NCBI GenBank assembly: GCA_036768485.1
Contig: JAVLUZ010000143.1
Coordinates: 6,732,263-6,796,262, forward strand
DNA: 64,000 nt
Origin: Mermis nigrescens
Lineage: Eukaryota > Nematoda > Enoplea > Mermithida > Mermithidae
Direction of reading: 5' to 3'
This document shows, in pieces, positions 1 through 64,000 of this stretch. Position 1 is the first letter of the stretch, and every line of letters starts with the position of its first letter. Position numbers and translations under genes: made by a program. The notes under the pieces were generated by a model that was not told the DNA's origin, ran no database searches, and saw only the letters and a list, made by a program, of their open reading frames with translations.

Positions 1-321
1 AAACTAAATGAAAAATTATAAATAAAATATGATAAAAACAAAAATTTGTTGAAATTTAAACTATAAAAAAGTATTAAAATCCGATGAATTGTTATGCAAT
101 TTTCCGTGATGCTCTTACATTAGCCCGATGTCCACATTTGCAACGGCTGAAAATTTTTCGGATGCAGGGTTTTTCGGCCATTTTAACCTGTTGTATATGT
201 GATGGCCTTCTTTTCGTGGACAAAACTGACAACGAAATTCATAAATATGGCCCCAAAACGTGGATTTTTCAAAAACAGTTTTGGCATGAAATAATCTCTG
301 TCACTTAATTTGGGCTCTGCG
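1..321. other. AT-rich intron sequence, no gene seen
   Basis: No coding exon or repeat family was recognised. It lies upstream of the first visible EXO70 exon and is probably intronic. The only open frame (84-308) has no recognisable domain. Confidence 0.4.
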
Positions 322-517
322 CAGTGGCGGATCTAGGATTTTTCTAAAGGGGGGGGGGCGGTACCCCCAAGGGGGCGGAACCCTGACTTGAGCGGAAAAA
401 TTAACCGTTTTAACCCGAAAATTGCTCAAAAAATGTTTAATTTTGCGCACTATTTTGGGCCAATGGGGGAGGCGGCCGCCCCCCCCCCACCCAGCCTTCC
501 CCCTAAATCCGCCTCTG
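322..517 (+). mobile_element. F2 hAT-like MITE
   Basis: 196 bp running from CAGTGGCGGATC to CCGCCTCTG, so the two ends are inverted repeats. It is flanked by 8-bp direct repeats GCTCTGCG (314-321) and GTTCTGCG (518-525), 7 of 8 identical. It contains poly-G and poly-C runs near the two ends and no ORF of its own. The 8-bp duplication and CAG-type tip fit the hAT superfamily. Confidence 0.8.
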
Positions 518-619
518 GTTCTGCGGTCCCCTATTTTCTCTGACTTCAAAATTTTTTTTTGAATTATGAAAAATAAAAAAATTCAAGAAAATATATCCAA
601 TTCCGTCATTCAAATTTAG

Positions 620-725
620 GCTTTAACTTTCATGGAACAATTGATGCATTTGAGGGATTGTTTGGCCGTTGTCCTTTCGGTTGGGCAACCGGAAGTGAAT
701 CAAGGCTTGGTGCCAAAATATTTCG
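620..725 (+). CDS. exoc7: EXO70 (exocyst subunit) internal exon
   Basis: Exocyst subunit EXO70 helps tether secretory vesicles to the plasma membrane. This 106-nt exon begins after a polypyrimidine-AG acceptor (AG at 618-619) and ends before GTACAA (726). Read in phase 0 it gives ALTFMEQLMHLRDCLAVVLS followed by a segment ending VPKYF. This fits the part of the EXO70 C-terminal helical domain that lies just before the NNYNHIL motif found in the next exon. It ends in phase 1, whereas the next visible exon starts with one extra base. So either a small exon is unseen, or two bases (an extra CG at the next acceptor) shift the frame. Assignment rests on order and similarity to the remembered family pattern, not on a search. 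Confidence 0.6.
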
Positions 726-781
726 GTACAATAAAAGAATTTTCAATTAATCTCATTTTTAGTTTATTCACGTGTAACAAG

Positions 782-923
782 CACACATTAGCGTGGGGGG
801 TTTGTACCCCTCCCACAAGTTGAACCCCCAGATTACTGTAGATCCCAAGATTCTATTTTTTAGTAACATTTTTGGCAATTTTCCCTATTCTGACCCCCCA
901 AAATTCCTTGCTGCCCATGTATG
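782..923 (+). mobile_element. Short F1 MITE (142 bp)
   Basis: Starts CACACATTAGCGTGGGG and ends GCTGCCCATGTATG. It is flanked by perfect 8-bp direct repeats GTAACAAG (774-781 and 924-931). Shorter than other F1 copies, lacking most of the central core. Confidence 0.8.
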
Positions 924-931
924 GTAACAAG

Positions 932-1245
932 CCTTTGGAATCTTAATCAGCTTTCTTCTCAATTGTCTTGACGATATAGCCGCCGTCTCACTTCGAAACC
1001 ACGGGTTATTAGTTTCCCATGATTTTTCTCTTTCATTTCATTCCATAAGTATATATATGTGTCATAGTTAAGAGGTTTAAAAGAAATTGCTCCGCTGTTC
1101 CCAAAAGTTGATAGAATGGTTTTGAAAATTTTTAGTGGTTCAAAATTGAAAATTTTAATTGTATAAAATTCGAAGAAAGCTTTTTAGACCAGCTTTGTTT
1201 ATAGTTGAAAATTTTCAGATCTGTCATCCATATTAATAAACCCAT
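932..1245. other. EXO70 intron, nothing recognised
   Basis: AT-rich sequence between two MITEs, with no exon-like open frame and no repeat family identified. Confidence 0.35.
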
Positions 1246-2108
1246 CATACACGATCTGGGTGGTCGTGAACTTTTCACCAACCCTTCCCTCCCACAAAAA
1301 TTTTCAGCCCGCCCCCAGAAATTTTTCACCTTTACCCAGTGTTTTTTTGTACTAGGCGAAGATTTTTTCCGATGTACAAAGACTTTCGGGTTCGTCTTTG
1401 TACATGTACAAAGATTTTTGGGACGACACAAATTGCAAAAAAAGGTTTGAAATTCGCAAAAGTTTTCGGCGCGAAGCGCCGAAATGAGTAATTGTTTGTC
1501 CTCTATATCTTTAAAATGGCAGAATTTGCATTTAGAATGGAAAATGCGCCGTCTTGAGACAATTTTTAGTAATTTTTGGCGTCAGAAACTCAGAAATTAG
1601 CTAAAATACACTATTATAAATCGAAAACCCTGTTTTACCGCACCAAAATCGCTGCTGTACTATATTATAGTACACAAAAATTTGCGGGTACAAAATGTAC
1701 AAAGACTTTTGGGAACCATCTTTGTACATTTACAAACGGACCTTGTACCAAAAAAACACTGCTTCTCCCCCCAGAATCCGCGTGATTTTTCCAAAGTTCC
1801 CAAAAATCTTCTAATAATTCGCTGGAAAGGTGATTTTTCGAGCGTTTTTAGCTATCTATTGGCTCAAAAGTGTCAAATTTTTCGACGCTTCGCGCCATTA
1901 CACTCTTGTTTTGCCTATATTTTGTTCAATTTTATCGACTTTTTAAAATTTTTTCGAAATTTTTTTGTTTTATTGCTTTAAAATGATAGAGCATCGTGGA
2001 AAACGCCAAAAAAACGATGTTTTTACGTGTACCTACGATTTTTGGGCCCAAGAAAAAGTCTTTTCATGATTTCACCCCCCCCCAGAATTCCCTCGCTATG
2101 TATGTATG
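1246..2108 (+). mobile_element. F3 element, long form (863 bp)
   Basis: Starts CATACACGATCTGGG and ends GCTATGTATGTATG. Flanks AAACCCAT and CTGCCCAT share the last five of eight bases. Contains two GGCGC-TTC-GCGCC type hairpins (near 1469-1485 and 1889-1905) and repeated TTTGTACATGTACAAAG-like palindromes (1375-1425, 1690-1750). No intact ORF. The 3' third contains the GAGCATCGTGGAAAACGCC core also seen, diverged, in F1. Confidence 0.6.
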
Positions 2109-2385
2109 CTGCCCATTATTGCCTATTCATTGTCATGGTCTGGTCAATCTGATATAAGTCGGGCAAAAAAATGACAAAATCGTTTATGCTTCATGTATGG
2201 AGAAAGAAACAGATTTTTTGACGTTTACATCAATTTCTATTTATGAAGTTGTTGTGAAAAAACGGGAAAACTTTTTAAAATTAATTTTGACGACGCTGAG
2301 AATTTAAAAAAAATCTAATTATTTGAAAAGTCGTCCGTAAATCTGCATCTTAATGGTCTATCGTGTTTCTGACAAAAGTGAGCCA

Positions 2386-2590
2386 CAGTGGCGGATCCTG
2401 GATTCTCCTAAGGGGGGGGGCCGTACCCCTAAGGGGGTGGGGCGGAACCCTGACTTGGGCGGAAAAATTAGTCGTTTTAACCCGAAAATCGCTTAAAATC
2501 GCTCAAAAATCCTTAATTTTGCGCGCACTATTTAGGGCCAAATGGGGGGGCGGCCGCCCCTTCGTCGCCCCCTCCCTAAATCCGCCCCTG
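2386..2590 (+). mobile_element. F2 hAT-like MITE
   Basis: 205 bp from CAGTGGCGGATCCTGG to AATCCGCCCCTG with perfect 8-bp target duplications GTGAGCCA at 2378-2385 and 2591-2598. This is the clearest boundary for F2 in the first 10 kb. Non-coding. Confidence 0.88.
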
Positions 2591-2808
2591 GTGAGCCAGA
2601 AAGCTATTTTGAGTAAAATGGTCTAAAAGCTGGATTAAATGATTAAATGGCGCTGAAAATTAAGTCGATTCTTATCTCCGATCGTTGTCGAATTTTTTTT
2701 GTAGAGAATTTTCGATTTTTATCCAATTTTTCGGCCTTTAACTTGCTTATTTTCCCCGGAGAATTTCCCTTTTTGGTCATTCTGAGACTCCAGTATGCAT
2801 GTCTGGTC

Positions 2809-3428
2809 CATACACGCGTAGCTTGGGTATTCTGGGGGTTGGAAGCAGGGGCGGATTTTAGGGCGGCCGGCCGCCCCCATTATTGGCCCAAAATTATGCG
2901 CCGAAATTAAGGATTTTTGAGCGATTTTTTGGAGCTAAAAATAGCTCCAGTATTTTCCGCCCGAGTCAGGGTTCTGCCCCTTTCCATAGGGGTACCGCCC
3001 CCCTTAGGAAAATCCTGGATCCGCCGCTGGGTTGGAAGCGCCTTTTTTGAGCTCGAAAATGCCGGGTACGCGTCAGAAACACCGCTTTTTGGCGTTTTTG
3101 ACGATGCTCTATCTTTCTAGACCATAAAAATCTTTTTAAAAAAATTCCGAAAAAAATAAAAAAAGTCGAATAAATTTAACAAAATATAGTCAAAAGAGGG
3201 AGTATTTGGCGCGAAGCGCCGAAAATTTTACACTTTTGGGCAAATGTATTGCTAAAAACGTTCAAAAATGTGCTACCTTTTACGAATTTTTTGGGAAATT
3301 TTCCGAAACTTTCGAGAAGTCGCTTGAAATTCTGGGTAGTTTGGGTGAAAAAATTTTCCCGGTAGGTGGGTGCAAATTTTTTCAGGGGGGGGTTATGAAC
3401 CCCCAAGACCCCCCCAAGTTCATATATG
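2809..3428 (-). mobile_element. F3 element, reverse, with nested F2
   Basis: Begins CATACACGCGTAGC and ends CAAGTTCATATATG, the reverse complement of the F3 tips at 24415 and 14847. The hairpin GGCGCGAAGCGCC lies near 3208. It is interrupted by the F2 copy at 2846-3030. Flanking duplications are no longer recognisable, so this copy is probably old. Confidence 0.55.
2846..3030 (-). mobile_element. F2 MITE nested in F3
   Basis: Reverse-oriented F2 from CAGGGGCGGATTTTAGG to GGATCCGCCGCTG(G). Flanked by GTTGGAAG at 2838-2845 and 3031-3038. It sits inside an F3 copy, so F2 moved after that F3 was in place. Confidence 0.82.
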
Positions 3429-4202
3429 GAGCTTTAACCCATGGAAACGCTGGGCATGTATAGATGTCTTATCTAACATATGGGTCAAGAAATTTCCCAA
3501 AATACCCAAAATACGTTTTTGGAAAAAACGAAAATACGAAAATAGAGCTAATAAATTCATAAATTTCGAAAATAATGTCGAACGCACGTCTCTAAAATAC
3601 TTTGGAAGTTGAGAATCGCTTTCTCATACGTTTTGCAGAATAACTACTAAATTTTGCTTTATTCATAACGTTTCTGACCAAAACAATTGGGGATCATTAA
3701 ATCCACCCCAAAAAATGTTCAAAATTCTAAACCATTTACAACATTGCAACTAACTGTTCCCCTATATGTCCGTGTATGTTTTCTATTATCTCGTAGAATT
3801 AATTTTAATTTTTGCCAAAATTAATTTAAAAAATTAATTTTCGATTATTTCCCTCCATAAATAATTACCCCTCTTTTGACCTCGAAAAGATGCTTCTGGT
3901 CCCCCAAGGCCATAAATGTATCAGTGGGATGGGGGATTCTCCCACGCAAAGTCGAGCGTCCCCCACCCCTCACTAAAGCCAGGACTTTTTAGGTGTCCCT
4001 TCCCATTTTCAGCGGAAAAAAAATCGAATTTTTTTTGCTGTTTTTGGCCAGTTTTTGACCAAAAATTGGAGGTCGTTTACCCCCCCCCCTAAAAAATGGC
4101 TAGGACCCCCCAATTTCGAGCCGTTGAGCATATGCCCAGGGCCTAGCCCTGTAATTTTTTGTCTTGCCCATCCGCGCACCTGGTTTCCCCTACCAGCCTA
4201 CG
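3429..4202. other. EXO70 intron, degenerate repeat fragments
   Basis: Mostly AT-rich sequence. Poly-C/G runs near 3900-3980 and 4080 resemble eroded ends of the MITE families, but no boundary can be drawn. No exon recognised. Confidence 0.35.
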
Positions 4203-4657
4203 ATTTACTGGCAATCCAATTTCAGGGGACCAACACCAATTTTTTCGGGGGACTAAGCCCAAAAAGGCCAAAAATAGCACAAAATAACGTTTAAAAAGTC
4301 CGACGTTTTCCTGAATTTGGGGGTCCGAACCATCACTGTCGGCGGCACCGAAATTCTGGGGGGGGCTGAAAAATTTCTGGGGGGGGGGGTGTAAAATTTT
4401 TAAAGGTCAAAAAATAGAGTCTGAAAAAGTGATCGTATGGTCGAAGAAAACACCATTTTTCGACGTTTCTCATCAAGCACTATCCAATATCATCAAAAAA
4501 ATTGCTTTAAAAAGCAAAAAATTCTTGGGGGGGGTTATTTGATTTGGGGGGGGGGGGGGTATTTCAACTGCAATCTGGTGGCGCGCACCCCCAAAGACCC
4601 CCGCACGCCCACGTGTGGTCGGAGCGGCCCCCTAGTTCCCCGTAGGATACGTGCCTG
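4203..4657 (-). mobile_element. F5 element interrupted by F1
   Basis: The stretch at 4215-4330 (GGGGACCAACACCAAT, then a segment like GCCAAAAATAGCACAAAATAA) and the end at 4626-4657 (TACGTGCCTG) match the F5 copies at 16103, 55014 and 61802. The F1 copy at 4331-4617 sits between them. The left end is eroded. Confidence 0.55.
4331..4617 (-). mobile_element. F1 MITE nested in F5
   Basis: Reverse-oriented F1 ending CACGCCCACGTGTG. Flanks GTCCGAAC (4323-4330) and GTCGGAGC (4618-4625) match at 6 of 8 positions. It contains the F1 core around 4470 (GTTTCTCATCAAGCACTATCC). Confidence 0.7.
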
Positions 4658-4703
4658 AATCTTATCACTTTGAACCGAATTTTGTTACGCTGCAATTTTT
4701 TAG

Positions 4704-4884
4704 CGCGCGTATTTTGTCGGCCCTTGGTCTGAACGCTGCAAACCAAGCCGAATTTTACACCGCCGTTTCGTTCGCCGATTTCTTATCATTAAAATGTTTG
4801 TTCATGCTCAACAATTATAATCATATCCTAAAAACCCTCCAAAAAACTGGCCTCATGAAATTGGTTTGTCAACAAAATCGAGAA
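4704..4884 (+). CDS. exoc7: EXO70 internal exon with NNYNHIL motif
   Basis: Follows an AG acceptor at 4702-4703 behind a T-rich tract. The translation runs ARILSALGLNAANQAEFYT and then FMLNNYNHILKTLQKTGLMK. This matches the EXO70 signature in which an NNYxYILK segment is followed by a short helix. The donor is uncertain: GTCGAA at 4885 (used here), GTTGCT at 4897 and GTTTGT at 4864 are all in phase 0. The next certain exon needs two leftover bases, so a short exon (about 15-20 residues in other EXO70 proteins) must lie between 4.9 and 13.5 kb and was not found. The exon starts with one base before the GCG codon, which does not fit the phase of the exon at 620-725. Confidence 0.8.
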
Positions 4885-5021
4885 GTCGAAAATTCAGTTG
4901 CTACGAGCTTAAATCCGGGGTTATAGGCGGCAGTATATCGCTAGGGTAAATGTTGCCGAATTTTTTTGAATTATTGACCGCGGATCTGAGTCAATTTTTC
5001 ATAACTTTGACACATGCTCAA

Positions 5022-5277
5022 CACACCTGGGTGTGGGGGTTTGGGGTATGCACCTCCGTGAAACCAAAATATCCCCCCCAGAAATCGAAATGCCCCTCTA
5101 AATAAAATTTTTGGAAATTTTTTCGTTTTTTTCGCAATTTTTTGATGCCAATGGATAGTGCTTGATGAGAAACGTTGAAAAATGGTGTTTTTACGCCATA
5201 CCACCATTTTTAAGGCCATTTTTTGACCTTCGGAAAATCTTTTGCACCCCCCAGAATTTTCTTGCAGCCCACGTATG
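5022..5277 (+). mobile_element. F1 MITE
   Basis: Begins CACACCTGGGTGTGGGGG and ends GCAGCCCACGTATG. The 8-bp flanks ATGCTCAA and ATTCTCAA match at 7 positions. It carries the full F1 core (GCCAATGGATAGTGCTTGAT near 5148). Confidence 0.82.
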
Positions 5278-5520
5278 ATTCTCAATGTTTTGGGTCAAAA
5301 AACCAGTTTGAATCAATTTTGGGCCATCAACGAGTTTTTTTAAATAAAATTTCTGGAGAATTTATTTGCTTCGGGTCAGTGACAAAAATTGCCATTTAAA
5401 ATTATTAAAAATTTTATTAAAAATTTCAATTTCATCTTAGCGTCATTGTTGAAATTTTCTACGAAATTTTTTTCGAGGTTTTTGGTCGGGAAGTTTTTTC
5501 TTTATTTCTGTTCCGTGTAG

Positions 5521-6650
5521 TATTTTTTATTCCTATTTATATTATTCGCCTTTTTTATTTTCATATTTTTGTATCCTAATTTTTTATTCCTATTTTTATT
5601 ATTCGTATTTTTTATTTTCATTTTTATCTTTATTTTTTTTAATTCTATTTTTATTATTCGTATTTTTTATTTTCATTTTTATCCCAATTTTTTATTCCTA
5701 TTTTTATTATTCGTATTTTTTTATTATTTGTTTTTATCCTAATTTTTTATTCCTATTTTTATTATTCGTATTTTTTATTTTCATTTTTATCCTAATTTTT
5801 ATTCCTATTTTTATTATTCGTATTTTTTATTATTTGTTTTTTCTCCTAATCTTTTATTCCTATTTTTATTATTCGCATTTTTTATTTTCATTTTTTATCC
5901 TAATTTTTTATTCCTATTTTTATTATTCGTATTTTTTATTTTCATTTTTATCTTTATTTTTTAATTCTATTTTTTATTATTCGTATTTTTTATTTTCATT
6001 TTTATCCTAATTTTTTATTCCTATTTTTATTATTCGTATTTTTTTTATTATTTGTTTTTATCCTAATTTTTTATTCCTATTTTTATTATTCGTATTTTTT
6101 TATTTTCATTTTTATCCTAATTTTTTATTCCTATTTTTATTATTCGTATTTTTTATTATTTGTTTTTATCCTAATTTTTTATTCCTATTTATATTATTCG
6201 TATTTTTTATTTTCATTTTTTATCCTAATTTTTTATTCCTATTTTTATTATTCGTATTTTTTATTTTTCATTTTTATCTTTATTTTTTTAATTCTATTTT
6301 TATTATTCGTATTTTTTATTTTTCATTTTTATCCTAATTTTTTATTCCTATTTTTATTATTCAGGCTTTTTTATTATTTGTTTTTATCCTAATTTTTTAT
6401 TCCTATTTTTATTATTCGTATTTTTTATTTTCATTTTTATCCTAATTTTTTATTCCTATTTTTATTATTCGTATTTTTTATTTTCATTTTTATTCTAATT
6501 TTTTATTTCTATTTTTATTATTCGTATTTTTTATTTTTTCATTTTATCCTAATTTTTTATTCCTAATTTTTATTATTCGTATTTGTTATTTTTTTATTTT
6601 ATTCTTATTTTTATTTCTATTTTTATTTGTTATGTTTTTTATTTGGCTTT
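5521..6650. repeat. 53-bp AT-rich minisatellite
   Basis: About 1.1 kb of tandem units. Each contains ATTATTCGTATTTTTTATT, then TTCATTTTTATCCTAATTTT, then TTATTCCTATTTTTATT. There are roughly 20 units of about 53 bp, with some 33-35 bp internal variants using TTATTTGTTTTTATCC instead of TTTTCATTTTTATCC. It lies in an EXO70 intron and has no ORF of interest. Confidence 0.9.
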
Positions 6651-7110
6651 GTATAGACGTGTGGGGGTCACTGGACTACCCAATATCCGACGGACCTCGG
6701 AATTGAATATTAAATCTTCGAATTCTTCGTTTTTTCGCTGTTTTTTTTTGCTGCAAAAACTGATTAGACATTGTTTTTTCAATACTATCGATTGATTGTT
6801 TGGCACTTTTCCGATATTCGAAAATTTTGGGAGCCGCGGGACCCGCAGAATTAAGGCACTGTCACGCGTTTGTTATCTAGAAGTTTGCTATACGGTTCGT
6901 TTAGTATTTGCGCATTCGTTACGGGTTTCGCCGTTTCCTGAGTTTTGAATTCGTATGTTCAAAGCCTCATGTTTACATTCATTCCTAGCGGAAGAAAGCC
7001 TGAATTTTTAATGGAAAAAACGGAAGGAAGGGAAAAAGCTGGAAAAATGGAGTAGAAAAATCAGGCTTAAACAATGTTGCTAGCTAATATCGTGATCGAT
7101 GCCGATATTT
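6651..7110. other. EXO70 intron, nothing recognised
   Basis: No repeat boundary, RNA gene or exon identified. Confidence 0.35.
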
Positions 7111-7592
7111 CAGTGCTCGCCATGAAAAATGACGCACTATAATCGTCAGATTTATACTGAATGATGCGCCGCGAGCGCTCGCGTTTCGTCTATAATGCGC
7201 TATCTCTCTTTTTTATATTTTATAGGATATTTGTCTGTACCATGCCGTTAATCTGGCGATGCGGACGGCGCACTAGCTATTAATAGCGCCAACAAGAGGA
7301 AGCGCTGTCTGCGTGGATCGCCGTTCTGTAGTCAGCGAACGCGCGTGAACGCCGTTCTATATTCAGGCACGTGCGCGCTTCCGGCATTCACATGCGCGCT
7401 TCCTTGTCGTTGGCGCTATTAGTTGCTAAATTGTGCCGTCCGCATCGTTAGATTAACGGTATGATACAGATAAATATCCTATAATAATAAAAAAATGATA
7501 GCGCGTTATGGAACGAGCGCGGCGCTCGCGGTACGCAATCATCTAACGCCAAATCTGACGGTTATAGTGCGTCATCTTTCATGGCGAGCGCA
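7111..7592. mobile_element. F4 foldback element
   Basis: The left end CAGTGCTCGCCATGAAAAAT and the right end TCTTTCATGGCGAGCG are inverted repeats. The pairing continues inward through the sequences near 7240-7300 and 7395-7460 (GCGCCAACAAG versus CTTGTCGTTGGCGC). Almost the whole 480 bp folds on itself. The sister copy is at 9067-9469. No convincing target duplication was found. Confidence 0.75.
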
Positions 7593-8195
7593 TATTACGC
7601 ATTTTTGACTCCTGGTATAACCTTTGACCCTGGCGCAATAAGTGCCCTCAGAATCGTCAATTTTTCAAAAAAAAATCAAAAAAATGTGGCGTTTTAGGGC
7701 TTTTTAAAATTAGGTTTTAGTTCAAAAGTGCAAAATTTGCAGCGCTTCGCGCCATATCCTCATTCATTGACTGCGTTTCGTTCATTTACTTAATTTTTTC
7801 GAGAAATTTATTGGTGTTTTTTTTGTTTTAGCCTGATCTAGAATTCCTATGCTGCATCATATATGCGACAGGGGGCCTAACTAATCTGCTCCTATATCTC
7901 GGTACGGTAACCGCTTGAGGCTGCTATTGATATGCATTTTTTGGGTGTTTTAAAAGTTTCGGAATTTTAAAATTAAAATTTGAAAAAATTTTTCTCATTT
8001 GCCTATTTAATAGGTCGTCAAAATTATTTTTTTAAACAAAATTATCAAGCTTTTTCCATCTTTAGAGTAGGTTAAGGAGAGTAAAAGGTACGAGGGCCGA
8101 AATTAGGGATATTTTCAGGAGCTCATCGATTTTACGCTTTAATCCAGTGGTATGCATGCATGCGCAGGCCCGTGTCCATCGGATCCGGCCAAGAG
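7593..8195. repeat. Eroded F3 fragment and intron
   Basis: 7660-7850 contains the F3 hairpin (GCGCTTCGCGCC at 7741) with the downstream CATTTACTTAATTTTTTCGA-like stretch of other F3 copies. Ends cannot be placed. The rest is unclassified AT-rich DNA. Confidence 0.45.
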
Positions 8196-8600
8196 CGATG
8201 GGCGGCCCCAAAGTTATGGGGGGAAGTGCAAGATTTTTTGAAGTTAAAAAATGACCTTAAAAGTAATGGTATAACGAAAAAACACCAATTTTACTTTTTC
8301 TCATCCGGCATTCCATTGGCATCAAAAATTGCGGAAAAACAAAAAAAATTCCAAAGATAAAACGCGAGCTTTTCGAGCAAAAATATTTTTGTGTGTACTC
8401 AAGGCTATAAAAAGTGTTGCTTTTTAGTGCGCTGAAGCCAAAATTTCTGGAAAAATACTTCTTATCTGGCGCCAAGCGCCGAAAATTTGAAGATTTGGCG
8501 ACAAAGTCGAGCGATATTCCCATCTATCCGTGCGTCATCTTACCCATCGAATTTTTTTCGGCCAAGGGGGAGCGGCCCCTTAAATGCAGCCCTGGCGCAT
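8196..8600 (-). repeat. F1/F3 composite fragment
   Basis: 8196-8360 matches reverse F1 (GATGGGCGGCCCC, then a core with GGCATTCCATTGGCATCAAA). It is followed by a hairpin GGCGCCAAGCGCC at 8469 and F3-like sequence ending in a G/C-rich stretch near 8595. Boundaries and order of insertion are not clear. Confidence 0.45.
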
Positions 8601-9066
8601 ACAACTGATTACTGAATTCGGTTTAAAAAAATCCTTGGAACACAGGTGCGCAAGGTCAAACTTCTTCAGGGAGGGGCACAAATCGAAAATTTGGAGATAT
8701 AGCTAAGTGCTGTAAAAACGGGTTTTACTGGAAAAACGACGGCGCATATCGCTTTAAAACCATCGTTTTTGAGCTTTTGTGGCAAAGGTATAGCTTTTTG
8801 AACTCGCAAAAGCCACATACGCTCCTGTGATCTTTTGATGTAAAAAATAGCTATTTAGGCCGTTTTTGAAGTCGAGAAGAGAACTATAATAGTACGATGA
8901 AGTCATCAAAACGAAAGAGAAGCGAGAAAGAAGAAAGAAAATGAGGAGGAAAATAAATAATTAAATAAATAGATAAATAAAACACCAAATACTAAATGAA
9001 AAGGACAGAGAAAAAAACCAAAAAATATAAGAAATAAAGACGGATATAGAAGTTCAACGCCTTGTT
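8601..9066. other. EXO70 intron, nothing recognised
   Basis: A purine-rich stretch at 8920-9050 has no recognisable feature. No exon identified. Confidence 0.35.
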
Positions 9067-9469
9067 CAGTGGTCGCCATGGAAGATGACGCGCCATCATC
9101 CTCAGAATTATAACGCAGCCTGCCGCGTCTTTCTATTCAGCGCCATAACTCATCATCCAACGTCGATGCGGCGCAGTTAATAGCACCAACAAGAAGGAAG
9201 CGCGGAACATAACGCCAGCAAATACAGGCTACCAAATGCTATCGCTATTGCCAAACATAACGCTGCTAAGCGCGCTTCCTTCTTGTTGGTGCTATTAATA
9301 GCTAAATTGCGCCGTCCGCATCGGCAGATTAACGGGATACGATGGAGGTTTATGGCGCTGAATAGAAAAAGAGATGATGAGCGCATGATGGACGTAAACG
9401 CGGCGCTCGCGACGCACCATCCATTATAATTCTGAGGTGACGGCGCGTCATCTTTCATGGCGACCACTG
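9067..9469. mobile_element. F4 foldback element
   Basis: Perfectly mirrored tips CAGTGGTCGCCATG and CATGGCGACCACTG. The inverted repeat continues through most of the 403 bp, with inner segments GCACCAACAAGAAGGAAGCG and CGCTTCCTTCTTGTTGGTGC. The apparent open frame on the minus strand at 9177-9512 is a by-product of this palindrome. Confidence 0.85.
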
Positions 9470-9742
9470 CATTAGTGAGAAAGAAACAAAAAGGACGCGT
9501 GAAATAGCACAAGTTTTTTTTGACAATGTTTCTGATGTTTTATAAAAATTTTGATTTTCGTTCTCCTGTCAGAAAATCCGAATCCTCCACTGCATATGCC
9601 TGAACCATTGGTATCTGGGCAAAATTTTTTACTCGGCCGGAGTTATGACCTGTTGAATTGGAATGCGGCCTTTTTTATGGGCCACCCTATATAATATCTA
9701 AATAATTTTTTCGTATGCCTAAAGTGCCTGATCTTTACTGGC

Positions 9743-9914
9743 GAAAGGGTCTTAAAAATGGTGGTATGGCGAAAAACACCACTTTTCAACGTTTCTCATC
9801 GTGCACTATCCATTGGCATCAAAAAATCGCGAAAAAATTTTCAGAAATTGAATTCCTGAGGGGTATTTACTTTCTAGTGTTATCTCAAACCCGCCCCTCC
9901 TGTGCCCACGTGTG
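9743..9914 (-). mobile_element. Truncated F1 MITE
   Basis: Reverse F1 from the core (AATGGTGGTATGGCGAAAA) to the tip GTGCCCACGTGTG. The other tip is missing, so no target duplication can be assigned. Confidence 0.6.
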
Positions 9915-10253
9915 CTGGAGTACCTTCGTCAATTTATGTAATGTCTGATAAAATGTTTAAAAGATAAAAAGGGATACTAATACGGCACGAAGCGCCGTAA
10001 GATTTTGACCATTTAACCGTTTTCAAAGTCGCGACTGACATGATAGTTCGAAAAAGTTGAGGGTGAAAGCGCAGAGGAAGTTGCCATCTCTCCTTACCAT
10101 TTTGAAACAAACTTTGAGGCTTTGTAAAGATAAATTAAAACTGGTATAAAAAAATCTTTCACATTAAATTTTCATTATTGTGAGTTGATGTTATATTCTG
10201 TTTGATACAAGCTTCTAAACTCGAAGCAAAAGTATTACAATAGGGAATAACAG

Positions 10254-10484
10254 CACACTCCGGCGTTAGGGGCTCGGGGTCACCCCCAGAAACCAAAATA
10301 CCTCCCCTATTAAGAATTCAATTTTTGAAATTTTTTGTTTTTTCGCAATTTTTTGGTGCTAATTGATAGTGCTCGTTGAGAAACTTTGAAAAATGGTGTT
10401 TTTCGCCATGCCACAATTTTTAAAACCATTTTTTGACCTTTGAAAAATCTGGCATCCCTAGAATTTTGGTGTTGCCGACGTATA
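10254..10484 (+). mobile_element. F1 MITE
   Basis: Tips CACACTCCGGCG and GTTGCCGACGTATA. Flanks AATAACAG and AAGAACAA match at 6 of 8 positions. The core is conserved (GATAGTGCTCGTTGAGAAAC). Confidence 0.65.
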
Positions 10485-10914
10485 AAGAACAATAGTAGTT
10501 TCCGCAAATTCTGGGTTTTTTTTTCTGCTTTTTTGAACTCATTTTGAAGCTAATAAGGCGGAAAATACATAAAACTGCTAAGACCGATATTTTTCCGATT
10601 TTTGTCCCCGCCTAAAACATTTGCACAATTTGGGCGAAAGGGCCGAAAAGTGTTCATACTGATAGAGAAATCTTTTCTGATTACAAAAAGCCAGTGTCAT
10701 TATAAATTTCTAGGTGTCCTGTGATGAAAAATATAAAAAATGAACAGCGCGGTGCGACGCGCCGGAAAATTCTGCTAATTTAATCATTTAAAGTAGAATT
10801 TTTGGCCTTCTTACCGCAATCATGCTAAAAATTGTCCTGTAGTACCTTTCGTTTTTTCGAAACGCCTGACAGTACCTGACTTTCCAAAACCTTAGCAGTG
10901 GTAATACCCTCCTC
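10485..10914. other. EXO70 intron, nothing recognised
   Basis: A diverged GC stem (GCGCGGTGCGACGCGCC near 10746) resembles the dispersed hairpin. No exon was recognised. Confidence 0.35.
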
Positions 10915-11200
10915 ACCAGATGTGTTCTTGGTAGGGGGTTAGACCCTCACCCCAGAATAGCAACTGAACCCCGCAAAGTGGCTGCGACCCCCCAGAATTA
11001 TCGATTTTTTGTAAAAAGTTAGTAAGAGTTGTAAAAATTGTGCCTTTTTAAGCGTTTTCAGCCCATTTGGCTCAAAAATTCAAAATTTTTCGCGCTTCGC
11101 GCCCTACACGCATTTTTTGACCATATTTTGTTCGATTTACTCATTTTTCCGAATATTTCCGAAACTTTTTTTTGGAGTTTTTGAAGAATATGGTGTGAAC
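10915..11200 (+). mobile_element. F3 element, short form
   Basis: Contains the F3 order of poly-C blocks followed by CCCCAGAATTATCGATTTTT, then CAGCCCATTTGGCTC, then the hairpin CGCGCTTCGCGCC at about 11088. Ends not resolved. Confidence 0.5.
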
Positions 11201-11680
11201 CGATTTTGCGCCATTCCGGCAGAACTGCCATACAATTGCGCAAAAACGATACTTTGTGTCACTAAAAGACGCGGAAAAAAATAATAAACCAAATCCATAC
11301 AAAACTCACAGAGTTACGGTACTTCAAACATCATACTTCGACATTCACATTTTGAGCCACTTTAAGGAATTTCAGCAATTTATTAAAAGTTTCCAATTTC
11401 TACTAATTAATATTTTCCTGCCATTTTTAAGGTCGCAGATTAGAAAAAATTAAGTTATACTGCGCGTAAACCAAGATTAAAGAAAAATTTTTTGTAATTT
11501 TTTGCCCAAATTTTCATGAAATTTTTTAAATTTCACTATTTTTAGCATTGTTTACATCCAGTTAAAGATTTCTACTTAAATACGATTCAAACAGCATTTT
11601 TTGATTATCTTAAAAATCCAACTATTTGAAGATTCAAACAGTGGAATGCAGAATAACATGTACCCAACTTAGGTCGTCCT
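11201..11680. other. EXO70 intron, nothing recognised
   Basis: The short open frame at 11256-11453 does not resemble the EXO70 segment still missing between exons, nor any other known protein. Confidence 0.3.
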
Positions 11681-11681
11681 A

Positions 11682-11790
11682 AGCATCTATACATCGACCT
11701 GAGCATCTATACATCGACCTAAGCATCTATACGTTGACCTAAGCATCTATACCTCGACCTAAGCGGGAGCGACCTCGACCTAAGCAGCCG
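11682..11790. repeat. 20-bp tandem repeat
   Basis: About five units of GACCTAAGCATCTATACATC with small changes (GAGCATC, ACGTTG, ACCTCG), ending in two degenerate units. Confidence 0.85.
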
Positions 11791-12266
11791 AAAACACCTT
11801 CTCAGATAAACTGAGCCTAAGCCTAAGCATCATTTAAGCAGAAACTTGAATTTTCACATATCTAGACAAAATTGTTTTTTTTTCAAATATGAAAATTTTC
11901 AAACAAAATTTTTTTCCGTGCAATTAAAGTTATTTTTTCGTAATCAGCGACCTTGAAAATGTCAGATAAATATGTTTTCAGCCCAAATTCGGAACATTTT
12001 TTGTAAACTGTCAAATACCTCACTTTAATGTAGCTATATCCTGAGTAACTCTATCTTCACCAATATTTGTCCGTTTTCCATAAAATTTTTTTCCGCACCT
12101 TCTTTTTGCATGTCCTCCTCATTTCAATCAATATCGTTCCTTTCCTCGGACATCTGCAAGTTTTCCGTTCACACCATAAAGTAAAGTTTAGCCCTTTTTT
12201 GTGTGCCTTGAAAAATGCGATAGCTGTACGATTTTAGCGTAAAAACAATGGTTTTTCATACTCTAC

Positions 12267-12512
12267 CACACGTGGGCGTGGGTGGGGAAATGCAACCCCA
12301 GAAGGTCGAATTCTCCCTCCCTCAGAAACCGAAGTGCTCACTTAGAATTCAATAAGTTTGTTTTGTTTTTTATGCGAGTTTTTCATGCCAATGGATAGTG
12401 CTTGATGAGAAATGTTGGAAAATGGTGTTTTTTCGTCATACATTTTTAGGACCATTTTTTGACCTTTAAAAAACCTTGCCCACCCCCAGAATTTTGGTGC
12501 TGCCTACCTATA
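12267..12512 (+). mobile_element. F1 MITE
   Basis: Tips CACACGTGGGCGTGGG and GCTGCCTACCTATA. Flanks TACTCTAC and CACTCTAC match at 7 of 8 positions. Confidence 0.82.
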
Positions 12513-12594
12513 CACTCTACCATCAAGGCATAACACAAAGTGCTCTTGCTTAGCCGCTCCTTTGGCCAAATCGTAAAGAGAAAAAGCCAAATTT

Positions 12595-13190
12595 TCGTGG
12601 TTATGTCACGAAAATTCCTGTATTTCCTACATTAGCTTTTGAAATTTTAGAAGTTTTTCTGACAGAAGTTCCCGTATTAACGGCATTAGCTTTCCAAAAT
12701 TTTAGAACTTTTCTTACAGTAAATTATGTATTTCTAGTATAAGTTTTCGAAATTTCGGAAGTTCCCTTGTTTTCTTACAAAAATGTCGTATTTCTGGTTC
12801 AGGATACCGAAATTTTGGAGGTTTTCGTACGAAAATATTCTTATGTCCGGCAATAGCTCCAAAGTTTCAGAAGTTTTTACAAGATCTCTTGTATTTCTGG
12901 CGTTAGCTTCTGAAATTTCAGAGGTTTTCTTCCTAAATTCCCGTATCTCCGGCATAAGCTTTCGATATTTCGGATGTTTTCTTACAATAATTCCATATTT
13001 TTAGTATGAGATCCCAAAATTTTGTAGGTTTCTTGCGGAAATTCCCGTATTTCCGGCATCAGCTTCCAAACTTGAAGAGTTTTTCACAGAAGTTTCCTTA
13101 TACCCAGCTTTAATTCTCTTATTTCCTGCACAGGCTTTCGAAATTTCGTTACTTTTCTTCAAAAAAATTCCCGTATTTTTGGCATTACCT
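12595..13190. repeat. Degenerate 53-55 bp minisatellite
   Basis: About ten diverged units built on AAATTCCCGTATTTCCGGCA, TTAGCTTTCGAAATTTC and GAAGTTTTCTTACAG. Units differ from one another by 20-30 percent by eye, so this is an older array than the one at 5521-6650. Open frames on either strand here only reflect the repeat. Confidence 0.8.
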
Positions 13191-13504
13191 TATCATATCA
13201 AAAAGGTTTGACCTTGGGGAGCGACCTCCTACTATAAGCTTGCTCGATTTTTTGTATTCATATATTTTCATAAAATATCTCATATTTATACATTTTTCGC
13301 ATAACCTCATACATTTTTGTTACATATCCATTTTTCTATAAAGAGAATTCAAATAATTGTCCGTTTACATGCATTTATTCTTTTATTTTGTGTATTTTTC
13401 ATTATGTCATTTTTATTCTATTTATTTATTTATATAATTTATTATATAGTATTATTTTACTGTTATTTATTTGTTTTATTATTATTTTATTATGTATTTT
13501 TTAG

Positions 13505-13643
13505 TTGGAACAGACTATTGGTTATTTTGCTCGAGTATCAGCAAAAGGTTGGCGTTCAGGAAGGGGGGCCAATCGTATCGTTGCAACAACAGGGGGCTAA
13601 GCTGAAGGACAAAGAAAGGGAAGGTCTGAAGAGCGCATTTGCG
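13505..13643 (+). CDS. exoc7: EXO70 internal exon (KLKDKER motif)
   Basis: Acceptor TTTTTTAG ends at 13504; donor GTAGGA starts at 13644. The exon begins with the last base of a codon and then reads WNRLLVILLEYQQK ... GAKLKDKEREGLKSAFA. It ends in phase 0. Metazoan EXO70 proteins have a conserved Gly-x-Lys-Leu-(Arg/Lys)-Asp-Lys-Glu-Arg motif followed by a Lys-Phe helix, exactly at this point before the FN(D/K) helix. The frame joins that of the exon at 23114 without correction, so the intervening 9.47-kb stretch is one intron even though it carries two LINEs. Confidence 0.88.
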
Positions 13644-14104
13644 GTAGGACTTAGCCCTTTCTTTAAATTGGCGGCTCAAAACTGACTGAATTTGGGGAGT
13701 GGGCCATTTGGGCAGGACGGCTAAACGACTACCTTGTATTTTTTGGCCAAGGACGCCTGAATAAGAAAGGCACAAAAGCGCAATTTAAATTCGGAATTTT
13801 TTCTAATTTGAATTTTAATTGATCTTCGATTTGAATTCAAATTATTCGAATTTTAGTAAAATTCTTAATTTTTTTGAGCTCGACTTTGAATTATTTTCAT
13901 TTCGAATCAATGTCCGAATTAAATTTTAATTTTGGAATTGAATATAAGAAAAAGCGACGCATAGGCTTAACACTAGCAAAACTCGTTTTGCGCATCAGCA
14001 GGCTTGAGATTTAGAAAATTTCCCACTTTTCACCCCTCCGGTATAAGATTGCGTTTTCTTAACCTTTTGGGTGCAGTGTTTTATTATTTTGTATTGCACG
14101 ATTA
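13644..14104. other. EXO70 intron, start of the 9.5-kb intron
   Basis: AT-rich sequence after the donor GTAGGA, no repeat family recognised. Confidence 0.4.
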
Positions 14105-14293
14105 CAGTTGCGGATCTAGGATTTTCCTAAGGGGGGAGCGGTACCCCTAAGGGGGGGGGCGGAACCCTGACTTGGGCGGAAAAATTAGCCTTTTTAACGC
14201 GAAAATCGCTAAAAATCGCTCAAAAATGCTCAATTTTGCGCACTATTTTGGGCCGATGGGGGCCCCCCCACCCCCCCCCTAAATCCGCCCCTG
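14105..14293 (+). mobile_element. F2 hAT-like MITE
   Basis: CAGTTGCGGATCTAGG to AAATCCGCCCCTG, with flanks CACGATTA (14097-14104) and CACGATCA (14294-14301), 7 of 8 identical. Confidence 0.85.
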
Positions 14294-14407
14294 CACGATC
14301 ATATTTATTCGACTATTTTTATCACTTTTTGTTTTTCGACGTGAACCTCGAAACGATTTATATACTGTACTTAATTGAAGTACTTGACGCTGAAAAAAGG
14401 TGATGAT

Positions 14408-14618
14408 CATAGGTGGGCGACACCAAAATTCTGGGGGTGCAAGATTTTCCAAAGTTTCTGGTCGAGTATTATCCATTGGCATCAAAAAAAATTGCGAAAA
14501 AAATATTGTCTAAAATTGAATTCTGGGTGAGGGGGTATTTTGGTTTTTGGAGGGGGGGGTATTTGGCCTTCTGGGGTGCATGCATACCCCCAAACTCCCC
14601 CATTCATGCCCACGTGTG
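14408..14618 (-). mobile_element. F1 MITE
   Basis: Reverse copy from CATAGGTGGGCGACACC to GCCCACGTGTG. Flanks GTGATGAT and GTGATGGC match at 6 of 8. Part of the central core is deleted. Confidence 0.75.
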
Positions 14619-14846
14619 GTGATGGCTACACAATTTTAGTTAAAATTTATATTTTTGCAATACCTACTCGAAGATCCACTATTCTATGAAATTCTGAACA
14701 GATATAAACTTTTGGTCAATTGTACGTTTGACGGATTCAATTTGTGTTTCTTCTCTCCTCTTGCAACACAATCAGCTCTTTTAACTGTCTTTGATCGATT
14801 TTCTTGCTTCTATCTTCTTACCTTTTTTCGAGCTGCGGATAACCAC

Positions 14847-15698
14847 CATATATGATCTTGAGCGTAGTTGGGGGGTCATCCCACAGAAATGTTTTCACCC
14901 CCCACTGTTTTTTTGTATTCGGCAAAGATTTTTCCCGATGTACAAAGACTTTTCAGGGTCGTCTTTGTACACGTACAAAGATTTTTGGGGAGACGAAAAT
15001 CGCAAAAAAGGTCTAAAATTCGCAAAATTTCCCGCGCTTCGCGCCGAAATGATTAATTGTGCGTTCTATATATCTTTATAATGGCATAAATTGCATTTCA
15101 AAAGGAAAAGTGTCGAATTTTTTCGGAGCTTCGCTCCGTTTTTAAGACAATTCTTAGTGATTTTTGCCCTTAGAGACCCAGAATTTAGCTAAATGCACTA
15201 CCAAAAGTCGAACAATTCTGTTTTTAACACACTAAAATCGCTACTGTACCATATTATAGTAGGTACTCAAAAATTTGTGTGTACAAAATGTACAAAGACT
15301 GTTGGGGACCATCTTTGTACATGTACAAACGGACCTTGTACAAAAAAAACACTACCCCCTCTAGAAATTTCTTCAGCTCCTTAGCCCAAATTCGCGATTT
15401 TTCGAACGTTTCCAAAAATGTGCTTGAAATTCGTAGAAAAGATGCTTTTTTAAGCGTTTTATATCTATTGGCCCAAAAAATGCGCTTTGCGTCATGAACT
15501 TTGTGTTTACTATGTTTTGTTCAATTTATTCGACTTTTTTGAAATTTTTCAAATTTTATATGCTCTAGAAAGATAGAGCATCGTCAGAAACGCCAAAAAA
15601 CCATGTTTCTGACGCATACCGACCATTTATTGGCCCAAAAGAGTCACGTTAAAATTTCACTCCCCCCTCAGATTTCCCTAGCTGAGCATATATATATG
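14847..15698 (+). mobile_element. F3 element, long form (852 bp)
   Basis: Starts CATATATGATCTTGAGCG and ends GCTGAGCATATATATATG; flanks ATAACCAC and ATTACTAC match at 6 of 8. It parallels the copy at 1246-2108 block by block: palindromic TTTGTAC...GTACAAAG motifs at 14938-14985 and 15285-15350, and hairpins at 15033 (CGCGCTTCGCGCC) and 15127 (GGAGCTTCGCTCC, with a compensating stem change). Small open frames inside are repeat-derived. Confidence 0.7.
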
Positions 15699-16102
15699 AT
15701 TACTACCTTATTCCGTTATAATTCGTTTCATGCAGTATTTTGTAATTTTTACGCCCGGGTCCTTTGAACATTTTCGAAGCCTTGCCCAATCTGTAAATTT
15801 CATCATTTTGATGTACAGACGAATCGTGTACAGCACTCAATGAACGAATCGTTTAAAAATTTACGTCAGTCGTTCTATTTTTAGCAATTTGTATCTAATT
15901 TTAGTATCACCCGTAAGATAAATGGACAGCATATAAATTCTGAGGGTCCCGAAATGTTGAAGGTCGAAAGTTGTCGACGTTGATGGCACGGCCAAAAAGC
16001 ACAATTTTCCGACATTTTTGATCGAGTTCTATTCGTTGACATATAAAAGAAAAATTGCGTTTTTTGAAAATTTTATTCTGAAGTTCTTTTGGATTATGTG
16101 GG
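15699..16102. repeat. Intron with eroded F1-like fragment
   Basis: 15930-16090 loosely follows reverse F1 (GGCACGGCCAAAAAGCAC, then CGAGTTCTATTCGTTGACAT). The rest is unclassified. Confidence 0.35.
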
Positions 16103-16261
16103 CAGGCACGTAGCTGGCCGTCCTATTTTGGGGGGACCAACACCAATTTCGGGGGCTAAGCCCAAAATGGCCAAAAATAGCAGAAAATAAAGTCCTATTT
16201 TTCTGATTTTTTCTGAATTTTGGGGGTCTGAACCCCCCATTCCCCCAGAGATACTTGCCTG
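16103..16261 (-). mobile_element. F5 element
   Basis: Tips CAGGCACGTAGCTGGCC and GATACTTGCCTG are inverted repeats. The interior matches F5 at 61802 and 55014. Its right edge abuts LINE coding sequence directly and no flanking duplication is seen. Confidence 0.6.
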
Positions 16262-18850
16262 AAACCTTATGAAAATCTACAACAGACATTGGATTCATTT
16301 CAAGATGGAAATAATTTAATTATTCTTTGTGGGGACCTGAATGCGCAAACCGGCGTAAATCGTCTTGGATGGGAGAAAACTCTTGGCCCCTTTGATGCTG
16401 GCAGCCTCAATGACAACGGTCTGCGCCTACTATCATTTGCAAACTTCAATAGAATGGTAGTGTGCAACACGTGGTTTCAACACCCTATCAATCACAGGCA
16501 CACCTGGTTTTCGAATAACAGAAGAGATAAAAGTATGCTTGACTACTTCCTGGTGCATAAGCGGTTCCACAGTGCTATTCATGATGTTCGGGCAATGCGC
16601 TGGAGCTTCGATCGGATCAGATCACCACCTGGTCAGGGCCAAATTCCGATTGCATCTGAAGGCGCACAACAATATTCGCCCCACAGCTACCCTCGATTAC
16701 TCGCACTTATCCGACCCCAACAGTCAGGCCAAATTTCAACTTCTTTACAAAATAAATTTTCCCCACTGTTAGCCAACAATGTTGATGAAAACTGGAACTC
16801 AACAAAAAACGCCATTATCTACTCACTTAATGAAATTTGTCCCAAAAAACGACGAAAAATAAAACCTTGGATCTCAGATGATACCCTAAAACTAGTTGAA
16901 GAACGCGCAAAAATCAAGAATATTAATCACAAGCTGTACCTTTTCCTCAATAGACAAATTAAACGGCAGCTTAAGACGGATAAGGACGCTTAGTGGAATG
17001 TGAAAGCCCAAGAAATGGAAATAGCCAGCAAGAACCATGATTCGCGCTTACTTTACAGCATCCTGCGAAGTTGTAATGGAAAGTTTAAAGCAACGAGTTC
17101 AAACCTCAAAGATCACCATGGCAACCCCATCAAATCACTAACGGGTAAACTAGATAGATGGAAAGAACATTTTAGCCAATTGCTTAACCGCCCACACCCC
17201 ACAAGCCTAGACAAAAGGCTGATGGAGAACGTGGATCTGAAATTTTCAAGCACAATTAATGATCATCCTCCAACTGAAGAGGAAATCAGAATATCAATAA
17301 AAAGACTCAAGAACCGGAAGGCACCAGGTGTGGACAACATCCCTGCTGAAGCTTTAAAAGCTGGAGGAGAGGCAATAGTCAAACAACTAAAAGCGTATAC
17401 TCGACCATCTGGAACAAAGGCACAGTGCCTCAAGACTTTAAGGATTCAATTATCGTACCAATTCACAAAAAGGGAGACCCAGCTACCTGCAAAAACTATA
17501 GAGGAATAAGCCTGTTAGCAACATCTGGAAAACTTCTGACCTCTATAATCCGATCCAGACTACTCAGTGTTAGAGAAACTAACTGCAGGGAAGAGCAGGC
17601 TGGTTTCAGGCCTGGAAGAGGTTGCACCGACCAAATATTCACACTTAGGCAACTAACCGAATCGCGCCTACGCTGTAAAAAGGACACATTCTTGGTATTT
17701 GTGGATTTTGCATGCGCATTCGATAGCATAGACCATTCGTCCTTATGGTGCGCCCTCAAAAATGAATCAATCCCGCATGCCACACTTAGTATTCTCAAGG
17801 CCTTCTACGACGGTGGAATGAGCAGGGCAAAATATTTGGGAAATGTGTCCTCACCATTCTCAATTACCACTGGCGTTAAACAGGGATGCATTATTTCGCC
17901 TATGTTGTTCAACGTGACTATGGACTGGATTCTCAGAAAAACTTTCGACGACATGCCAGGTGTACAAGTCGGAGCTAATTTGTCTCTCACTGATTTAGTA
18001 TACGCCGACGACATTGTATTTTTTGCCGAAACAGCTCAAGCCGCACAAAATACCTTGAATGCACTACAAGTGAATGCCAACAAACTCGGCCTGACAATAA
18101 ACAGCGAAAAAACTAAATTTATTCTCACGGGCACACAACCGGCCATATTAGAACTTGATGGCAAACCAATCGAACGGGTGGATGCATTTAAATATTTGGT
18201 ATTGGTTATCGATAGTGGACGAATTGTAGCAACTAGCGACATCAAAAACCGCATTGGGAATGCCATGTCAGCATTCACTTCACTAAAGAAGTGTTTGTGG
18301 AACCAAAAAGACGTTACCATCACAACAAAAATGAGAATTTTTAATGCTTCCATCAGGACAATTTTGATGTACGGCTCTGAGTCGTGGACTCTGCTTAAAA
18401 GCGATATGCACATATTAGAATGTTTCCAACTTCGATGTCTTCGCAGCATTTTGCACATAAATCTACGAGACCGATGGGAGAATGAAACTGTGCTGCAAGT
18501 ATGTAAAAACCAAACCAGTATCGAACTCTACTTAAAGCGACAGCGGCTCAGGTGGTTTGGACATGTCTGCCGCATGAGCAACACCCGACTACCCTATCAG
18601 TTAATTAACTCCAAGTGGCCCACGGGGTGGAAAATCTCTCGAGACGCCCCTAAGAAAACATGGTTGACACAAGTGGCACAAGATGTTCAGCCGCTCCACT
18701 TCTCAATCATTGATGCCCAACAAGCAGCCTTGAACCGCGATCAATGGCGTGCTGTAATCCGTGATACACTGCCTTTGGCCGCCACAGCTCAACGGTTGTT
18801 GCCCTACCAACGTCATTGAAGCTTATGGTGTTTAAGTCAAGTAAGTAAGT
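16262..18850 (+). pseudogene. RTE-like LINE, endonuclease plus reverse transcriptase (5'-truncated)
   Basis: Encodes the end of an APE-type endonuclease (GDLNAQTG at about 16335, then LDYFLVHKRF and SDHHLV), a linker, and a reverse transcriptase with GVDNIPAEAL, GFRPGRGCTDQIF, GVKQGCIISPMLFN and the catalytic VYADDIVFF (about 17998-18024). The C-terminal part has the RLRWFGHVCRM motif typical of RTE-related LINEs. Frameshifts occur near 16600, 16760 and 17400, and an in-frame TAG at 16991-16993. The longest uninterrupted part is 17425-18819. The element ends with a short AAGT repeat (about 18836-18854), the usual tail of this LINE type. It lacks a 5' end and is inactive. It sits in sense orientation in the EXO70 intron. 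Confidence 0.88.
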
Positions 18851-18957
18851 AAGTCTGTATCTGGGGTGCTGTGCGTTGTGTGAAACAGATGTGCACACCA
18901 TGGCCTGTTCGGGTGGTAAGATATTATCTGTACAGGGTGTTGCATAATGATTGGCAC

Positions 18958-19214
18958 CACACATAGGCATGGGGTTATGCACCCCCCCCGGAGGCCAAAT
19001 ACTTCCCCACCCCAGAAACCGAAAAACCCCTCCCCCAGAATTCAATTTTTGAAGTGTTTGTTTTTTTTCGCAATTTTCTGATGCCAATGGATAGTGCTCG
19101 ATGAGAAACGTTGGAAAATGGTGTTTTTTCGCCATACCACAATTTTTTGACTTTTGAAAAATTTTGCGAACCCCTCCTCCCCCCAGAATTTTTATGCTGC
19201 CCAGCCCACCTATG
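18958..19214 (+). mobile_element. F1 MITE nested in the TIR of another transposon
   Basis: Perfect 8-bp duplications ATTGGCAC at 18950-18957 and 19215-19222. Tips CACACATAGGCATGGGG and CAGCCCACCTATG. The target site lies in the terminal inverted repeat of the 18933-22659 element, whose other end preserves the uninterrupted sequence. Confidence 0.9.
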
Positions 19215-19344
19215 ATTGGCACACCCCTGCAGCCATATGAATCGAGGCTGCAACAGATTATAATACACCGCTTTGTAGAGAATTTAATTTTAATTAGTGA
19301 GCTGTTTTCTAAATTACAATATTGATCCAAGATTGTTTAGTGGG

Positions 19345-21815
19345 CACTCATAACACTTACACCTCATAACGTACAAGAGCGGAGCCTACGAAAGTCAGAT
19401 CGATTATATACTAACTGGGTACAAAATGAAATCCAGATGCAAAAATGTCAAGGCAATACCCGGTGAAGAATGCATACCGCAACACCGTGTTCTAATCGCT
19501 GACTTTTTGTTGCCAAATTGTGCCATAAAGACCGTTAAAAAAGAATGTAGCCCGAAAATCAAGTCGTGGAAGCTGGCTGTCAGCAGCACTCAGGAAAAAT
19601 TTGAAAGATTAATAGCTGAATGACTGGAACCAAATGGGTGCAGGTCGCATTTTTGCGACACACTACTCAACACAGCACAAGAAGTCTGTGGAACATCAAA
19701 AGGAAGTCATCAAAAACGTTTTAGAGAAACATGGTGGTTCAGTGAAAAATTCAGAACAGCTATCACTACAAAGATGCTTACCGGAGATGGCAAAAAAGCC
19801 AATGTGCTGTTGATAAAGAAGTGTACAAAATGGCTAAAACTGAAGCCAAACGTACGGTAGCTGTTGCTAAGAGTGAAGCACTTGAAGAAGTCTGGAGCAG
19901 CGGCAGTAATCAAGAAAAACTAAGAAAACTATATCGGCTAGCTAAGAACAGAAGGATTGGAAAACAAGATGTTACTGGTGCTATATGTGTAAAAGACGAT
20001 AATGGACGATTATTAGTATCTACAGAACAGATATGTGATAGATGGAGGGAATACTACCAAAAACTGTTGAATGAAAGCAATGGAAAAGTTGAAGTAGACG
20101 ATTGTACAATGGTAGAAGGCCCAGTTGAAGAAATAACGGAAAACGAAGTGAAAGAAGCCATGAAATCTTTCAAAAAACGGAAGTCACCTGGGCCAACAGG
20201 TCTATCAGTAGATGTCACAAAGGCAGCTGGACGACCTGCATTGCTTTCCCTACTTCGTATCTTCCAACAATTGTGGAAAACTGAAGAAATGCCAGACGAT
20301 TTCACTAAAAGCATGACAATACCATTGTATAAAGGAAAAGGCGACCCTCTGAACTGTACATCCTATCGAGGAATCCGCCTACTTGAGCACGGCATTAAAA
20401 TTTTCGAAAAAATTTTGGAATTAAGGCTGCGAAATCTTATACAAATTAGTGGAATACAATATGGATTTATGCGCCATAGGTCAACAACTGATCCAATTTT
20501 TATATTAAGACAATTACAAGAGAAGTATGTTGAGAAACACCAACTGCTGCATCACCTGTTCGTAGATCTCGAAAAAGCCTTCGACAGAATATCAAGAGAA
20601 ACTATCATATGGGCTTTGAGAAGACAGCTAATCCCAGAAAAGCTAGCAAGACTGATAATGACAACATATCAGTCATCAAAAACAGTTGTCAAGTCAAAGG
20701 CTGGCCATAGTAAAGAGATCGACATAACCATAGGCGTATCACCCAGTGCTCGGTCCTTAGTCCCTTACTATTCATAACAGTAATGGAAGAAGCAACCAAG
20801 CAAATATACACTGAAACACCCATGGAACTACTATACGCTGATGACCTTGTGCTCACGGCTAAAAATCAAGATGAGATAAAAGAGCGTTTCAAAATATGGA
20901 TTGCAAGTCTAATGAAAAAAGGCATGATCGTCAATCCAAGCAAAACCAAGTATATGGTCTCTGGTGAGAAGGGACCAACTTTGAAGTCTGGAAGATTCCC
21001 ATGTGCTGTTTGCTCAAAAGGTGTTGGAAATAATTCCGTCCTTTGTACCATGTGCAAGCGATGGTGCCACAAAAAATGCTCAGGAATACGTCAAAGTTTG
21101 AACGCAGTAAAAGACAACTTCAAATGTACAGCATGCACAACTGACGTAGTTTCAGAAATTGTAGAGCCTAACATGCTACAAATCGATGAAATGGGGATAG
21201 AAAAGGTCAATACTTTCACATACCTAGGCAACACAGTACAAGCCAATGGTGGTGCTGAAGCGAGCATTAGATGTAGAATCCAGGCCACATGGAATAAATG
21301 GAGAGTCGTAGCTGGTCTACTGATGCAAAAGAGTATACCATTACCAACCCGCAGTCAACTGTACCAGCGCTGTGTTCGCCCAGTCCTGCTGTATGGATCA
21401 GAAACATGGGCAATGACAAATAGCATAGAAAACGCTTTAAACAGAACTGAAATGAAATTGCTTCGTTGGATGCTTGGTTTGCGCCTGGCCGACAAAATTA
21501 GCAACAAAGAAATTCTTAGAAGACTTACAATGGACAATATCCAGAATACACTGCGGACTTGTAGATTGCGCTGGCTAGGACATGTCGAAAGAAGCCAGGA
21601 CAGTAATGTCATATCAGCCAAAAACCTGGTGGCGTCTGAAAAACTGCCAAGAGGCCGGCCGAAGACAACGTGGATGAAGACAATTAAAAAGGACTTGGCT
21701 GCCAAAAATCTACGTATGGAAGACACTCATGATCGGGTGAAATGGTGACATAGCATCAAACGTCCATCCCCAATTGGGAAAAACGACTTAAAACGGGATG
21801 AGTGAGTGAGTGAGT
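19345..21815 (+). pseudogene. LINE reverse transcriptase with a C-terminal PHD-like zinc finger (truncated)
   Basis: Starts inside the endonuclease (SGAYESQIDYIL at about 19375, then IPGEECIPQHRVLIADF). The reverse transcriptase spans 19821-20777 (KSPGPTGLSVDVTKAAG, YRGIRLLEHGIKIFEKIL, DLEKAFDRI) and continues after a frameshift near 20740 with LLYADDLVLTAKNQDEI (about 20830). Unusually, a cysteine/histidine cluster follows, CAVCSKG ... CTMCKRWCHKKCSG ... CTAC (about 21000-21135), resembling a PHD finger. The C-terminus has CRLRWLGHVERS. The tail is a GAGT repeat (21798-21817). Similar fingers are known in RTE-type LINEs of some invertebrates. Frameshifted and inactive. Confidence 0.85.
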
Positions 21816-21817
21816 GA

Positions 21818-22125
21818 TTGTTTCGTGGGCCAAAAAAAGAAGTACCCAAAAAATACAAAAAAACTGATAAATTTTGACCAATAAGTAATCTGTTTAGCCA
21901 TACTCGCGTCGCGGACTTGTCGAAAATGTTCTGGAATATAGCAAAAAAGATGTTAAAACACTTCAGTGTCAAATTCTTATTCGTTCAATACCATCCCCGA
22001 ATTTTTTCTCAGTGTTCTCTTGGAACACCGTCCGGGACCTTCCTCCAAATACATCAAATGCTCTACCCGATCTTCAACGATTTCGCCTGGAATTCCGATA
22101 GGATTCAACTTCTGGGCTATGCCAC
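21818..22125. other. Remaining interior of the TA-flanked transposon
   Basis: No transposase motif is recognisable. The open frame 21917-22267 does not resemble a known family. Confidence 0.3.
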
Positions 22126-22367
22126 CCTATGCGGGTGGCACCAAAAATCTGGGGGGGCAAGATTTTTTCAAAAGTCAAAAAATGGCCTAAAATGGTGGAA
22201 TGGCAAAAAACACTATTTTTCAACGTCTCTCATCGAGCAATATCCATTGGCATCAAAAAAAAAATGAAAAATATTTCAAAGATTGAATTCTGGGGGGTGG
22301 TATTTTTAGTTTCTAGGGGGTGTATGCATACCCCCTAACCCCCTCCTGCTCCCCACGCACAGGTATG
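22126..22367 (-). mobile_element. F1 MITE
   Basis: Reverse copy from CCTATGCGGGTGGCACC to CACGCACAGGTATG with perfect 8-bp duplications TATGCCAC at 22118-22125 and 22368-22375. Confidence 0.88.
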
Positions 22368-22661
22368 TATGCCACTTGTCTTAATTTCATTTGATAAAAT
22401 GCAGTGGCTTGAATTCGATCATTAAGAGGAGCAGTTTTCGAATTAAAACTTATTTTCAAGTTGAAATTTGAAATGTTGGCAAAATTTTCTGAAGAGTTTT
22501 ATTTTAGCTTGTTTACAAACAGTAAGTTTTAACTGTAAATTGCTTAATGTGTACTGACTGATTCAGCATTGAATTCTCTACAAGACAGCATATTGAAATT
22601 TGTTGTAGCATCTACTCTTATAACTGCGGATGTAACGCCAATCATTATGCAACACGCTGTA

Positions 22662-23113
22662 GTTTGTGACTCAAAAATTAAATTAAATCTATAAAAAATA
22701 AACTCAAAAACTGGCATAAATGTAAAATAGTGTGGAAACTATGTTAAATTAACACTATTTTTTCATTTCAAGTATTTTTGAAGGAAATTTTTGTTTTTTT
22801 TGTCCATTGTTCTCCATTTCGCCCGATTTTTTCTGGGAGAAATTTCTTTTTTTGCATTTAGGGGTTTATCTTCAACCCCCCCCCCCAGTGCATATAAATA
22901 TGGTATCAAATATTCAATTGCGACTTATTTAACGTTAAAAATATTTATTATATATTTTTAATTATGTTTAATATAATTTTTTATATATTTTGTTACATAT
23001 TTAGCGCTAAGTCTTATCTTTATTTACTATTCAGTTTTTCAAGCTATTTTTTTATTTACCTGCCAAATACATAGCTGTTTCGGGGCTATTTTACTAAATT
23101 AATTTTGGTTTAG
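22662..23113. other. End of the 9.5-kb EXO70 intron
   Basis: AT-rich, with a poly-C run at about 22877 resembling an eroded MITE end. It closes with the acceptor TTTTGGTTTAG at 23103-23113. Confidence 0.5.
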
Positions 23114-23247
23114 GATTTCAATAAAGAATTTGAAGTCATGATATCGAATCAGATGTGTTACTCAGTACCAGACGCCGAATTAGCGGCTCAGTTGAGGAAG
23201 GAAATAAAGGAGCTCGTTTTGCCCAAATACGCTTGGTTCTATAACAA
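23114..23247 (+). CDS. exoc7: EXO70 internal exon (FN..YSVPD motif)
   Basis: 134 nt between acceptor TTTAG and donor GTCAGT. Read in phase 0 it gives DFNKEFEVMISNQ, then CYSVPDAELAAQLRKEIKEL and PKYAWFYNK. EXO70 proteins have an FN-(D/E) helix, then a (W/Y)(A/T/S)(I/V)PD turn, then a helix ending in a Tyr/Phe-rich segment at this position. It joins in frame to the exon ending at 13643. Its own 3' phase (two bases left over) does not match the terminal exon, which also starts with two bases. This suggests an unseen small exon or a different donor. Confidence 0.88.
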
Positions 23248-23344
23248 GTCAGTTGCTTCGAATTTTTTACATTTCTAATTTTACTTTTTTTTAAATTTTT
23301 TTATTCCTTGTAAAACTAGTTTTTTAAACTTTTCTATAAGTCCT

Positions 23345-23893
23345 AGCCCTGCATTATTTGGGGGGTTTTCCAGCCCCCCCCCCAGAAATATTTCCAACCC
23401 CGCAAGAATTTTATCATCCCCCAGAATTTGCGATTTTTCAAAAGTTTTTAAAACTTGTCTAAAAATCGGTAGAAAAATGCCGTTTTAAGTGTTTTTAGCT
23501 ATCTATTTGTTCAAAAATGCCAGATTTCCGGCGCTTCGCGCCATATACTCTTGTTTTAATTTATATAATGTTCAATTTATTCGATTTTTTATGGAATTTT
23601 TTGACGTTTTTATGCTCTAGAAATATAGAGCATCGTGAGAAACGCTAAGAACTATGTTTTTGACGCGCACCCACCATTTTTGGGCCCAAATAAGGCTCTT
23701 TTTAAAAATTTTTAAAAAATGGTCTTAAAAGTGGCCGTATGGTAAAAAAAACACCATTTTTCGACGTTTCTCATCGAGCACTATCCAATGGCATTAAAAA
23801 TCGCTAAAAGAGCAAAAATTTCAAAAGTTGAATTCTGGGGGGTATTTCAACTTCTGGGGGGTGCATACCGAAACCCCCCCACGCCCACGTGTG
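23345..23893. repeat. F3/F1 composite element
   Basis: 23345-23700 follows the short F3 form (poly-G and poly-C blocks, hairpin CGGCGCTTCGCGCC at 23530, then GAGCATCGTGAGAAACGC at 23628). 23705-23893 is reverse F1 ending ACGCCCACGTGTG. Either one is inserted in the other or this is a fused derivative. Confidence 0.6.
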
Positions 23894-24414
23894 CTCGTAG
23901 TGTTAAATTGGAATAAACCTGAAAGTTCAGTAAGTAATGTAGCGTGAAGAGAATGGCAAATAATGTTGTTTAAGGATGCTTAATTGTAATGAAACATAAA
24001 AGGTACAAGCGGAACGCTGTTATCATCATGTGTTTAGCAATCATATAATTTGTACTTATTTCTATTGATTTTTTCTAATGCTTAGATGGGCGCCCTTGAA
24101 TCTGGAAAACCATCAGAAAGGAATTTTGAGAATTCTTCTCGTTTTTTAGCCATTTTTATGCGCTAATAAATGGACCTCGATAAGGAACATCGAAGAATGA
24201 TGTGTTTCTCCCGTAACGTTGTTTGTTTCGTACTTTTTCTAGCTTTAACATTTTTTAATCATTTTCAGAATTTAAGCGCTTTTTATGCGCGTTTTGACGC
24301 CCTTCTGACCTGGAATACAATAGAATATCTTATAATATTTAAAAAATCATATTTCCGACATTTATGCTTCATAACCTTCGCTTGCTTATTCACTCTTTGT
24401 TAGCTGATGAGGAC
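23894..24414. other. EXO70 last intron, nothing recognised
   Basis: No repeat or exon identified. It was inspected for a small EXO70 exon without success. Confidence 0.35.
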
Positions 24415-25024
24415 CACACATGATCTTGTGGGAGTTGGGGGTTTTCACCCTCCCCAGAAAAATGTACACCCCCCCCCCAGAAATTTCTCCCCCCAGAATC
24501 CGCGATTTTTTGAAAGATCCTGAAAATTTTCTAAAACTTAGTGGAAAAGGGGCTTTTTCAAGCGTTTCTAGCTATGTATTGGCTCGAAAGTGTCAAGATT
24601 TCGGCGCTTCGCGCCATTATACTCATGTTTTAACTATATTTAGTTCAATTTTATCGATATTTTTTATTCTTTTCGAGTTTTTTAATGTTTTTATGTTTCA
24701 GAAAGATAGAGCTTCGTGAGAAACGCCGGAAATGATGTTTTTAACGCGTACCCAGTGGCGGATCCAGAATTTTTCTAGGGGGAGGTCGGTACCCCTAAGG
24801 ATGGGGGGCGGAACCCTGACTTGGGCGGAAAAATTAGCCGTTTTAAGCCGAAAATCGCTAAAATTCGCTCAAAAATCCCTAATTTTGCGCACTATTCTGG
24901 TCCAATAACGGAGGGGGCGGCCGTCCCCGAATCCGCCCCTGCGCGTACCTATCATTTTGGGCCCAAAAAAGGCACTTTATAATTTCAACCCCCAGAATCC
25001 CTATACTGTGCATGTACTAGTATG
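24415..25024 (+). mobile_element. F3 element with nested F2
   Basis: Starts CACACATGATCTTGTGGG and ends GTGCATGTACTAGTATG. Hairpin CGGCGCTTCGCGCC at 24602. The F2 copy at 24753-24941 splits it at ACGCGTACC. The right edge is 21 nt before the start of the terminal EXO70 exon. Confidence 0.65.
24753..24941 (+). mobile_element. F2 MITE nested in F3
   Basis: CAGTGGCGGATCCAG to AATCCGCCCCTG with perfect 8-bp duplications CGCGTACC at 24745-24752 and 24942-24949. Confidence 0.9.
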
Positions 25025-25045
25025 ATAAAGCCAGTACATAATTAG

Positions 25046-25161
25046 CGATGTCTTCGTTTTACAACTATCACGCCGCAAATTTTACCAAAAATCCTGAAAA
25101 ATACGTCAAATATACGACTCAGGATGTTCTCGGATTGATTGGCAAATTATTTATGCGTTAA
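25046..25161 (+). CDS. exoc7: EXO70 terminal exon (FTKNPEKY motif and stop)
   Basis: Follows AG at 25044-25045 and ends at TAA 25159-25161. After two leading bases it reads MSSFYNYHAANFTKNPEKYV, then KYTTQDVLGLIGKLFMR. The FTKNPEKYxKY motif followed by a short terminal helix is the hallmark C-terminus of EXO70. It is only 38 codons, with a MITE ending just upstream and another starting four bases after the stop. The preceding intron phase does not match the exon at 23114-23247. Confidence 0.9.
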
Positions 25162-25164
25162 TGC

Positions 25165-25426
25165 CATAGGCGGGCAGCACCAAAACTCTGGGGAGGTGTT
25201 ACTAGATTTTTGAACGGTCAAAAAATGATCTTAAAATAATGGTATGGCGAAAAGACACCATTTTCAACGTTTCTCATCGAGAACTATCCATTGACATCAA
25301 AAAAATTGCGAAAAAAAGCAAAAAAAATACAAAAAGTTGTATTCTGGGGGATATTTCGGTTCCTTAGGGAGGGTGGTATTCGGCCTTCTGGGGGTGCATA
25401 CCCCACTCCTCCCACGCCTACGTGTG
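25165..25426 (-). mobile_element. F1 MITE at the EXO70 stop codon
   Basis: Reverse copy from CATAGGCGGGCAGCACC to CGCCTACGTGTG. Left flank GTTAATGC (25157-25164) contains the TAA stop; right flank GTTAACAC (25427-25434) matches at 6 of 8. Any EXO70 3' UTR must run through this element or end within it. Confidence 0.82.
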
Positions 25427-25600
25427 GTTAACACGCGCATCTCGTGTCCTTATCTTCGCGTTAACCTTCGTTGTGTATTAATTATATGAGCTTACGTCTT
25501 TTTTTTGGTTGTCGAACCGTATTGCTTCGAGTTGGGTGCTATAATAGTAAATCAATTTAAGCCTACTTATGTCTGCTCACCTGTTCAGGTGACTTTTGAG

Positions 25601-25864
25601 CACACCTGGGCGTGGGGGGGTTTGGAAGGTATGCACCCCGACAAACCAAAATACCCCCCCCCCTAGAAAACAAATTACCCGCTCCAGAAATTCATTTTTG
25701 AAAATGTTTTTCGTTTTTTTCCGCAATTTTTTGATGCCAATGGATAGTGCTCGATGAGGAACGTTGAAAATGGTGTTTTTCCGCCATACCACCACTTTTA
25801 AGGCTATTTTTGACCTTTGAAAAATATTGCACCTCTCTCAGAATTTCGGCGCCGCTAACCTATG
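25601..25864 (+). mobile_element. F1 MITE
   Basis: Tips CACACCTGGGCGTGGGG and CGCTAACCTATG. Flanks CTTTTGAG and CTGTTGAG match at 7 of 8. Confidence 0.82.
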
Positions 25865-25872
25865 CTGTTGAG

Positions 25873-26289
25873 CCAATGCTATTTTGACTTCGGATTTGAA
25901 ATAACATTTTCCTTCAATTTGGCATGAAATAAATTAAAGATGCTGTGATCACATCACATTGGTTGGCAGTGCCCAAATTTGGAAACGGGGCGTGGAAGGT
26001 CCTAAAATCTTAAAGGCCAGCAAATAAGCTGAAATATTGATGATTGTGGTAAAAAAATCATTTTTCGACACTTCGCATCTATAGCTCGGCGAGTTGAGGT
26101 CGAAAAAGTCGCGAAAATTCGCAAAAAAATTATTTCAATGCAGCGGATCCGAGTATCCAACTCACGTGCGCATGTTTGCTAAATTTGATTTCCCTTAGAA
26201 TATGATAAGAACTCGTATATAGTGCTTATAGTCTGTTTAATTTAACCTTTGCGGTTTTCTTTTGAATTTAATACGCGTGAATTAGGGTA
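25873..26289. other. Intergenic, nothing recognised
   Basis: Probable region downstream of EXO70. 25970-26150 contains a faint F1-like pattern (reverse orientation) that is too eroded to bound. Confidence 0.3.
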
Positions 26290-26450
26290 CAAAAGTGCTT
26301 TAAACTTTTAGGCGGTAATGCGGCTTGGCAATAGCAATCGTCTCGCATAACTCCATTGCTGTAGAATATCACAGCTGTATTGTTAGTTTAAACCACTTTG
26401 GTAGGAACTTTAAATTTTTCATTGTCCTAAGTTGAATGAAACGGACTAAT
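26290..26450 (-). repeat. F6 repeat end
   Basis: The stretch GAATATCACAGCTG ... AAACCACTTTGGTAGG ... AAGTTGAATGAAACGGAC is similar to the complement of 26918-27090 and to 33840-33995. It ends at the GAAACGGAC edge beside the (TA)n tract. Confidence 0.5.
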
Positions 26451-26518
26451 TGGTAGGTACATATATAAAAAGTCTGTTCTGCATGACTTCGTTCGTGAAC
26501 TTTTGATAGGTGTACCTA

Positions 26519-26905
<387 letters not shown>

Positions 26906-26917
26906 TTATTTATAGTC

Positions 26918-27090
26918 CGTTTCATTAAGCTTTGAGGTTTTTAAAAAATTTAAAGTGCCTACAAAAGCGTTTTAAACTAGTACGGTGAATATGATATTCT
27001 ATAGTATATCGAGTCATATGGAGACGTATGCCATTGCTGTGCCACATTACTGTAGCAAATTTCGAAGCGGCTAAGAAACCGGTTTAAACC
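26918..27090 (+). repeat. F6 repeat end
   Basis: Starts GTCCGTTTCATTAAGCTTTG, then TTAAAGTGCCTACAAAAGCG. It is inverted relative to 26290-26450 across the (TA)n tract and matches the complement of 33840-33995. Confidence 0.6.
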
Positions 27091-28149
27091 ACATTGTTTT
27101 CACTATAAACGGCAAAATTAGCATTTGATGGCCTACTATAATTGAGCTAAACAATAATACGACATGATTATATGCATTTCGGAATCAGCAATCAAAGTGC
27201 TTTCAGCGGTATGTACTTTTAGGTCCGGTACTACAGCAGATAAGCTCACTGTAAGCCCCCAGAGACAAAGTGGTTGATGATCACTCAAAAAAGTGTTTCA
27301 TACCTCTTAGGTTTGTTGAGCAAACCTCAGGAACCGCTGCTCCAATCTAGGCAAAAGAAAATGTTTTAGATAGAAAATTTTGGGGGCGCAACTATTTTGC
27401 CGAAAAAAATCAAAATTTGTTATTACTGTAGCTTGTCACCTCGTAAAAATAGCGAAAATTGGCTCAGGCTTTCATTTACCCTGTATTGTAGATAGAAAGC
27501 TCGATAGTAGCAAAATAGTTGCGTCTTCAGATGGGCTTTCTTGTGCAATAAACGCGGTTAACCATGATTAGCTCGTTCTTCCGGTTTGCTGCAATACAAA
27601 TTTCTGTATGGGGGCAGCCATATTGGAAAAACAATACTTTAAGCTATAGCTATCTAATTACTTTACATAATTCAACAAGTAAGCACATTTTGAACAGAGC
27701 AAAGAAAGAGCTTTTAAATCACTACTTGTTTGTCTGATTTAGATAAGTAGAAAAAAGTTCAATATGGCTGCCATTTTAGTTACTGTAATAAAAAAGTGCG
27801 TTTTTTACAAATTAAGATTTATAATTTTTTACTGCTCAAGGATAGTTGGCATTTTTTTCTGTAAATAGATAGAAAATTGGATGCTCTTCCTGATGAGATA
27901 TGTTTTGAAGTATGGCTTCTGATAGATTTTCAGATCTTGACATTTTAAACAGAAAAATAATTCATGCTATTCTGAAAATGATAAAGCGACTTAACACATG
28001 CATATGTCTCTATATGACTCGACATACCATAGGATATCATATTTATCGTATTATATTAAAATACATTTGTAGTCGCTTCAAACTTTTTCAAAAACCTGAA
28101 CGTTGAAGGAAACAGACTTTACGATGTTTCACTTTGCTGTTTTCCTTTG
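27091..28149. other. Intergenic, nothing recognised
   Basis: About 1 kb without a recognised repeat boundary. Short open frames (27380-27571, 27912-28106) have no recognisable domain. Confidence 0.35.
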
Positions 28150-28274
28150 AACTTAGGGATCTTGTATTAATTGCCACTTCAGAAAGGAACTACACTGGCG
28201 CCATTGTGCACTTCAGAAAATCGCTGCGGTCCAGTGATATTTTGTTTACCATTCAGTAAAAAAATTGCTGAACA

Positions 28275-28540
28275 GGAGTGACCATTTTTCTGAGGTTCAA
28301 AAGAGAGGTGACGGAAGTGCAGTGACCATTTTTCTGAAGTTCAAAAGAGAGGTCACGGAAGTTCAGTGACCGTTTTTCTGAATTTCAAGAAAAGGTCACG
28401 GAACTGCAGTGGCCGTCTTTCTGAATTTCAAAAAGGTCACGGAACTGCAGTGACCGTTTTTCTGAATTTCAACAAAAAGGTCATGGAACTTCATTGACCA
28501 TTTTTCTGAATTTCAGAAACCAGGTCACAGAACTGCAGTG
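28275..28540. repeat. 44-bp dyad-rich tandem repeat
   Basis: About six units of the type GTGACCATTTTTCTGAAG ... AGGTCACGGAAGTGCA. Every unit contains two short palindromes: GGTCAC/GTGACC and TTTTTCTGAA/TTCAAAA. The complementary array is at 33350-33720. Confidence 0.85.
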
Positions 28541-28542
28541 AC

Positions 28543-28662
28543 TAACGTGGGCAACAGCAAAATCCTGAGGGGTCTGCTGGGCCAAAATCGCCAAAAATTC
28601 AATTCTGGGGGGTCCGATAGATTCTCGGGGGAGGGGTTCCACACTGCTTACGCCCATGCGTG
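28543..28662 (-). mobile_element. 120-bp MITE in the tandem repeat
   Basis: TAACGTGGGCAACAGC to TTACGCCCATGCGTG with perfect 8-bp duplications GCAGTGAC at 28535-28542 and 28663-28670. A counterpart is present in the right arm (about 33235-33350), so it was there before the arm duplication. Confidence 0.8.
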
Positions 28663-29655
28663 GCAGTGACTGTTTTCCTGAATTTCAGAAAAGTCGATGA
28701 AATGCAATAAGTTATATTATGAGCAAACATTGGCGCAGGGGGTTTGGGGGGTTTGTCTCCTCGGGAACTTAAAATACCCAAAGATTAGTGTAGACCCGAC
28801 CCCTAGGTTTTCCAAAAAGTGTTAGACAGTATTTTTACCGTAACTACTGCTTCTGAATAATGAATGCCTACCTTGCATACAGAAATTCGAATTAGGTAAT
28901 AAGTTTTAGCACAGGTAATTTAATTGCATACATGTGGCCGCTTGAAGCTAAAATAAATATGTAGGTAGGATTTGTGCACACAAATGCGTAGGTGGGTCAT
29001 TTTCGATTTCGATAGCTGCAATCCGCCCATTCTAGGCTTAAAGCAGAGGCTGATTTTGATATTAGTCGGACGAGACCACTCATGGGCGCGATTGGTCTGT
29101 ATTCGCCGAGAATTCGATGGACTACCAAAAATCGATTGATCCTCATATTTGAAGTTTTGGTGCTATGTTTAGCGAGTTTGCCCCATCGGACCCCCAGAAT
29201 TTGGTCGCTGCTTAAAATTCGATTTAATTGAACAGACTACAGCGAGCGAATAAGTATCTGATAACACTGTCGAAAATTTGGCATTTTTTAGTCAAAAAAT
29301 TATCTAACGTTTAAAAGGCACACTTTCTATGATTTTTTGAAAAATCGACGACTGTGGGAATCACAGCTAATTTGATGGACCCGAATTCTGAAAAAAAACA
29401 CCTCTCAATCATACTGCACAATTTTAGGGCCAAAACGGCGTCAAAAAACAGTTAGTATAAATGCTAAAATAGCTTACAACTGGTCACTGGATAATTTCAA
29501 GCATTTGAGGGAAATGTTTAATTTATTTCCATTTGTATTCTTCCTTTCTCATTCCGAAATTCTATTGTTCTGATAGTACAGCCGGTAGATCTCAGCTTAA
29601 TGCCTCTTGTGCATGTCTGATCTCACTTGAATTTATTATTTTCCGCCTTTTCCGT

Positions 29656-31452
29656 CTGGAAAAACCAATTTAATTAAAAGTATTTAAGTTGGTATGTACT
29701 TCCTTCTCTATTCTAGAGTGTTCTTTAATTATTACTGTAATGTTCTTTTGTAACAACATCCAAAAAATATTTTCATTGGAAAATCACAACGTAATACAAG
29801 TATGTATGTACATGTACATATCTATATTACATCGTGCAGCGATGCAACCTAGGACGGCTTGGATAACACCTCAGTCTAGGGAGACACGATGATATTTTGG
29901 TTTGGGCAAAACTTACTTGACTGATCAAACTATATTTGTGTGTTTGGTGCGCAATGAAGACAAAAGATCCGCACATCTGGCGGATTCAGTTCGAGAAATT
30001 TGAGATGACCAGACCTACAGTACACCCGTAATTAAGGCCCGCTGTAGATAGTGTATCTACACGAGCCGTTACTTGTACGGCCTTTGCGCACCTTAGTGCG
30101 CCAATTCCGACCATCCGGTCATTTGTTTCCACTTTGGCGACCCAGCCATATTTTCAGATCGACGATATGACATGCGGAGGCATTCCGACCACGCAGTGTC
30201 AATTGGTTGGACTCTTGTCGCTAGGCGTCGCGAGGGATACTATGATGCGACCTTTTTACTGTGGAACACCCCACAAGTCCCCTATCACTTTTCACATTTA
30301 AAACATAGGCGACATGACCGCTATTCACGTTGAGCCTGTGCGGAGACCCGAAAAATCTATGTGCAAGTAGCACACAATTTCTGTCATAAAAACATTTCTT
30401 TTTTTCTTTTCTTCATATATTACTGTAGGCCAATCCCCCTGAGGATGATTAGTCTGATTAGTTAGTTTGGTGGCGGTTTGGCCTTGCGTTTTTCGGCGTG
30501 TCGTTTCCGACTCTATCAGCGCCATTTCTTGTACATTGTTTTTGATTTGGTAAAAGCACGAAAATCAATTGTCTAGAGGTGCACTATACCGCAGGCAGTT
30601 GCGAATTGGGAATAGGCCGGCCTCTACATTATTCCCTGCCGGATTTCGTTGGGTAAAATCTTTATTTATCATTTTGTGCAAAATTTACAATTCCTCTTTC
30701 AAACCAAAAATCTATAAAAATTATTACATAATTTTTATAGTGGATGACAGCCCGGAGTAGAGCTCTTTGTTGTTGTGATTTAAGTACAGAGTGCTATTGG
30801 AACCAGAAATTTGTAAGTTGTTTCGCCATAGGTAATCTAGTGCGAAACCTTTTCTATTCTTTTCGCGAAAAATATTTCTTTTGGTCTAAAGAGGTCCAAG
30901 GACCTAGGGCAAATTCCGGGGTTATCTAATTACTCCTGGTTAAGATCTGCGGTCGGCATCTCCAACCCATAATCTCCATAGGTACCGGACCAATTACGTC
31001 CGTGGAGATTTTAGGTAGTAGGTATTCAGGGTCATTTTGGAAGAGTGCAGGTTTTTACCGCAGCTTCTTGACCAGCGCTAATTGTAGCATAGGTACTTAG
31101 GTAAGCCCCGAAGGTACTTCATTGGGGTTTGTTGCTTTCGTAGTTGTTGTGTGTTGGGTATCTGTCCTGACGGCGTGCTGTCAGTTTAGCTATCCGTACA
31201 TACTTCAAGTACTTAATCAGCCAACTCATTTGCGCGCGCTAAGATACTCCAACAACTTGAAAGCGGGCAAAGCCCCAGAAGTTACACCGCATTGCAATCA
31301 ATAGCAATCAAAAACGGCCTACTTTCTTATTTTCGGCTATTATGCTTCTTTATTGTGGGACGTACATACATACATACCTACATAAAACGTCTTATGAAAC
31401 GTATATAGAAAGAACCAGCATAAAAATTATGGACTCGTGCCTAGCGTACGTG
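29656..31452. other. Loop of the large inverted repeat, no gene recognised
   Basis: Single-copy in this window. Short open frames (29689-29892, 30325-30525, 30569-30760, 31122-31304) show no known motif. Confidence 0.35.
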
Positions 31453-31725
31453 CACACATGGGTGTGGGGTGTGGGTTATGCACCCCCAGAAGTTGAAATA
31501 CCCCCCCAGAAATCAAAATACCCCCACAGAAAAAATTTATTTTTGCTTTTTTTGCAATTTTTTGATGCCATTGGATAGTGCTCGACGAGAAACGTCGAAA
31601 AATGGTGTCTTTTTCGCCATACAACCACTTTTAAGACAATTTTTTGACCTTTAAAAATTTTTTCACACCCCGCCCCCCAGAAAATTTTTCACTCCTCCCC
31701 AGAATTTCGGTGCTGCCCACCTATG
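31453..31725 (+). mobile_element. F1 MITE
   Basis: Tips CACACATGGGTGTGGGG and GCTGCCCACCTATG. Flanks CGTACGTG and CGTAAGTG match at 7 of 8. It lies in the loop of the large inverted repeat. Confidence 0.85.
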
Positions 31726-32734
31726 CGTAAGTGCCTACTAATATTCAAATTAATATGACAATCGGGTCGCCAGGCCAGAATATGTTTGTCTGTTTATACA
31801 GGACTGCTATACATACAGTAGGTAAACAGGTAGATTACTCCATAGCTGATTTGTACGACATCGATGATGAGTAGAGTGCACACAATTGCTTTTTCAAAGT
31901 TCTGCACGTAGCTGTGAACGATACATACATTTTGCGCATTAGAAATTGATCATTTGCAATGAATTACATAAATCAGATAGTGTTTCGGAGTCGTTTGAGG
32001 GCAGGAAATATTAAATTCAAGTGAGATCAGACATGCACAAGGGGCATTAGACTGAGATCTACGAGCTGCACTATCAGAACGGAACAATACGATTCCAGAA
32101 TGAGAAACGAAGAATAAAAACGGAAGTTAATTAAACATTTCCCTCAAATGCTTGAAATTATTTAGTAACTAGTTGTAACCTATTTTTGCATTTATACTGT
32201 CTTTGACGCCATTTTGGACTTCAAATTGTGCAGTATGATCGAGAGGGGTTTTGGGGAATTCGGCACCAGAATGACTACAGACCCCATCAAATTAGCTGTG
32301 ATTCCCACGGTCGTCGATTTTTCAACAAATCATATAAAGTGTGCCTTTTAAACGTTGAAGATAACTTTTAGACTCAAAAATGTCAAATTTTTGACAGTGT
32401 TATCAGATACTTATTCGCTCGTTGTAGTTTGTTCAATTAAATCGAATTTTAAGCAGCGACCAAATTCTGGGGGTCCGATGGGGCAAACTCGCTAAACATA
32501 GCACCAAAACTTCAAATATGATGATCAATCGATTTTTGGTAGTCCATCGAATTCTCGGCGAATGCAGACCAATCTCGCCCATGAGTGGTCTCGTCCGACT
32601 AATATCAAAATCAGCCTCTGCTTAAAGCCTAGAATGGGCGGATTGCAGCTATCGGAATCGAAAATGTACCCATCTACGCATTAGTACAAATATATACCTG
32701 TTTATTTATGTAGCTTCATGCGGCCACATGTATG

Positions 32735-32962
32735 CATACGTGGGCAGCAAGAGAATTATGGGGGTGCAAATTTTTCAAAGGTCAAAAAATGCCTTAAAAA
32801 TGGTGGTATGGTATAAAAACACCATTTTTCGACGTTTCTCATCAAGCACTATCCATTGGCATCAAAAAATTGCGGTAAAAAACAGAAAAAAATTTTAAAA
32901 ATTGAATTCTGGGGGGTATTTTGATTTCTGGGGGGTATGCATACCCCCCACGCCCAGGTGTG
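32735..32962 (-). mobile_element. F1 MITE with a paired empty site
   Basis: Perfect 8-bp duplications CATGTATG (32727-32734, 32963-32970). The left arm at about 28930 has the same flanking sequence with one copy of the octamer and no insertion. This proves the boundaries and that the insertion is younger than the arm duplication. Confidence 0.95.
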
Positions 32963-33349
32963 CATGTATGTAATTAAATTGCCTGTGCCAAAACTTATTA
33001 CCTAATTCGAATTTCTGTATGCAAGGTAGGCATTCATTATTCAGAAACAGTAGTTACGGTAAAAATACTGTCTAACACTTTTTGGGAAAGCTAGGGTCGG
33101 GTCTAGCTACTAATCTTTGGGTATTTTAAGTTCACGGCGAGACAAACCTCCCAAACCCCTGCGCCAGTGTTTGCTCATAACATAACTTATTGCACTTCAT
33201 CGACTTTCTGAAATTCAGGAAAAGTCACTGCCACGCAAGGGTATGAGGAGTCTGAAGCCCTCCCCCGAGAATCTAGCGGAGACCCCAGAATTAAATTTTT
33301 TGGCGATTTTGCCCCAGCGGTCCCCCAGGATTTTGCTGCTGCCCATGTT

Positions 33350-33720
33350 TGTCACTGCAGTTCTGTGACATGGTTTCTGAAATTCAGAAAAATGGTCAAT
33401 AAAGTTCCGTGACCTTTTTGTTGAAATTAAAAAAAACGGTCACTGCAGTTCCGTGACATCTTGTTTGAAATTCAGGAAAATGGTCACTGCAGTTCCGTGT
33501 CCTTTTCTGAAATTCAGAAAAACGGTCACTGCAGTTCCGTGACCTTTTCTTGAAATCCAGAAAAACATCACTGAACTTCCGTGACCTCTCTTTTGAACTT
33601 CAGCAAAATGGTCACTGCACTTCCGTGACCTCTTTTTGAACTTCAGAAAAATGGTCACTGCACTTCTGTGACCTCTCCTTGAACTTCAGAAAAATGGTCA
33701 CTCCTGTTCAGTGATTTTTT
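33350..33720. repeat. Dyad-rich tandem repeat, complementary array
   Basis: About eight units of GGTCACTGCAGTTCCGTGAC followed by CTTTTTCTGAAATTCAG-like sequence. More units than the left-arm array, so copy number has changed since duplication. Confidence 0.85.
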
Positions 33721-33839
33721 ACTGAATGGTAAACAAAATATCACTGAACCGCAGTGACCGTTTTTCTGAAGTGCACACTGGCGCCAGTGTGGTTCCTTTC
33801 TGTTGTGGTAATTAATACAAGATCCCTTAACCCGCAAAA

Positions 33840-33995
33840 ATCGGGCTACAAAAGTGGTTTGAAATTTTGCTGTAGCGGCTTTATAATGTCGCATCAAATC
33901 CATATATGTACTGTAGAATATCTCAACTATGGCGCTAGCTGAATACACTTTTGAAGGCACTTTAAATTCTTTCAAAAACTTTAAAGCTTAATGAA
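33840..33995 (-). repeat. F6 repeat end
   Basis: AGTACATATATGGAT and GGCACTTTAAATTCTTTC ... AAGCTTAATGAAAGCGACAT resemble the complement of 26918-27090. It adjoins the right arm of the large inverted repeat. Confidence 0.5.
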
Positions 33996-34381
33996 AGCGA
34001 CATAGGTACCATCTATGGTATGGTATGTATGTACTACATATGTGCATAGTACATTTATATGCATTTAATTTTAACTTTGCGGCTTGGTCATGAAGCCGGT
34101 TCCAGCTCTTAAGAGCCAAACTCACCCAGATTTCCACAGCACAGAGTTAATAACATTCACGATAGCCAAGCGGATTCACTTTACTCGTACATTCCATTAT
34201 AGCAGAGTACCAGTTGGTTATTTTTTAACCTCAGTGTTCACCCGGCAAATTAGTTCCCCCACTAGTACCCGATTTCTTCATCGCTCGGCCGGCAATCTAT
34301 GAAAGAATTAACTATGTTTGTACATACCTACATACTCTGTCAAGCAATGAAAAAGTCGATTGGCACAGTAATAATGATTAC
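33996..34381. other. Spacer before Gypsy element X
   Basis: No gene recognised. Ends with TTAC (34378-34381), the left target duplication of element X. Confidence 0.5.
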
Positions 34382-35410
34382 TGTAAACGTAGGGCGAACC
34401 TACATTCACTTGCTTACTTATACCCGAAGCTTAAGCTCACGCGCTCGCACAAAAGGCGACTCGGGGTAAGGCCCGGCCTATCAAGATAGCCCGGCCCTCT
34501 ACTGCGCGCACCTAGTGAAACTTACTTACTTAACCCCTTTTGAGATTAAGTACCTAAATAATGTTAGTTCCCCGGAAACCTAATTGAGGGCTCAAAAAGA
34601 TTATTATTTAACTTTTTTGGGACCGAATTCCGGTGCTTGAAGATATTGAAGATTCCTAAGTATAGTGTAGCACAAGGACAGAATTCAACAGCACGGAAAT
34701 TCAAACCGAGCCCAATCATCGTTAATTAAATCATTAATTTTTACAATATTTTTGGACAGAAAATTATGAAGCAATGAAAAACGCGACAGCATGAAGATGC
34801 ATGCTGCCGACTGTCGTGTTTCGCTAATCAGTTAAAAACAACATTATAATTGTGAGGGCACGTAGCCCGCCAATGGCATACAACTATTGCCGAGATGGCA
34901 CACAAATAAAACAATAAATGCGTAAAGGTGAAAAAAGCCTGCCCACTACGCGACGAATTACTACGAGATTTTCCTGCAGCCACACAGGGGAAAACACAGG
35001 GATACTACGTGCGGAAAAATGCGTCGCACGGAAAAGAAAACAGGCACAGCATAGAAGCTGGCGAAAAACCGGAAAGCTCAATGTAAAATGAAAAATTCTT
35101 AAAGTGGGAATGATCGTAATATCGTCAAAACTGCGCTCGCACACAGTTTTTAACAATACAAAAAAGAGGCGTATCAAATGCGGACAAAGAAACGTGGAAT
35201 GGATCTACGAGAATAACAATAGGCCTATGGGCAAAGCTTACGGTAAAGAATGTACAAACGAAATAGACACGAATATGAGACACACACATATGGAGTTTTA
35301 ACACACATATGATATGATAGCACACATACCAATTCGTACTCAAGTTGCATTAAGCTCCGATTGCCCATTTTCCTATACCGGATTTTTATTGAAAATATGT
35401 GTGGGAAAGT
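34382..35410 (-). repeat. 3' LTR of element X (truncated)
   Basis: Matches the complement of 51960-52999. It starts with TGTAAACGTAGGGCG, and the match to the intact LTR stops at about 35410 (GTGTGGGAAAG), beyond which internal sequence equivalent to B position about 51255 follows. About 215 bp of LTR and 500 bp of adjoining internal sequence are therefore deleted. Confidence 0.85.
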
Positions 35411-35537
35411 ATACAGCAAAATAAAAATATACATGGAAAATAATGAATAACGGAGATATGTAAAAAGATAGTGAGAAAAAAGTGTCCTAAGGTGGAGAGA
35501 AAAAACATTGGGAAAAAAGTGGCTGCAGGAAAAGTAA
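35411..35537 (-). other. 3' noncoding part of element X
   Basis: Complement of the B segment 51120-51255. No ORF conserved between X and B. Confidence 0.6.
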
Positions 35538-36270
35538 CTAATAAACAAAAAATTTACGGAAAAAATGAATTAAACGAAAATATACAAACTGCTGGCGGTC
35601 GGTATGTTGTCCTGGCACAGCGAAATCAAATGATGAGCAAATAATCAAGTGCGGCAATCTGGTTGATCGCCGAGGCAAATACGACTGAGCGGTACGACGA
35701 CCATCAGTCGTGCGCAAATAATCTGGCATAATGCGCGACGTAGAATGAGCGTGGTTGTTTCCACGCGACGGAATAGGCGTAAAATGCGGCGCGGCAATTT
35801 GCTGCTGGACAGGATAACGATCCTGCAATTGCGTAACCGTAACGCGTGGCACAGAAACAGTCATCAGAGCTGGGCAATGCGGCGCAGCTGAACCGCAACG
35901 GCGATGATTGTCTGAACGCGACGGACGTGGACTGCGACGGCCCGAAGCAGACGGTTGGGCCGCCGGTTGAGCAGAAGTTTGCGAAGCCAATTGTTCGGCT
36001 CTGAGTGGCGCAGCGTAACTGACAACTACGTTTGACACGATTATAATGACGTTGACGCGACATAAGACGTTCGGTAGGTTGCGACCAAACGTTCGGCTGA
36101 CGAACCGTAGAAGTAATAGCAAAATTGGTAGTACGGCAAATATGGAATGATTGTGGCGTTTCCTCAATAGCCTGCATAGACCTACGGTCGTGTCGCTCTT
36201 GTTCCATGCGACGATGGCGTAAGGCGATTTGACCTTCAATAGATAAATCGACGGTAGATTGACGCAGTTT
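35538..36270 (-). pseudogene. Element X ORF5 (basic, Arg/Ser-rich protein)
   Basis: The best-preserved frame (36239-35538) has an RRHRRMEQERHDRR-like basic stretch when compared with B, then a Ser/Pro/Gln/Ala-rich linker and a conserved VTVTQLQDRYPVQQQIAAPH segment shared with B. Frameshifts relative to B occur near 36300-36400 and 36010. No known domain. The basic composition suggests nucleic-acid binding, but that is inference. At the position of the B start codon X has ACG. Confidence 0.5.
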
Positions 36271-36499
36271 AGTGGGCGGCTTGTCCGTACGAAGTCGCAG
36301 ACGCGTCGCGGTTGCTTAGACGGTTGCGAACTTCTTCTAATTGGCCTGGAAGAGTTATATCCAAGTAACCTTGGATTTGTTGGCAGTGCGGCATAGCGTG
36401 AAAAAACGAGTGGACACGTGATTGGCAGGATCCGTGCGCGATCAAATTAACTGGATTCGCTTATGCGCGGTAAATAAGTCAGTGGTTGTCTCAATAATT

Positions 36500-38224
36500 T
36501 CAGGAAACTCGACGGAAACTTCTTTTGGAAACGGATTGAAAAGCTCTTTCCACGAAAATTGATCTAAGCATATGTCGAATCTGTTTGACCATGCACCAAG
36601 CAATTTGAGGTTCTCGATACCAAAATAGGAATCTTAAAAACCGATTGTCGAGGAATTGAAGAAGTAGTGGCGCGGACATGAAAGTCGTTGATTGAAAAGA
36701 TGGAATGAAACGGAAAGTTGACTTGTATTCTTCGAAAAATTCGTTCATTGAACTGAAGATATCAGCCATTTGGCGAATTGTTAACGCCAAAGGAGCATGA
36801 ATGTCGGGCGCAGGTGTAAGACGATGTGGAAAAAATTCCGATGGAATTGTGTAGTTGGCTCGACGCACGATTTGAGGTGGTTCTAGCAACCTTGGATGAT
36901 TGGCTACGAACTCTAAACCAACTTCATAGACCATTGAACCGGTTGTGACGTAGAATCGAGTTAGACGAAAAGTTGAATTGTTGTAGAAAGGACGCGGATG
37001 TTGCGTGAATTTGCTGAGAAACGGGATTGGCAAGGCCGGTCGAATTTCGATTGACATATTTTGCGCGGATTGTTGACCGCTTAGAACAACTCAAGGCAAT
37101 GATTGTTGCTCGTTGGCCTGATATACATTGTTGAAACTAGTCAAAATACGTTCGATATATTTGTTTGCATTTGCAATTAGAGTTTCGATCAGCGGATTAG
37201 CGAATTCTTGTCCCAAAAGGTTGACAAGATGAGCTCGGAAATCTTCTGTGTACATCCGATAGGCATGTTCAGCTTCCTGGCTCACCAAGAAATCTCGTTT
37301 TTGGGCAAATTCTTGCGCTTGTTGCTTGTTAAGCAACAGTGGCGCACGTTCCTTTGGTTCTTCGTGATATTTGTCCACAACCTCTAAATCTTTGAAAAAT
37401 CTTTCGTGCACAGCCTGAGCAAATTCATCTTCCAATTTTCGAATATGATCGCTTTTTTCTTTCGTTTTGCCTTCCGGAACGATCAGATATTTGTAACTGC
37501 AAGTCGGCTGATCTTGCATCATCATTTCTTCTTCAGCTGTGATTGCTGGCTGAGATGTTTGCGGAGGCTCCGCTACATCTTCACTTGGACTTCCGGAAGC
37601 TTCGTCGACAACTTCAAAAACTTCTTCATCATAGTTGAGGGCTTCTTCCTCATTTTTGTAGACTTTATCAGGATATTTCGGCTCTGTATCTGGCCGTGAG
37701 ATGGAAGTTGGCGCACTTGTGCGCTGATCATTGTCGGTAGACGGAGGTGCAGAGACGAAAGGAGTTTGAGACAAAGATGCAGTCGATTCTTGTGACGCTT
37801 CTGGTGCTAACGTGAAAGCTGGTTGCACCATTTCGATGTCTGATTTGTTATCATCATCGTCATATTCCTCTGCGCTCTCATCGAAGCTAGAGTTAGAATG
37901 TCTACGATCACGTTTTCCCTTTTTGAATTCTTCAGCCTTTTCTTTCTTTTTCTGTTCCGCAATATCTCTGCGTTTGATTCTCTCGGCGAGCTCTGCTTTA
38001 GATTTCGCAGGCATTGAGCCGGCTTGAGCCAAAGGCATATCAAATTTTCGATCCTTTTCGACTTTCTGATTTCCGGACATTTCATCTCCGGCGAATTGCT
38101 CTCTATTGGTCGGAGCCGTTAGAGCAATATATGAGCGATCAACTGCATGACGCACTATCAAAAGATACAGATCCAGAGCACCGAGTGGATCGGTGATTAG
38201 ATATCGAACCATATGATCTGGCAA
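36500..38224 (-). pseudogene. Element X ORF3, C-terminal two thirds (exonuclease motif III, charged region, unknown domain)
   Basis: Opens with DHMVRYLITDPLGALDLYLL, the Y-x3-D third motif of a DEDDy exonuclease (Tyr codon 38201-38203, Asp 38189-38191). Next come a Lys-rich stretch (EQKKKEKAEEFKKGKRDRR, about 37950), a long acidic/Ser/Pro region (37900-37560), a helical segment rich in Glu and Gln, then, after a TGA near 37085 (Arg in copy B), a 185-residue segment with many aromatic residues (37057-36500). The last part is unknown to me. Continuous with the upstream exonuclease region in copy B. Confidence 0.65.
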
Positions 38225-39162
38225 TGGAGCTCAATTCCAAGCTTGACCTACTGCCGTTCTGGCTGACCGACAAATTTGTAGATTGAACATATACTGTAAA
38301 AGCGTTTGGAGACAATGATTTGCCAGGCGTAGTTGCTACAGTTCTGGTGAAATTTGTTGGCGAGCGGAAGAGTATCAATTATTTGAGCCTCAAACACGTT
38401 GCGTTCGAATAACTCGTGATGCCTCTGACGCTGACGGCGACTTTGCTGATAGTGTTCCCAAGCAAAAAGATGTGTCGCATACACATGAAAATATGCAATG
38501 CGGTCATTATCTGATCCGTGGCAAGCAAAGGCGACATCTGATAGTCGAATGGTGAGCAACTCATGTAGGCCAAAAGGCGGAAGTGGGAACTGTGCGACGT
38601 CCCACACAAAAACTTGACCGCGAACTGTCGCGATTTGGATGAAACGGACAAATGGACCGTTTGAATCGTGATGCGTGGCCCTTATGGCCCGATACTGATC
38701 ATCCCATTGGGAATATGGCAGAAAAACGCGATCATTAACAAACTCTGAGTCAAAGCCAAAAAGAAAACGACCATTTACGGCGTTCATCGGCGCAAGAATA
38801 GCGACAATGGCCGCATATGACTGTGCGGGCGAATCTACGAAGACTATACGGATATTGCTGGCTGGGACATATGGCGCAGTCAGTGGCGCTCTGCCAAAAT
38901 GCTCAAAATACCAATGACGTTGAGCCATGATGCGACGATAACGCTGAGGTTCAGCACGCGGGCTTACAGGCGCTATATCGGCAATGAAGCCGGCACGCCC
39001 AATATGTGGAGACTCTTGACCCGTAGGTCCTGAGCGTAGCTGCAAGCCTGCAGCTGCCGCATGCAAGGCTATGAGGAATTCTGTGACATTGGACGGCGTA
39101 TGGCCGTTGCAATTGAACTCTGGACGGTTGTTATCCAAGTTTTCTGACGGTTTGTCGGACAT
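38225..39162 (-). pseudogene. Element X ORF3, N-terminal part: DEDDy 3'-5' exonuclease-like domain
   Basis: ATG at 39162 overlaps the end of the integrase frame (which stops at 39069) in a different frame. Residues 130-270 carry the order expected of the RNase D/WRN exonuclease fold. Motif I is LFGFDSEF (residues 135-141; Asp138 at 38749-38751, Glu140). Then come FVRFIQIATVRGQVFVWDV (beta strands), motif II ACHGSDNDRIAYF (213-225), and a VFEAQIIDTL strand. Motif III is in the next frame at 38224. Motifs I to III keep the acidic residues and tyrosine needed for two-metal catalysis. A frameshift lies near 38350-38230. The preceding 110 residues are unassigned. Such nucleases remove nucleotides from 3' ends of RNA or DNA. 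The substrate here is unknown. Confidence 0.75.
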
Positions 39163-40494
39163 AGTTGAGTAAAATAGTGTTCTGAAAAAGGGTAAACGTT
39201 ATTTAGGGGAACTGCATGATTAGATTTAGACATAACGAGTAGATGGACGGGAACGCATTCCTTTTTATGGCGTTCACTAGCCGGTAATTCTGAGAAATCT
39301 ATGACTATCCCAGGGCAGACGGGACGACGTGGGACCTGAACTAGTACGATATCGCCTGGAATATATGCGCGTTTCTCCGAAATTAAATCGGAAAATGGCA
39401 ATTTTGGCGATTGCAATAACCTATTTTGATGAACTAAGTGAGTCACGAGCGGATTGTGAATATAGACAATCCGAGCTGTTTCGGAAGTTGGCAGTTCAGT
39501 GATGCGATATGGACCCACTTGCTTAGGAGCAAGTTTGCCTTGGTTCGACGGAATAACTGCTTTGTTATTCAGATAAACAATATCGTTAACCGAAAAAGTT
39601 GTTTCGGAAACATTTTTATCATATTGTCGCTTCTGATGCATACGCGCTTTCGCTAAATTAGTGGCTGCAGCCTCGTGTAAGTCACGTAGGGAGTGAACTA
39701 GGCTGGCTAAGTACGCTTCAACTTGGTTAGACGATTCAGGGTCAAGGGTTAAATCATTCAAGATTTGAATATCTAACGGAAAAGATGGCTCTCGACCATA
39801 AAGTAAGACAAATGGCGATAAATTTGTCGAGGCTTGAGGCGTTGCTCGATAAGCAAACAATGCAAATGGGAGATACTGTTCCCAATCATATTGATCACGA
39901 GCAGTTAGCTTCGATAAACAGTCAATCAATGTTTGATTATACCTCTCAACCAAACCATCACATTGGGGATGGTACGGTGTTGTAAAATTTTCTGGATATG
40001 CAATATTTTGCATATTTCAGAAACTAACGTTGATGTAAAATTCGATCCTTGATCTGTCAAAAAACGTCTAGGCACTCCGTGTCTGGGTATAATTTCACGA
40101 AGCAAAAGATTTGCGATCGTAGTAGCTTTTATGTCCGAAACAGGATATGCTTCTACATATTTCGTGAAATAATCCATGAAAACTACAACTTGATCATTTC
40201 CAGAGATAGATTTTGGCATGTGAAGACAATCACATGCGATGAGATCAAAAGGAGCACTAACTTCAATCGGTTTTAGGGGTACCAATGCTGGAATTGACGA
40301 AATCTTACGTTGCAGACATGTATGGCAATTTTCGCACCATGCAATGACATCGTTTTCCATTCTTGGCCACCAATATCTCATTTGGATATTGGGCAAAATT
40401 TTTCGGGCTGAGAAATGAGCACCAAGAATTGAGTCATGAAATTCTGATAGGATAAAACGACGTAGAGATTTAGGTATGACGAGTTGATAGATGA
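39069..40494 (-). pseudogene. Element X integrase (5'-truncated)
   Basis: Contains the zinc-binding end (WCENCHTCL), the catalytic core with IACDCLHMPKS (first Asp), RRFLTDQGSNF (second Asp) and YHPQCDGLVERYN (Glu), and a C-terminal part with QVGPYRITEL, the GPY/F motif of Ty3/Gypsy integrases. One frameshift lies at about 39990-40010, just before YHPQCDG. The coding sequence breaks at 40494 where copy B's LTR fragment begins, inside the HHCC zinc finger. The C-terminal frame extends to 39069, past the start of ORF3. Confidence 0.88.
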
Positions 40495-40923
40495 CTTTAA
40501 TAATTTTTTATTTACATTGAGCTTTTCGGTTTTTCGCCAGCTTCTATGCTGTGCCTGTTTTCTTTTCCGTGCGACGTATTTTTTGCACATAGTATCCCTG
40601 TGTTTTTCCCCTGTGTGGCTGCAGGGAAATCTCGTCGTATCTCGTCACATAGTGGGCAGGCTTTTTCGCCCTTACGCATTTATTGTTTTATTTGTGTGCC
40701 CTCACGGCAATAGTTGTATGCCGTTGGCGGGCTACGTGCCCTCGCAATTATAGTGTTGTTTTTAACCAATTAGCGTAACATGACAGTCGGCAGCATACAT
40801 CTTCATGCTGTCGCGTTTTTCATTGCTTCATAATTTTCTGTCCAAAAGTATTGTAAAAATTAATTATTTCATTAACAATGATTTGGACTCGGTTCGGTTC
40901 CAATGTAAACGCTTGCGTTTACA
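40495..40923 (+). repeat. 5' LTR remnant of element B
   Basis: 429 bp that match 52285-52675 of the 3' LTR and then jump to the LTR end. The beginning (about 540 bp) is lost at the deletion junction, and about 320 bp after CTCGGTTCG are missing. The rejoined end CAATGTAAACGCTTGCGTTTA (split here at 40910-40921) is a perfect inverted repeat. Confidence 0.8.
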
Positions 40924-41183
40924 TTGGAGGTCATTCACGACGACTGGCCGAGCTAACATCATTTCATTTTCTGCCCAAAAAATTTTTTCAAAATATTTCC
41001 ACTTTGTGTAACCATATTGTGTTCGTGTGCATTCTTAAAATTTCACTATTTGTGTGCATTTTTCACTCTATTGTGTTCATGTGCATATTTTTCTTGGTCG
41101 AGATTGGGGTTGTGACATAAATTTTTGTCTGATCTTAATCTCAATTTGTCTGTCATGCCAGGCAAAAAAACTAGCAGGAAAAA
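40924..41183 (+). promoter_or_regulatory. Leader and probable primer-binding site of element B
   Basis: TGGAGGTCATTCACGACGAC begins at 40925, one base after the LTR end, where an LTR element's tRNA primer site is expected; copy X has the same sequence at 53644-53663 (complement). I could not match it to a specific tRNA. The rest of the leader is AT-rich and conserved in X. Confidence 0.55.
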
Positions 41184-42951
41184 TGACCAAAACTGGGAGA
41201 AAAACCCCAGATAAGTCGCCTAAGCAGGCTAATACAAATGTGAATAATACAAATATGAATGACACAAATGTGAATCGGATAACCAAAAATGGCAATTCAA
41301 ATAATCTCTTGAATGCGATGTTCAGCGCATATGCAAGATTTGGAAAATCGGCTTGAACATATAGCCGTTGAACATGTGCATGCACAGTTGCAAAATGCAA
41401 ATTCTGCAAACCCTGATTTGCAGCCTGTTGAGCCGCAACCGGTGCCCAACGTCACTGCAAACGCGGACCAGCAGCATTTAGCTCGCTTTGCAAATGCTGA
41501 CTCGGATTCGTGCGTGCAGCTTGCAACGTCAACGCCAGTCCGTCGTTCGTCCATTCCAGTGCTTCCTAATCAGCAAATCGCCTCACGTTTATTGCGTCCT
41601 ACTGTTTCTGTAAGCGCTGAGCAGCAACATTTAGCTCGTTTTGCAAATGTTGAACTGTCTCCGCGAGTACAGATCGTTTCGCCAGCCGTTCAGCCGGCCA
41701 CGAACCAAGCTAATCCCGTAAATGCTGAACTTCCGCCACTTCATGCGATGCATATTCCACAGAATCAAATTTTCGTGCCAAATACAGGTGCATCAATCCC
41801 GCTGGATCAGAACCCACCTCGAAATCAACAGAATCGAAAAGTTCATTATCCGGATCAAGCTACTGACTCTCCGCCGGAAAGTCCAAGGCGTCATGGATCT
41901 TCTTCAAGACGTTCATGGCGTCGTCACCGTGACACATCGTCTGATAGCTCAGAGAATACAGGTATTTGCTACCTAGCTGATTCTATGAATTGAGGTCCAT
42001 TTTTGCAACAAATTCAGTACACAATAGCCAATAAGAAGTTTTTTCAGGGTGAAAAAGCAGATATTCGTGGATTTTTTCATGAACTTGAGCGGATTAGCAA
42101 ATGGCTATAGAATTGATGAAAGATCGTGTCTAGATTTGTTGCCATCATTTTTCGATACCTATACGACTAGATTGTTTTGCTCCATACCCAACGACGTTCG
42201 CGGAATCTTATGAACTCACAAAACAAGCATTAATTGCAGAGTTTCGGCCTATCGACTCAGATACATTGTTTGATAGATTTCTTGAGCAAAAACAGCACCC
42301 ATCAGAGTCTGTGAACGCTTATTTTTTGGCGTTACGCAAAGATCTCATTCGAGCTCAACCAGAAATTCAAGTTGACTTCGATAGCTTTTGAGAAAATGCT
42401 CCGTCATCAGCTCAGAAAAGGGATGAACCCAGATATCGTGAGAAAAGCTTACAAAAGAGCGCATGAAGCACCGCTTCAAGATTTTCTTCATGCTGCGCGG
42501 TGTATAGAGTTTGCGAACCTACAGTATGCTTCAGCTAAGCAGCCTACGCCGTATTTACCAGCAACTGCCGCTGCAGTATCCAGTAGCGTGTTGCCAAAAA
42601 ATAATTTTCGGCGTTCAACGTATAGTCAAAATGAGACCCCCACCCCGTCAATCTGCGTCTTTTCGTCAATCGCGTCCAGAGACATCTAATGCTTTAGCGC
42701 AACATTATTGCGTGTATTGCAAACACATGGGCCACACCAGAGATGAATGTTTTCGGCGTCAGCAAAACAACAACCAAAATTACCGCAACAGCGAAGCTCA
42801 CAATCCTAGTGAGTATGCGAATCGATACTGTAGCCAACCTAGGCCAATGTTTCAAAACAATCCATCATCGTGGCGATCGAACTACCGTACTCTGTATAAT
42901 TCTCGTGTGTTTTCAAAACTCACAGTATCCGTCTACGTCTCAAAATTATGA
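41184..42951 (+). pseudogene. Element B gag
   Basis: Starts MTKTGRKTPDKSPKQAN at 41184, conserved in X. A frameshift near 41310 leads into the frame 41313-41993, rich in Gln/Pro/Asn. The capsid-like region 42030-42530 is broken by stops and frameshifts but retains FLEQKQHPSESVNAYFLALR, the pattern of the Retrotrans_gag domain. A CCHC zinc knuckle, YCVYCKHMGHTRDECF, follows at about 42707-42754, then an Asn/Gln/Arg-rich tail. Non-functional. Confidence 0.85.
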
Positions 42952-43159
42952 CTCCCGTCAAGATTTTTGACGTCCGAGCAATGATTTTTGGCAAAATTAC
43001 GGTAATCGCCAGAACTACCGTAATCCTTACAGTAACACGCGATACTATGACAATGAAAGAAATATGTTTGCAAATAATCGTTTTGCAGAACATTCTCAGA
43101 ATTATCGCCAGCCGAATAACGCGTATTGACAATTTCCGCAGCAATCTGTGCGTTCTAAC

Positions 43160-43400
43160 CACACATGGGCGTGGGGTTTGGGGGCATGCACCCCCCAGAA
43201 GTCGAAATACCCCCCCCAGAAAAAATTTTTTTTGCTTTTTTTAGCAATTTTTTGATGCCATTGAATAGAGCTTGATGAGAAACGTCGAAAATGGTGTTTT
43301 TTCGCCATACCACCATTTTTAAGGCCATTTTTGACCTTTAAAAATTTTTTCACCCCCAGAAATTTTTCACCCCCCAGAATTTTGGTGCTGCCCACCTATG
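43160..43400 (+). mobile_element. F1 MITE inserted in gag of element B
   Basis: Tips CACACATGGGCGTGGGG and GCTGCCCACCTATG. Flanks GTTCTAAC (43152-43159) and GTTCTAGC (43401-43408) differ by one base. The insertion is younger than element B. Confidence 0.93.
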
Positions 43401-43408
43401 GTTCTAGC

Positions 43409-44037
43409 CCCCGGCAGTTACGTATTCGGTATCATCCACACCCACCATTACGTTTCCCCCACCGCAACCGACCCAACCGTCATCTAATAACGAAAACTTT
43501 GTAACTTCGTCTGTCTCGACTTCCGAAAATTTGGAACAGCTTTTTGCATCTCAAGCTTTTCTCGAGGAATATCATTGTTTACAGAAACGTTTAGCAGTCT
43601 ACAGAAAGCTAAACTCGCAAGTCAAAACTCAGGATGCAGCTAATAAACCCGTTGTTAGCCATGCATCTACGAATTTGCCTACAATTTTAGCAGAAATCAA
43701 CGGAATAAAGCTCCCTGCGTTAATTGACACAGGATCGCAAGTCACAATGATGACCACAAGCGCTTTTCTGCGTTTAGGTTTCAAATTGCCACCAAAGCAA
43801 GCAGCGCATGTTGTTCATGGAATTGGAAAAATGACAGCAACCGTGCGTTTCACCTATATCATGCATATCACAGTCGCAGAACAAACCACTCCGGCTGTTG
43901 TTTTAGTCATCGATGACTTACTGGAAGATTTGCTTTTAGGCTTCGATTTTTGCAAACAAGCTTTACTTTTTGTCAACACAGTTGAAGTATTGTGCTTTTG
44001 CCAATGGTTTTCGTGTCGAATTACTATCCGCAAATGA
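43409..44037 (+). pseudogene. Element B gag-pol junction and retropepsin-like protease
   Basis: After a short Pro-rich tail of gag, the frame from 43531 contains LPALIDTGSQVTMM (active-site Asp at 43726-43728), a flap-like HGIGKM segment and LLEDLLLGFDF, the hydrophobic-Gly-Asp motif of retropepsins. It would cut the Gag-Pol polyprotein as a dimer. The frame is left near 43975 for the RT frame. Confidence 0.85.
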
Positions 44038-45079
44038 CAAAAAGCATTTACGCGTCAACCCTGATGCGCAAACAGCGTGTCCGGTTTGTGCTCGCGTAAC
44101 TGTTACCGAATCTATTGTCATTCAACCGCGTCACGAAGTTGTGACGCCCGGATATGTTTGTTATGGTCAATTCAACGACAAAATTGCTCTTTTTGAACCT
44201 GATAATGACTTCATGTTAAGCAAATCACTGTTTGTCGCACCAGCTATCATCGACACATCAGTTCCTGTTTTCCCACTTCGCGTCTGTAACACGTCTAAAT
44301 CACCTATCACTATAGATATTGGAGAATTCATAGGTTCTTTAACGACTGAAGCTGAAATTGTGTCTCATGTCGCCCTATCAGACGATAGAGCACTCGAACT
44401 TTTTGCTTTGATCAACAAAGCCTTAAATGGTTCGGCAATAAATGCTCATCAGCAACAGCAGGTTCGTGATCTGTGTCAGCATTACTCTTCAATTTTTGCC
44501 TTAAAAGGAGAACCCTTAGGCCGAACGCCACTCCTAAAGCATCATATCGATACAGGTGATAGTCCGCCTATCACAGGAAAGACATATCGCGTCGAACATT
44601 CGCGTCAAAAAGCGATGCAAGCAGTTATCAACAAAATGTTAGCTGATAAAGTGATTCGTCCAACTACAAGCCCATGGGCTAGTCCGTTATTCCTAATCGG
44701 TAAAAAGGATGGTTCTTTGCGTCCAGTTGTAGACTATCGTCGCCTAAATGAAGTGACTAAGACCCAAGTGTATCCGTTACCTCAAATCGAAGATTATTTC
44801 GATGCTCTCGGATTGGCAGCGTATTTTTCTACACTAGATCTCAAATCAGGTTATTGGCAAATCCCGTTAGATAAAGAATCACGGGAGAAAACAGCTTTCA
44901 TTTGCCCTGTCGGTCACTATGAATTCAATGTGTTACCTTTTGGTCTCAAAAATGCGCCAGCAGATATTCAGCGCTTAATGGAATTAGTTCTAGCAGGACT
45001 AAACTGGAACAAATGCCTAGTTTACATCGACAATATCATAGTTTTTCTCGAACTTTCCCAGAACATCTTCAAGACCTAG
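43970..45079 (+). pseudogene. Element B reverse transcriptase with YIDN active site
   Basis: Ty3/Gypsy RT motifs in order: HHIDTGDSPPI, SPWASPLFLIGKKDGSLRPV, VDYRRLNEVT, YFSTLDLKSGYWQIPL, EFNVLPFGLKNAPA, and VYIDNIIVF. The catalytic YxDD box is YIDN here, the last Asp codon being AAT (45032-45034), so this copy cannot polymerise DNA. A frameshift near 45050 leads to the RNase H frame. Confidence 0.88.
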
Positions 45080-45837
45080 AGAAAGTTTTTAAGGCTCTAA
45101 ATGACACAGATTTGCGCATTAAGCTGGACAAATGCCATTTTGCCCACAACAAAGTGCAATTTTTAAGGCATAGAATTAGTTCTTTTGGGATCGCACCAGA
45201 CCCAACGAAAGTTGCAGATGTACGAAGTTTTCCGACTCCGAAAAATGTGAAAGGCGTACAAAAATTCCTTGGCCTTGTCCATTGGTTCAAAAAGTTTGTA
45301 AAAGCTCTCGCAAAAGTAGCTAAGCCACTTTTCAACTTATTGCAAAAAGATATACCTTTTGTTTGGACTGAAAAGCATCAAGAAGCTTTCGAAAAAATCA
45401 AGGATGCTTTCACTTCTCCGCCAATCTTGCAATTGCCAAAGTTTGACGACAAACATCAGTTCATATTGACAACTGATGCCAGCAACTATGCTTTAGGTGC
45501 AATTCTTACCCAAAAGCATCTGCCGTCGGGTAATTGCTTCATACTCAGCTATGCAAGCCGCGTCTTGAATTCCGCTGAGTGCAATTATGCCACGTCAGAG
45601 AAAGAAGCTCTAGCCGTTGTGTGGGCGATTAAATACTATTGTCACTATCTCTACGGTACAGAGTTCGTGGTTGAAACAGACCACCAAGCTTTAACATGGC
45701 TAGTAAACGTCAAAGACCCGTCTAGTTGTCTTTGAAGATGGGGACTCAAGCTTCAAGAATACACGTATAAAATTGTGTATGTCCCCGGCGCATATAATTG
45801 TGCCGCCGATTTACTTTCGCGTCACCCCAAAGTATGA
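45013..45837 (+). pseudogene. Element B RT thumb and RNase H
   Basis: Continues RT (KCHFAHNKVQFLRHRISSFG, FLGLVHWFKKF) into RNase H: ILTTDASNYALGAIL, NYATSEKEALAVVWAIKYY and VETDHQALTWL hold the expected acidic residues. A TGA at 45733-45735 interrupts it; beyond it the same frame resumes with WGLKLQEYTYKIVYVPGA and ADLLSRHP, the usual end of this domain. Confidence 0.85.
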
Positions 45838-47613
45838 TGAAAATGAGCGAAAGTATAAAGCTGAAAGAAAAGCAGTTGTGAACCTAGCTAATCTAGAATC
45901 CGAAAAGTCAGAGTCGGAAGAGGATGATAATCCGCCCGACATACCTACCACGTCAAAAGCGAATAGAAATGTACCACCGGTATATTATGAAAGAAATATG
46001 CTGACAGATGCAGAAAAAGCAGAAATGCTAACGCCAGCTAAACTGTTGGCAGAACAACGACTTGACCCTGAAATCGTCAAACTCCGCGACTCTCTCGATG
46101 ATCTTTCCGAGAAGAAGTATAGCGATGAATTTTTTGTCAGTCAAGATCTACTTTTTTGATGTTTTCAACCCAAACGTAGCCCACAAGTCATCTATCAACT
46201 CGTCATACCTAAATCTCTATGTCGTTTTATCCTATCAGAATTTCATGACTCAATTTTTGGTGCTCATTTCTCAGCCCGAAAAATTTTGCCCAATATCCAA
46301 ATGAGATATTGGTGGCCAAGAATGGAAAACGATGTCATGGCATGGTGTAAAAATTGCCATACATGTCTGCAATGTAAGATTTCGTCTATTCCAGCATTGG
46401 TACCCCTAAAACCGATTGAAGTTAGTGCTCCTTTTGATCTCATTGCATGTGATTGTCTTCACATGCCAAAATCTATCTCTGGAAATGATCAAGTTGTAGT
46501 TTTCATGGATTATTTCACGAAATATGTAGAAGCATTTCCTGTTTCGGACATAAAAGCTACTACGATTGCAAATCTTTTGCTTCGTGAAATCATACCTAGA
46601 CACGGAGTGCCTAGACGTTTTTTGACAGATCAAGGATCCAATTTTACATCAACGTTAGTCTCTGAAATATGCAAAATTTTGCATATCCAGAAAATTTTTA
46701 CAACACTGTACCATCCCCAATGTGATGGTTTGGTTGAGCGTTATAATCGAATGTTGATTGACTGTTTATCGAAGCTAAGTGCTCGTGATCAATATGATTG
46801 GGAACAGTATCTCCCATTTGCGTTGTTTGCTTATCGAGCAACGCCTCAGGCCTCGACGACATTTATCGCCATTTGTCTTACTTTATGGTCGAGAGCCATC
46901 TTTTCCATTAGATATTCAAATCTTGAATGATTTAACCCTTGATCCCGAATCATCTAACCAAGTTGAAGCGTATTTAGCCAGCCTAGTTCACTCCTACGTG
47001 ACTTACACGAGGCTGCAGCCACTAATTTAGCGAAAGCGCGTATGCATCAGAAGTGACAATATGATAAAAATGTTTCCGAAACAACTTTTTCGTTAACGAT
47101 ATTGTTTATCTGAATAACAAAGCAGTTATTCCTTCGAACCAAGGCAAGCTTGCTCCTAAGCAAGTAGGTCCGTATCGTATCACCAAATTGCCAACTTCCG
47201 AAACAGCTCGGATTGTCTATATTCACAATCCGCTCGTGACTCACTTAGTTCATCAAAATAGGTTATTGCAATCACCAAAATTGCCGTTTTCCGATTTAAT
47301 TTCTGAGAAACGCGCATATATTCCAGGCAATATCATACAAGTTCAGGTCCCACGTTGTCCCGTTTGTCCTGGGATAGTCATAGATTTCTCAGAATTACCG
47401 GCTAGTGAACGCCATAAAAAGGAATGTGTTCCCATCCGCTTACTCGTTATGTCTAAGTCCAATCATGTGGTTCCCCTAAATAACGTCTACCCTTTTTCAG
47501 AACCCTATTTTACTCAACTATGTCCAACAAACCGTCAGAAAACTTGGATAACAACCGTCCAGAGTTCAATAGCAATGGCCATACGCCGTCCAATGTCACA
47601 GAATTCCTCATAG
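45838..47613 (+). pseudogene. Element B linker and integrase
   Basis: An acidic linker (ESEKSESEEDDNPPD) precedes the HHCC zinc finger (EFHDSIFGAH, CKNCHTCL, frame-shifted at about 46165-46290) and a core with ACDCLHMPKS, RFLTDQGSNF and HPQCDGLVERYN. A frameshift near 46860 and others near 47040-47100 separate it from the GPY/F-bearing C-terminus (QVGPYRI at about 47165). The DDE residues are intact although the reading frame is not. Confidence 0.88.
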
Positions 47614-50230
47614 CCTTGCATGCGGCAGCTGCACACTTGCAGCTACGCTTAGGACCTACGGGTCAAGAGTCTCCATATGTTGGGCGTGCCGGCTTCATTG
47701 CCGATATAGTGCCTGTAAGCCCGCGTGCTGAACCTCAGTGTTATCGTCGCATCATGGCTCAACGTCATTGGTATTTTGAGCATTTTGGCAGAGCGCCACT
47801 GACTGCGCCATATGTCCCAGCCAGCAATATCCGTATAGTCTTCGTAGATTCGCCTGCACAGTCATATGCGGCCATTGTCGCTATTCTTGCACCAATGAAC
47901 GCCTTAAATGGTCGTTTCCTTTTTGGCTTCAACTCAGAGTTTGTTAATGATCGCGTTTTCTTGCCATACTCCCAATGGGATGATCAATATCGGGCCATAA
48001 GGGCCACACATCATGACTCAAACGGTCCATTTGTCCGTTTCATTCAAATTGTGACAGTTCGCGGTCAAGTTTTTGTGTGGGGCGTCACACAGTTCCCACT
48101 TCCGCCTTTTGGCCTACATGAATTGCTCACCATTTGACTATCAGATGTCGCCTTTGCTTGCCACTGATCAGATAATGACCGCATTGCGTATTTTCATGTG
48201 TATGTGACATGTCTTTTTGCTTGGGAACACTATCAGCAAAGTCGCCGTCAGCGTCAGAGGCATCACGAGTTATTCGAACACAATGTGTTCGAGGCTCAAA
48301 TAATTGATACTCTTCCGCTCGCCAATAATTTCACGAGAACTGTGGCAACCACCTCGGGAAATTATTGTCTCCAAATGCTTTTACAGTATATGTTCAATCT
48401 ACAAATTCGTCGGTCAGACAGAACGGCAGTAGGTCAAGCTTGGAATCGAGCTCCGTTGCCAGATCATATGGTTCGATATCTAATCACCAATTCACTCGGT
48501 GCTCTGGATCTGTGTCTTTTGATAGTGCATCATGCAGTAGATTGCTCATATATCGCTCTATCAGCTCCAACCAATGAAGAGCAATTCGCTGGAGATGAAA
48601 TGTCCGGAAATCAGAAAGTCGAAAAGGATCAAAAGTTTGATATGCCTTTGGCTCAAGCCGGCTCAATGCCTGCAAAATCTAAAGCAGAGCTCGCCGAGAA
48701 AATCAAATGCAGAGATATTGCAGAACAGAAAAAGAAAGAAAAGGCTGAAGAATTCAAAAAGGGAAAACGTGATCGTAGACATTCTAACTCTAGCTTCGAT
48801 GAGAGCGCAGAGGAATATGACAATGATAATAATGAATCAGACATCAAAATGGTGCAACCAGCTTTCACGTTAGCACCAGAAGCGTCGCAAGAATTGACAG
48901 CATCTCCGTCTCAAGCTCCTTTCGTCTCTGCACCTCCATCTACCGACGATGATCAGCGCACAAGTGCGCCAACTTCCGTCTCACGGCCAGATACAGAGCC
49001 GAAATATCCTGATAAAGTCTACAAAAATGAGGAAGAAGCCCTCGACTATGATGAAGAAGTTTTTGAAGTCGTCGACAAAGCTTCTGGAAGTCCAAGTGAA
49101 GATGTAGCGGAGCCTCCGCAAACATCTCAGCCAGCAATCACGGCTGAAGAAGAAATGATGATGCAAGATCAGCCAACTTGCAGTTACAAATATCAGATTG
49201 TTCCGGAAGGCTAAACGAAAGAAAAAGCGATCATATTTGAAAATTGGAAGACAAAGTTGCTCAAGCCGTCCACGAAAGAGTTTTCAAAGATTTAGAGGTT
49301 GTGAACAAATATCACAAAGAACCAAAGGAACGTGCGCCACTGTCGCTTAATAAGCAACAAGCGCAAGAATTTGCCCAAAAACGAGATTTCTTGGTGAGCC
49401 AGGAAGCTGAACATGCCTATCGGATGTACACAGAAGATTTTCGAGCTCATCTTATCAATCTTTTAGGACAAGAATTCGCTAATCCGCTGATCAAAACTCT
49501 AATTGTGAATGCAAACGAATATATCAAACGTATTTCGACTAGTTTCAACAATGTATATCAGGCCAATGAGCAACAATCATTGCCTAGAGTTGTCTTTAGC
49601 GGTCAACAATCCGCGCAAAATATGTCAATCGAAATTCGACCGGCCTTGCCAATCCCATTTCTCAGTGAATTCACGCAACATCCGCGTCCTTTCTACAATG
49701 ATTCGACTTTTCGTCTAACTCAATTCTATGTCACGACCGGTTCAATGGTCTATGAAGTTGGCTTAGAGTTCGTAGCCAATCATCCAAGGTTGCTAGAACC
49801 ACCTCAAATCGTGCGTCGAGCCAACTACACAATTCCATCGGAATTTTTTCCGCATTGTCTTACGCCTGCGCCCAACATTCATGCTCCTTTGGCGTTAACA
49901 ATTCGCCAAATGGCTGATATCTTCAGTTCAATGAACGAATTTTTCGAAGAATACAAGTCGACTTTTCGTTTCATTCCATCTTTTCAATCAACGACTTTCA
50001 TGTCAGCGCCACTACTTCTTCAATTTCTCGACAATCGGTTTTTAAGATTCCTATTTTGGTATCGAGAACCTCAAATTGCTTGGCGCATGGTCGAACAGAT
50101 CCGACGTATGCTTAGATCAATTTTTGTGGAAAGAGCTTTCAATCCGTTTCCAAAGAAGTTTTTGTCGAGTTTCCTGAAATTATTGAGACAACCACTGACT
50201 TATTTACCATGCATAAGCGAATCCAGTTAA
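47520..50230 (+). pseudogene. Element B ORF3: exonuclease-like domain plus charged and unknown regions
   Basis: About 900 codons starting at the ATG at 47520, overlapping the integrase end in another frame. It shows that the two X fragments form one long ORF: exonuclease motif I (here FGFNSEF, Asp to Asn at about 47931), motif II region (about 48160-48200), VFEAQIIDTL (about 48288), then NRAPLPDHMVRYLITNSLGA (about 48447-48506). The latter matches the (W)xRPL...Yx3D end of RNase D-type domains, with Asp to Asn. Then Lys-rich, acidic and helical parts follow. TGA stops at 48135 and about 48165, a stop at 49212, and a frameshift near 49230 break it. The C-terminal 200 residues have no family I recognise. 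Confidence 0.72.
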
Positions 50231-50241
50231 TTTGATCGCGC

Positions 50242-51028
50242 ATGGATCCACCAATCACGTGTCCACTCATTTTTCCACGCTATGCCGCACGACAACAAAT
50301 CCAAGGTTACTTGGATATAACTCTTCCAGGCCAATTAGAAGAAGTTCGCAACCGCCTAAGCAACCGCGACGCGTCTGCGACTTGTACGGACAAGCCGCCC
50401 ACTAAATTGCGTCAATCTACCGTCGATTTATCTATTGAAGGTCAAATCGCCTTACGCCGTCGTCGCATGGAACAAGAGCGACGCGACCGTAGGTCTACAC
50501 AGGCTATTGAGGAAACGCCACAATCATTCCATATTTGCCATACTACCGATTTCGCTATTACCTCTACGGTTCGTCAGCCGAACGTTTCGTCTCAACCTAC
50601 CGAACGTCTTACGTCGCGTCAATGTCATTATAATTGTGTCGAACGTAGTCGTGAATTACGCCGCGCCACTAGAGCCAAACGATCAGCTTTGCAAGCTTCT
50701 GCTCAACCGGCGGCCCAACCGTCTGCTTCGGGCCATCGCAGTCCACGTCCGTCGCGTTTAGACAATCATCGCCGTCGCGATTCTGCTGCTGCCGCATTGC
50801 CCAGCTCTGATGACTGTTTCTGTGCCACGCGTTACGGTTACACAATTGCAGGATCGTTATCCTGTCCAGCAGCAAATCGCCGCGCCGCATTTTACGCCTA
50901 TTCCGTCACGTGGAAACAACCGCGCTCATTCTACGTCGCGCATTACGCCAGATTATTTGCGCACGACTGACGGTTGTCGTACCGCTCAGTCGTATTTGCC
51001 TCGCGATCAACCGGATTGCCGCACTTGA
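50242..51028 (+). pseudogene. Element B ORF5 (basic protein)
   Basis: Reads MDPPITCPLIFPRYAARQQI, then LRRRRMEQERRDRR, a Ser/Pro/Ala-rich middle, and after a frameshift near 50800 the VTVTQLQDRYPVQQQIAAPH segment also found in X. The basic N-terminal half suggests RNA or DNA binding. The ATG corresponds to ACG in X, so the true start may differ or the frame may be fed from ORF3 by frameshifting. Function unknown. Confidence 0.5.
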
Positions 51029-51749
51029 TTATTTGCTCATCATTTGATTTCGCTGTGCCAGGACGATGTACCGACTGCCAGCAGTTTGTATATTTTCGTT
51101 TAATTCGTTTTTTCCGTAAATTTTTTGTTTACTAGTTAATTTTCCTGCAGCCACTTTTCCCAAAATTTTTTCTCTCCACCTTAGGACCTTTTTTCTCACT
51201 ATCTTTTTACATATCTCCGTTATTCATTATTTTCCATGTATATTTTTTATTTCGCTGTATACTTTTCTGATTTTTCCAAAAAACATATTTGTTATTTCAC
51301 TGTATTTGTCTGTCTTTGATTCATTTATTGTCCTTGTCCATATGTGTTCTCAATTTGTCCATAATTTAAGCCTTTTGTACTCAATACTAATTAAGCCGAG
51401 TGACCTGCCCTCCTATCATAAATTATTTTTTCAATCAAATTTCTCCGGGTCCCGGGCAAACAGTCTATTCCGTACGTTGCACAAAACCACGTTGTCAACG
51501 TGTCGTCGACACACCGTTTTTCGATCTCCCGTTGCTCAATTGTTTGACGTAGCCGTACGTCATCCCGTACATTTTCATGCATACGTTTCGTGCATAAAAA
51601 TGTGTCAGCATCCTGCTTCGATCTGCTGACACAAATCGATAATCGCCCGACTCCACACCATGGCCGTCTTTGCGCAAAAAGTTTGAGCACAAACGTTTTT
51701 GCGCTTAAAAATTTGCACTGCTTGCAAATTTTTCTCGATATCCGGGGAG
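51029..51749 (+). other. 3' noncoding region of element B
   Basis: No conserved ORF. It ends in the short purine run CCGGGGAG directly before the LTR, a weak polypurine tract candidate for plus-strand priming. Confidence 0.5.
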
Positions 51750-52999
51750 TGTAGAGATGGCTCTACACCCCATTTTTGTTGCGTTGGTTCAACGCGAAAT
51801 TCCATTTGTTTTGTGCTATGTTGTACTTACATGCCAATGACTGTTTGCCCCAGATGCTCAAATTCGTGCTTGATTTCCATTTGCACGTACGCGACCACTC
51901 AGCGTAATGCTTTAGTGTGTCGCCCGGGACCACCTTCCCTCTTAAAATTATCATATCTTCATTTCCTTTCCCACACATATTTTCAATAAAAATCCGGGAT
52001 AGGAAAATGGGCACTCGGGCTTAATACAACTTGAGTACGAATTGGTATGTGTGCTATCATATCATACGTGTGTTAAAACTCCATATGTATGTGTCTCATA
52101 TTTGTGTCTATTTTGTTTGTACATTCTTTACCGTAAGCTTTGCCCATAGGCCTATTGTTATTCTCGTAGATCCATTCCGCGTTTCTTTGTCCGCGTTTGA
52201 TAAGCCTCTTTTTTGTATCGTTTAAAACTGTGTGCGAGCACAGTTTTGACGATATTACGATCATTCCTCCACTTTAAGAATTTTTCATTTTACATTGAGC
52301 TTCCCGGTTTTTCGCCAGCTTCTATGCTGTGCCTGTTTCCTTTTCCGTGCGACGTATTTTTCTGCATGTAGTATCCCTGTGTTGTTCCCCTGTGTGGCTG
52401 CAGGGAAATCTCGTCGTATCTCGTCGCGTAGTGGGCAGGCTCTTTCTCGCCCTTACGCATTTATTGTTTTATTTGTGTGCCTTCACGGCAATAGTTGTAT
52501 GCCGTTGGCGGGCTACGTGCCCTCACAATTATAGTGTTGTTTTTAACCAATTAGGGTAACACGACAGTCGGCAGCATGCATCTTCATGCTGTCGCGTTTT
52601 TCATTGCTTCATAATTTTCTGTCCAAAAGTATTGTAAAAATTAATTATTTAATGAACGATGCTTGGGCTCGGTTCGAATTTCCGTGCTGTTGAATTCTGT
52701 CCTTGTGCTACACTATACTTAGGAACCTTCAATATTTTCAAGCACAGGAATTTGGTCCCAAAACAAGTTAAATAATAATCTTTTTGAGCCCTCAATTAGG
52801 TTTCCGGGGAACTTACATTATTTAGGTACTTAATCTCAAAAGGGGTTAAGTAAGTAAGTTTCACTAGGTGCGTGCAGTAGAGGGCCGGGCTATCTTGATA
52901 GGCCGGGCCTTACCTCCGAGTCACCTTTTGTGCGAGCGCGTGAGCTTTAGCTAGGGTTAAGTAAGCACGTGAGTGTAGAGCTGCGGCCCTACACTTACA
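51750..52999 (+). repeat. 3' LTR of element B (1250 bp)
   Basis: Runs from TGTAGAGATGGCTCTACA, itself a 7-bp inverted repeat around ATGG, to CCCTACACTTACA. TGTA/TACA tips are inverted. Contains a hairpin AAACTGTG/CACAGTTT (52225-52246) and a GC-rich dyad GGGCTATC-TT-GATAGGCC (about 52885-52905). The copy is complete and defines the LTR. Confidence 0.9.
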
Positions 53000-53406
53000 C
53001 ATGCACATGTTCAACAGCTATACGTTCAAGCCGATTTTCCAAATCTTGCATATGCGCAGAACATTGCATTCAAGAGATTATTTGAATTGCCATTTTCGGT
53101 TATCCAATTCACATTTGTGTCGGAAACCGATCTTTGTGGATTTGGAATTGTCGTTTTGTTCAAAATCTGATGAAGAGTGATATTGTCGTCATTTGCAACT
53201 CAATTATCTATTGGAGAGTCAACACTGTTGTCCTGAGTTTGGACACCTAGCGTTTGATTTGTATTCACAACGCAGTCTGCACTTGCACAATTTTGTGCAC
53301 TGGCGCTATTATCTGAATCTGAGTCATTTGACACATTTCTAGATGATTTCGGAGTATTAGCCTGCTTAGGCGACTTATCTGGGGTTTTTCTCCCCGTTTT
53401 GGTCAT
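53000..53406 (-). pseudogene. Element X gag, 5' fragment
   Basis: Starts MTKTGRKTPDKSPKQANTPK (53406 leftward), followed by Ser/Asp/Asn-rich sequence and a stop at about 53200. Further left, the complement of 53000-53090 matches B at 41325-41385 (QDLENRLEHIAVEHVH). It is cut by the right edge of element B. Confidence 0.85.
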
Positions 53407-53663
53407 TTTTCCTGCTAGTTTTTGCCTGGCATGACAGACAAATTGAGATTATGATCAGGACAAAAAATTTATGTCACAACCCCAATCTCGACCAAGAAAA
53501 ATATGCACACGAACACAATAGAGTCAAAAATGCACACAAACAGTAAAATGTTAAGAATACACACAAACACAATATGATTACATAAAGTGGAAAAATTTTT
53601 GAAAATTTTTAGGCAGAAAATGAAACGATGTTAGCTCGGCCGGTCGTCGTGAATGACCTCCAA
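53407..53663 (-). promoter_or_regulatory. Leader and probable primer-binding site of element X
   Basis: Complement of 40924-41183. The expected primer site lies directly beside the LTR edge at 53663. Confidence 0.55.
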
Positions 53664-54905
53664 TGTAAACGTAGGGCGAACCTACGTTCACTTGCTTACT
53701 TAACCCGAGCTTAAGCTCACGCGCTCACACAAAAGGCGACTCGGGGTAAGGCCCGGCCTATCAAGATAGCCCGGCCCTCTACTGCGCGCACCTAGTGAAA
53801 CTTACTTACTTAACCCCTTTTGAGATTAAGTACCTAAATAATGTAAGTTCCCCGGAAACCTAATTGAGGGCTCAAAAAGATTATTATTTAACTTGTTTTG
53901 GGACCGAATTCCGGTGCTTGAAAATATTGAAGGTTCCTAGGTATAGTGTAGCACAAGGACAGAATTCAACAGCACGGAAATTCAAACCAAGCCCAATCAT
54001 TGTTAATTAAATAATTAATTTTTACAATATTTTTGGACAGAAAATTATGAAGCAATGAAAAACGCGACAGCATGAAGATGCATGCTGCCGACTGTCGTGT
54101 TACGCTAATCGGTTAAAAATAACACTATAATTGTGAGGGCACGTAGCCCGCCAACGGCATACAACTATTGCCGTGAAGGCACACAAATAAAACAATAAAT
54201 GCGTAAGGGCGAAAAAGCCTGCCCACTACGCGACGAAATACGACGAGATTTTCCTGCAGCCACACAGGGGAAAACACAGGGATACTACGTGCGGAAAAAT
54301 GCGTTGCACGGAAAAGAAAACAGGCACAGCATACAAGCTGGCGAAAAACCGGGAAGCTCAATGTAAAATGAAAAATTCTTAAAGTGCGGAATGATCGTAA
54401 TATCGTCAAAACTGCGCTCGCACACAGTTTTAAACGATACAAAAAAGAGGCGTATCAAACGCGGACAAAGAAACGCGGAATGGATCTACGAGAATAACAA
54501 TAGGCCTATGGGCAAAGCTTACGGTAAAGAATGTACAAACGAAATAGACACGAATATGAGACACACACATATGGAGTTTTAACACACGTATGATATGATA
54601 GCACACATACCAATTCGTACTCAAGTCGCATTAAGCCCGAGTGCCCATTTTCCTATCCCGGATTTTTATTGAAAATATGTGTGGGAAAGGAAATGAAGAT
54701 ATGATAATTTTAAGAGGGAAGGTGGTCCCGGGCGACACACTAAAGCGTTACGCTGAGTGGTCGCATACGTGCAAATGGAAATTAAGCACGAAATTGAGCA
54801 TCTGGGGCAAACAGTCATCGGCATGTATGTTCAACATAGCACAAAACGAATGGAATTTCGCGTTGAACCAACGCAACGAAAATGGGGTGTAGAGCCATCT
54901 CTACA
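53664..54905 (-). repeat. 5' LTR of element X (1242 bp)
   Basis: Full-length complement of 51750-52999. The right edge reads TGTAGAGCCATCTCTACA, the mirrored LTR tip, and is followed by TTAC, the target duplication also present at 34378-34381. Confidence 0.92.
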
Positions 54906-55013
54906 TTACCTATAGTCTGTTTCACATGTTTGGGTTCAAATTTTAAAAGCCATGTTCGAAAGTTGACTGATTGCGCTTAAAGCATTGATTTGATATATAA
55001 TTATCGTACTACC

Positions 55014-55179
55014 AGGCACGTAGCTGTGGGGGGGACTGGGGGAGTCCAGACCCCCCCTCAAAATTCAGAAAAAACCGGAAAATAGGACTTTTCACACGTT
55101 ATTTTGTGCTATTTTTGGCTTGGACCCCCCGAAATTGGTGTTGGTCCCCTCCAAAATAGGAGGGTCAGCTACGTGCCTG
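55014..55179. mobile_element. F5 element
   Basis: 166 bp with perfect inverted tips CAGGCACGTAGCTG and CAGCTACGTGCCTG. Flanks CGTACTAC and GGTACTGC match at 6 of 8. Non-coding. Confidence 0.78.
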
Positions 55180-56398
55180 GGTACTGCGTCGGCTTACTTG
55201 GGAAAAAATTCTTAAAATTTATGCCCGAACGTGAAACAGACTTTACCCTTCCAAGAGTATTCATGCGCTGGGTTAAAACCAGATTATAAATATTAGTGTA
55301 TGAAAAATGGGAGAGTTTCCTTGTTTTTTGGCCTTACAAATTGAGTTTGACGTTTTTTATATCCCGAACCTATGTACATCGTTATATTATATTTATCTAT
55401 TCCGGCTCGAAGTACTTGTATTTGCTCCCTATTGCTCAACCTTCTTACTACTGTAGATTCCCAGCCTATTTCTCCAATCTCCAGTTCGCTCGCTAGGACT
55501 ACTGTTTTTTTCCACATTAAGGGTTTTAGTGAACCAAAGTTTCGGGATTCGGAAAAAAATTTTGGGCTTGGTCCACATTATTAAAAATTTTTGTAATGCC
55601 AAAATGCGTTCTAGAAGGATAAACTTACAAAAATTTTCCGGCTCTTCGCGCCGGATTCTTTTATTTCTAATGCTTTTTATCGATGCTCCTTTGCGCGCCA
55701 CGTCGATTGCAGCACTTTTATCGACAACTTGCTCTAGAACTTAAAGCCTTCACTAATGCGCATTAGCCGATTTCTGGAGTCTCATTAAAGAATAAAAACT
55801 CAATAATTTATGAAAATGGTGCGAAGCGCCGAGCAATTTCGGAATGTAACCTCTCTAAAACGCCTTTTCGCATAAGAAAATTGTTCAAATCCGGCCTGGC
55901 TCAAACATCAATTACGAGTGATAAGATGAAATTGATTCAGCGCAAAGCGCTGGAACATTTTGACATTTTAATTCTAAAACGCATTTTTGCATTTCAAAAA
56001 TTGTCCAAAAATCTGTGCAGAAGATGCGGATTTTCAATCAAAGTAAAGTTCAAGAACAAGTTATTGATTAGTGCTGCAATCGGCGCTGCACGGCCTAAAC
56101 AATAATAAAAAGTATACGCATAAAGGCATTTCTTTGCATATCTCAACGAGCTCAATGAAATGGTGAAAAAAAATTCAAAAAATAATTTTTTAAAATTTGT
56201 TACTTTATCGAATATACTCATATTACACAAATCTATCGTTTGAACAATCTACACAACTGAATTGACGAATAATTTCCTAAATTCTGTCTTTGTAATTAAT
56301 CTTTGTCATTTACAAAGGAAAACAATACAGAAAATGAATAATTCGGTGCGAAGCTCCTAAACAATTTAACATGTTCTACACGTCTAACCATACGTAGG
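55180..56398. repeat. Region with four dispersed GC hairpins
   Basis: No gene recognised. Hairpin-like motifs at about 55640 (GGCTCTTCGCGCC), 55820 (GGTGCGAAGCGCC), 55937 (CAGCGCAAAGCGCTG) and 56344 (GGTGCGAAGCTCC) sit at intervals of about 120-410 bp. Similar flanks (TTCTAAAACGCxTTTTTGCAT and AAATTGTTCAAA) suggest a decayed repeat array. Confidence 0.5.
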
Positions 56399-57009
56399 CA
56401 GCACCAAAATTCTAAGGGGTTGGTGAAGATTTTTCAAAGATCGAAAAATGGCCTTAAAAATGGTGGTATGGCGAAAAAACACCATTTTTCAACGTTTCTC
56501 GTCGAGCACTATTCATTGGCATCAAAAATTGCGAAAAAAAATAAATTTTCAAAAATTTTATTCTGGGGGGTATTTTGCTTTCTTGGGGATGCATACCCTC
56601 CAGTGATCGGACCGAGGCCTCGGCCTCGGCAAGCCTTGGCGTTTTTTGGAGCCTCGGCCTCGGCGCCGAGGGCGAAGCTGAAAAGTGCCGAGGCGCCGAG
56701 GGTTAAAATCAAATTTGAATAAGTTCAATATATCCGTTAAATATAAACTATTTAGAATGCATCTGCAGTATAGAGGCTGTTTCTTTTCTATTGGCTTTTC
56801 TTATTGTTTTAGGCGCGTACCCAGTTACACCAAGTTACATACAGCAGAGTGCCAATTGATATTCATATGATGACTAAGTTTTATTTCTCATGCTCTCTAC
56901 ATGGATCGGAAAGTACAGTGCAGAGAAAATAATCGTAATATTAAACACTTTATCTAACTAAAATAAATGTTTATATGTTTATTGTTGTTAGCCAGAATTC
57001 TGATCTTAA

Positions 57010-57205
57010 TCTGATGAAGCAGATAATTCATCATCGAAATCTAGATCATCTGAATCAGAGTAAGCCTCATCCATTTGGCCTTGTTGTGCTATCGCGTCAT
57101 CGTCGTCGTCATTGTTTATCAGATTCTTTAAAGTCACACTATTATAACCAACTGATTTGAGATTATGCTTTACAAAAAGGAGTTTTTGAACATTTGTCTG
57201 TCATT
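57010..57205 (-). pseudogene. hAT transposase C-terminal remnant (left end)
   Basis: The minus strand reads NVQKLLFVKHNLKSVGYNS, then an acidic tail ending DDELSASSD and stop. The KLLF(V/L)KHNL motif is the end of the hAT dimerisation domain. The upstream transposase is missing. Confidence 0.7.
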
Positions 57206-57519
57206 CATTCACCACAGCTTTTCTATTGTTCCACCGCATTGTCATGAATTATTTTTATTTTAGAGGTTTTGTGTGTCAGTATCACTGATTAAGCATCCTA
57301 CCGACCTTCCTGCATAGCATATAGTTCCTATTTTCACCCTAATGTAGAGCTCAGGCTCGTATACAGGGGGATCGAGGGGAAAGTGTCCCTTTCAAAATAA
57401 AATATGAGAATAATCACGAAAAGACTTTTCGTGCTTCGCGTTGAATTTCACAATGATAATTTGTACAACCAAAAGCGTCTTTTCGCTACATGGATCGGAA
57501 AGTACAGTCGCTACATGCA

Positions 57520-57600
57520 GAGGTGGATTCAAGGGGGCGGCCACTCCCCATTGGCCAAAATATTTGGCGAGATAAAGAATGGATATGCAATTTGCAATTA
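57520..57600. repeat. F2-like fragment
   Basis: GCAGAGGTGGATTCAAGGGG followed by GCGGCCACTCCCCATTGGCC resembles an F2 end. The other end is absent. Confidence 0.35.
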
Positions 57601-57689
57601 TTTTTGGTCGTCAGTGACCATTATTTCTCAAATTTTTCCGCGCCGGATGATACCTATTAATGACATTTATTTACTTTCTTGGCGACCTG

Positions 57690-58149
57690 GGCCCAGTTTC
57701 ACCATAAGTTTACGACTCCTAAGAGTCCTACGAGTTCCGTTTTACGGGAAAGTCGGGTTTCACCATCTTTTTACGAGTTACGAATTACGACTACGAGTTA
57801 CGAGTAACGAGCAACGGGTTAAGAGTCCGTATTACGAGGGTTTCACCAGGGTTTCCGTAGGACTCATAAAAACTCATTTTTTATGAGTACTTTTTGGATC
57901 TTTTTACGAGTACTTGTAATACAATGTATATCTTTTCTGTTGCGTATGACATTCTTCGTTAGTCATTGTCTCTGTTTTAAACAGCATAATTATGTAATTA
58001 ATTGCAGATTTTATGCTGCTCGATAGAAAAACATAGAAAGTGTCAAGAAATGTTTGGGATTTAGTCAACAAGAAGTAATAAGCTTCTCAGAAAATTTATA
58101 ACTTTAAATAAAAACGAAAATAATAATATTAGCAATAATAATAATGACG

Positions 58150-58232
<83 letters not shown>

Positions 58233-59118
58233 TAATAATGATAATGATACTAATAATAAGAATATTACTAATACTAATAATAATAATTATTATTAATATA
58301 ATACTAATAGTAATAATAATGATAATAATAATAATTATTATTATTATTATCATTATTATTATTACTATTATAATTTATAAACGAAATCAATTAAATCAGA
58401 TTCAGAGACGTTACGAAGCTAAAAGTATATCACAGCATATTATTTCAATTTTCAAATTTAACAAATCATTCTTAGTAGTCATTAATACGTACATAAAATA
58501 TGCAGTCGGCTCTTTTTCGAAGGAAGTGCGATGAAATTCTAATTTTCAGAAATCTAATCAAAAATGTCTGATTTCCGCAATTCATGGAAAAATGTCTAAG
58601 TGATTGTAATATTTTTCATAAAAAAGCTGCGAACATCACTAACAAGGGCTAAAGAAATAAAATTCCGAATTACTACTCAAGAATGCAGCTTAAGAATCGA
58701 ATTTTATGGGATTTCTCTTAAACATTTTTTGAGAAATATATTATTTGTTAATGCTAATCTTCTTACCCTTTACATGTGCTGCCAGTATATGTATTATGTA
58801 GGTGTGTGCACGAAAGTGAAACAAATTGAGAAAAAACAAATCAGAAAACTATTAAGCGCACTAGTCTGCCACTTCTTTACGAGTCCTATGGACCTCTTTT
58901 TGATCCGTGATAATATTACAAAATTTACGAAACTTGAAACCGCTCAGCCGTTATTTGTGAAAAAACACTTTCGTAAAAAGTACTCGTAGAACTCGTAATT
59001 TGTGGCTCGTAAATCTCAGTTTTTGGTGAAACGGAAATTTGTAGCACTTTCGTAGCCCGATACTCATGAAACCGTCACCCGTAACTTGTAACTTGTAGCT
59101 TTGCGGTGAAACCGGGCC
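57690..59118. mobile_element. Inverted-repeat element, possibly PIF/Harbinger-like
   Basis: Tips GGCCCAGTTTCACC and GGTGAAACCGGGCC are inverted, flanked by CTG at 57687-57689 and 59119-59121. Subterminal stretches repeat ACGAGTTACGA-type words on both sides (57700-57850, 58970-59100). A 3-bp duplication suggests the Harbinger group. No transposase is recognisable; the 129-codon frame at 58600-58989 has no known motif. Confidence 0.6.
58119..58370. repeat. (AAT)n microsatellite
   Basis: AATAATAAT tract to about 58234, continuing as degenerate AAT/ATT with a mirrored TTATTATTATT part. Ile and Tyr repeat frames here are artefacts. Confidence 0.95.
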
Positions 59119-59565
59119 CTGGAAGCCCTTTTCTGTTCATGTAGGTTTCGAAACAATTTTTACAGCGAAGCAACTATTTTTTGCATAGTTTTCATCTATT
59201 TTCAATAAAAAAATTTTAATGTTTCGCATCAAATGCTATAAATACAGGAAATCAAGCAGCAAATCATGCTTCTAGACGTCTATCCGCCTTAATTTTGCAG
59301 ATTTTTCGGCGCTTCGCGCCAGATTTTTCTTAAAGTCTTAGAAATTTAATGATTTTTTTCGCACAAAATTGTACGAAAATTCTAAAATTTTAAGAAAAAT
59401 ATGACTTCAAAAGTGATTTTATGTAAAAGTATACAATGTAAAACACCGAAAAATGCTATTTCGCCGCGTTAAGGGCAAAATTTTAAACCTGTTTTTGACG
59501 CTTTTGGAAAAGTTTGTATACCGCCTCCTCCCGCTACTGGATGGATCAGAAAGTACAGTAATTCT

Positions 59566-59775
59566 CGCATTCGTCTGCTACCATAAAATGTTCAAAAACT
59601 CTTTTTTGTAAAACACAATCTCAAAGCAGTTGGTTATAACAGTGTGGCTTTAAAGAATCTGATAAAGGCTGACGACGACGGTAACGTGATAGCACAACAA
59701 GGCAAAATAGATGAGGCTAACTTTGATTCAGATGATCAAGATTTCGATGATGAATCATCTGCTTCATCAGATTGA
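59566..59775 (+). pseudogene. hAT transposase C-terminal remnant (right end)
   Basis: Reads RIRLLP-stop-NVQKLFFVKHNLKAVGYN, then an acidic tail DFDDESSASSD and TGA (59773-59775). The RLxPxNVxKLxFxKHNL pattern is the hATC dimerisation domain. An in-frame TAA replaces one codon. It is the inverted counterpart of 57010-57205. Confidence 0.75.
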
Positions 59776-60067
59776 AATAAAAATTCTGGCTAACACCAAT
59801 AAACATTTGTTTTAGTTTGATAAAGTGTTAAATATTACGATTATTCTCTAGCTCATGTACATACAAAATATTCTAAGAGTACTATTTATGGGTATAGGTA
59901 TATAAGCTTGACCCTCGGCATTACCCTCGGCCTCGGCCTCGGCCTTGGCCGAGGCAATGATTCTAAGTCGCCTTGGCCTCGGCCAAGGCCGAGGGTCCAA
60001 AAGTACCCTCAGTCCGATCACTGATACCCTCCCAAACCCCACCATCACGCCCAGGTGTGTGTCTAAC

Positions 60068-60346
60068 TCAAATTTGAGCGGTTTTGGGCAGGCTAGAGGA
60101 CAAAACTTTTACAGAAATGATAAATCCGGCGCAGAAGCGCCAAACAATTTGTATGAGACCCAAAAGCAGTCTTTGAATATTTGTTATTGTAAATTTAGTG
60201 TACTGCAATGAATAGGTCTTACGATCAGATATATGTTCTGTCCTCTGAAACTGCGTTTTTCAGACCTTGACTACGCTTTCGCCTATTTTTTGATTATGTC
60301 ACAATTAGAATCAGCGCACACTTTGGGGGTGAGCAGGGGTATTGAC
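60068..60346. other. Intergenic with one GC hairpin
   Basis: Contains GGCGCAGAAGCGCC at about 60128. No gene recognised. Confidence 0.4.
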
Positions 60347-60613
60347 CACACATGGGCATGGAGGGTTTTGGGGGATATGCACCCCCGAGAACCCGAGAAC
60401 CAAGATACTTCACAGAAACCAAAATACCCCCCAGAATTTAATTTTTGAAATTTTTTTGTTTTTTTGCAATTTTTTTATGCCAATGGATAGTGCTCGATGA
60501 GAAACGTTGAAAAATTGTGTTTTTTCGCCATTCCACCATTTTTATGGCAATTTTTTGACTTTTGAAAAACATTGCAACCCCCTCCCCCAAAATTTTGGTG
60601 CTGCCCACCTGTG
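60347..60613 (+). mobile_element. F1 MITE
   Basis: Tips CACACATGGGCATGGAGG and GCTGCCCACCTGTG. Flanks GTATTGAC and GTAATAAC match at 6 of 8. Full core (GCCAATGGATAGTGCTCGAT). Confidence 0.8.
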
Positions 60614-61690
60614 GTAATAACCCTGCTTCCCACTGAAGAATCAACCAGACAGGTACTCTTTGGCGATATTAAGCTGACGGAAAGTATTTTGCATCGAAAG
60701 CAGTAAAAATGTCAAAAATTTTTGCACCGGGTTAGTACTAACTTTTATGTTTATTTAACTTAAAAGGCACACAAAAGCAATCAATTTTCTGTATTTTCTA
60801 GTGTTAAAAGCGATATAATGCAGTCAAAACAGACTAAAAATGCTTGTAATATTACCACAAAAATGTTTTATTGACTATTTTGAACATTGTGGTCGTTAAA
60901 CAGCAAAAACTCGTTAAAATGTAATTTATTGTTTTGGATTTCTGGGATTTTACCCCCTCCGCCCGTCGACCCGGACCTTGTGCATCTATGAGCGCTACTA
61001 CAAGCGCTTACTGCAAGCCTAGTTCAAAGGTAGATGTGTACCGGGACAATAATATCGGAAAGCATTTCAGCTATTTTTCAAATGTCAGTCTGATTGCCAG
61101 AAATATGGAGTACTGCTGCCGCTTTATAAATGCAGAATACTGTTTTAATAGAGTCGGGTTAGCAGGCAATTATATAATGGTTTTGGAGAGTCCACCATTT
61201 CTCGGAAAATTTAGGGTTTCACTGCAAAATACTTGGTTTTTTGTAAGTTCTTTGCACTAATATTCAGATTTTAGGAGCTTTTCCTACAAAAACTCCTGTT
61301 CTGTTTTTGCTTGCTGGTTTTGGATAAGTAGAACTTGCCGTATATCATCCTATTTAGGTTAGTGCCTACTCGTATTTCACGCGTTTTTGTATATCTTGTA
61401 AAAAAATAGATGCTTTTTTCTTACTTGCTATTTTTGGCTTGAGTTCCTAGCTCAGATGAGTTCTAAACTTGCTCATTGCCCTGAAAAGCTTAATACCACG
61501 AAATTGCTCTCTCTTGTGGTTCAAAAATTTCCAAATTTCACTGTGGATGCATAGGTATATATATAATAAAAAGCTCAGCCCTAATGTGGGTAGTAAATCG
61601 TTTATCTGTATATATGTAATTGCCTTTTTCATTTTTTTTGGCTTCTTTGATTGGCTGAACAAGCTGTTATAATAGGCAATTAAAGATACA
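60614..61690. other. Intergenic, nothing recognised
   Basis: The largest open frame (60934-61260, 108 codons) has no recognisable motif, and I do not call it a gene. Confidence 0.35.
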
Positions 61691-62335
61691 GACCATTCAA
61701 AAAGGTGAGTACACCAGTTTTTTTTGTACAAGGTCCGTTTGTACATGTACAAAGATGGTCCCCAAAAGTCTTTGTACATTTTGTACACACAAATCTTCGG
61801 GCAGGCATGTAGCTGGCCCTCCTATTTTAGGGGGACCAACATCAATCTTGGGGGTGGGTGGGTCTAAGCCAAAAATAGCACAAAATAACGTGTAAAAAGT
61901 CCTATTTTCCTGGTTTTTTCTTGAATTTTGTGGGGGTCCGAGCACCCCCCAGTCCCCCCATCAAAGCTACGTGTCTGTCTTTGGGTACTAGAATATGGTA
62001 CAGTAGCGATTTTAGTGTTGTAAAAACAGTTGTTCGACTTTTGGTAGTGTATTTTAGCTAATTTCTGTGTCTCTAAATGCAAAAAATCGTCTTAAAACGG
62101 CGCGAAGCACCGAAAAATTTGACATGTGTCCCTTTGAAATGCAATTTCTGCCATTATAAAGATATATAGAACGCACAATTACTCATTTCGGCGCGAAGCA
62201 CCGAAATTTTTCCGAATTTCAGATCTTTTTTTGCAATTTTTGTTTTCCCAAAAATCTTTGTACATGTACAAAGACGGTCCCGAAAAGTCTTTGTACATCG
62301 GGAAAAATCTTTGCCGAATACAAAAAAACACTGGG
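61691..62335 (-). mobile_element. F3 element, reverse, with nested F5
   Basis: Complement of the long F3 form: TTTGTACATGTACAAAG palindromes at 61738-61780 and 62256-62300, hairpins GGCGCGAAGCACC at 62099 and 62196. Interrupted by F5 at 61802-61977. Outer edges not resolved. Confidence 0.65.
61802..61977. mobile_element. F5 element nested in F3
   Basis: CAGGCATGTAGCTGGCC to AAGCTACGTGTCTG. Flanks TCTTCGGG (61794-61801) and TCTTTGGG (61978-61985) match at 7 of 8. Confidence 0.85.
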
Positions 62336-62554
62336 GTATATTGCCTTGGTGTATGCATCTGCTGTCTACAATATCGGCCTAAACAGTTCAGCTATTTTTG
62401 TTTTTTTCATACATGTGCATAGTTCATTATTGTAACCAAGCTGGCGTATGTGCTATATATTAAATACGTACCCATCTTTTCTGAACAAAGTCGAAAGGCT
62501 ATCGAATTTTCCTTGTAGCTCTTATTTACATACATATAAGCTATTCTCTTCATT
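62336..62554 (+). promoter_or_regulatory. Upstream region of the gene at 62555
   Basis: Possible splice acceptor CCTTGTAG at about 62510-62517, 37 bases before the ATG, so the 5' UTR may be spliced. No clear core promoter element. Confidence 0.25.
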
Positions 62555-62792
62555 ATGGAAATCGACGAACTAGCGGCCAGTTTGGCCGACAGCGCCTCGG
62601 TGCATGGCGCTGGAGTTTATTCCGCAAGCAGCCCTCATCCTCGATTCGCTCAATACAAAAGTTCCGCTTGGGTTAAGAATAGTCAAGATAAAAGACGATC
62701 AGAGATGCTGGAACGCCAGAAGAAGTATTCAAGCAATCCATTACGCAAAATAGAGCAGAAACGTTGGGGAACGTTGGATCCGTTCACCCAAG
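62555..62792 (+). CDS. First coding exon of an unrecognised gene
   Basis: ATG in a good context (TTCATTATGG). 79 codons, beginning MEIDELAASLADSASVHGAG and continuing with RFAQYKSSAWVKNSQDKRRS and a Lys/Arg/Glu-rich helix to about residue 70. It is hydrophilic with no signal peptide. A possible donor GTCGAT follows CAAG at 62793. Codon composition is less AT-biased than the flanks and the segment looks under coding constraint, but I do not recognise the family. Without splicing the frame would continue to 62920 with hydrophobic, low-quality sequence, which favours an intron. Confidence 0.5.
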
Positions 62793-62956
62793 GTCGATTT
62801 TCCCTTCCGACTGCTTTCTCTTACCCGTTCCCGACTTTTGGGCAGAAATTTGCGTTTTTAATCCATTTCCAAGTGCTTTTTTTGTCTTTTCTGTCTGAAA
62901 AAGAAGGTTATTTCCAGTGAAAATCATCGACTTCCCTACTAACTAATCAAATTTAG

Positions 62957-62983
62957 CGCAGTTATATGCGAGCAGCCATTCGT
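62957..62983 (+). CDS. Possible second short exon of the 62555 gene
   Basis: A good branch-like/acceptor context (CTAACTAATCAAATTTAG, 62939-62956) precedes CGCAGTTATATGCG. Joined in phase it adds AQLYASSHS before a possible donor GTATAG. Tentative. Confidence 0.2.
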
Positions 62984-62992
62984 GTATAGGCT

Positions 62993-64000
62993 TGAAGTGA
63001 TTCAGCCCAAAGAGCAATCTGGTAGTTATCAACAGTAAAGTTTCCCAATGAAATTGAGTGATTCATAAAATACTGCATATTTGACTAGTAGATCTAAGTA
63101 CGTTGAGAAATTACATTCCACGCATGCGGTGCGATCAATCAAGGGAACAATCTGGCGGCTCAAAAATCATTTAAATACTGATAGCAGCTCTAATTAGAAG
63201 ACAGAGAGCCATGTAATACGATTAAGAATGGCTCTTTTAACGTTCGTTCGAAAGGCTTTTTCATGTTTTATCCTTAAAAAGTAGGTACCTATTTTCTTTA
63301 GTTTTATCATATAAAATGAGCTTGACTTCAGTAAGTCGTCCTGCAGATCATGCTTATCTATGAAAGGATATGTATTATCAGTGACGTATCTTGTATTATC
63401 CTAAGGAAGTGGTACCCAACCTTTCCAAAACAGTCAAAAATAGGTCAGAAGATTTGCTGCTTACGTGCAAAATAGCGTTTTCGGCGTTTTACGTTGAATT
63501 CAATTTTGACGAACCTTTTTTTCGAAAAATTGCAAAATTCCGGTAATATTTGTGCCAAGAAATATCAGATTTCTAGGATTTTAGCGAGAATTATTCGTGA
63601 AATATAGCGCAAGGACCTTTAGAAGCTTGATTTCCTGCTCGATTTCCTGTTTTTGCTGCATTTGACTAGAAACGTCGAAAATTTCAAAAAGTTATGCTTG
63701 AAAATGGAGTAATTTATGCTGAAATAGCAGATTCATTCTTAAATTGTTTATAAACCTAGTTCGTGAGCGAAAAATGGCTTTCAGGTCGCCAAGAAAGTGA
63801 ATAAATGTGATTAATAAGCATTATCCGGCGCCAAGCGCCGGGAAAATTAAATTCGAGAAATTATGAACACTGACGGCTAAAAATCATTGCAAATTACATA
63901 TCTATTCTTTATGTCGTTAAGAATTTTAAGCCTATGGGGGCGGCGGCTCGCCCCCTCTCCGCCGCCCTTAAATCCGCTTGTGAATCATGCGCCTTTTCCC
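62993..64000. other. Presumed intron of the 62555 gene, repeat fragments
   Basis: Hairpin CCGGCGCCAAGCGCCGG at 63826-63842. 63935-63985 has a G/C-rich stretch ending CTTAAATCCGCTTGTG that resembles an eroded F2 end. No further exon recognised. Confidence 0.35.

What the first reader, a model, noticed from the sequence alone, without database searches (positions are those of the whole stretch)
37091..39162. DEDDy 3'-5' exonuclease-like domain encoded after integrase in a Ty3/Gypsy retrotransposon
The ORF that follows integrase, where env or nothing is expected, has the three exonuclease motifs in order. Motif I is FGFDSEF (Asp138, Glu140). Motif II is ACHGSDNDRIAYF. Motif III is RYLITD (Tyr-x3-Asp) preceded by an NRAPLPDHM segment in copy B, like the RPL...Y-x3-D end of RNase D and WRN-type domains. 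The strand pattern between motifs (FIQIATVRGQVFVWDV, VFEAQIIDT) also fits. Two copies in opposite orientations carry it, so it belongs to the element. A 3'-5' nuclease could trim primer or cDNA ends, proofread, or counter host RNA; none of these is shown. I know of no Gypsy lineage described with it.
Basis: partly seen in the sequence, partly recalled or inferred. Interest (0 to 1): 0.9.

Follow-up and report, generated by a model that had tools for sequence, protein, structure and literature searches.

The report
Nematode retrotransposon carrying an exonuclease gene
A family of virus-like jumping genes in what is probably the genome of the insect-parasitic worm Mermis nigrescens carries, after its integrase, a long gene for an RNase D-like 3'-5' exonuclease, a kind of cargo already described in rotifer elements; it matters because this genome holds copies in which the gene is unbroken, so what such a nuclease is for can be tested.

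Summary
The exonuclease reading holds. Both window copies are broken, and Pfam finds no exonuclease in them or in an intact relative of their own family. The home genome decides it: 131 matching places, six with an unbroken 1181-aa frame, and three further related families. In ten aligned domains motif I (D,E) and the motif III D are invariant; the motif II D is lost in two rows and motif III Y is His in family F4. A profile of these domains matches other post-integrase ORFs at hhalign E 1.9e-19, and those pass Pfam's cut-off for PF01612 (best 3.6e-10). dN/dS of the domain is 0.14 (F2/F3) and 0.11 (within F3). A nematode-type splice acceptor precedes the ORF3 ATG, suggesting a spliced mRNA, as for Cer1's CERV.

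Different here: a nematode host (inferred), a long multi-part ORF3, no dUTPase found, and related elements whose integrases end in a PWWP domain. Activity and substrate are untested; the structure prediction failed. Verdict: real, a new variant of a known kind.

The parts
38356..39162 (-). Copy A, ORF3 N-terminal part (269 codons from ATG): N-region plus exonuclease motifs I, II and IDT
   Evidence: same domain in an open frame in L112, L113, L115, L120
38740..38760 (-). Motif I FGFDSEF (D138, E140)
   Evidence: D/E invariant in alignment A2 of 10 ORF3s
38503..38523 (-). Motif II CHGSDND (last D = D220)
   Evidence: D220 in 28 of 30 F1 loci; N in 2 of the 10 A2 sequences (L121, L126)
38371..38382 (-). 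IIDT strand between motifs II and III
   Evidence: DTL invariant in A2
38189..38206 (-). Motif III RYLITD (Y-x3-D), in a shifted frame in copy A
   Evidence: Y in 30 of 30 and D in 26 of 30 F1 loci
37091..38230 (-). Copy A ORF3 middle: motif III, then acidic/low-complexity linker and further sequence; ends at a stop
   Evidence: compare A5
36500..37090 (-). Copy A ORF3 C-terminal conserved region
   Evidence: conserved across families; synonymous excess reached by 1 of 2000 null draws
39182..39189 (-). TTTTTCAG, nematode-type 3' splice acceptor just upstream of the ORF3 ATG
   Evidence: TTTTNCAG in 27 of the 27 F1 loci (of 30) with a recognisable start
39072..40016 (-). Copy A integrase C-terminal part; overlaps the start of ORF3 in another frame
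39138..39356 (-). PWWP-like end of integrase (sub-threshold)
   Evidence: PF00855 E 2.3e-4, 22 bits against cut-off 25.6
34382..35409 (-). Copy A 3' LTR (part)
   Evidence: 96.4% to 53664-54689; end TTTACA
40494..40923 (+). Copy B 5' LTR remnant
43408..44037 (+). Copy B aspartic protease frame
   Evidence: PF13650 E 4.3e-12
43940..45735 (+). Copy B reverse transcriptase and RNase H, two frames
   Evidence: RVT_1 9.3e-24, RT_RNaseH_2 4.4e-32
46160..47613 (+). Copy B integrase, in broken frames (H2C2, rve core, C-terminal part with weak PWWP)
   Evidence: PF17921 6e-19; PF00665 1.4e-11; PF00855 0.043
47493..47500 (+). Copy B TTTTTCAG upstream of the ORF3 ATG at 47520
47520..50230 (+). Copy B ORF3, in broken frames (47520-48137, 48168-49214, 49241-50230); motif I FGFNSEF at 47922-47942
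50236..50970 (+). Copy B, C-terminal extension of ORF3 (part of the 1169-aa frame in intact copies)
51750..52999 (+). Copy B 3' LTR, about 1.25 kb, TGTAGAG...TTACA
53664..54905 (-). Third copy: LTR, followed by a short internal piece (to about 53354)

Best explanation
ORF3 of this Ty3/Gypsy-type element encodes a member of the RNase D-like DEDDy 3'-5' exonuclease family, followed by an acidic linker and a second conserved region for which I found no match. It is probably translated from a spliced (or trans-spliced) subgenomic mRNA, because a TTTTNCAG acceptor sits just before its ATG inside the end of pol. I think it most likely is an active accessory nuclease of the element that trims or degrades RNA 3' ends, either its own RNA or host small/aberrant RNAs, rather than an envelope. 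Shown here: homology, conserved catalytic residues, selection, association with the same integrase lineages. Inferred: expression by splicing, catalytic activity, RNA as the substrate.
For: 131 genomic places, 6 with a 1181-aa open frame. Ten ORF3 domains from four families, chosen as open frames: motif I D/E and motif III D invariant. Among 30 F1 loci, the two window copies included: D138 28, E140 30, D220 28, Y320 30, D324 26. Profile chain: F1 to the 42% families E about 2e-60; A2 (F1-F4) to A6 (class II/III) hhalign E 1.9e-19, score 146.4 against at most 22.3 in 30 column shuffles; A6 to seven DEDD enzyme sequences from the PDB E 1.2e-8, 65.2 against 17.5; A2 to the same directly 29.4 against 19.4 (alignments). 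PF01612 over its cut-off in 5 of 5 class II/III ORFs scanned. dN/dS in the domain 0.138 (F2/F3, dS 1.9) and 0.110 (F3/F3b, dS 0.30). Integrase and exonuclease trees agree on F2+F3 and on class III. TTTTNCAG in 27 of 27 F1 starts, 3 of 3 F2 and 4 of 4 F3 loci and one F4 locus; 0.008 expected per 40 nt, but the families are related. Cer1 CERV is a precedent for a spliced 3' ORF in a nematode element (PMC10309623, abstract start and passages seen).
Against: No PF01612 hit at E<=10 for the window's own family, broken or intact; only 3 of 10 members of A2 hit it at E<=1, best 0.0061, below cut-off. PDB sequence searches with two window pieces and with A2 found no nuclease. The direct A2-to-DEDD match has an hhalign probability of only 14-22%, and F2/F3 alone give E 0.078 over the C-terminal half. 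AlphaFold model unusable, pLDDT 32.9. Two F3 copies have N at the motif II D and F4 has H for motif III Y. The F1/F2/F4 site also reads as a C CCT TTT heptamer in the pol frame, so -1 frameshifting could make a pol-ORF3 fusion instead; F3 lacks the strict heptamer. PF[SAT][ED] is conserved in the protein, which could by itself keep the TTTTNCAG string. No TTTNCAG within 150 nt before the first in-frame ATG in 8 of 8 class II/III loci (in L141 and L145 that ATG lies deep inside the frame, so the test is weak there). No expression or activity data.
Confidence: 0.62

Rival explanations
1. The domain is a catalytically weak or dead DEDD fold kept for RNA binding or assembly, with the long C-terminal part doing the work (for example RNA export, like CERV of Cer1).
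For: Motif II D is N in two F3 copies and motif III Y is H in F4; ORF3 has about 800 further residues, part of them conserved, with the C-terminal region under the clearest constraint between the window copies. PMC5408684 (passages seen) notes Maelstrom and EXD1 as inactive DEDD derivatives that keep RNA binding; CERV is encoded by a spliced mRNA and is required for RNA export (PMC10309623).
Against: Motif I D/E and motif III D are invariant in 10 of 10 A2 sequences; in the domain dN/dS is 0.11-0.14.
Confidence: 0.2
2. The nuclease acts on the element's own cDNA or primer ends (trimming, proofreading).
For: Encoded next to integrase and found with the same integrase lineages; the WRN exonuclease, which acts on DNA ends by established knowledge, is the weak best PDB match of a class II ORF3 (E 0.0051).
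Against: ORF3 is a frame of its own, not fused to pol, in the locus read (L083); no substrate evidence.
Confidence: 0.22
3. ORF3 is an env-like or unrelated gene and the three motifs are coincidence.
For: Position after integrase; no direct Pfam exonuclease hit for the window's family; pairwise alignments with single DEDD enzymes are weak.
Against: Profile chain with shuffled controls, PF01612 over cut-off in relatives, invariant acids.
Confidence: 0.03

Closest known systems
Juno and Vesta LTR retrotransposons of bdelloid rotifers (Rodriguez, Kenefick, Arkhipova 2017, PMC5408684)
   Same: LTR retrotransposons with PR-RT-RH-IN order and an RNase D-like DEDDy exonuclease as ORF3; the authors suggest RNA 3'-end processing or a silencing-related role and say that catalytic activity is yet to be demonstrated.
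   Different: Theirs contain a dUTPase between PR and RT and LTRs of 159-551 bp, and no chromodomain was found (section 3.1). Here: LTR about 1.25 kb, no dUTPase hit in the frames scanned, ORF3 of 1169-1297 aa in F1-F3, PWWP or PWWP-like integrase ends in part of the families, nematode host (inferred). Sequence relatedness of the two ORF3s was not tested (no rotifer sequence at hand).
Cer1 of Caenorhabditis elegans with CERV (PMC10309623)
   Same: Nematode Gypsy/Ty3 element with a large non-env ORF after pol, made from a spliced mRNA with a TTTCAG acceptor (passages).
   Different: CERV is required for genomic RNA export and has no obvious homology outside Caenorhabditis; the word exonuclease does not occur in the held main text.
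RNase D / Rrp6 (EXOSC10) / WRN / MUT-7 exonucleases (PF01612)
   Same: Same motifs and order; profile match of related ORF3s.
   Different: Element-encoded and very divergent, with inserts between motifs I and II and after motif II; the window family alone falls below detection.
Terminons (Athena Penelope-like giant retroelements)
   Same: Carry DEDDy exonuclease ORFs (PMC6431247 passages).
   Different: A different retroelement class, without LTRs or DDE integrase (recalled).

Membership tests
DEDDy 3'-5' exonuclease (PF01612, RNase D-like) | Motif I D-x-E | tested here: met
   FG[FY]DSE in 10 of 10 A2 sequences; copy B has D->N
DEDDy 3'-5' exonuclease (PF01612, RNase D-like) | Motif II catalytic D | tested here: met
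   8 of 10 A2 sequences D, 2 N; 28 of 30 F1 loci
DEDDy 3'-5' exonuclease (PF01612, RNase D-like) | Motif III Y-x3-D | tested here: met
   Y and D in F1-F3; H-x3-D in F4
DEDDy 3'-5' exonuclease (PF01612, RNase D-like) | Profile match over the curated cut-off | tested here: inconclusive
   Not for the window's family; F2 E 0.0061, below cut-off; met for class II/III relatives, which a profile of F1-F4 matches at E 5.6e-12 to 5.2e-5 and 1.9e-19 by hhalign
DEDDy 3'-5' exonuclease (PF01612, RNase D-like) | RNase H-like DEDD fold | tested here: inconclusive
   AlphaFold of the copy A piece, pLDDT 32.9
DEDDy 3'-5' exonuclease (PF01612, RNase D-like) | Metal-dependent 3'-5' nuclease activity | not testable with these tools
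   needs a bench assay
Ty3/Gypsy LTR retrotransposon | PR-RT-RNase H-integrase order, H2C2/rve integrase | tested here: met
Ty3/Gypsy LTR retrotransposon | LTRs | tested here: met
   about 1.25-kb repeats TGTAGAG...ACA; target-site duplications were not established for these truncated copies
Ty3/Gypsy LTR retrotransposon | RT phylogeny | not tested
   no reference set at hand
Juno/Vesta lineage | dUTPase between PR and RT | tested here: not met
   no dUTPase at E<=10 in the PR and RT frames of copy B; feature from PMC5408684 section 3.1
Juno/Vesta lineage | DEDDy ORF3 after pol | tested here: met
Cer1/CERV | 3' ORF expressed by splicing | tested here: inconclusive
   acceptor-like site conserved, no RNA data; no sequence comparison with CERV was made

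The most novel reading that the evidence does not exclude
In this nematode a large Gypsy radiation couples an integrase that carries its own PWWP chromatin reader with an element-encoded DEDDy nuclease made from a spliced mRNA; the nuclease works as a counter-silencing effector that degrades host small RNAs or their precursors, much as the arenavirus exonuclease serves to suppress host immune signalling, while the PWWP end steers integration to H3K36-methylated genes without a host tether such as LEDGF.
Probability: 0.15. Interest if true: 0.85.

Novelty: new variant of a known kind. Interest (0 to 1): 0.52.

Why it matters
DEDDy ORF3s in LTR retrotransposons were known from rotifers and unexplained. 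Finding them in what is probably a nematode, in several families with long open ORFs and purifying selection, makes it likely that they serve the elements, and points to a host phylum with rich small-RNA biology in which to ask what for. The PWWP ends of related integrases would make chromatin targeting of integration testable from insertion sites.

Tried and rejected
Chance resemblance: rejected on the profile chain and shuffled controls. Env: no env-type Pfam hit in the ORF3 pieces and full ORF3s scanned; transmembrane prediction was not run. Window pieces against Pfam, PHROGs, NCBIfam and the PDB gave no exonuclease and no credible hit. Protein database: 0 of 914 candidates (copy A exonuclease piece) and 0 of 750 (copy B C-terminal piece) at E<=1; 0 of 7997 scored candidates at E<=0.01 with A6, which did not return known RNase D-type enzymes either, so absence there says little. 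Viral-contig scans found no relative. I therefore have no example from another species.

A home-made RNase D profile scored copy B's motif II-III piece above 1000 of 1000 shuffles (8.5 against a maximum of 5.7) but did not see copy A (A_exo reached by 345 of 1000 shuffles, A_III by 415) and gave no hit for copy B's motif I piece. Pairwise scores (2000 shuffles each): copy B piece with EXOSC10 part 46, reached by 8; with RRP6 part 34, by 123; with RNase D 25, by 1313; copy A piece with RNase D 37, by 145; with EXOSC10 part 33, by 258. Structure prediction unusable. Simple dN/dS between copies A and B (exonuclease part 0.25, motif III plus middle 0.42, C-terminal 0.20; 2.27 for the 59 codons around motif III, which rest on 12 changes) was replaced by a spectrum-matched null (null draws reaching the observed synonymous count, from A and from B, of 2000 each: exonuclease part 23 and 46; middle 175 and 289; C-terminal 1 and 1). 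-1 frameshifting was considered and kept open.

Among what these showed me, PMC5408684 is the source for DEDDy ORF3s in LTR elements; PMC6338049, PMC6431247 and PMC5718144 cite or repeat it (passages). For PWWP inside a retrotransposon integrase I saw titles and abstract starts only (15 of 503 papers listed, 17 of 17, 15 of 28) and passages of PMC11244446; none describes it. Of PMC3985635 and PMC10989877 I saw passages.

Full report
What is in the window. Copy A (minus strand, about 34382-40497) and copy B (plus strand, about 40494-52999) are two copies of one LTR retrotransposon, 94.5% identical over a 5.1-kb alignment; a third LTR with a short internal piece lies at about 53354-54905. LTRs are about 1.25 kb, TGTAGAG...ACA. 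Copy B shows, in broken frames, protease, RT, RNase H, then H2C2 and rve integrase domains: the Gypsy order. After integrase comes ORF3, starting in another frame inside the end of pol. Both window copies of ORF3 are dead: frame change and stops in A; stops plus D->N in motifs I and III in B. Of 163 substitutions between the two copies in 2895 aligned bases of this stretch, 144 are transitions.

Home genome. G000 has 523,963,438 bases in 860 contigs. The published Mermis nigrescens assembly has 524,220,005 bp in 867 scaffolds (PMC10989877, passages); I infer that host from these numbers only. The copy A piece of ORF3 finds 131 places (a lower bound), six of them with a 1181-aa open frame, and a second set near 42% identity with stop-free frames of up to 1304 aa. 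Natural frames give four families: F1 (the window's; 1169 aa from the first M), F2 (1242 and 1201), F3 (up to 1297), F4 (748 and 857 aa, incomplete). Of the 20 stretches fetched, 11 entered the first alignment and 10 entered A2; the other nine were left out as near-duplicates, shorter or broken. In A2, FG.DSE, IQ, W187, CH, DTL, GNH.L.TL, GQ.WN..PL and M.R.L..D are invariant.

Is it used? F2 against F3 gives dN/dS 0.138 (dS 1.9, near saturation) and F3 against F3b 0.110 over the domain, and 0.235 for the rest of ORF3 in F3/F3b; F1-F2 and F1-F4 in the domain, and F2-F3 in the rest, are saturated at synonymous sites. Between the decayed window copies, synonymous changes exceed a spectrum-matched null in the exonuclease part (null reaches it in 23 of 2000 draws from A, 46 from B) and the C-terminal part (1 and 1), not in the middle (175 and 289). 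The catalytic residues are kept in 26-30 of 30 F1 loci, window copies included, where the average site is 95.5% conserved, so that set alone does not show special constraint. Integrase and exonuclease trees of seven sequences agree on the F2+F3 pair and on class III; which of F1 and F4 lies nearest to classes II/III differs, with supports 0.855 and 0.813. The exonuclease diverges faster than the integrase (45% against 73% identity for F1-F2). This fits one old acquisition followed by co-inheritance, but three classes are too few to exclude repeated capture.

How it is probably made. In 27 of 30 F1 loci the start was recognisable, and 27 of these 27 have TTTTNCAG within 40 nt upstream; 3 of 3 F2 loci, 4 of 4 F3 loci and, by eye, one F4 locus (L154) have it 4-19 nt before the ATG. 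UUUUCAG/R is the nematode acceptor consensus (recalled), and Cer1's CERV uses TTTCAG (PMC10309623 passages). The same stretch is a -1 slippery heptamer in the pol frame in F1 and F2, and by eye in F4, but not in F3, and it codes for a conserved PF[SAT][ED], so the signal is suggestive, not proof. In the F4 stretch L128 the exonuclease frame is out of register with that ATG (by eye). Class II/III loci show no TTTNCAG before their first in-frame ATG (0 of 8); in L134, L141 and L147 ORF3 starts after the end of the integrase frame.

The integrase end. Class III integrases end in a PWWP domain over Pfam's cut-off (E 9e-14, 1.5e-11, 1.6e-13). The window's family has a diverged version (2.3e-4 in copy A, 0.043 in copy B, 5.1e-4 in L083), F4 likewise (0.001), all below cut-off; F2 and F3 show no PWWP hit at E<=0.1, though the end aligns by eye. 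The genome has at least 109 PWWP places over cut-off (150 of 460 candidates scored), a good part in frames of about 1700-1780 aa. 25 of the 109 are followed within 2 kb on the same strand by a PF01612 place; 22 of the 46 PF01612 places over cut-off have a PWWP upstream; gaps of the 25 links run from 408 to 765 bp. By eye, nine of the 150 scored rve places have a PWWP place about 630 bp downstream.

Known or new. DEDDy ORF3s in LTR retrotransposons are known from bdelloid Juno and Vesta (PMC5408684), and DEDDy ORFs from Terminons (PMC6431247). This is therefore a new variant of a known kind: it differs by the tests listed (no dUTPase found, longer LTR, long ORF3, PWWP-type integrase ends in part of the families) and probably by phylum. 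I did not compare sequences with the rotifer ORF3s. In the listings and passages I saw, no paper describes these nematode elements or a PWWP domain within a retrotransposon integrase (open-licence papers only, listings capped).

Mechanism. Most likely an active nuclease acting on RNA 3' ends (0.62 for an active accessory exonuclease; the choice of RNA, and of own or host RNA, is weaker). Against: no activity data, a failed model, altered motif residues in some copies. The rivals (inactive RNA-binding or export role; cDNA-end trimming) are open and separable by the tests listed.

Noticed in passing
L141:3-974, L147:2-1135, L145:3-860; window 39138-39356: Integrases of related Gypsy families end in a PWWP chromatin-reader domain (PF00855 E 9e-14, 1.5e-11, 1.6e-13); at least 109 PWWP places over cut-off in the genome; the window element has a diverged, sub-threshold version.
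   Followed up: partly
L134, L137, L142, L146 (class II) and L141, L144, L145, L147 (class III): Other post-integrase ORF families of the same genome carry a DEDDy domain that passes the PF01612 cut-off, so the cargo is not limited to the window's family.
   Followed up: partly
36500-37090, 49241-50230: The conserved C-terminal region of ORF3 has no credible match: copy A piece none in Pfam, PHROGs, NCBIfam; copy B piece only Caulimovir_coat_dom at E 0.14 in Pfam and nothing in the protein database.
   Followed up: partly
39186-39192: C CCT TTT heptamer in the pol frame at the pol/ORF3 overlap, a possible -1 frameshift site, overlapping the acceptor-like TTTTTCAG.
   Followed up: partly
5118-5201, 10329-10412, 12358-12441, 19054-19137, 25707-25790, 31538-31621, 43228-43311, 60450-60533: Short interspersed repeat (eight of the nine copies of family D4); one lies in copy B between the gag and protease frames.
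   Followed up: no
16232-18819 and 19746-21748: Two non-LTR reverse transcriptase remnants by eye; the second has a Cys/His-rich PHD-finger-like stretch.
   Followed up: no
5500-6690: Tandem repeat array with a period near 54 bp (26 overlapping matches, family D1).
   Followed up: no
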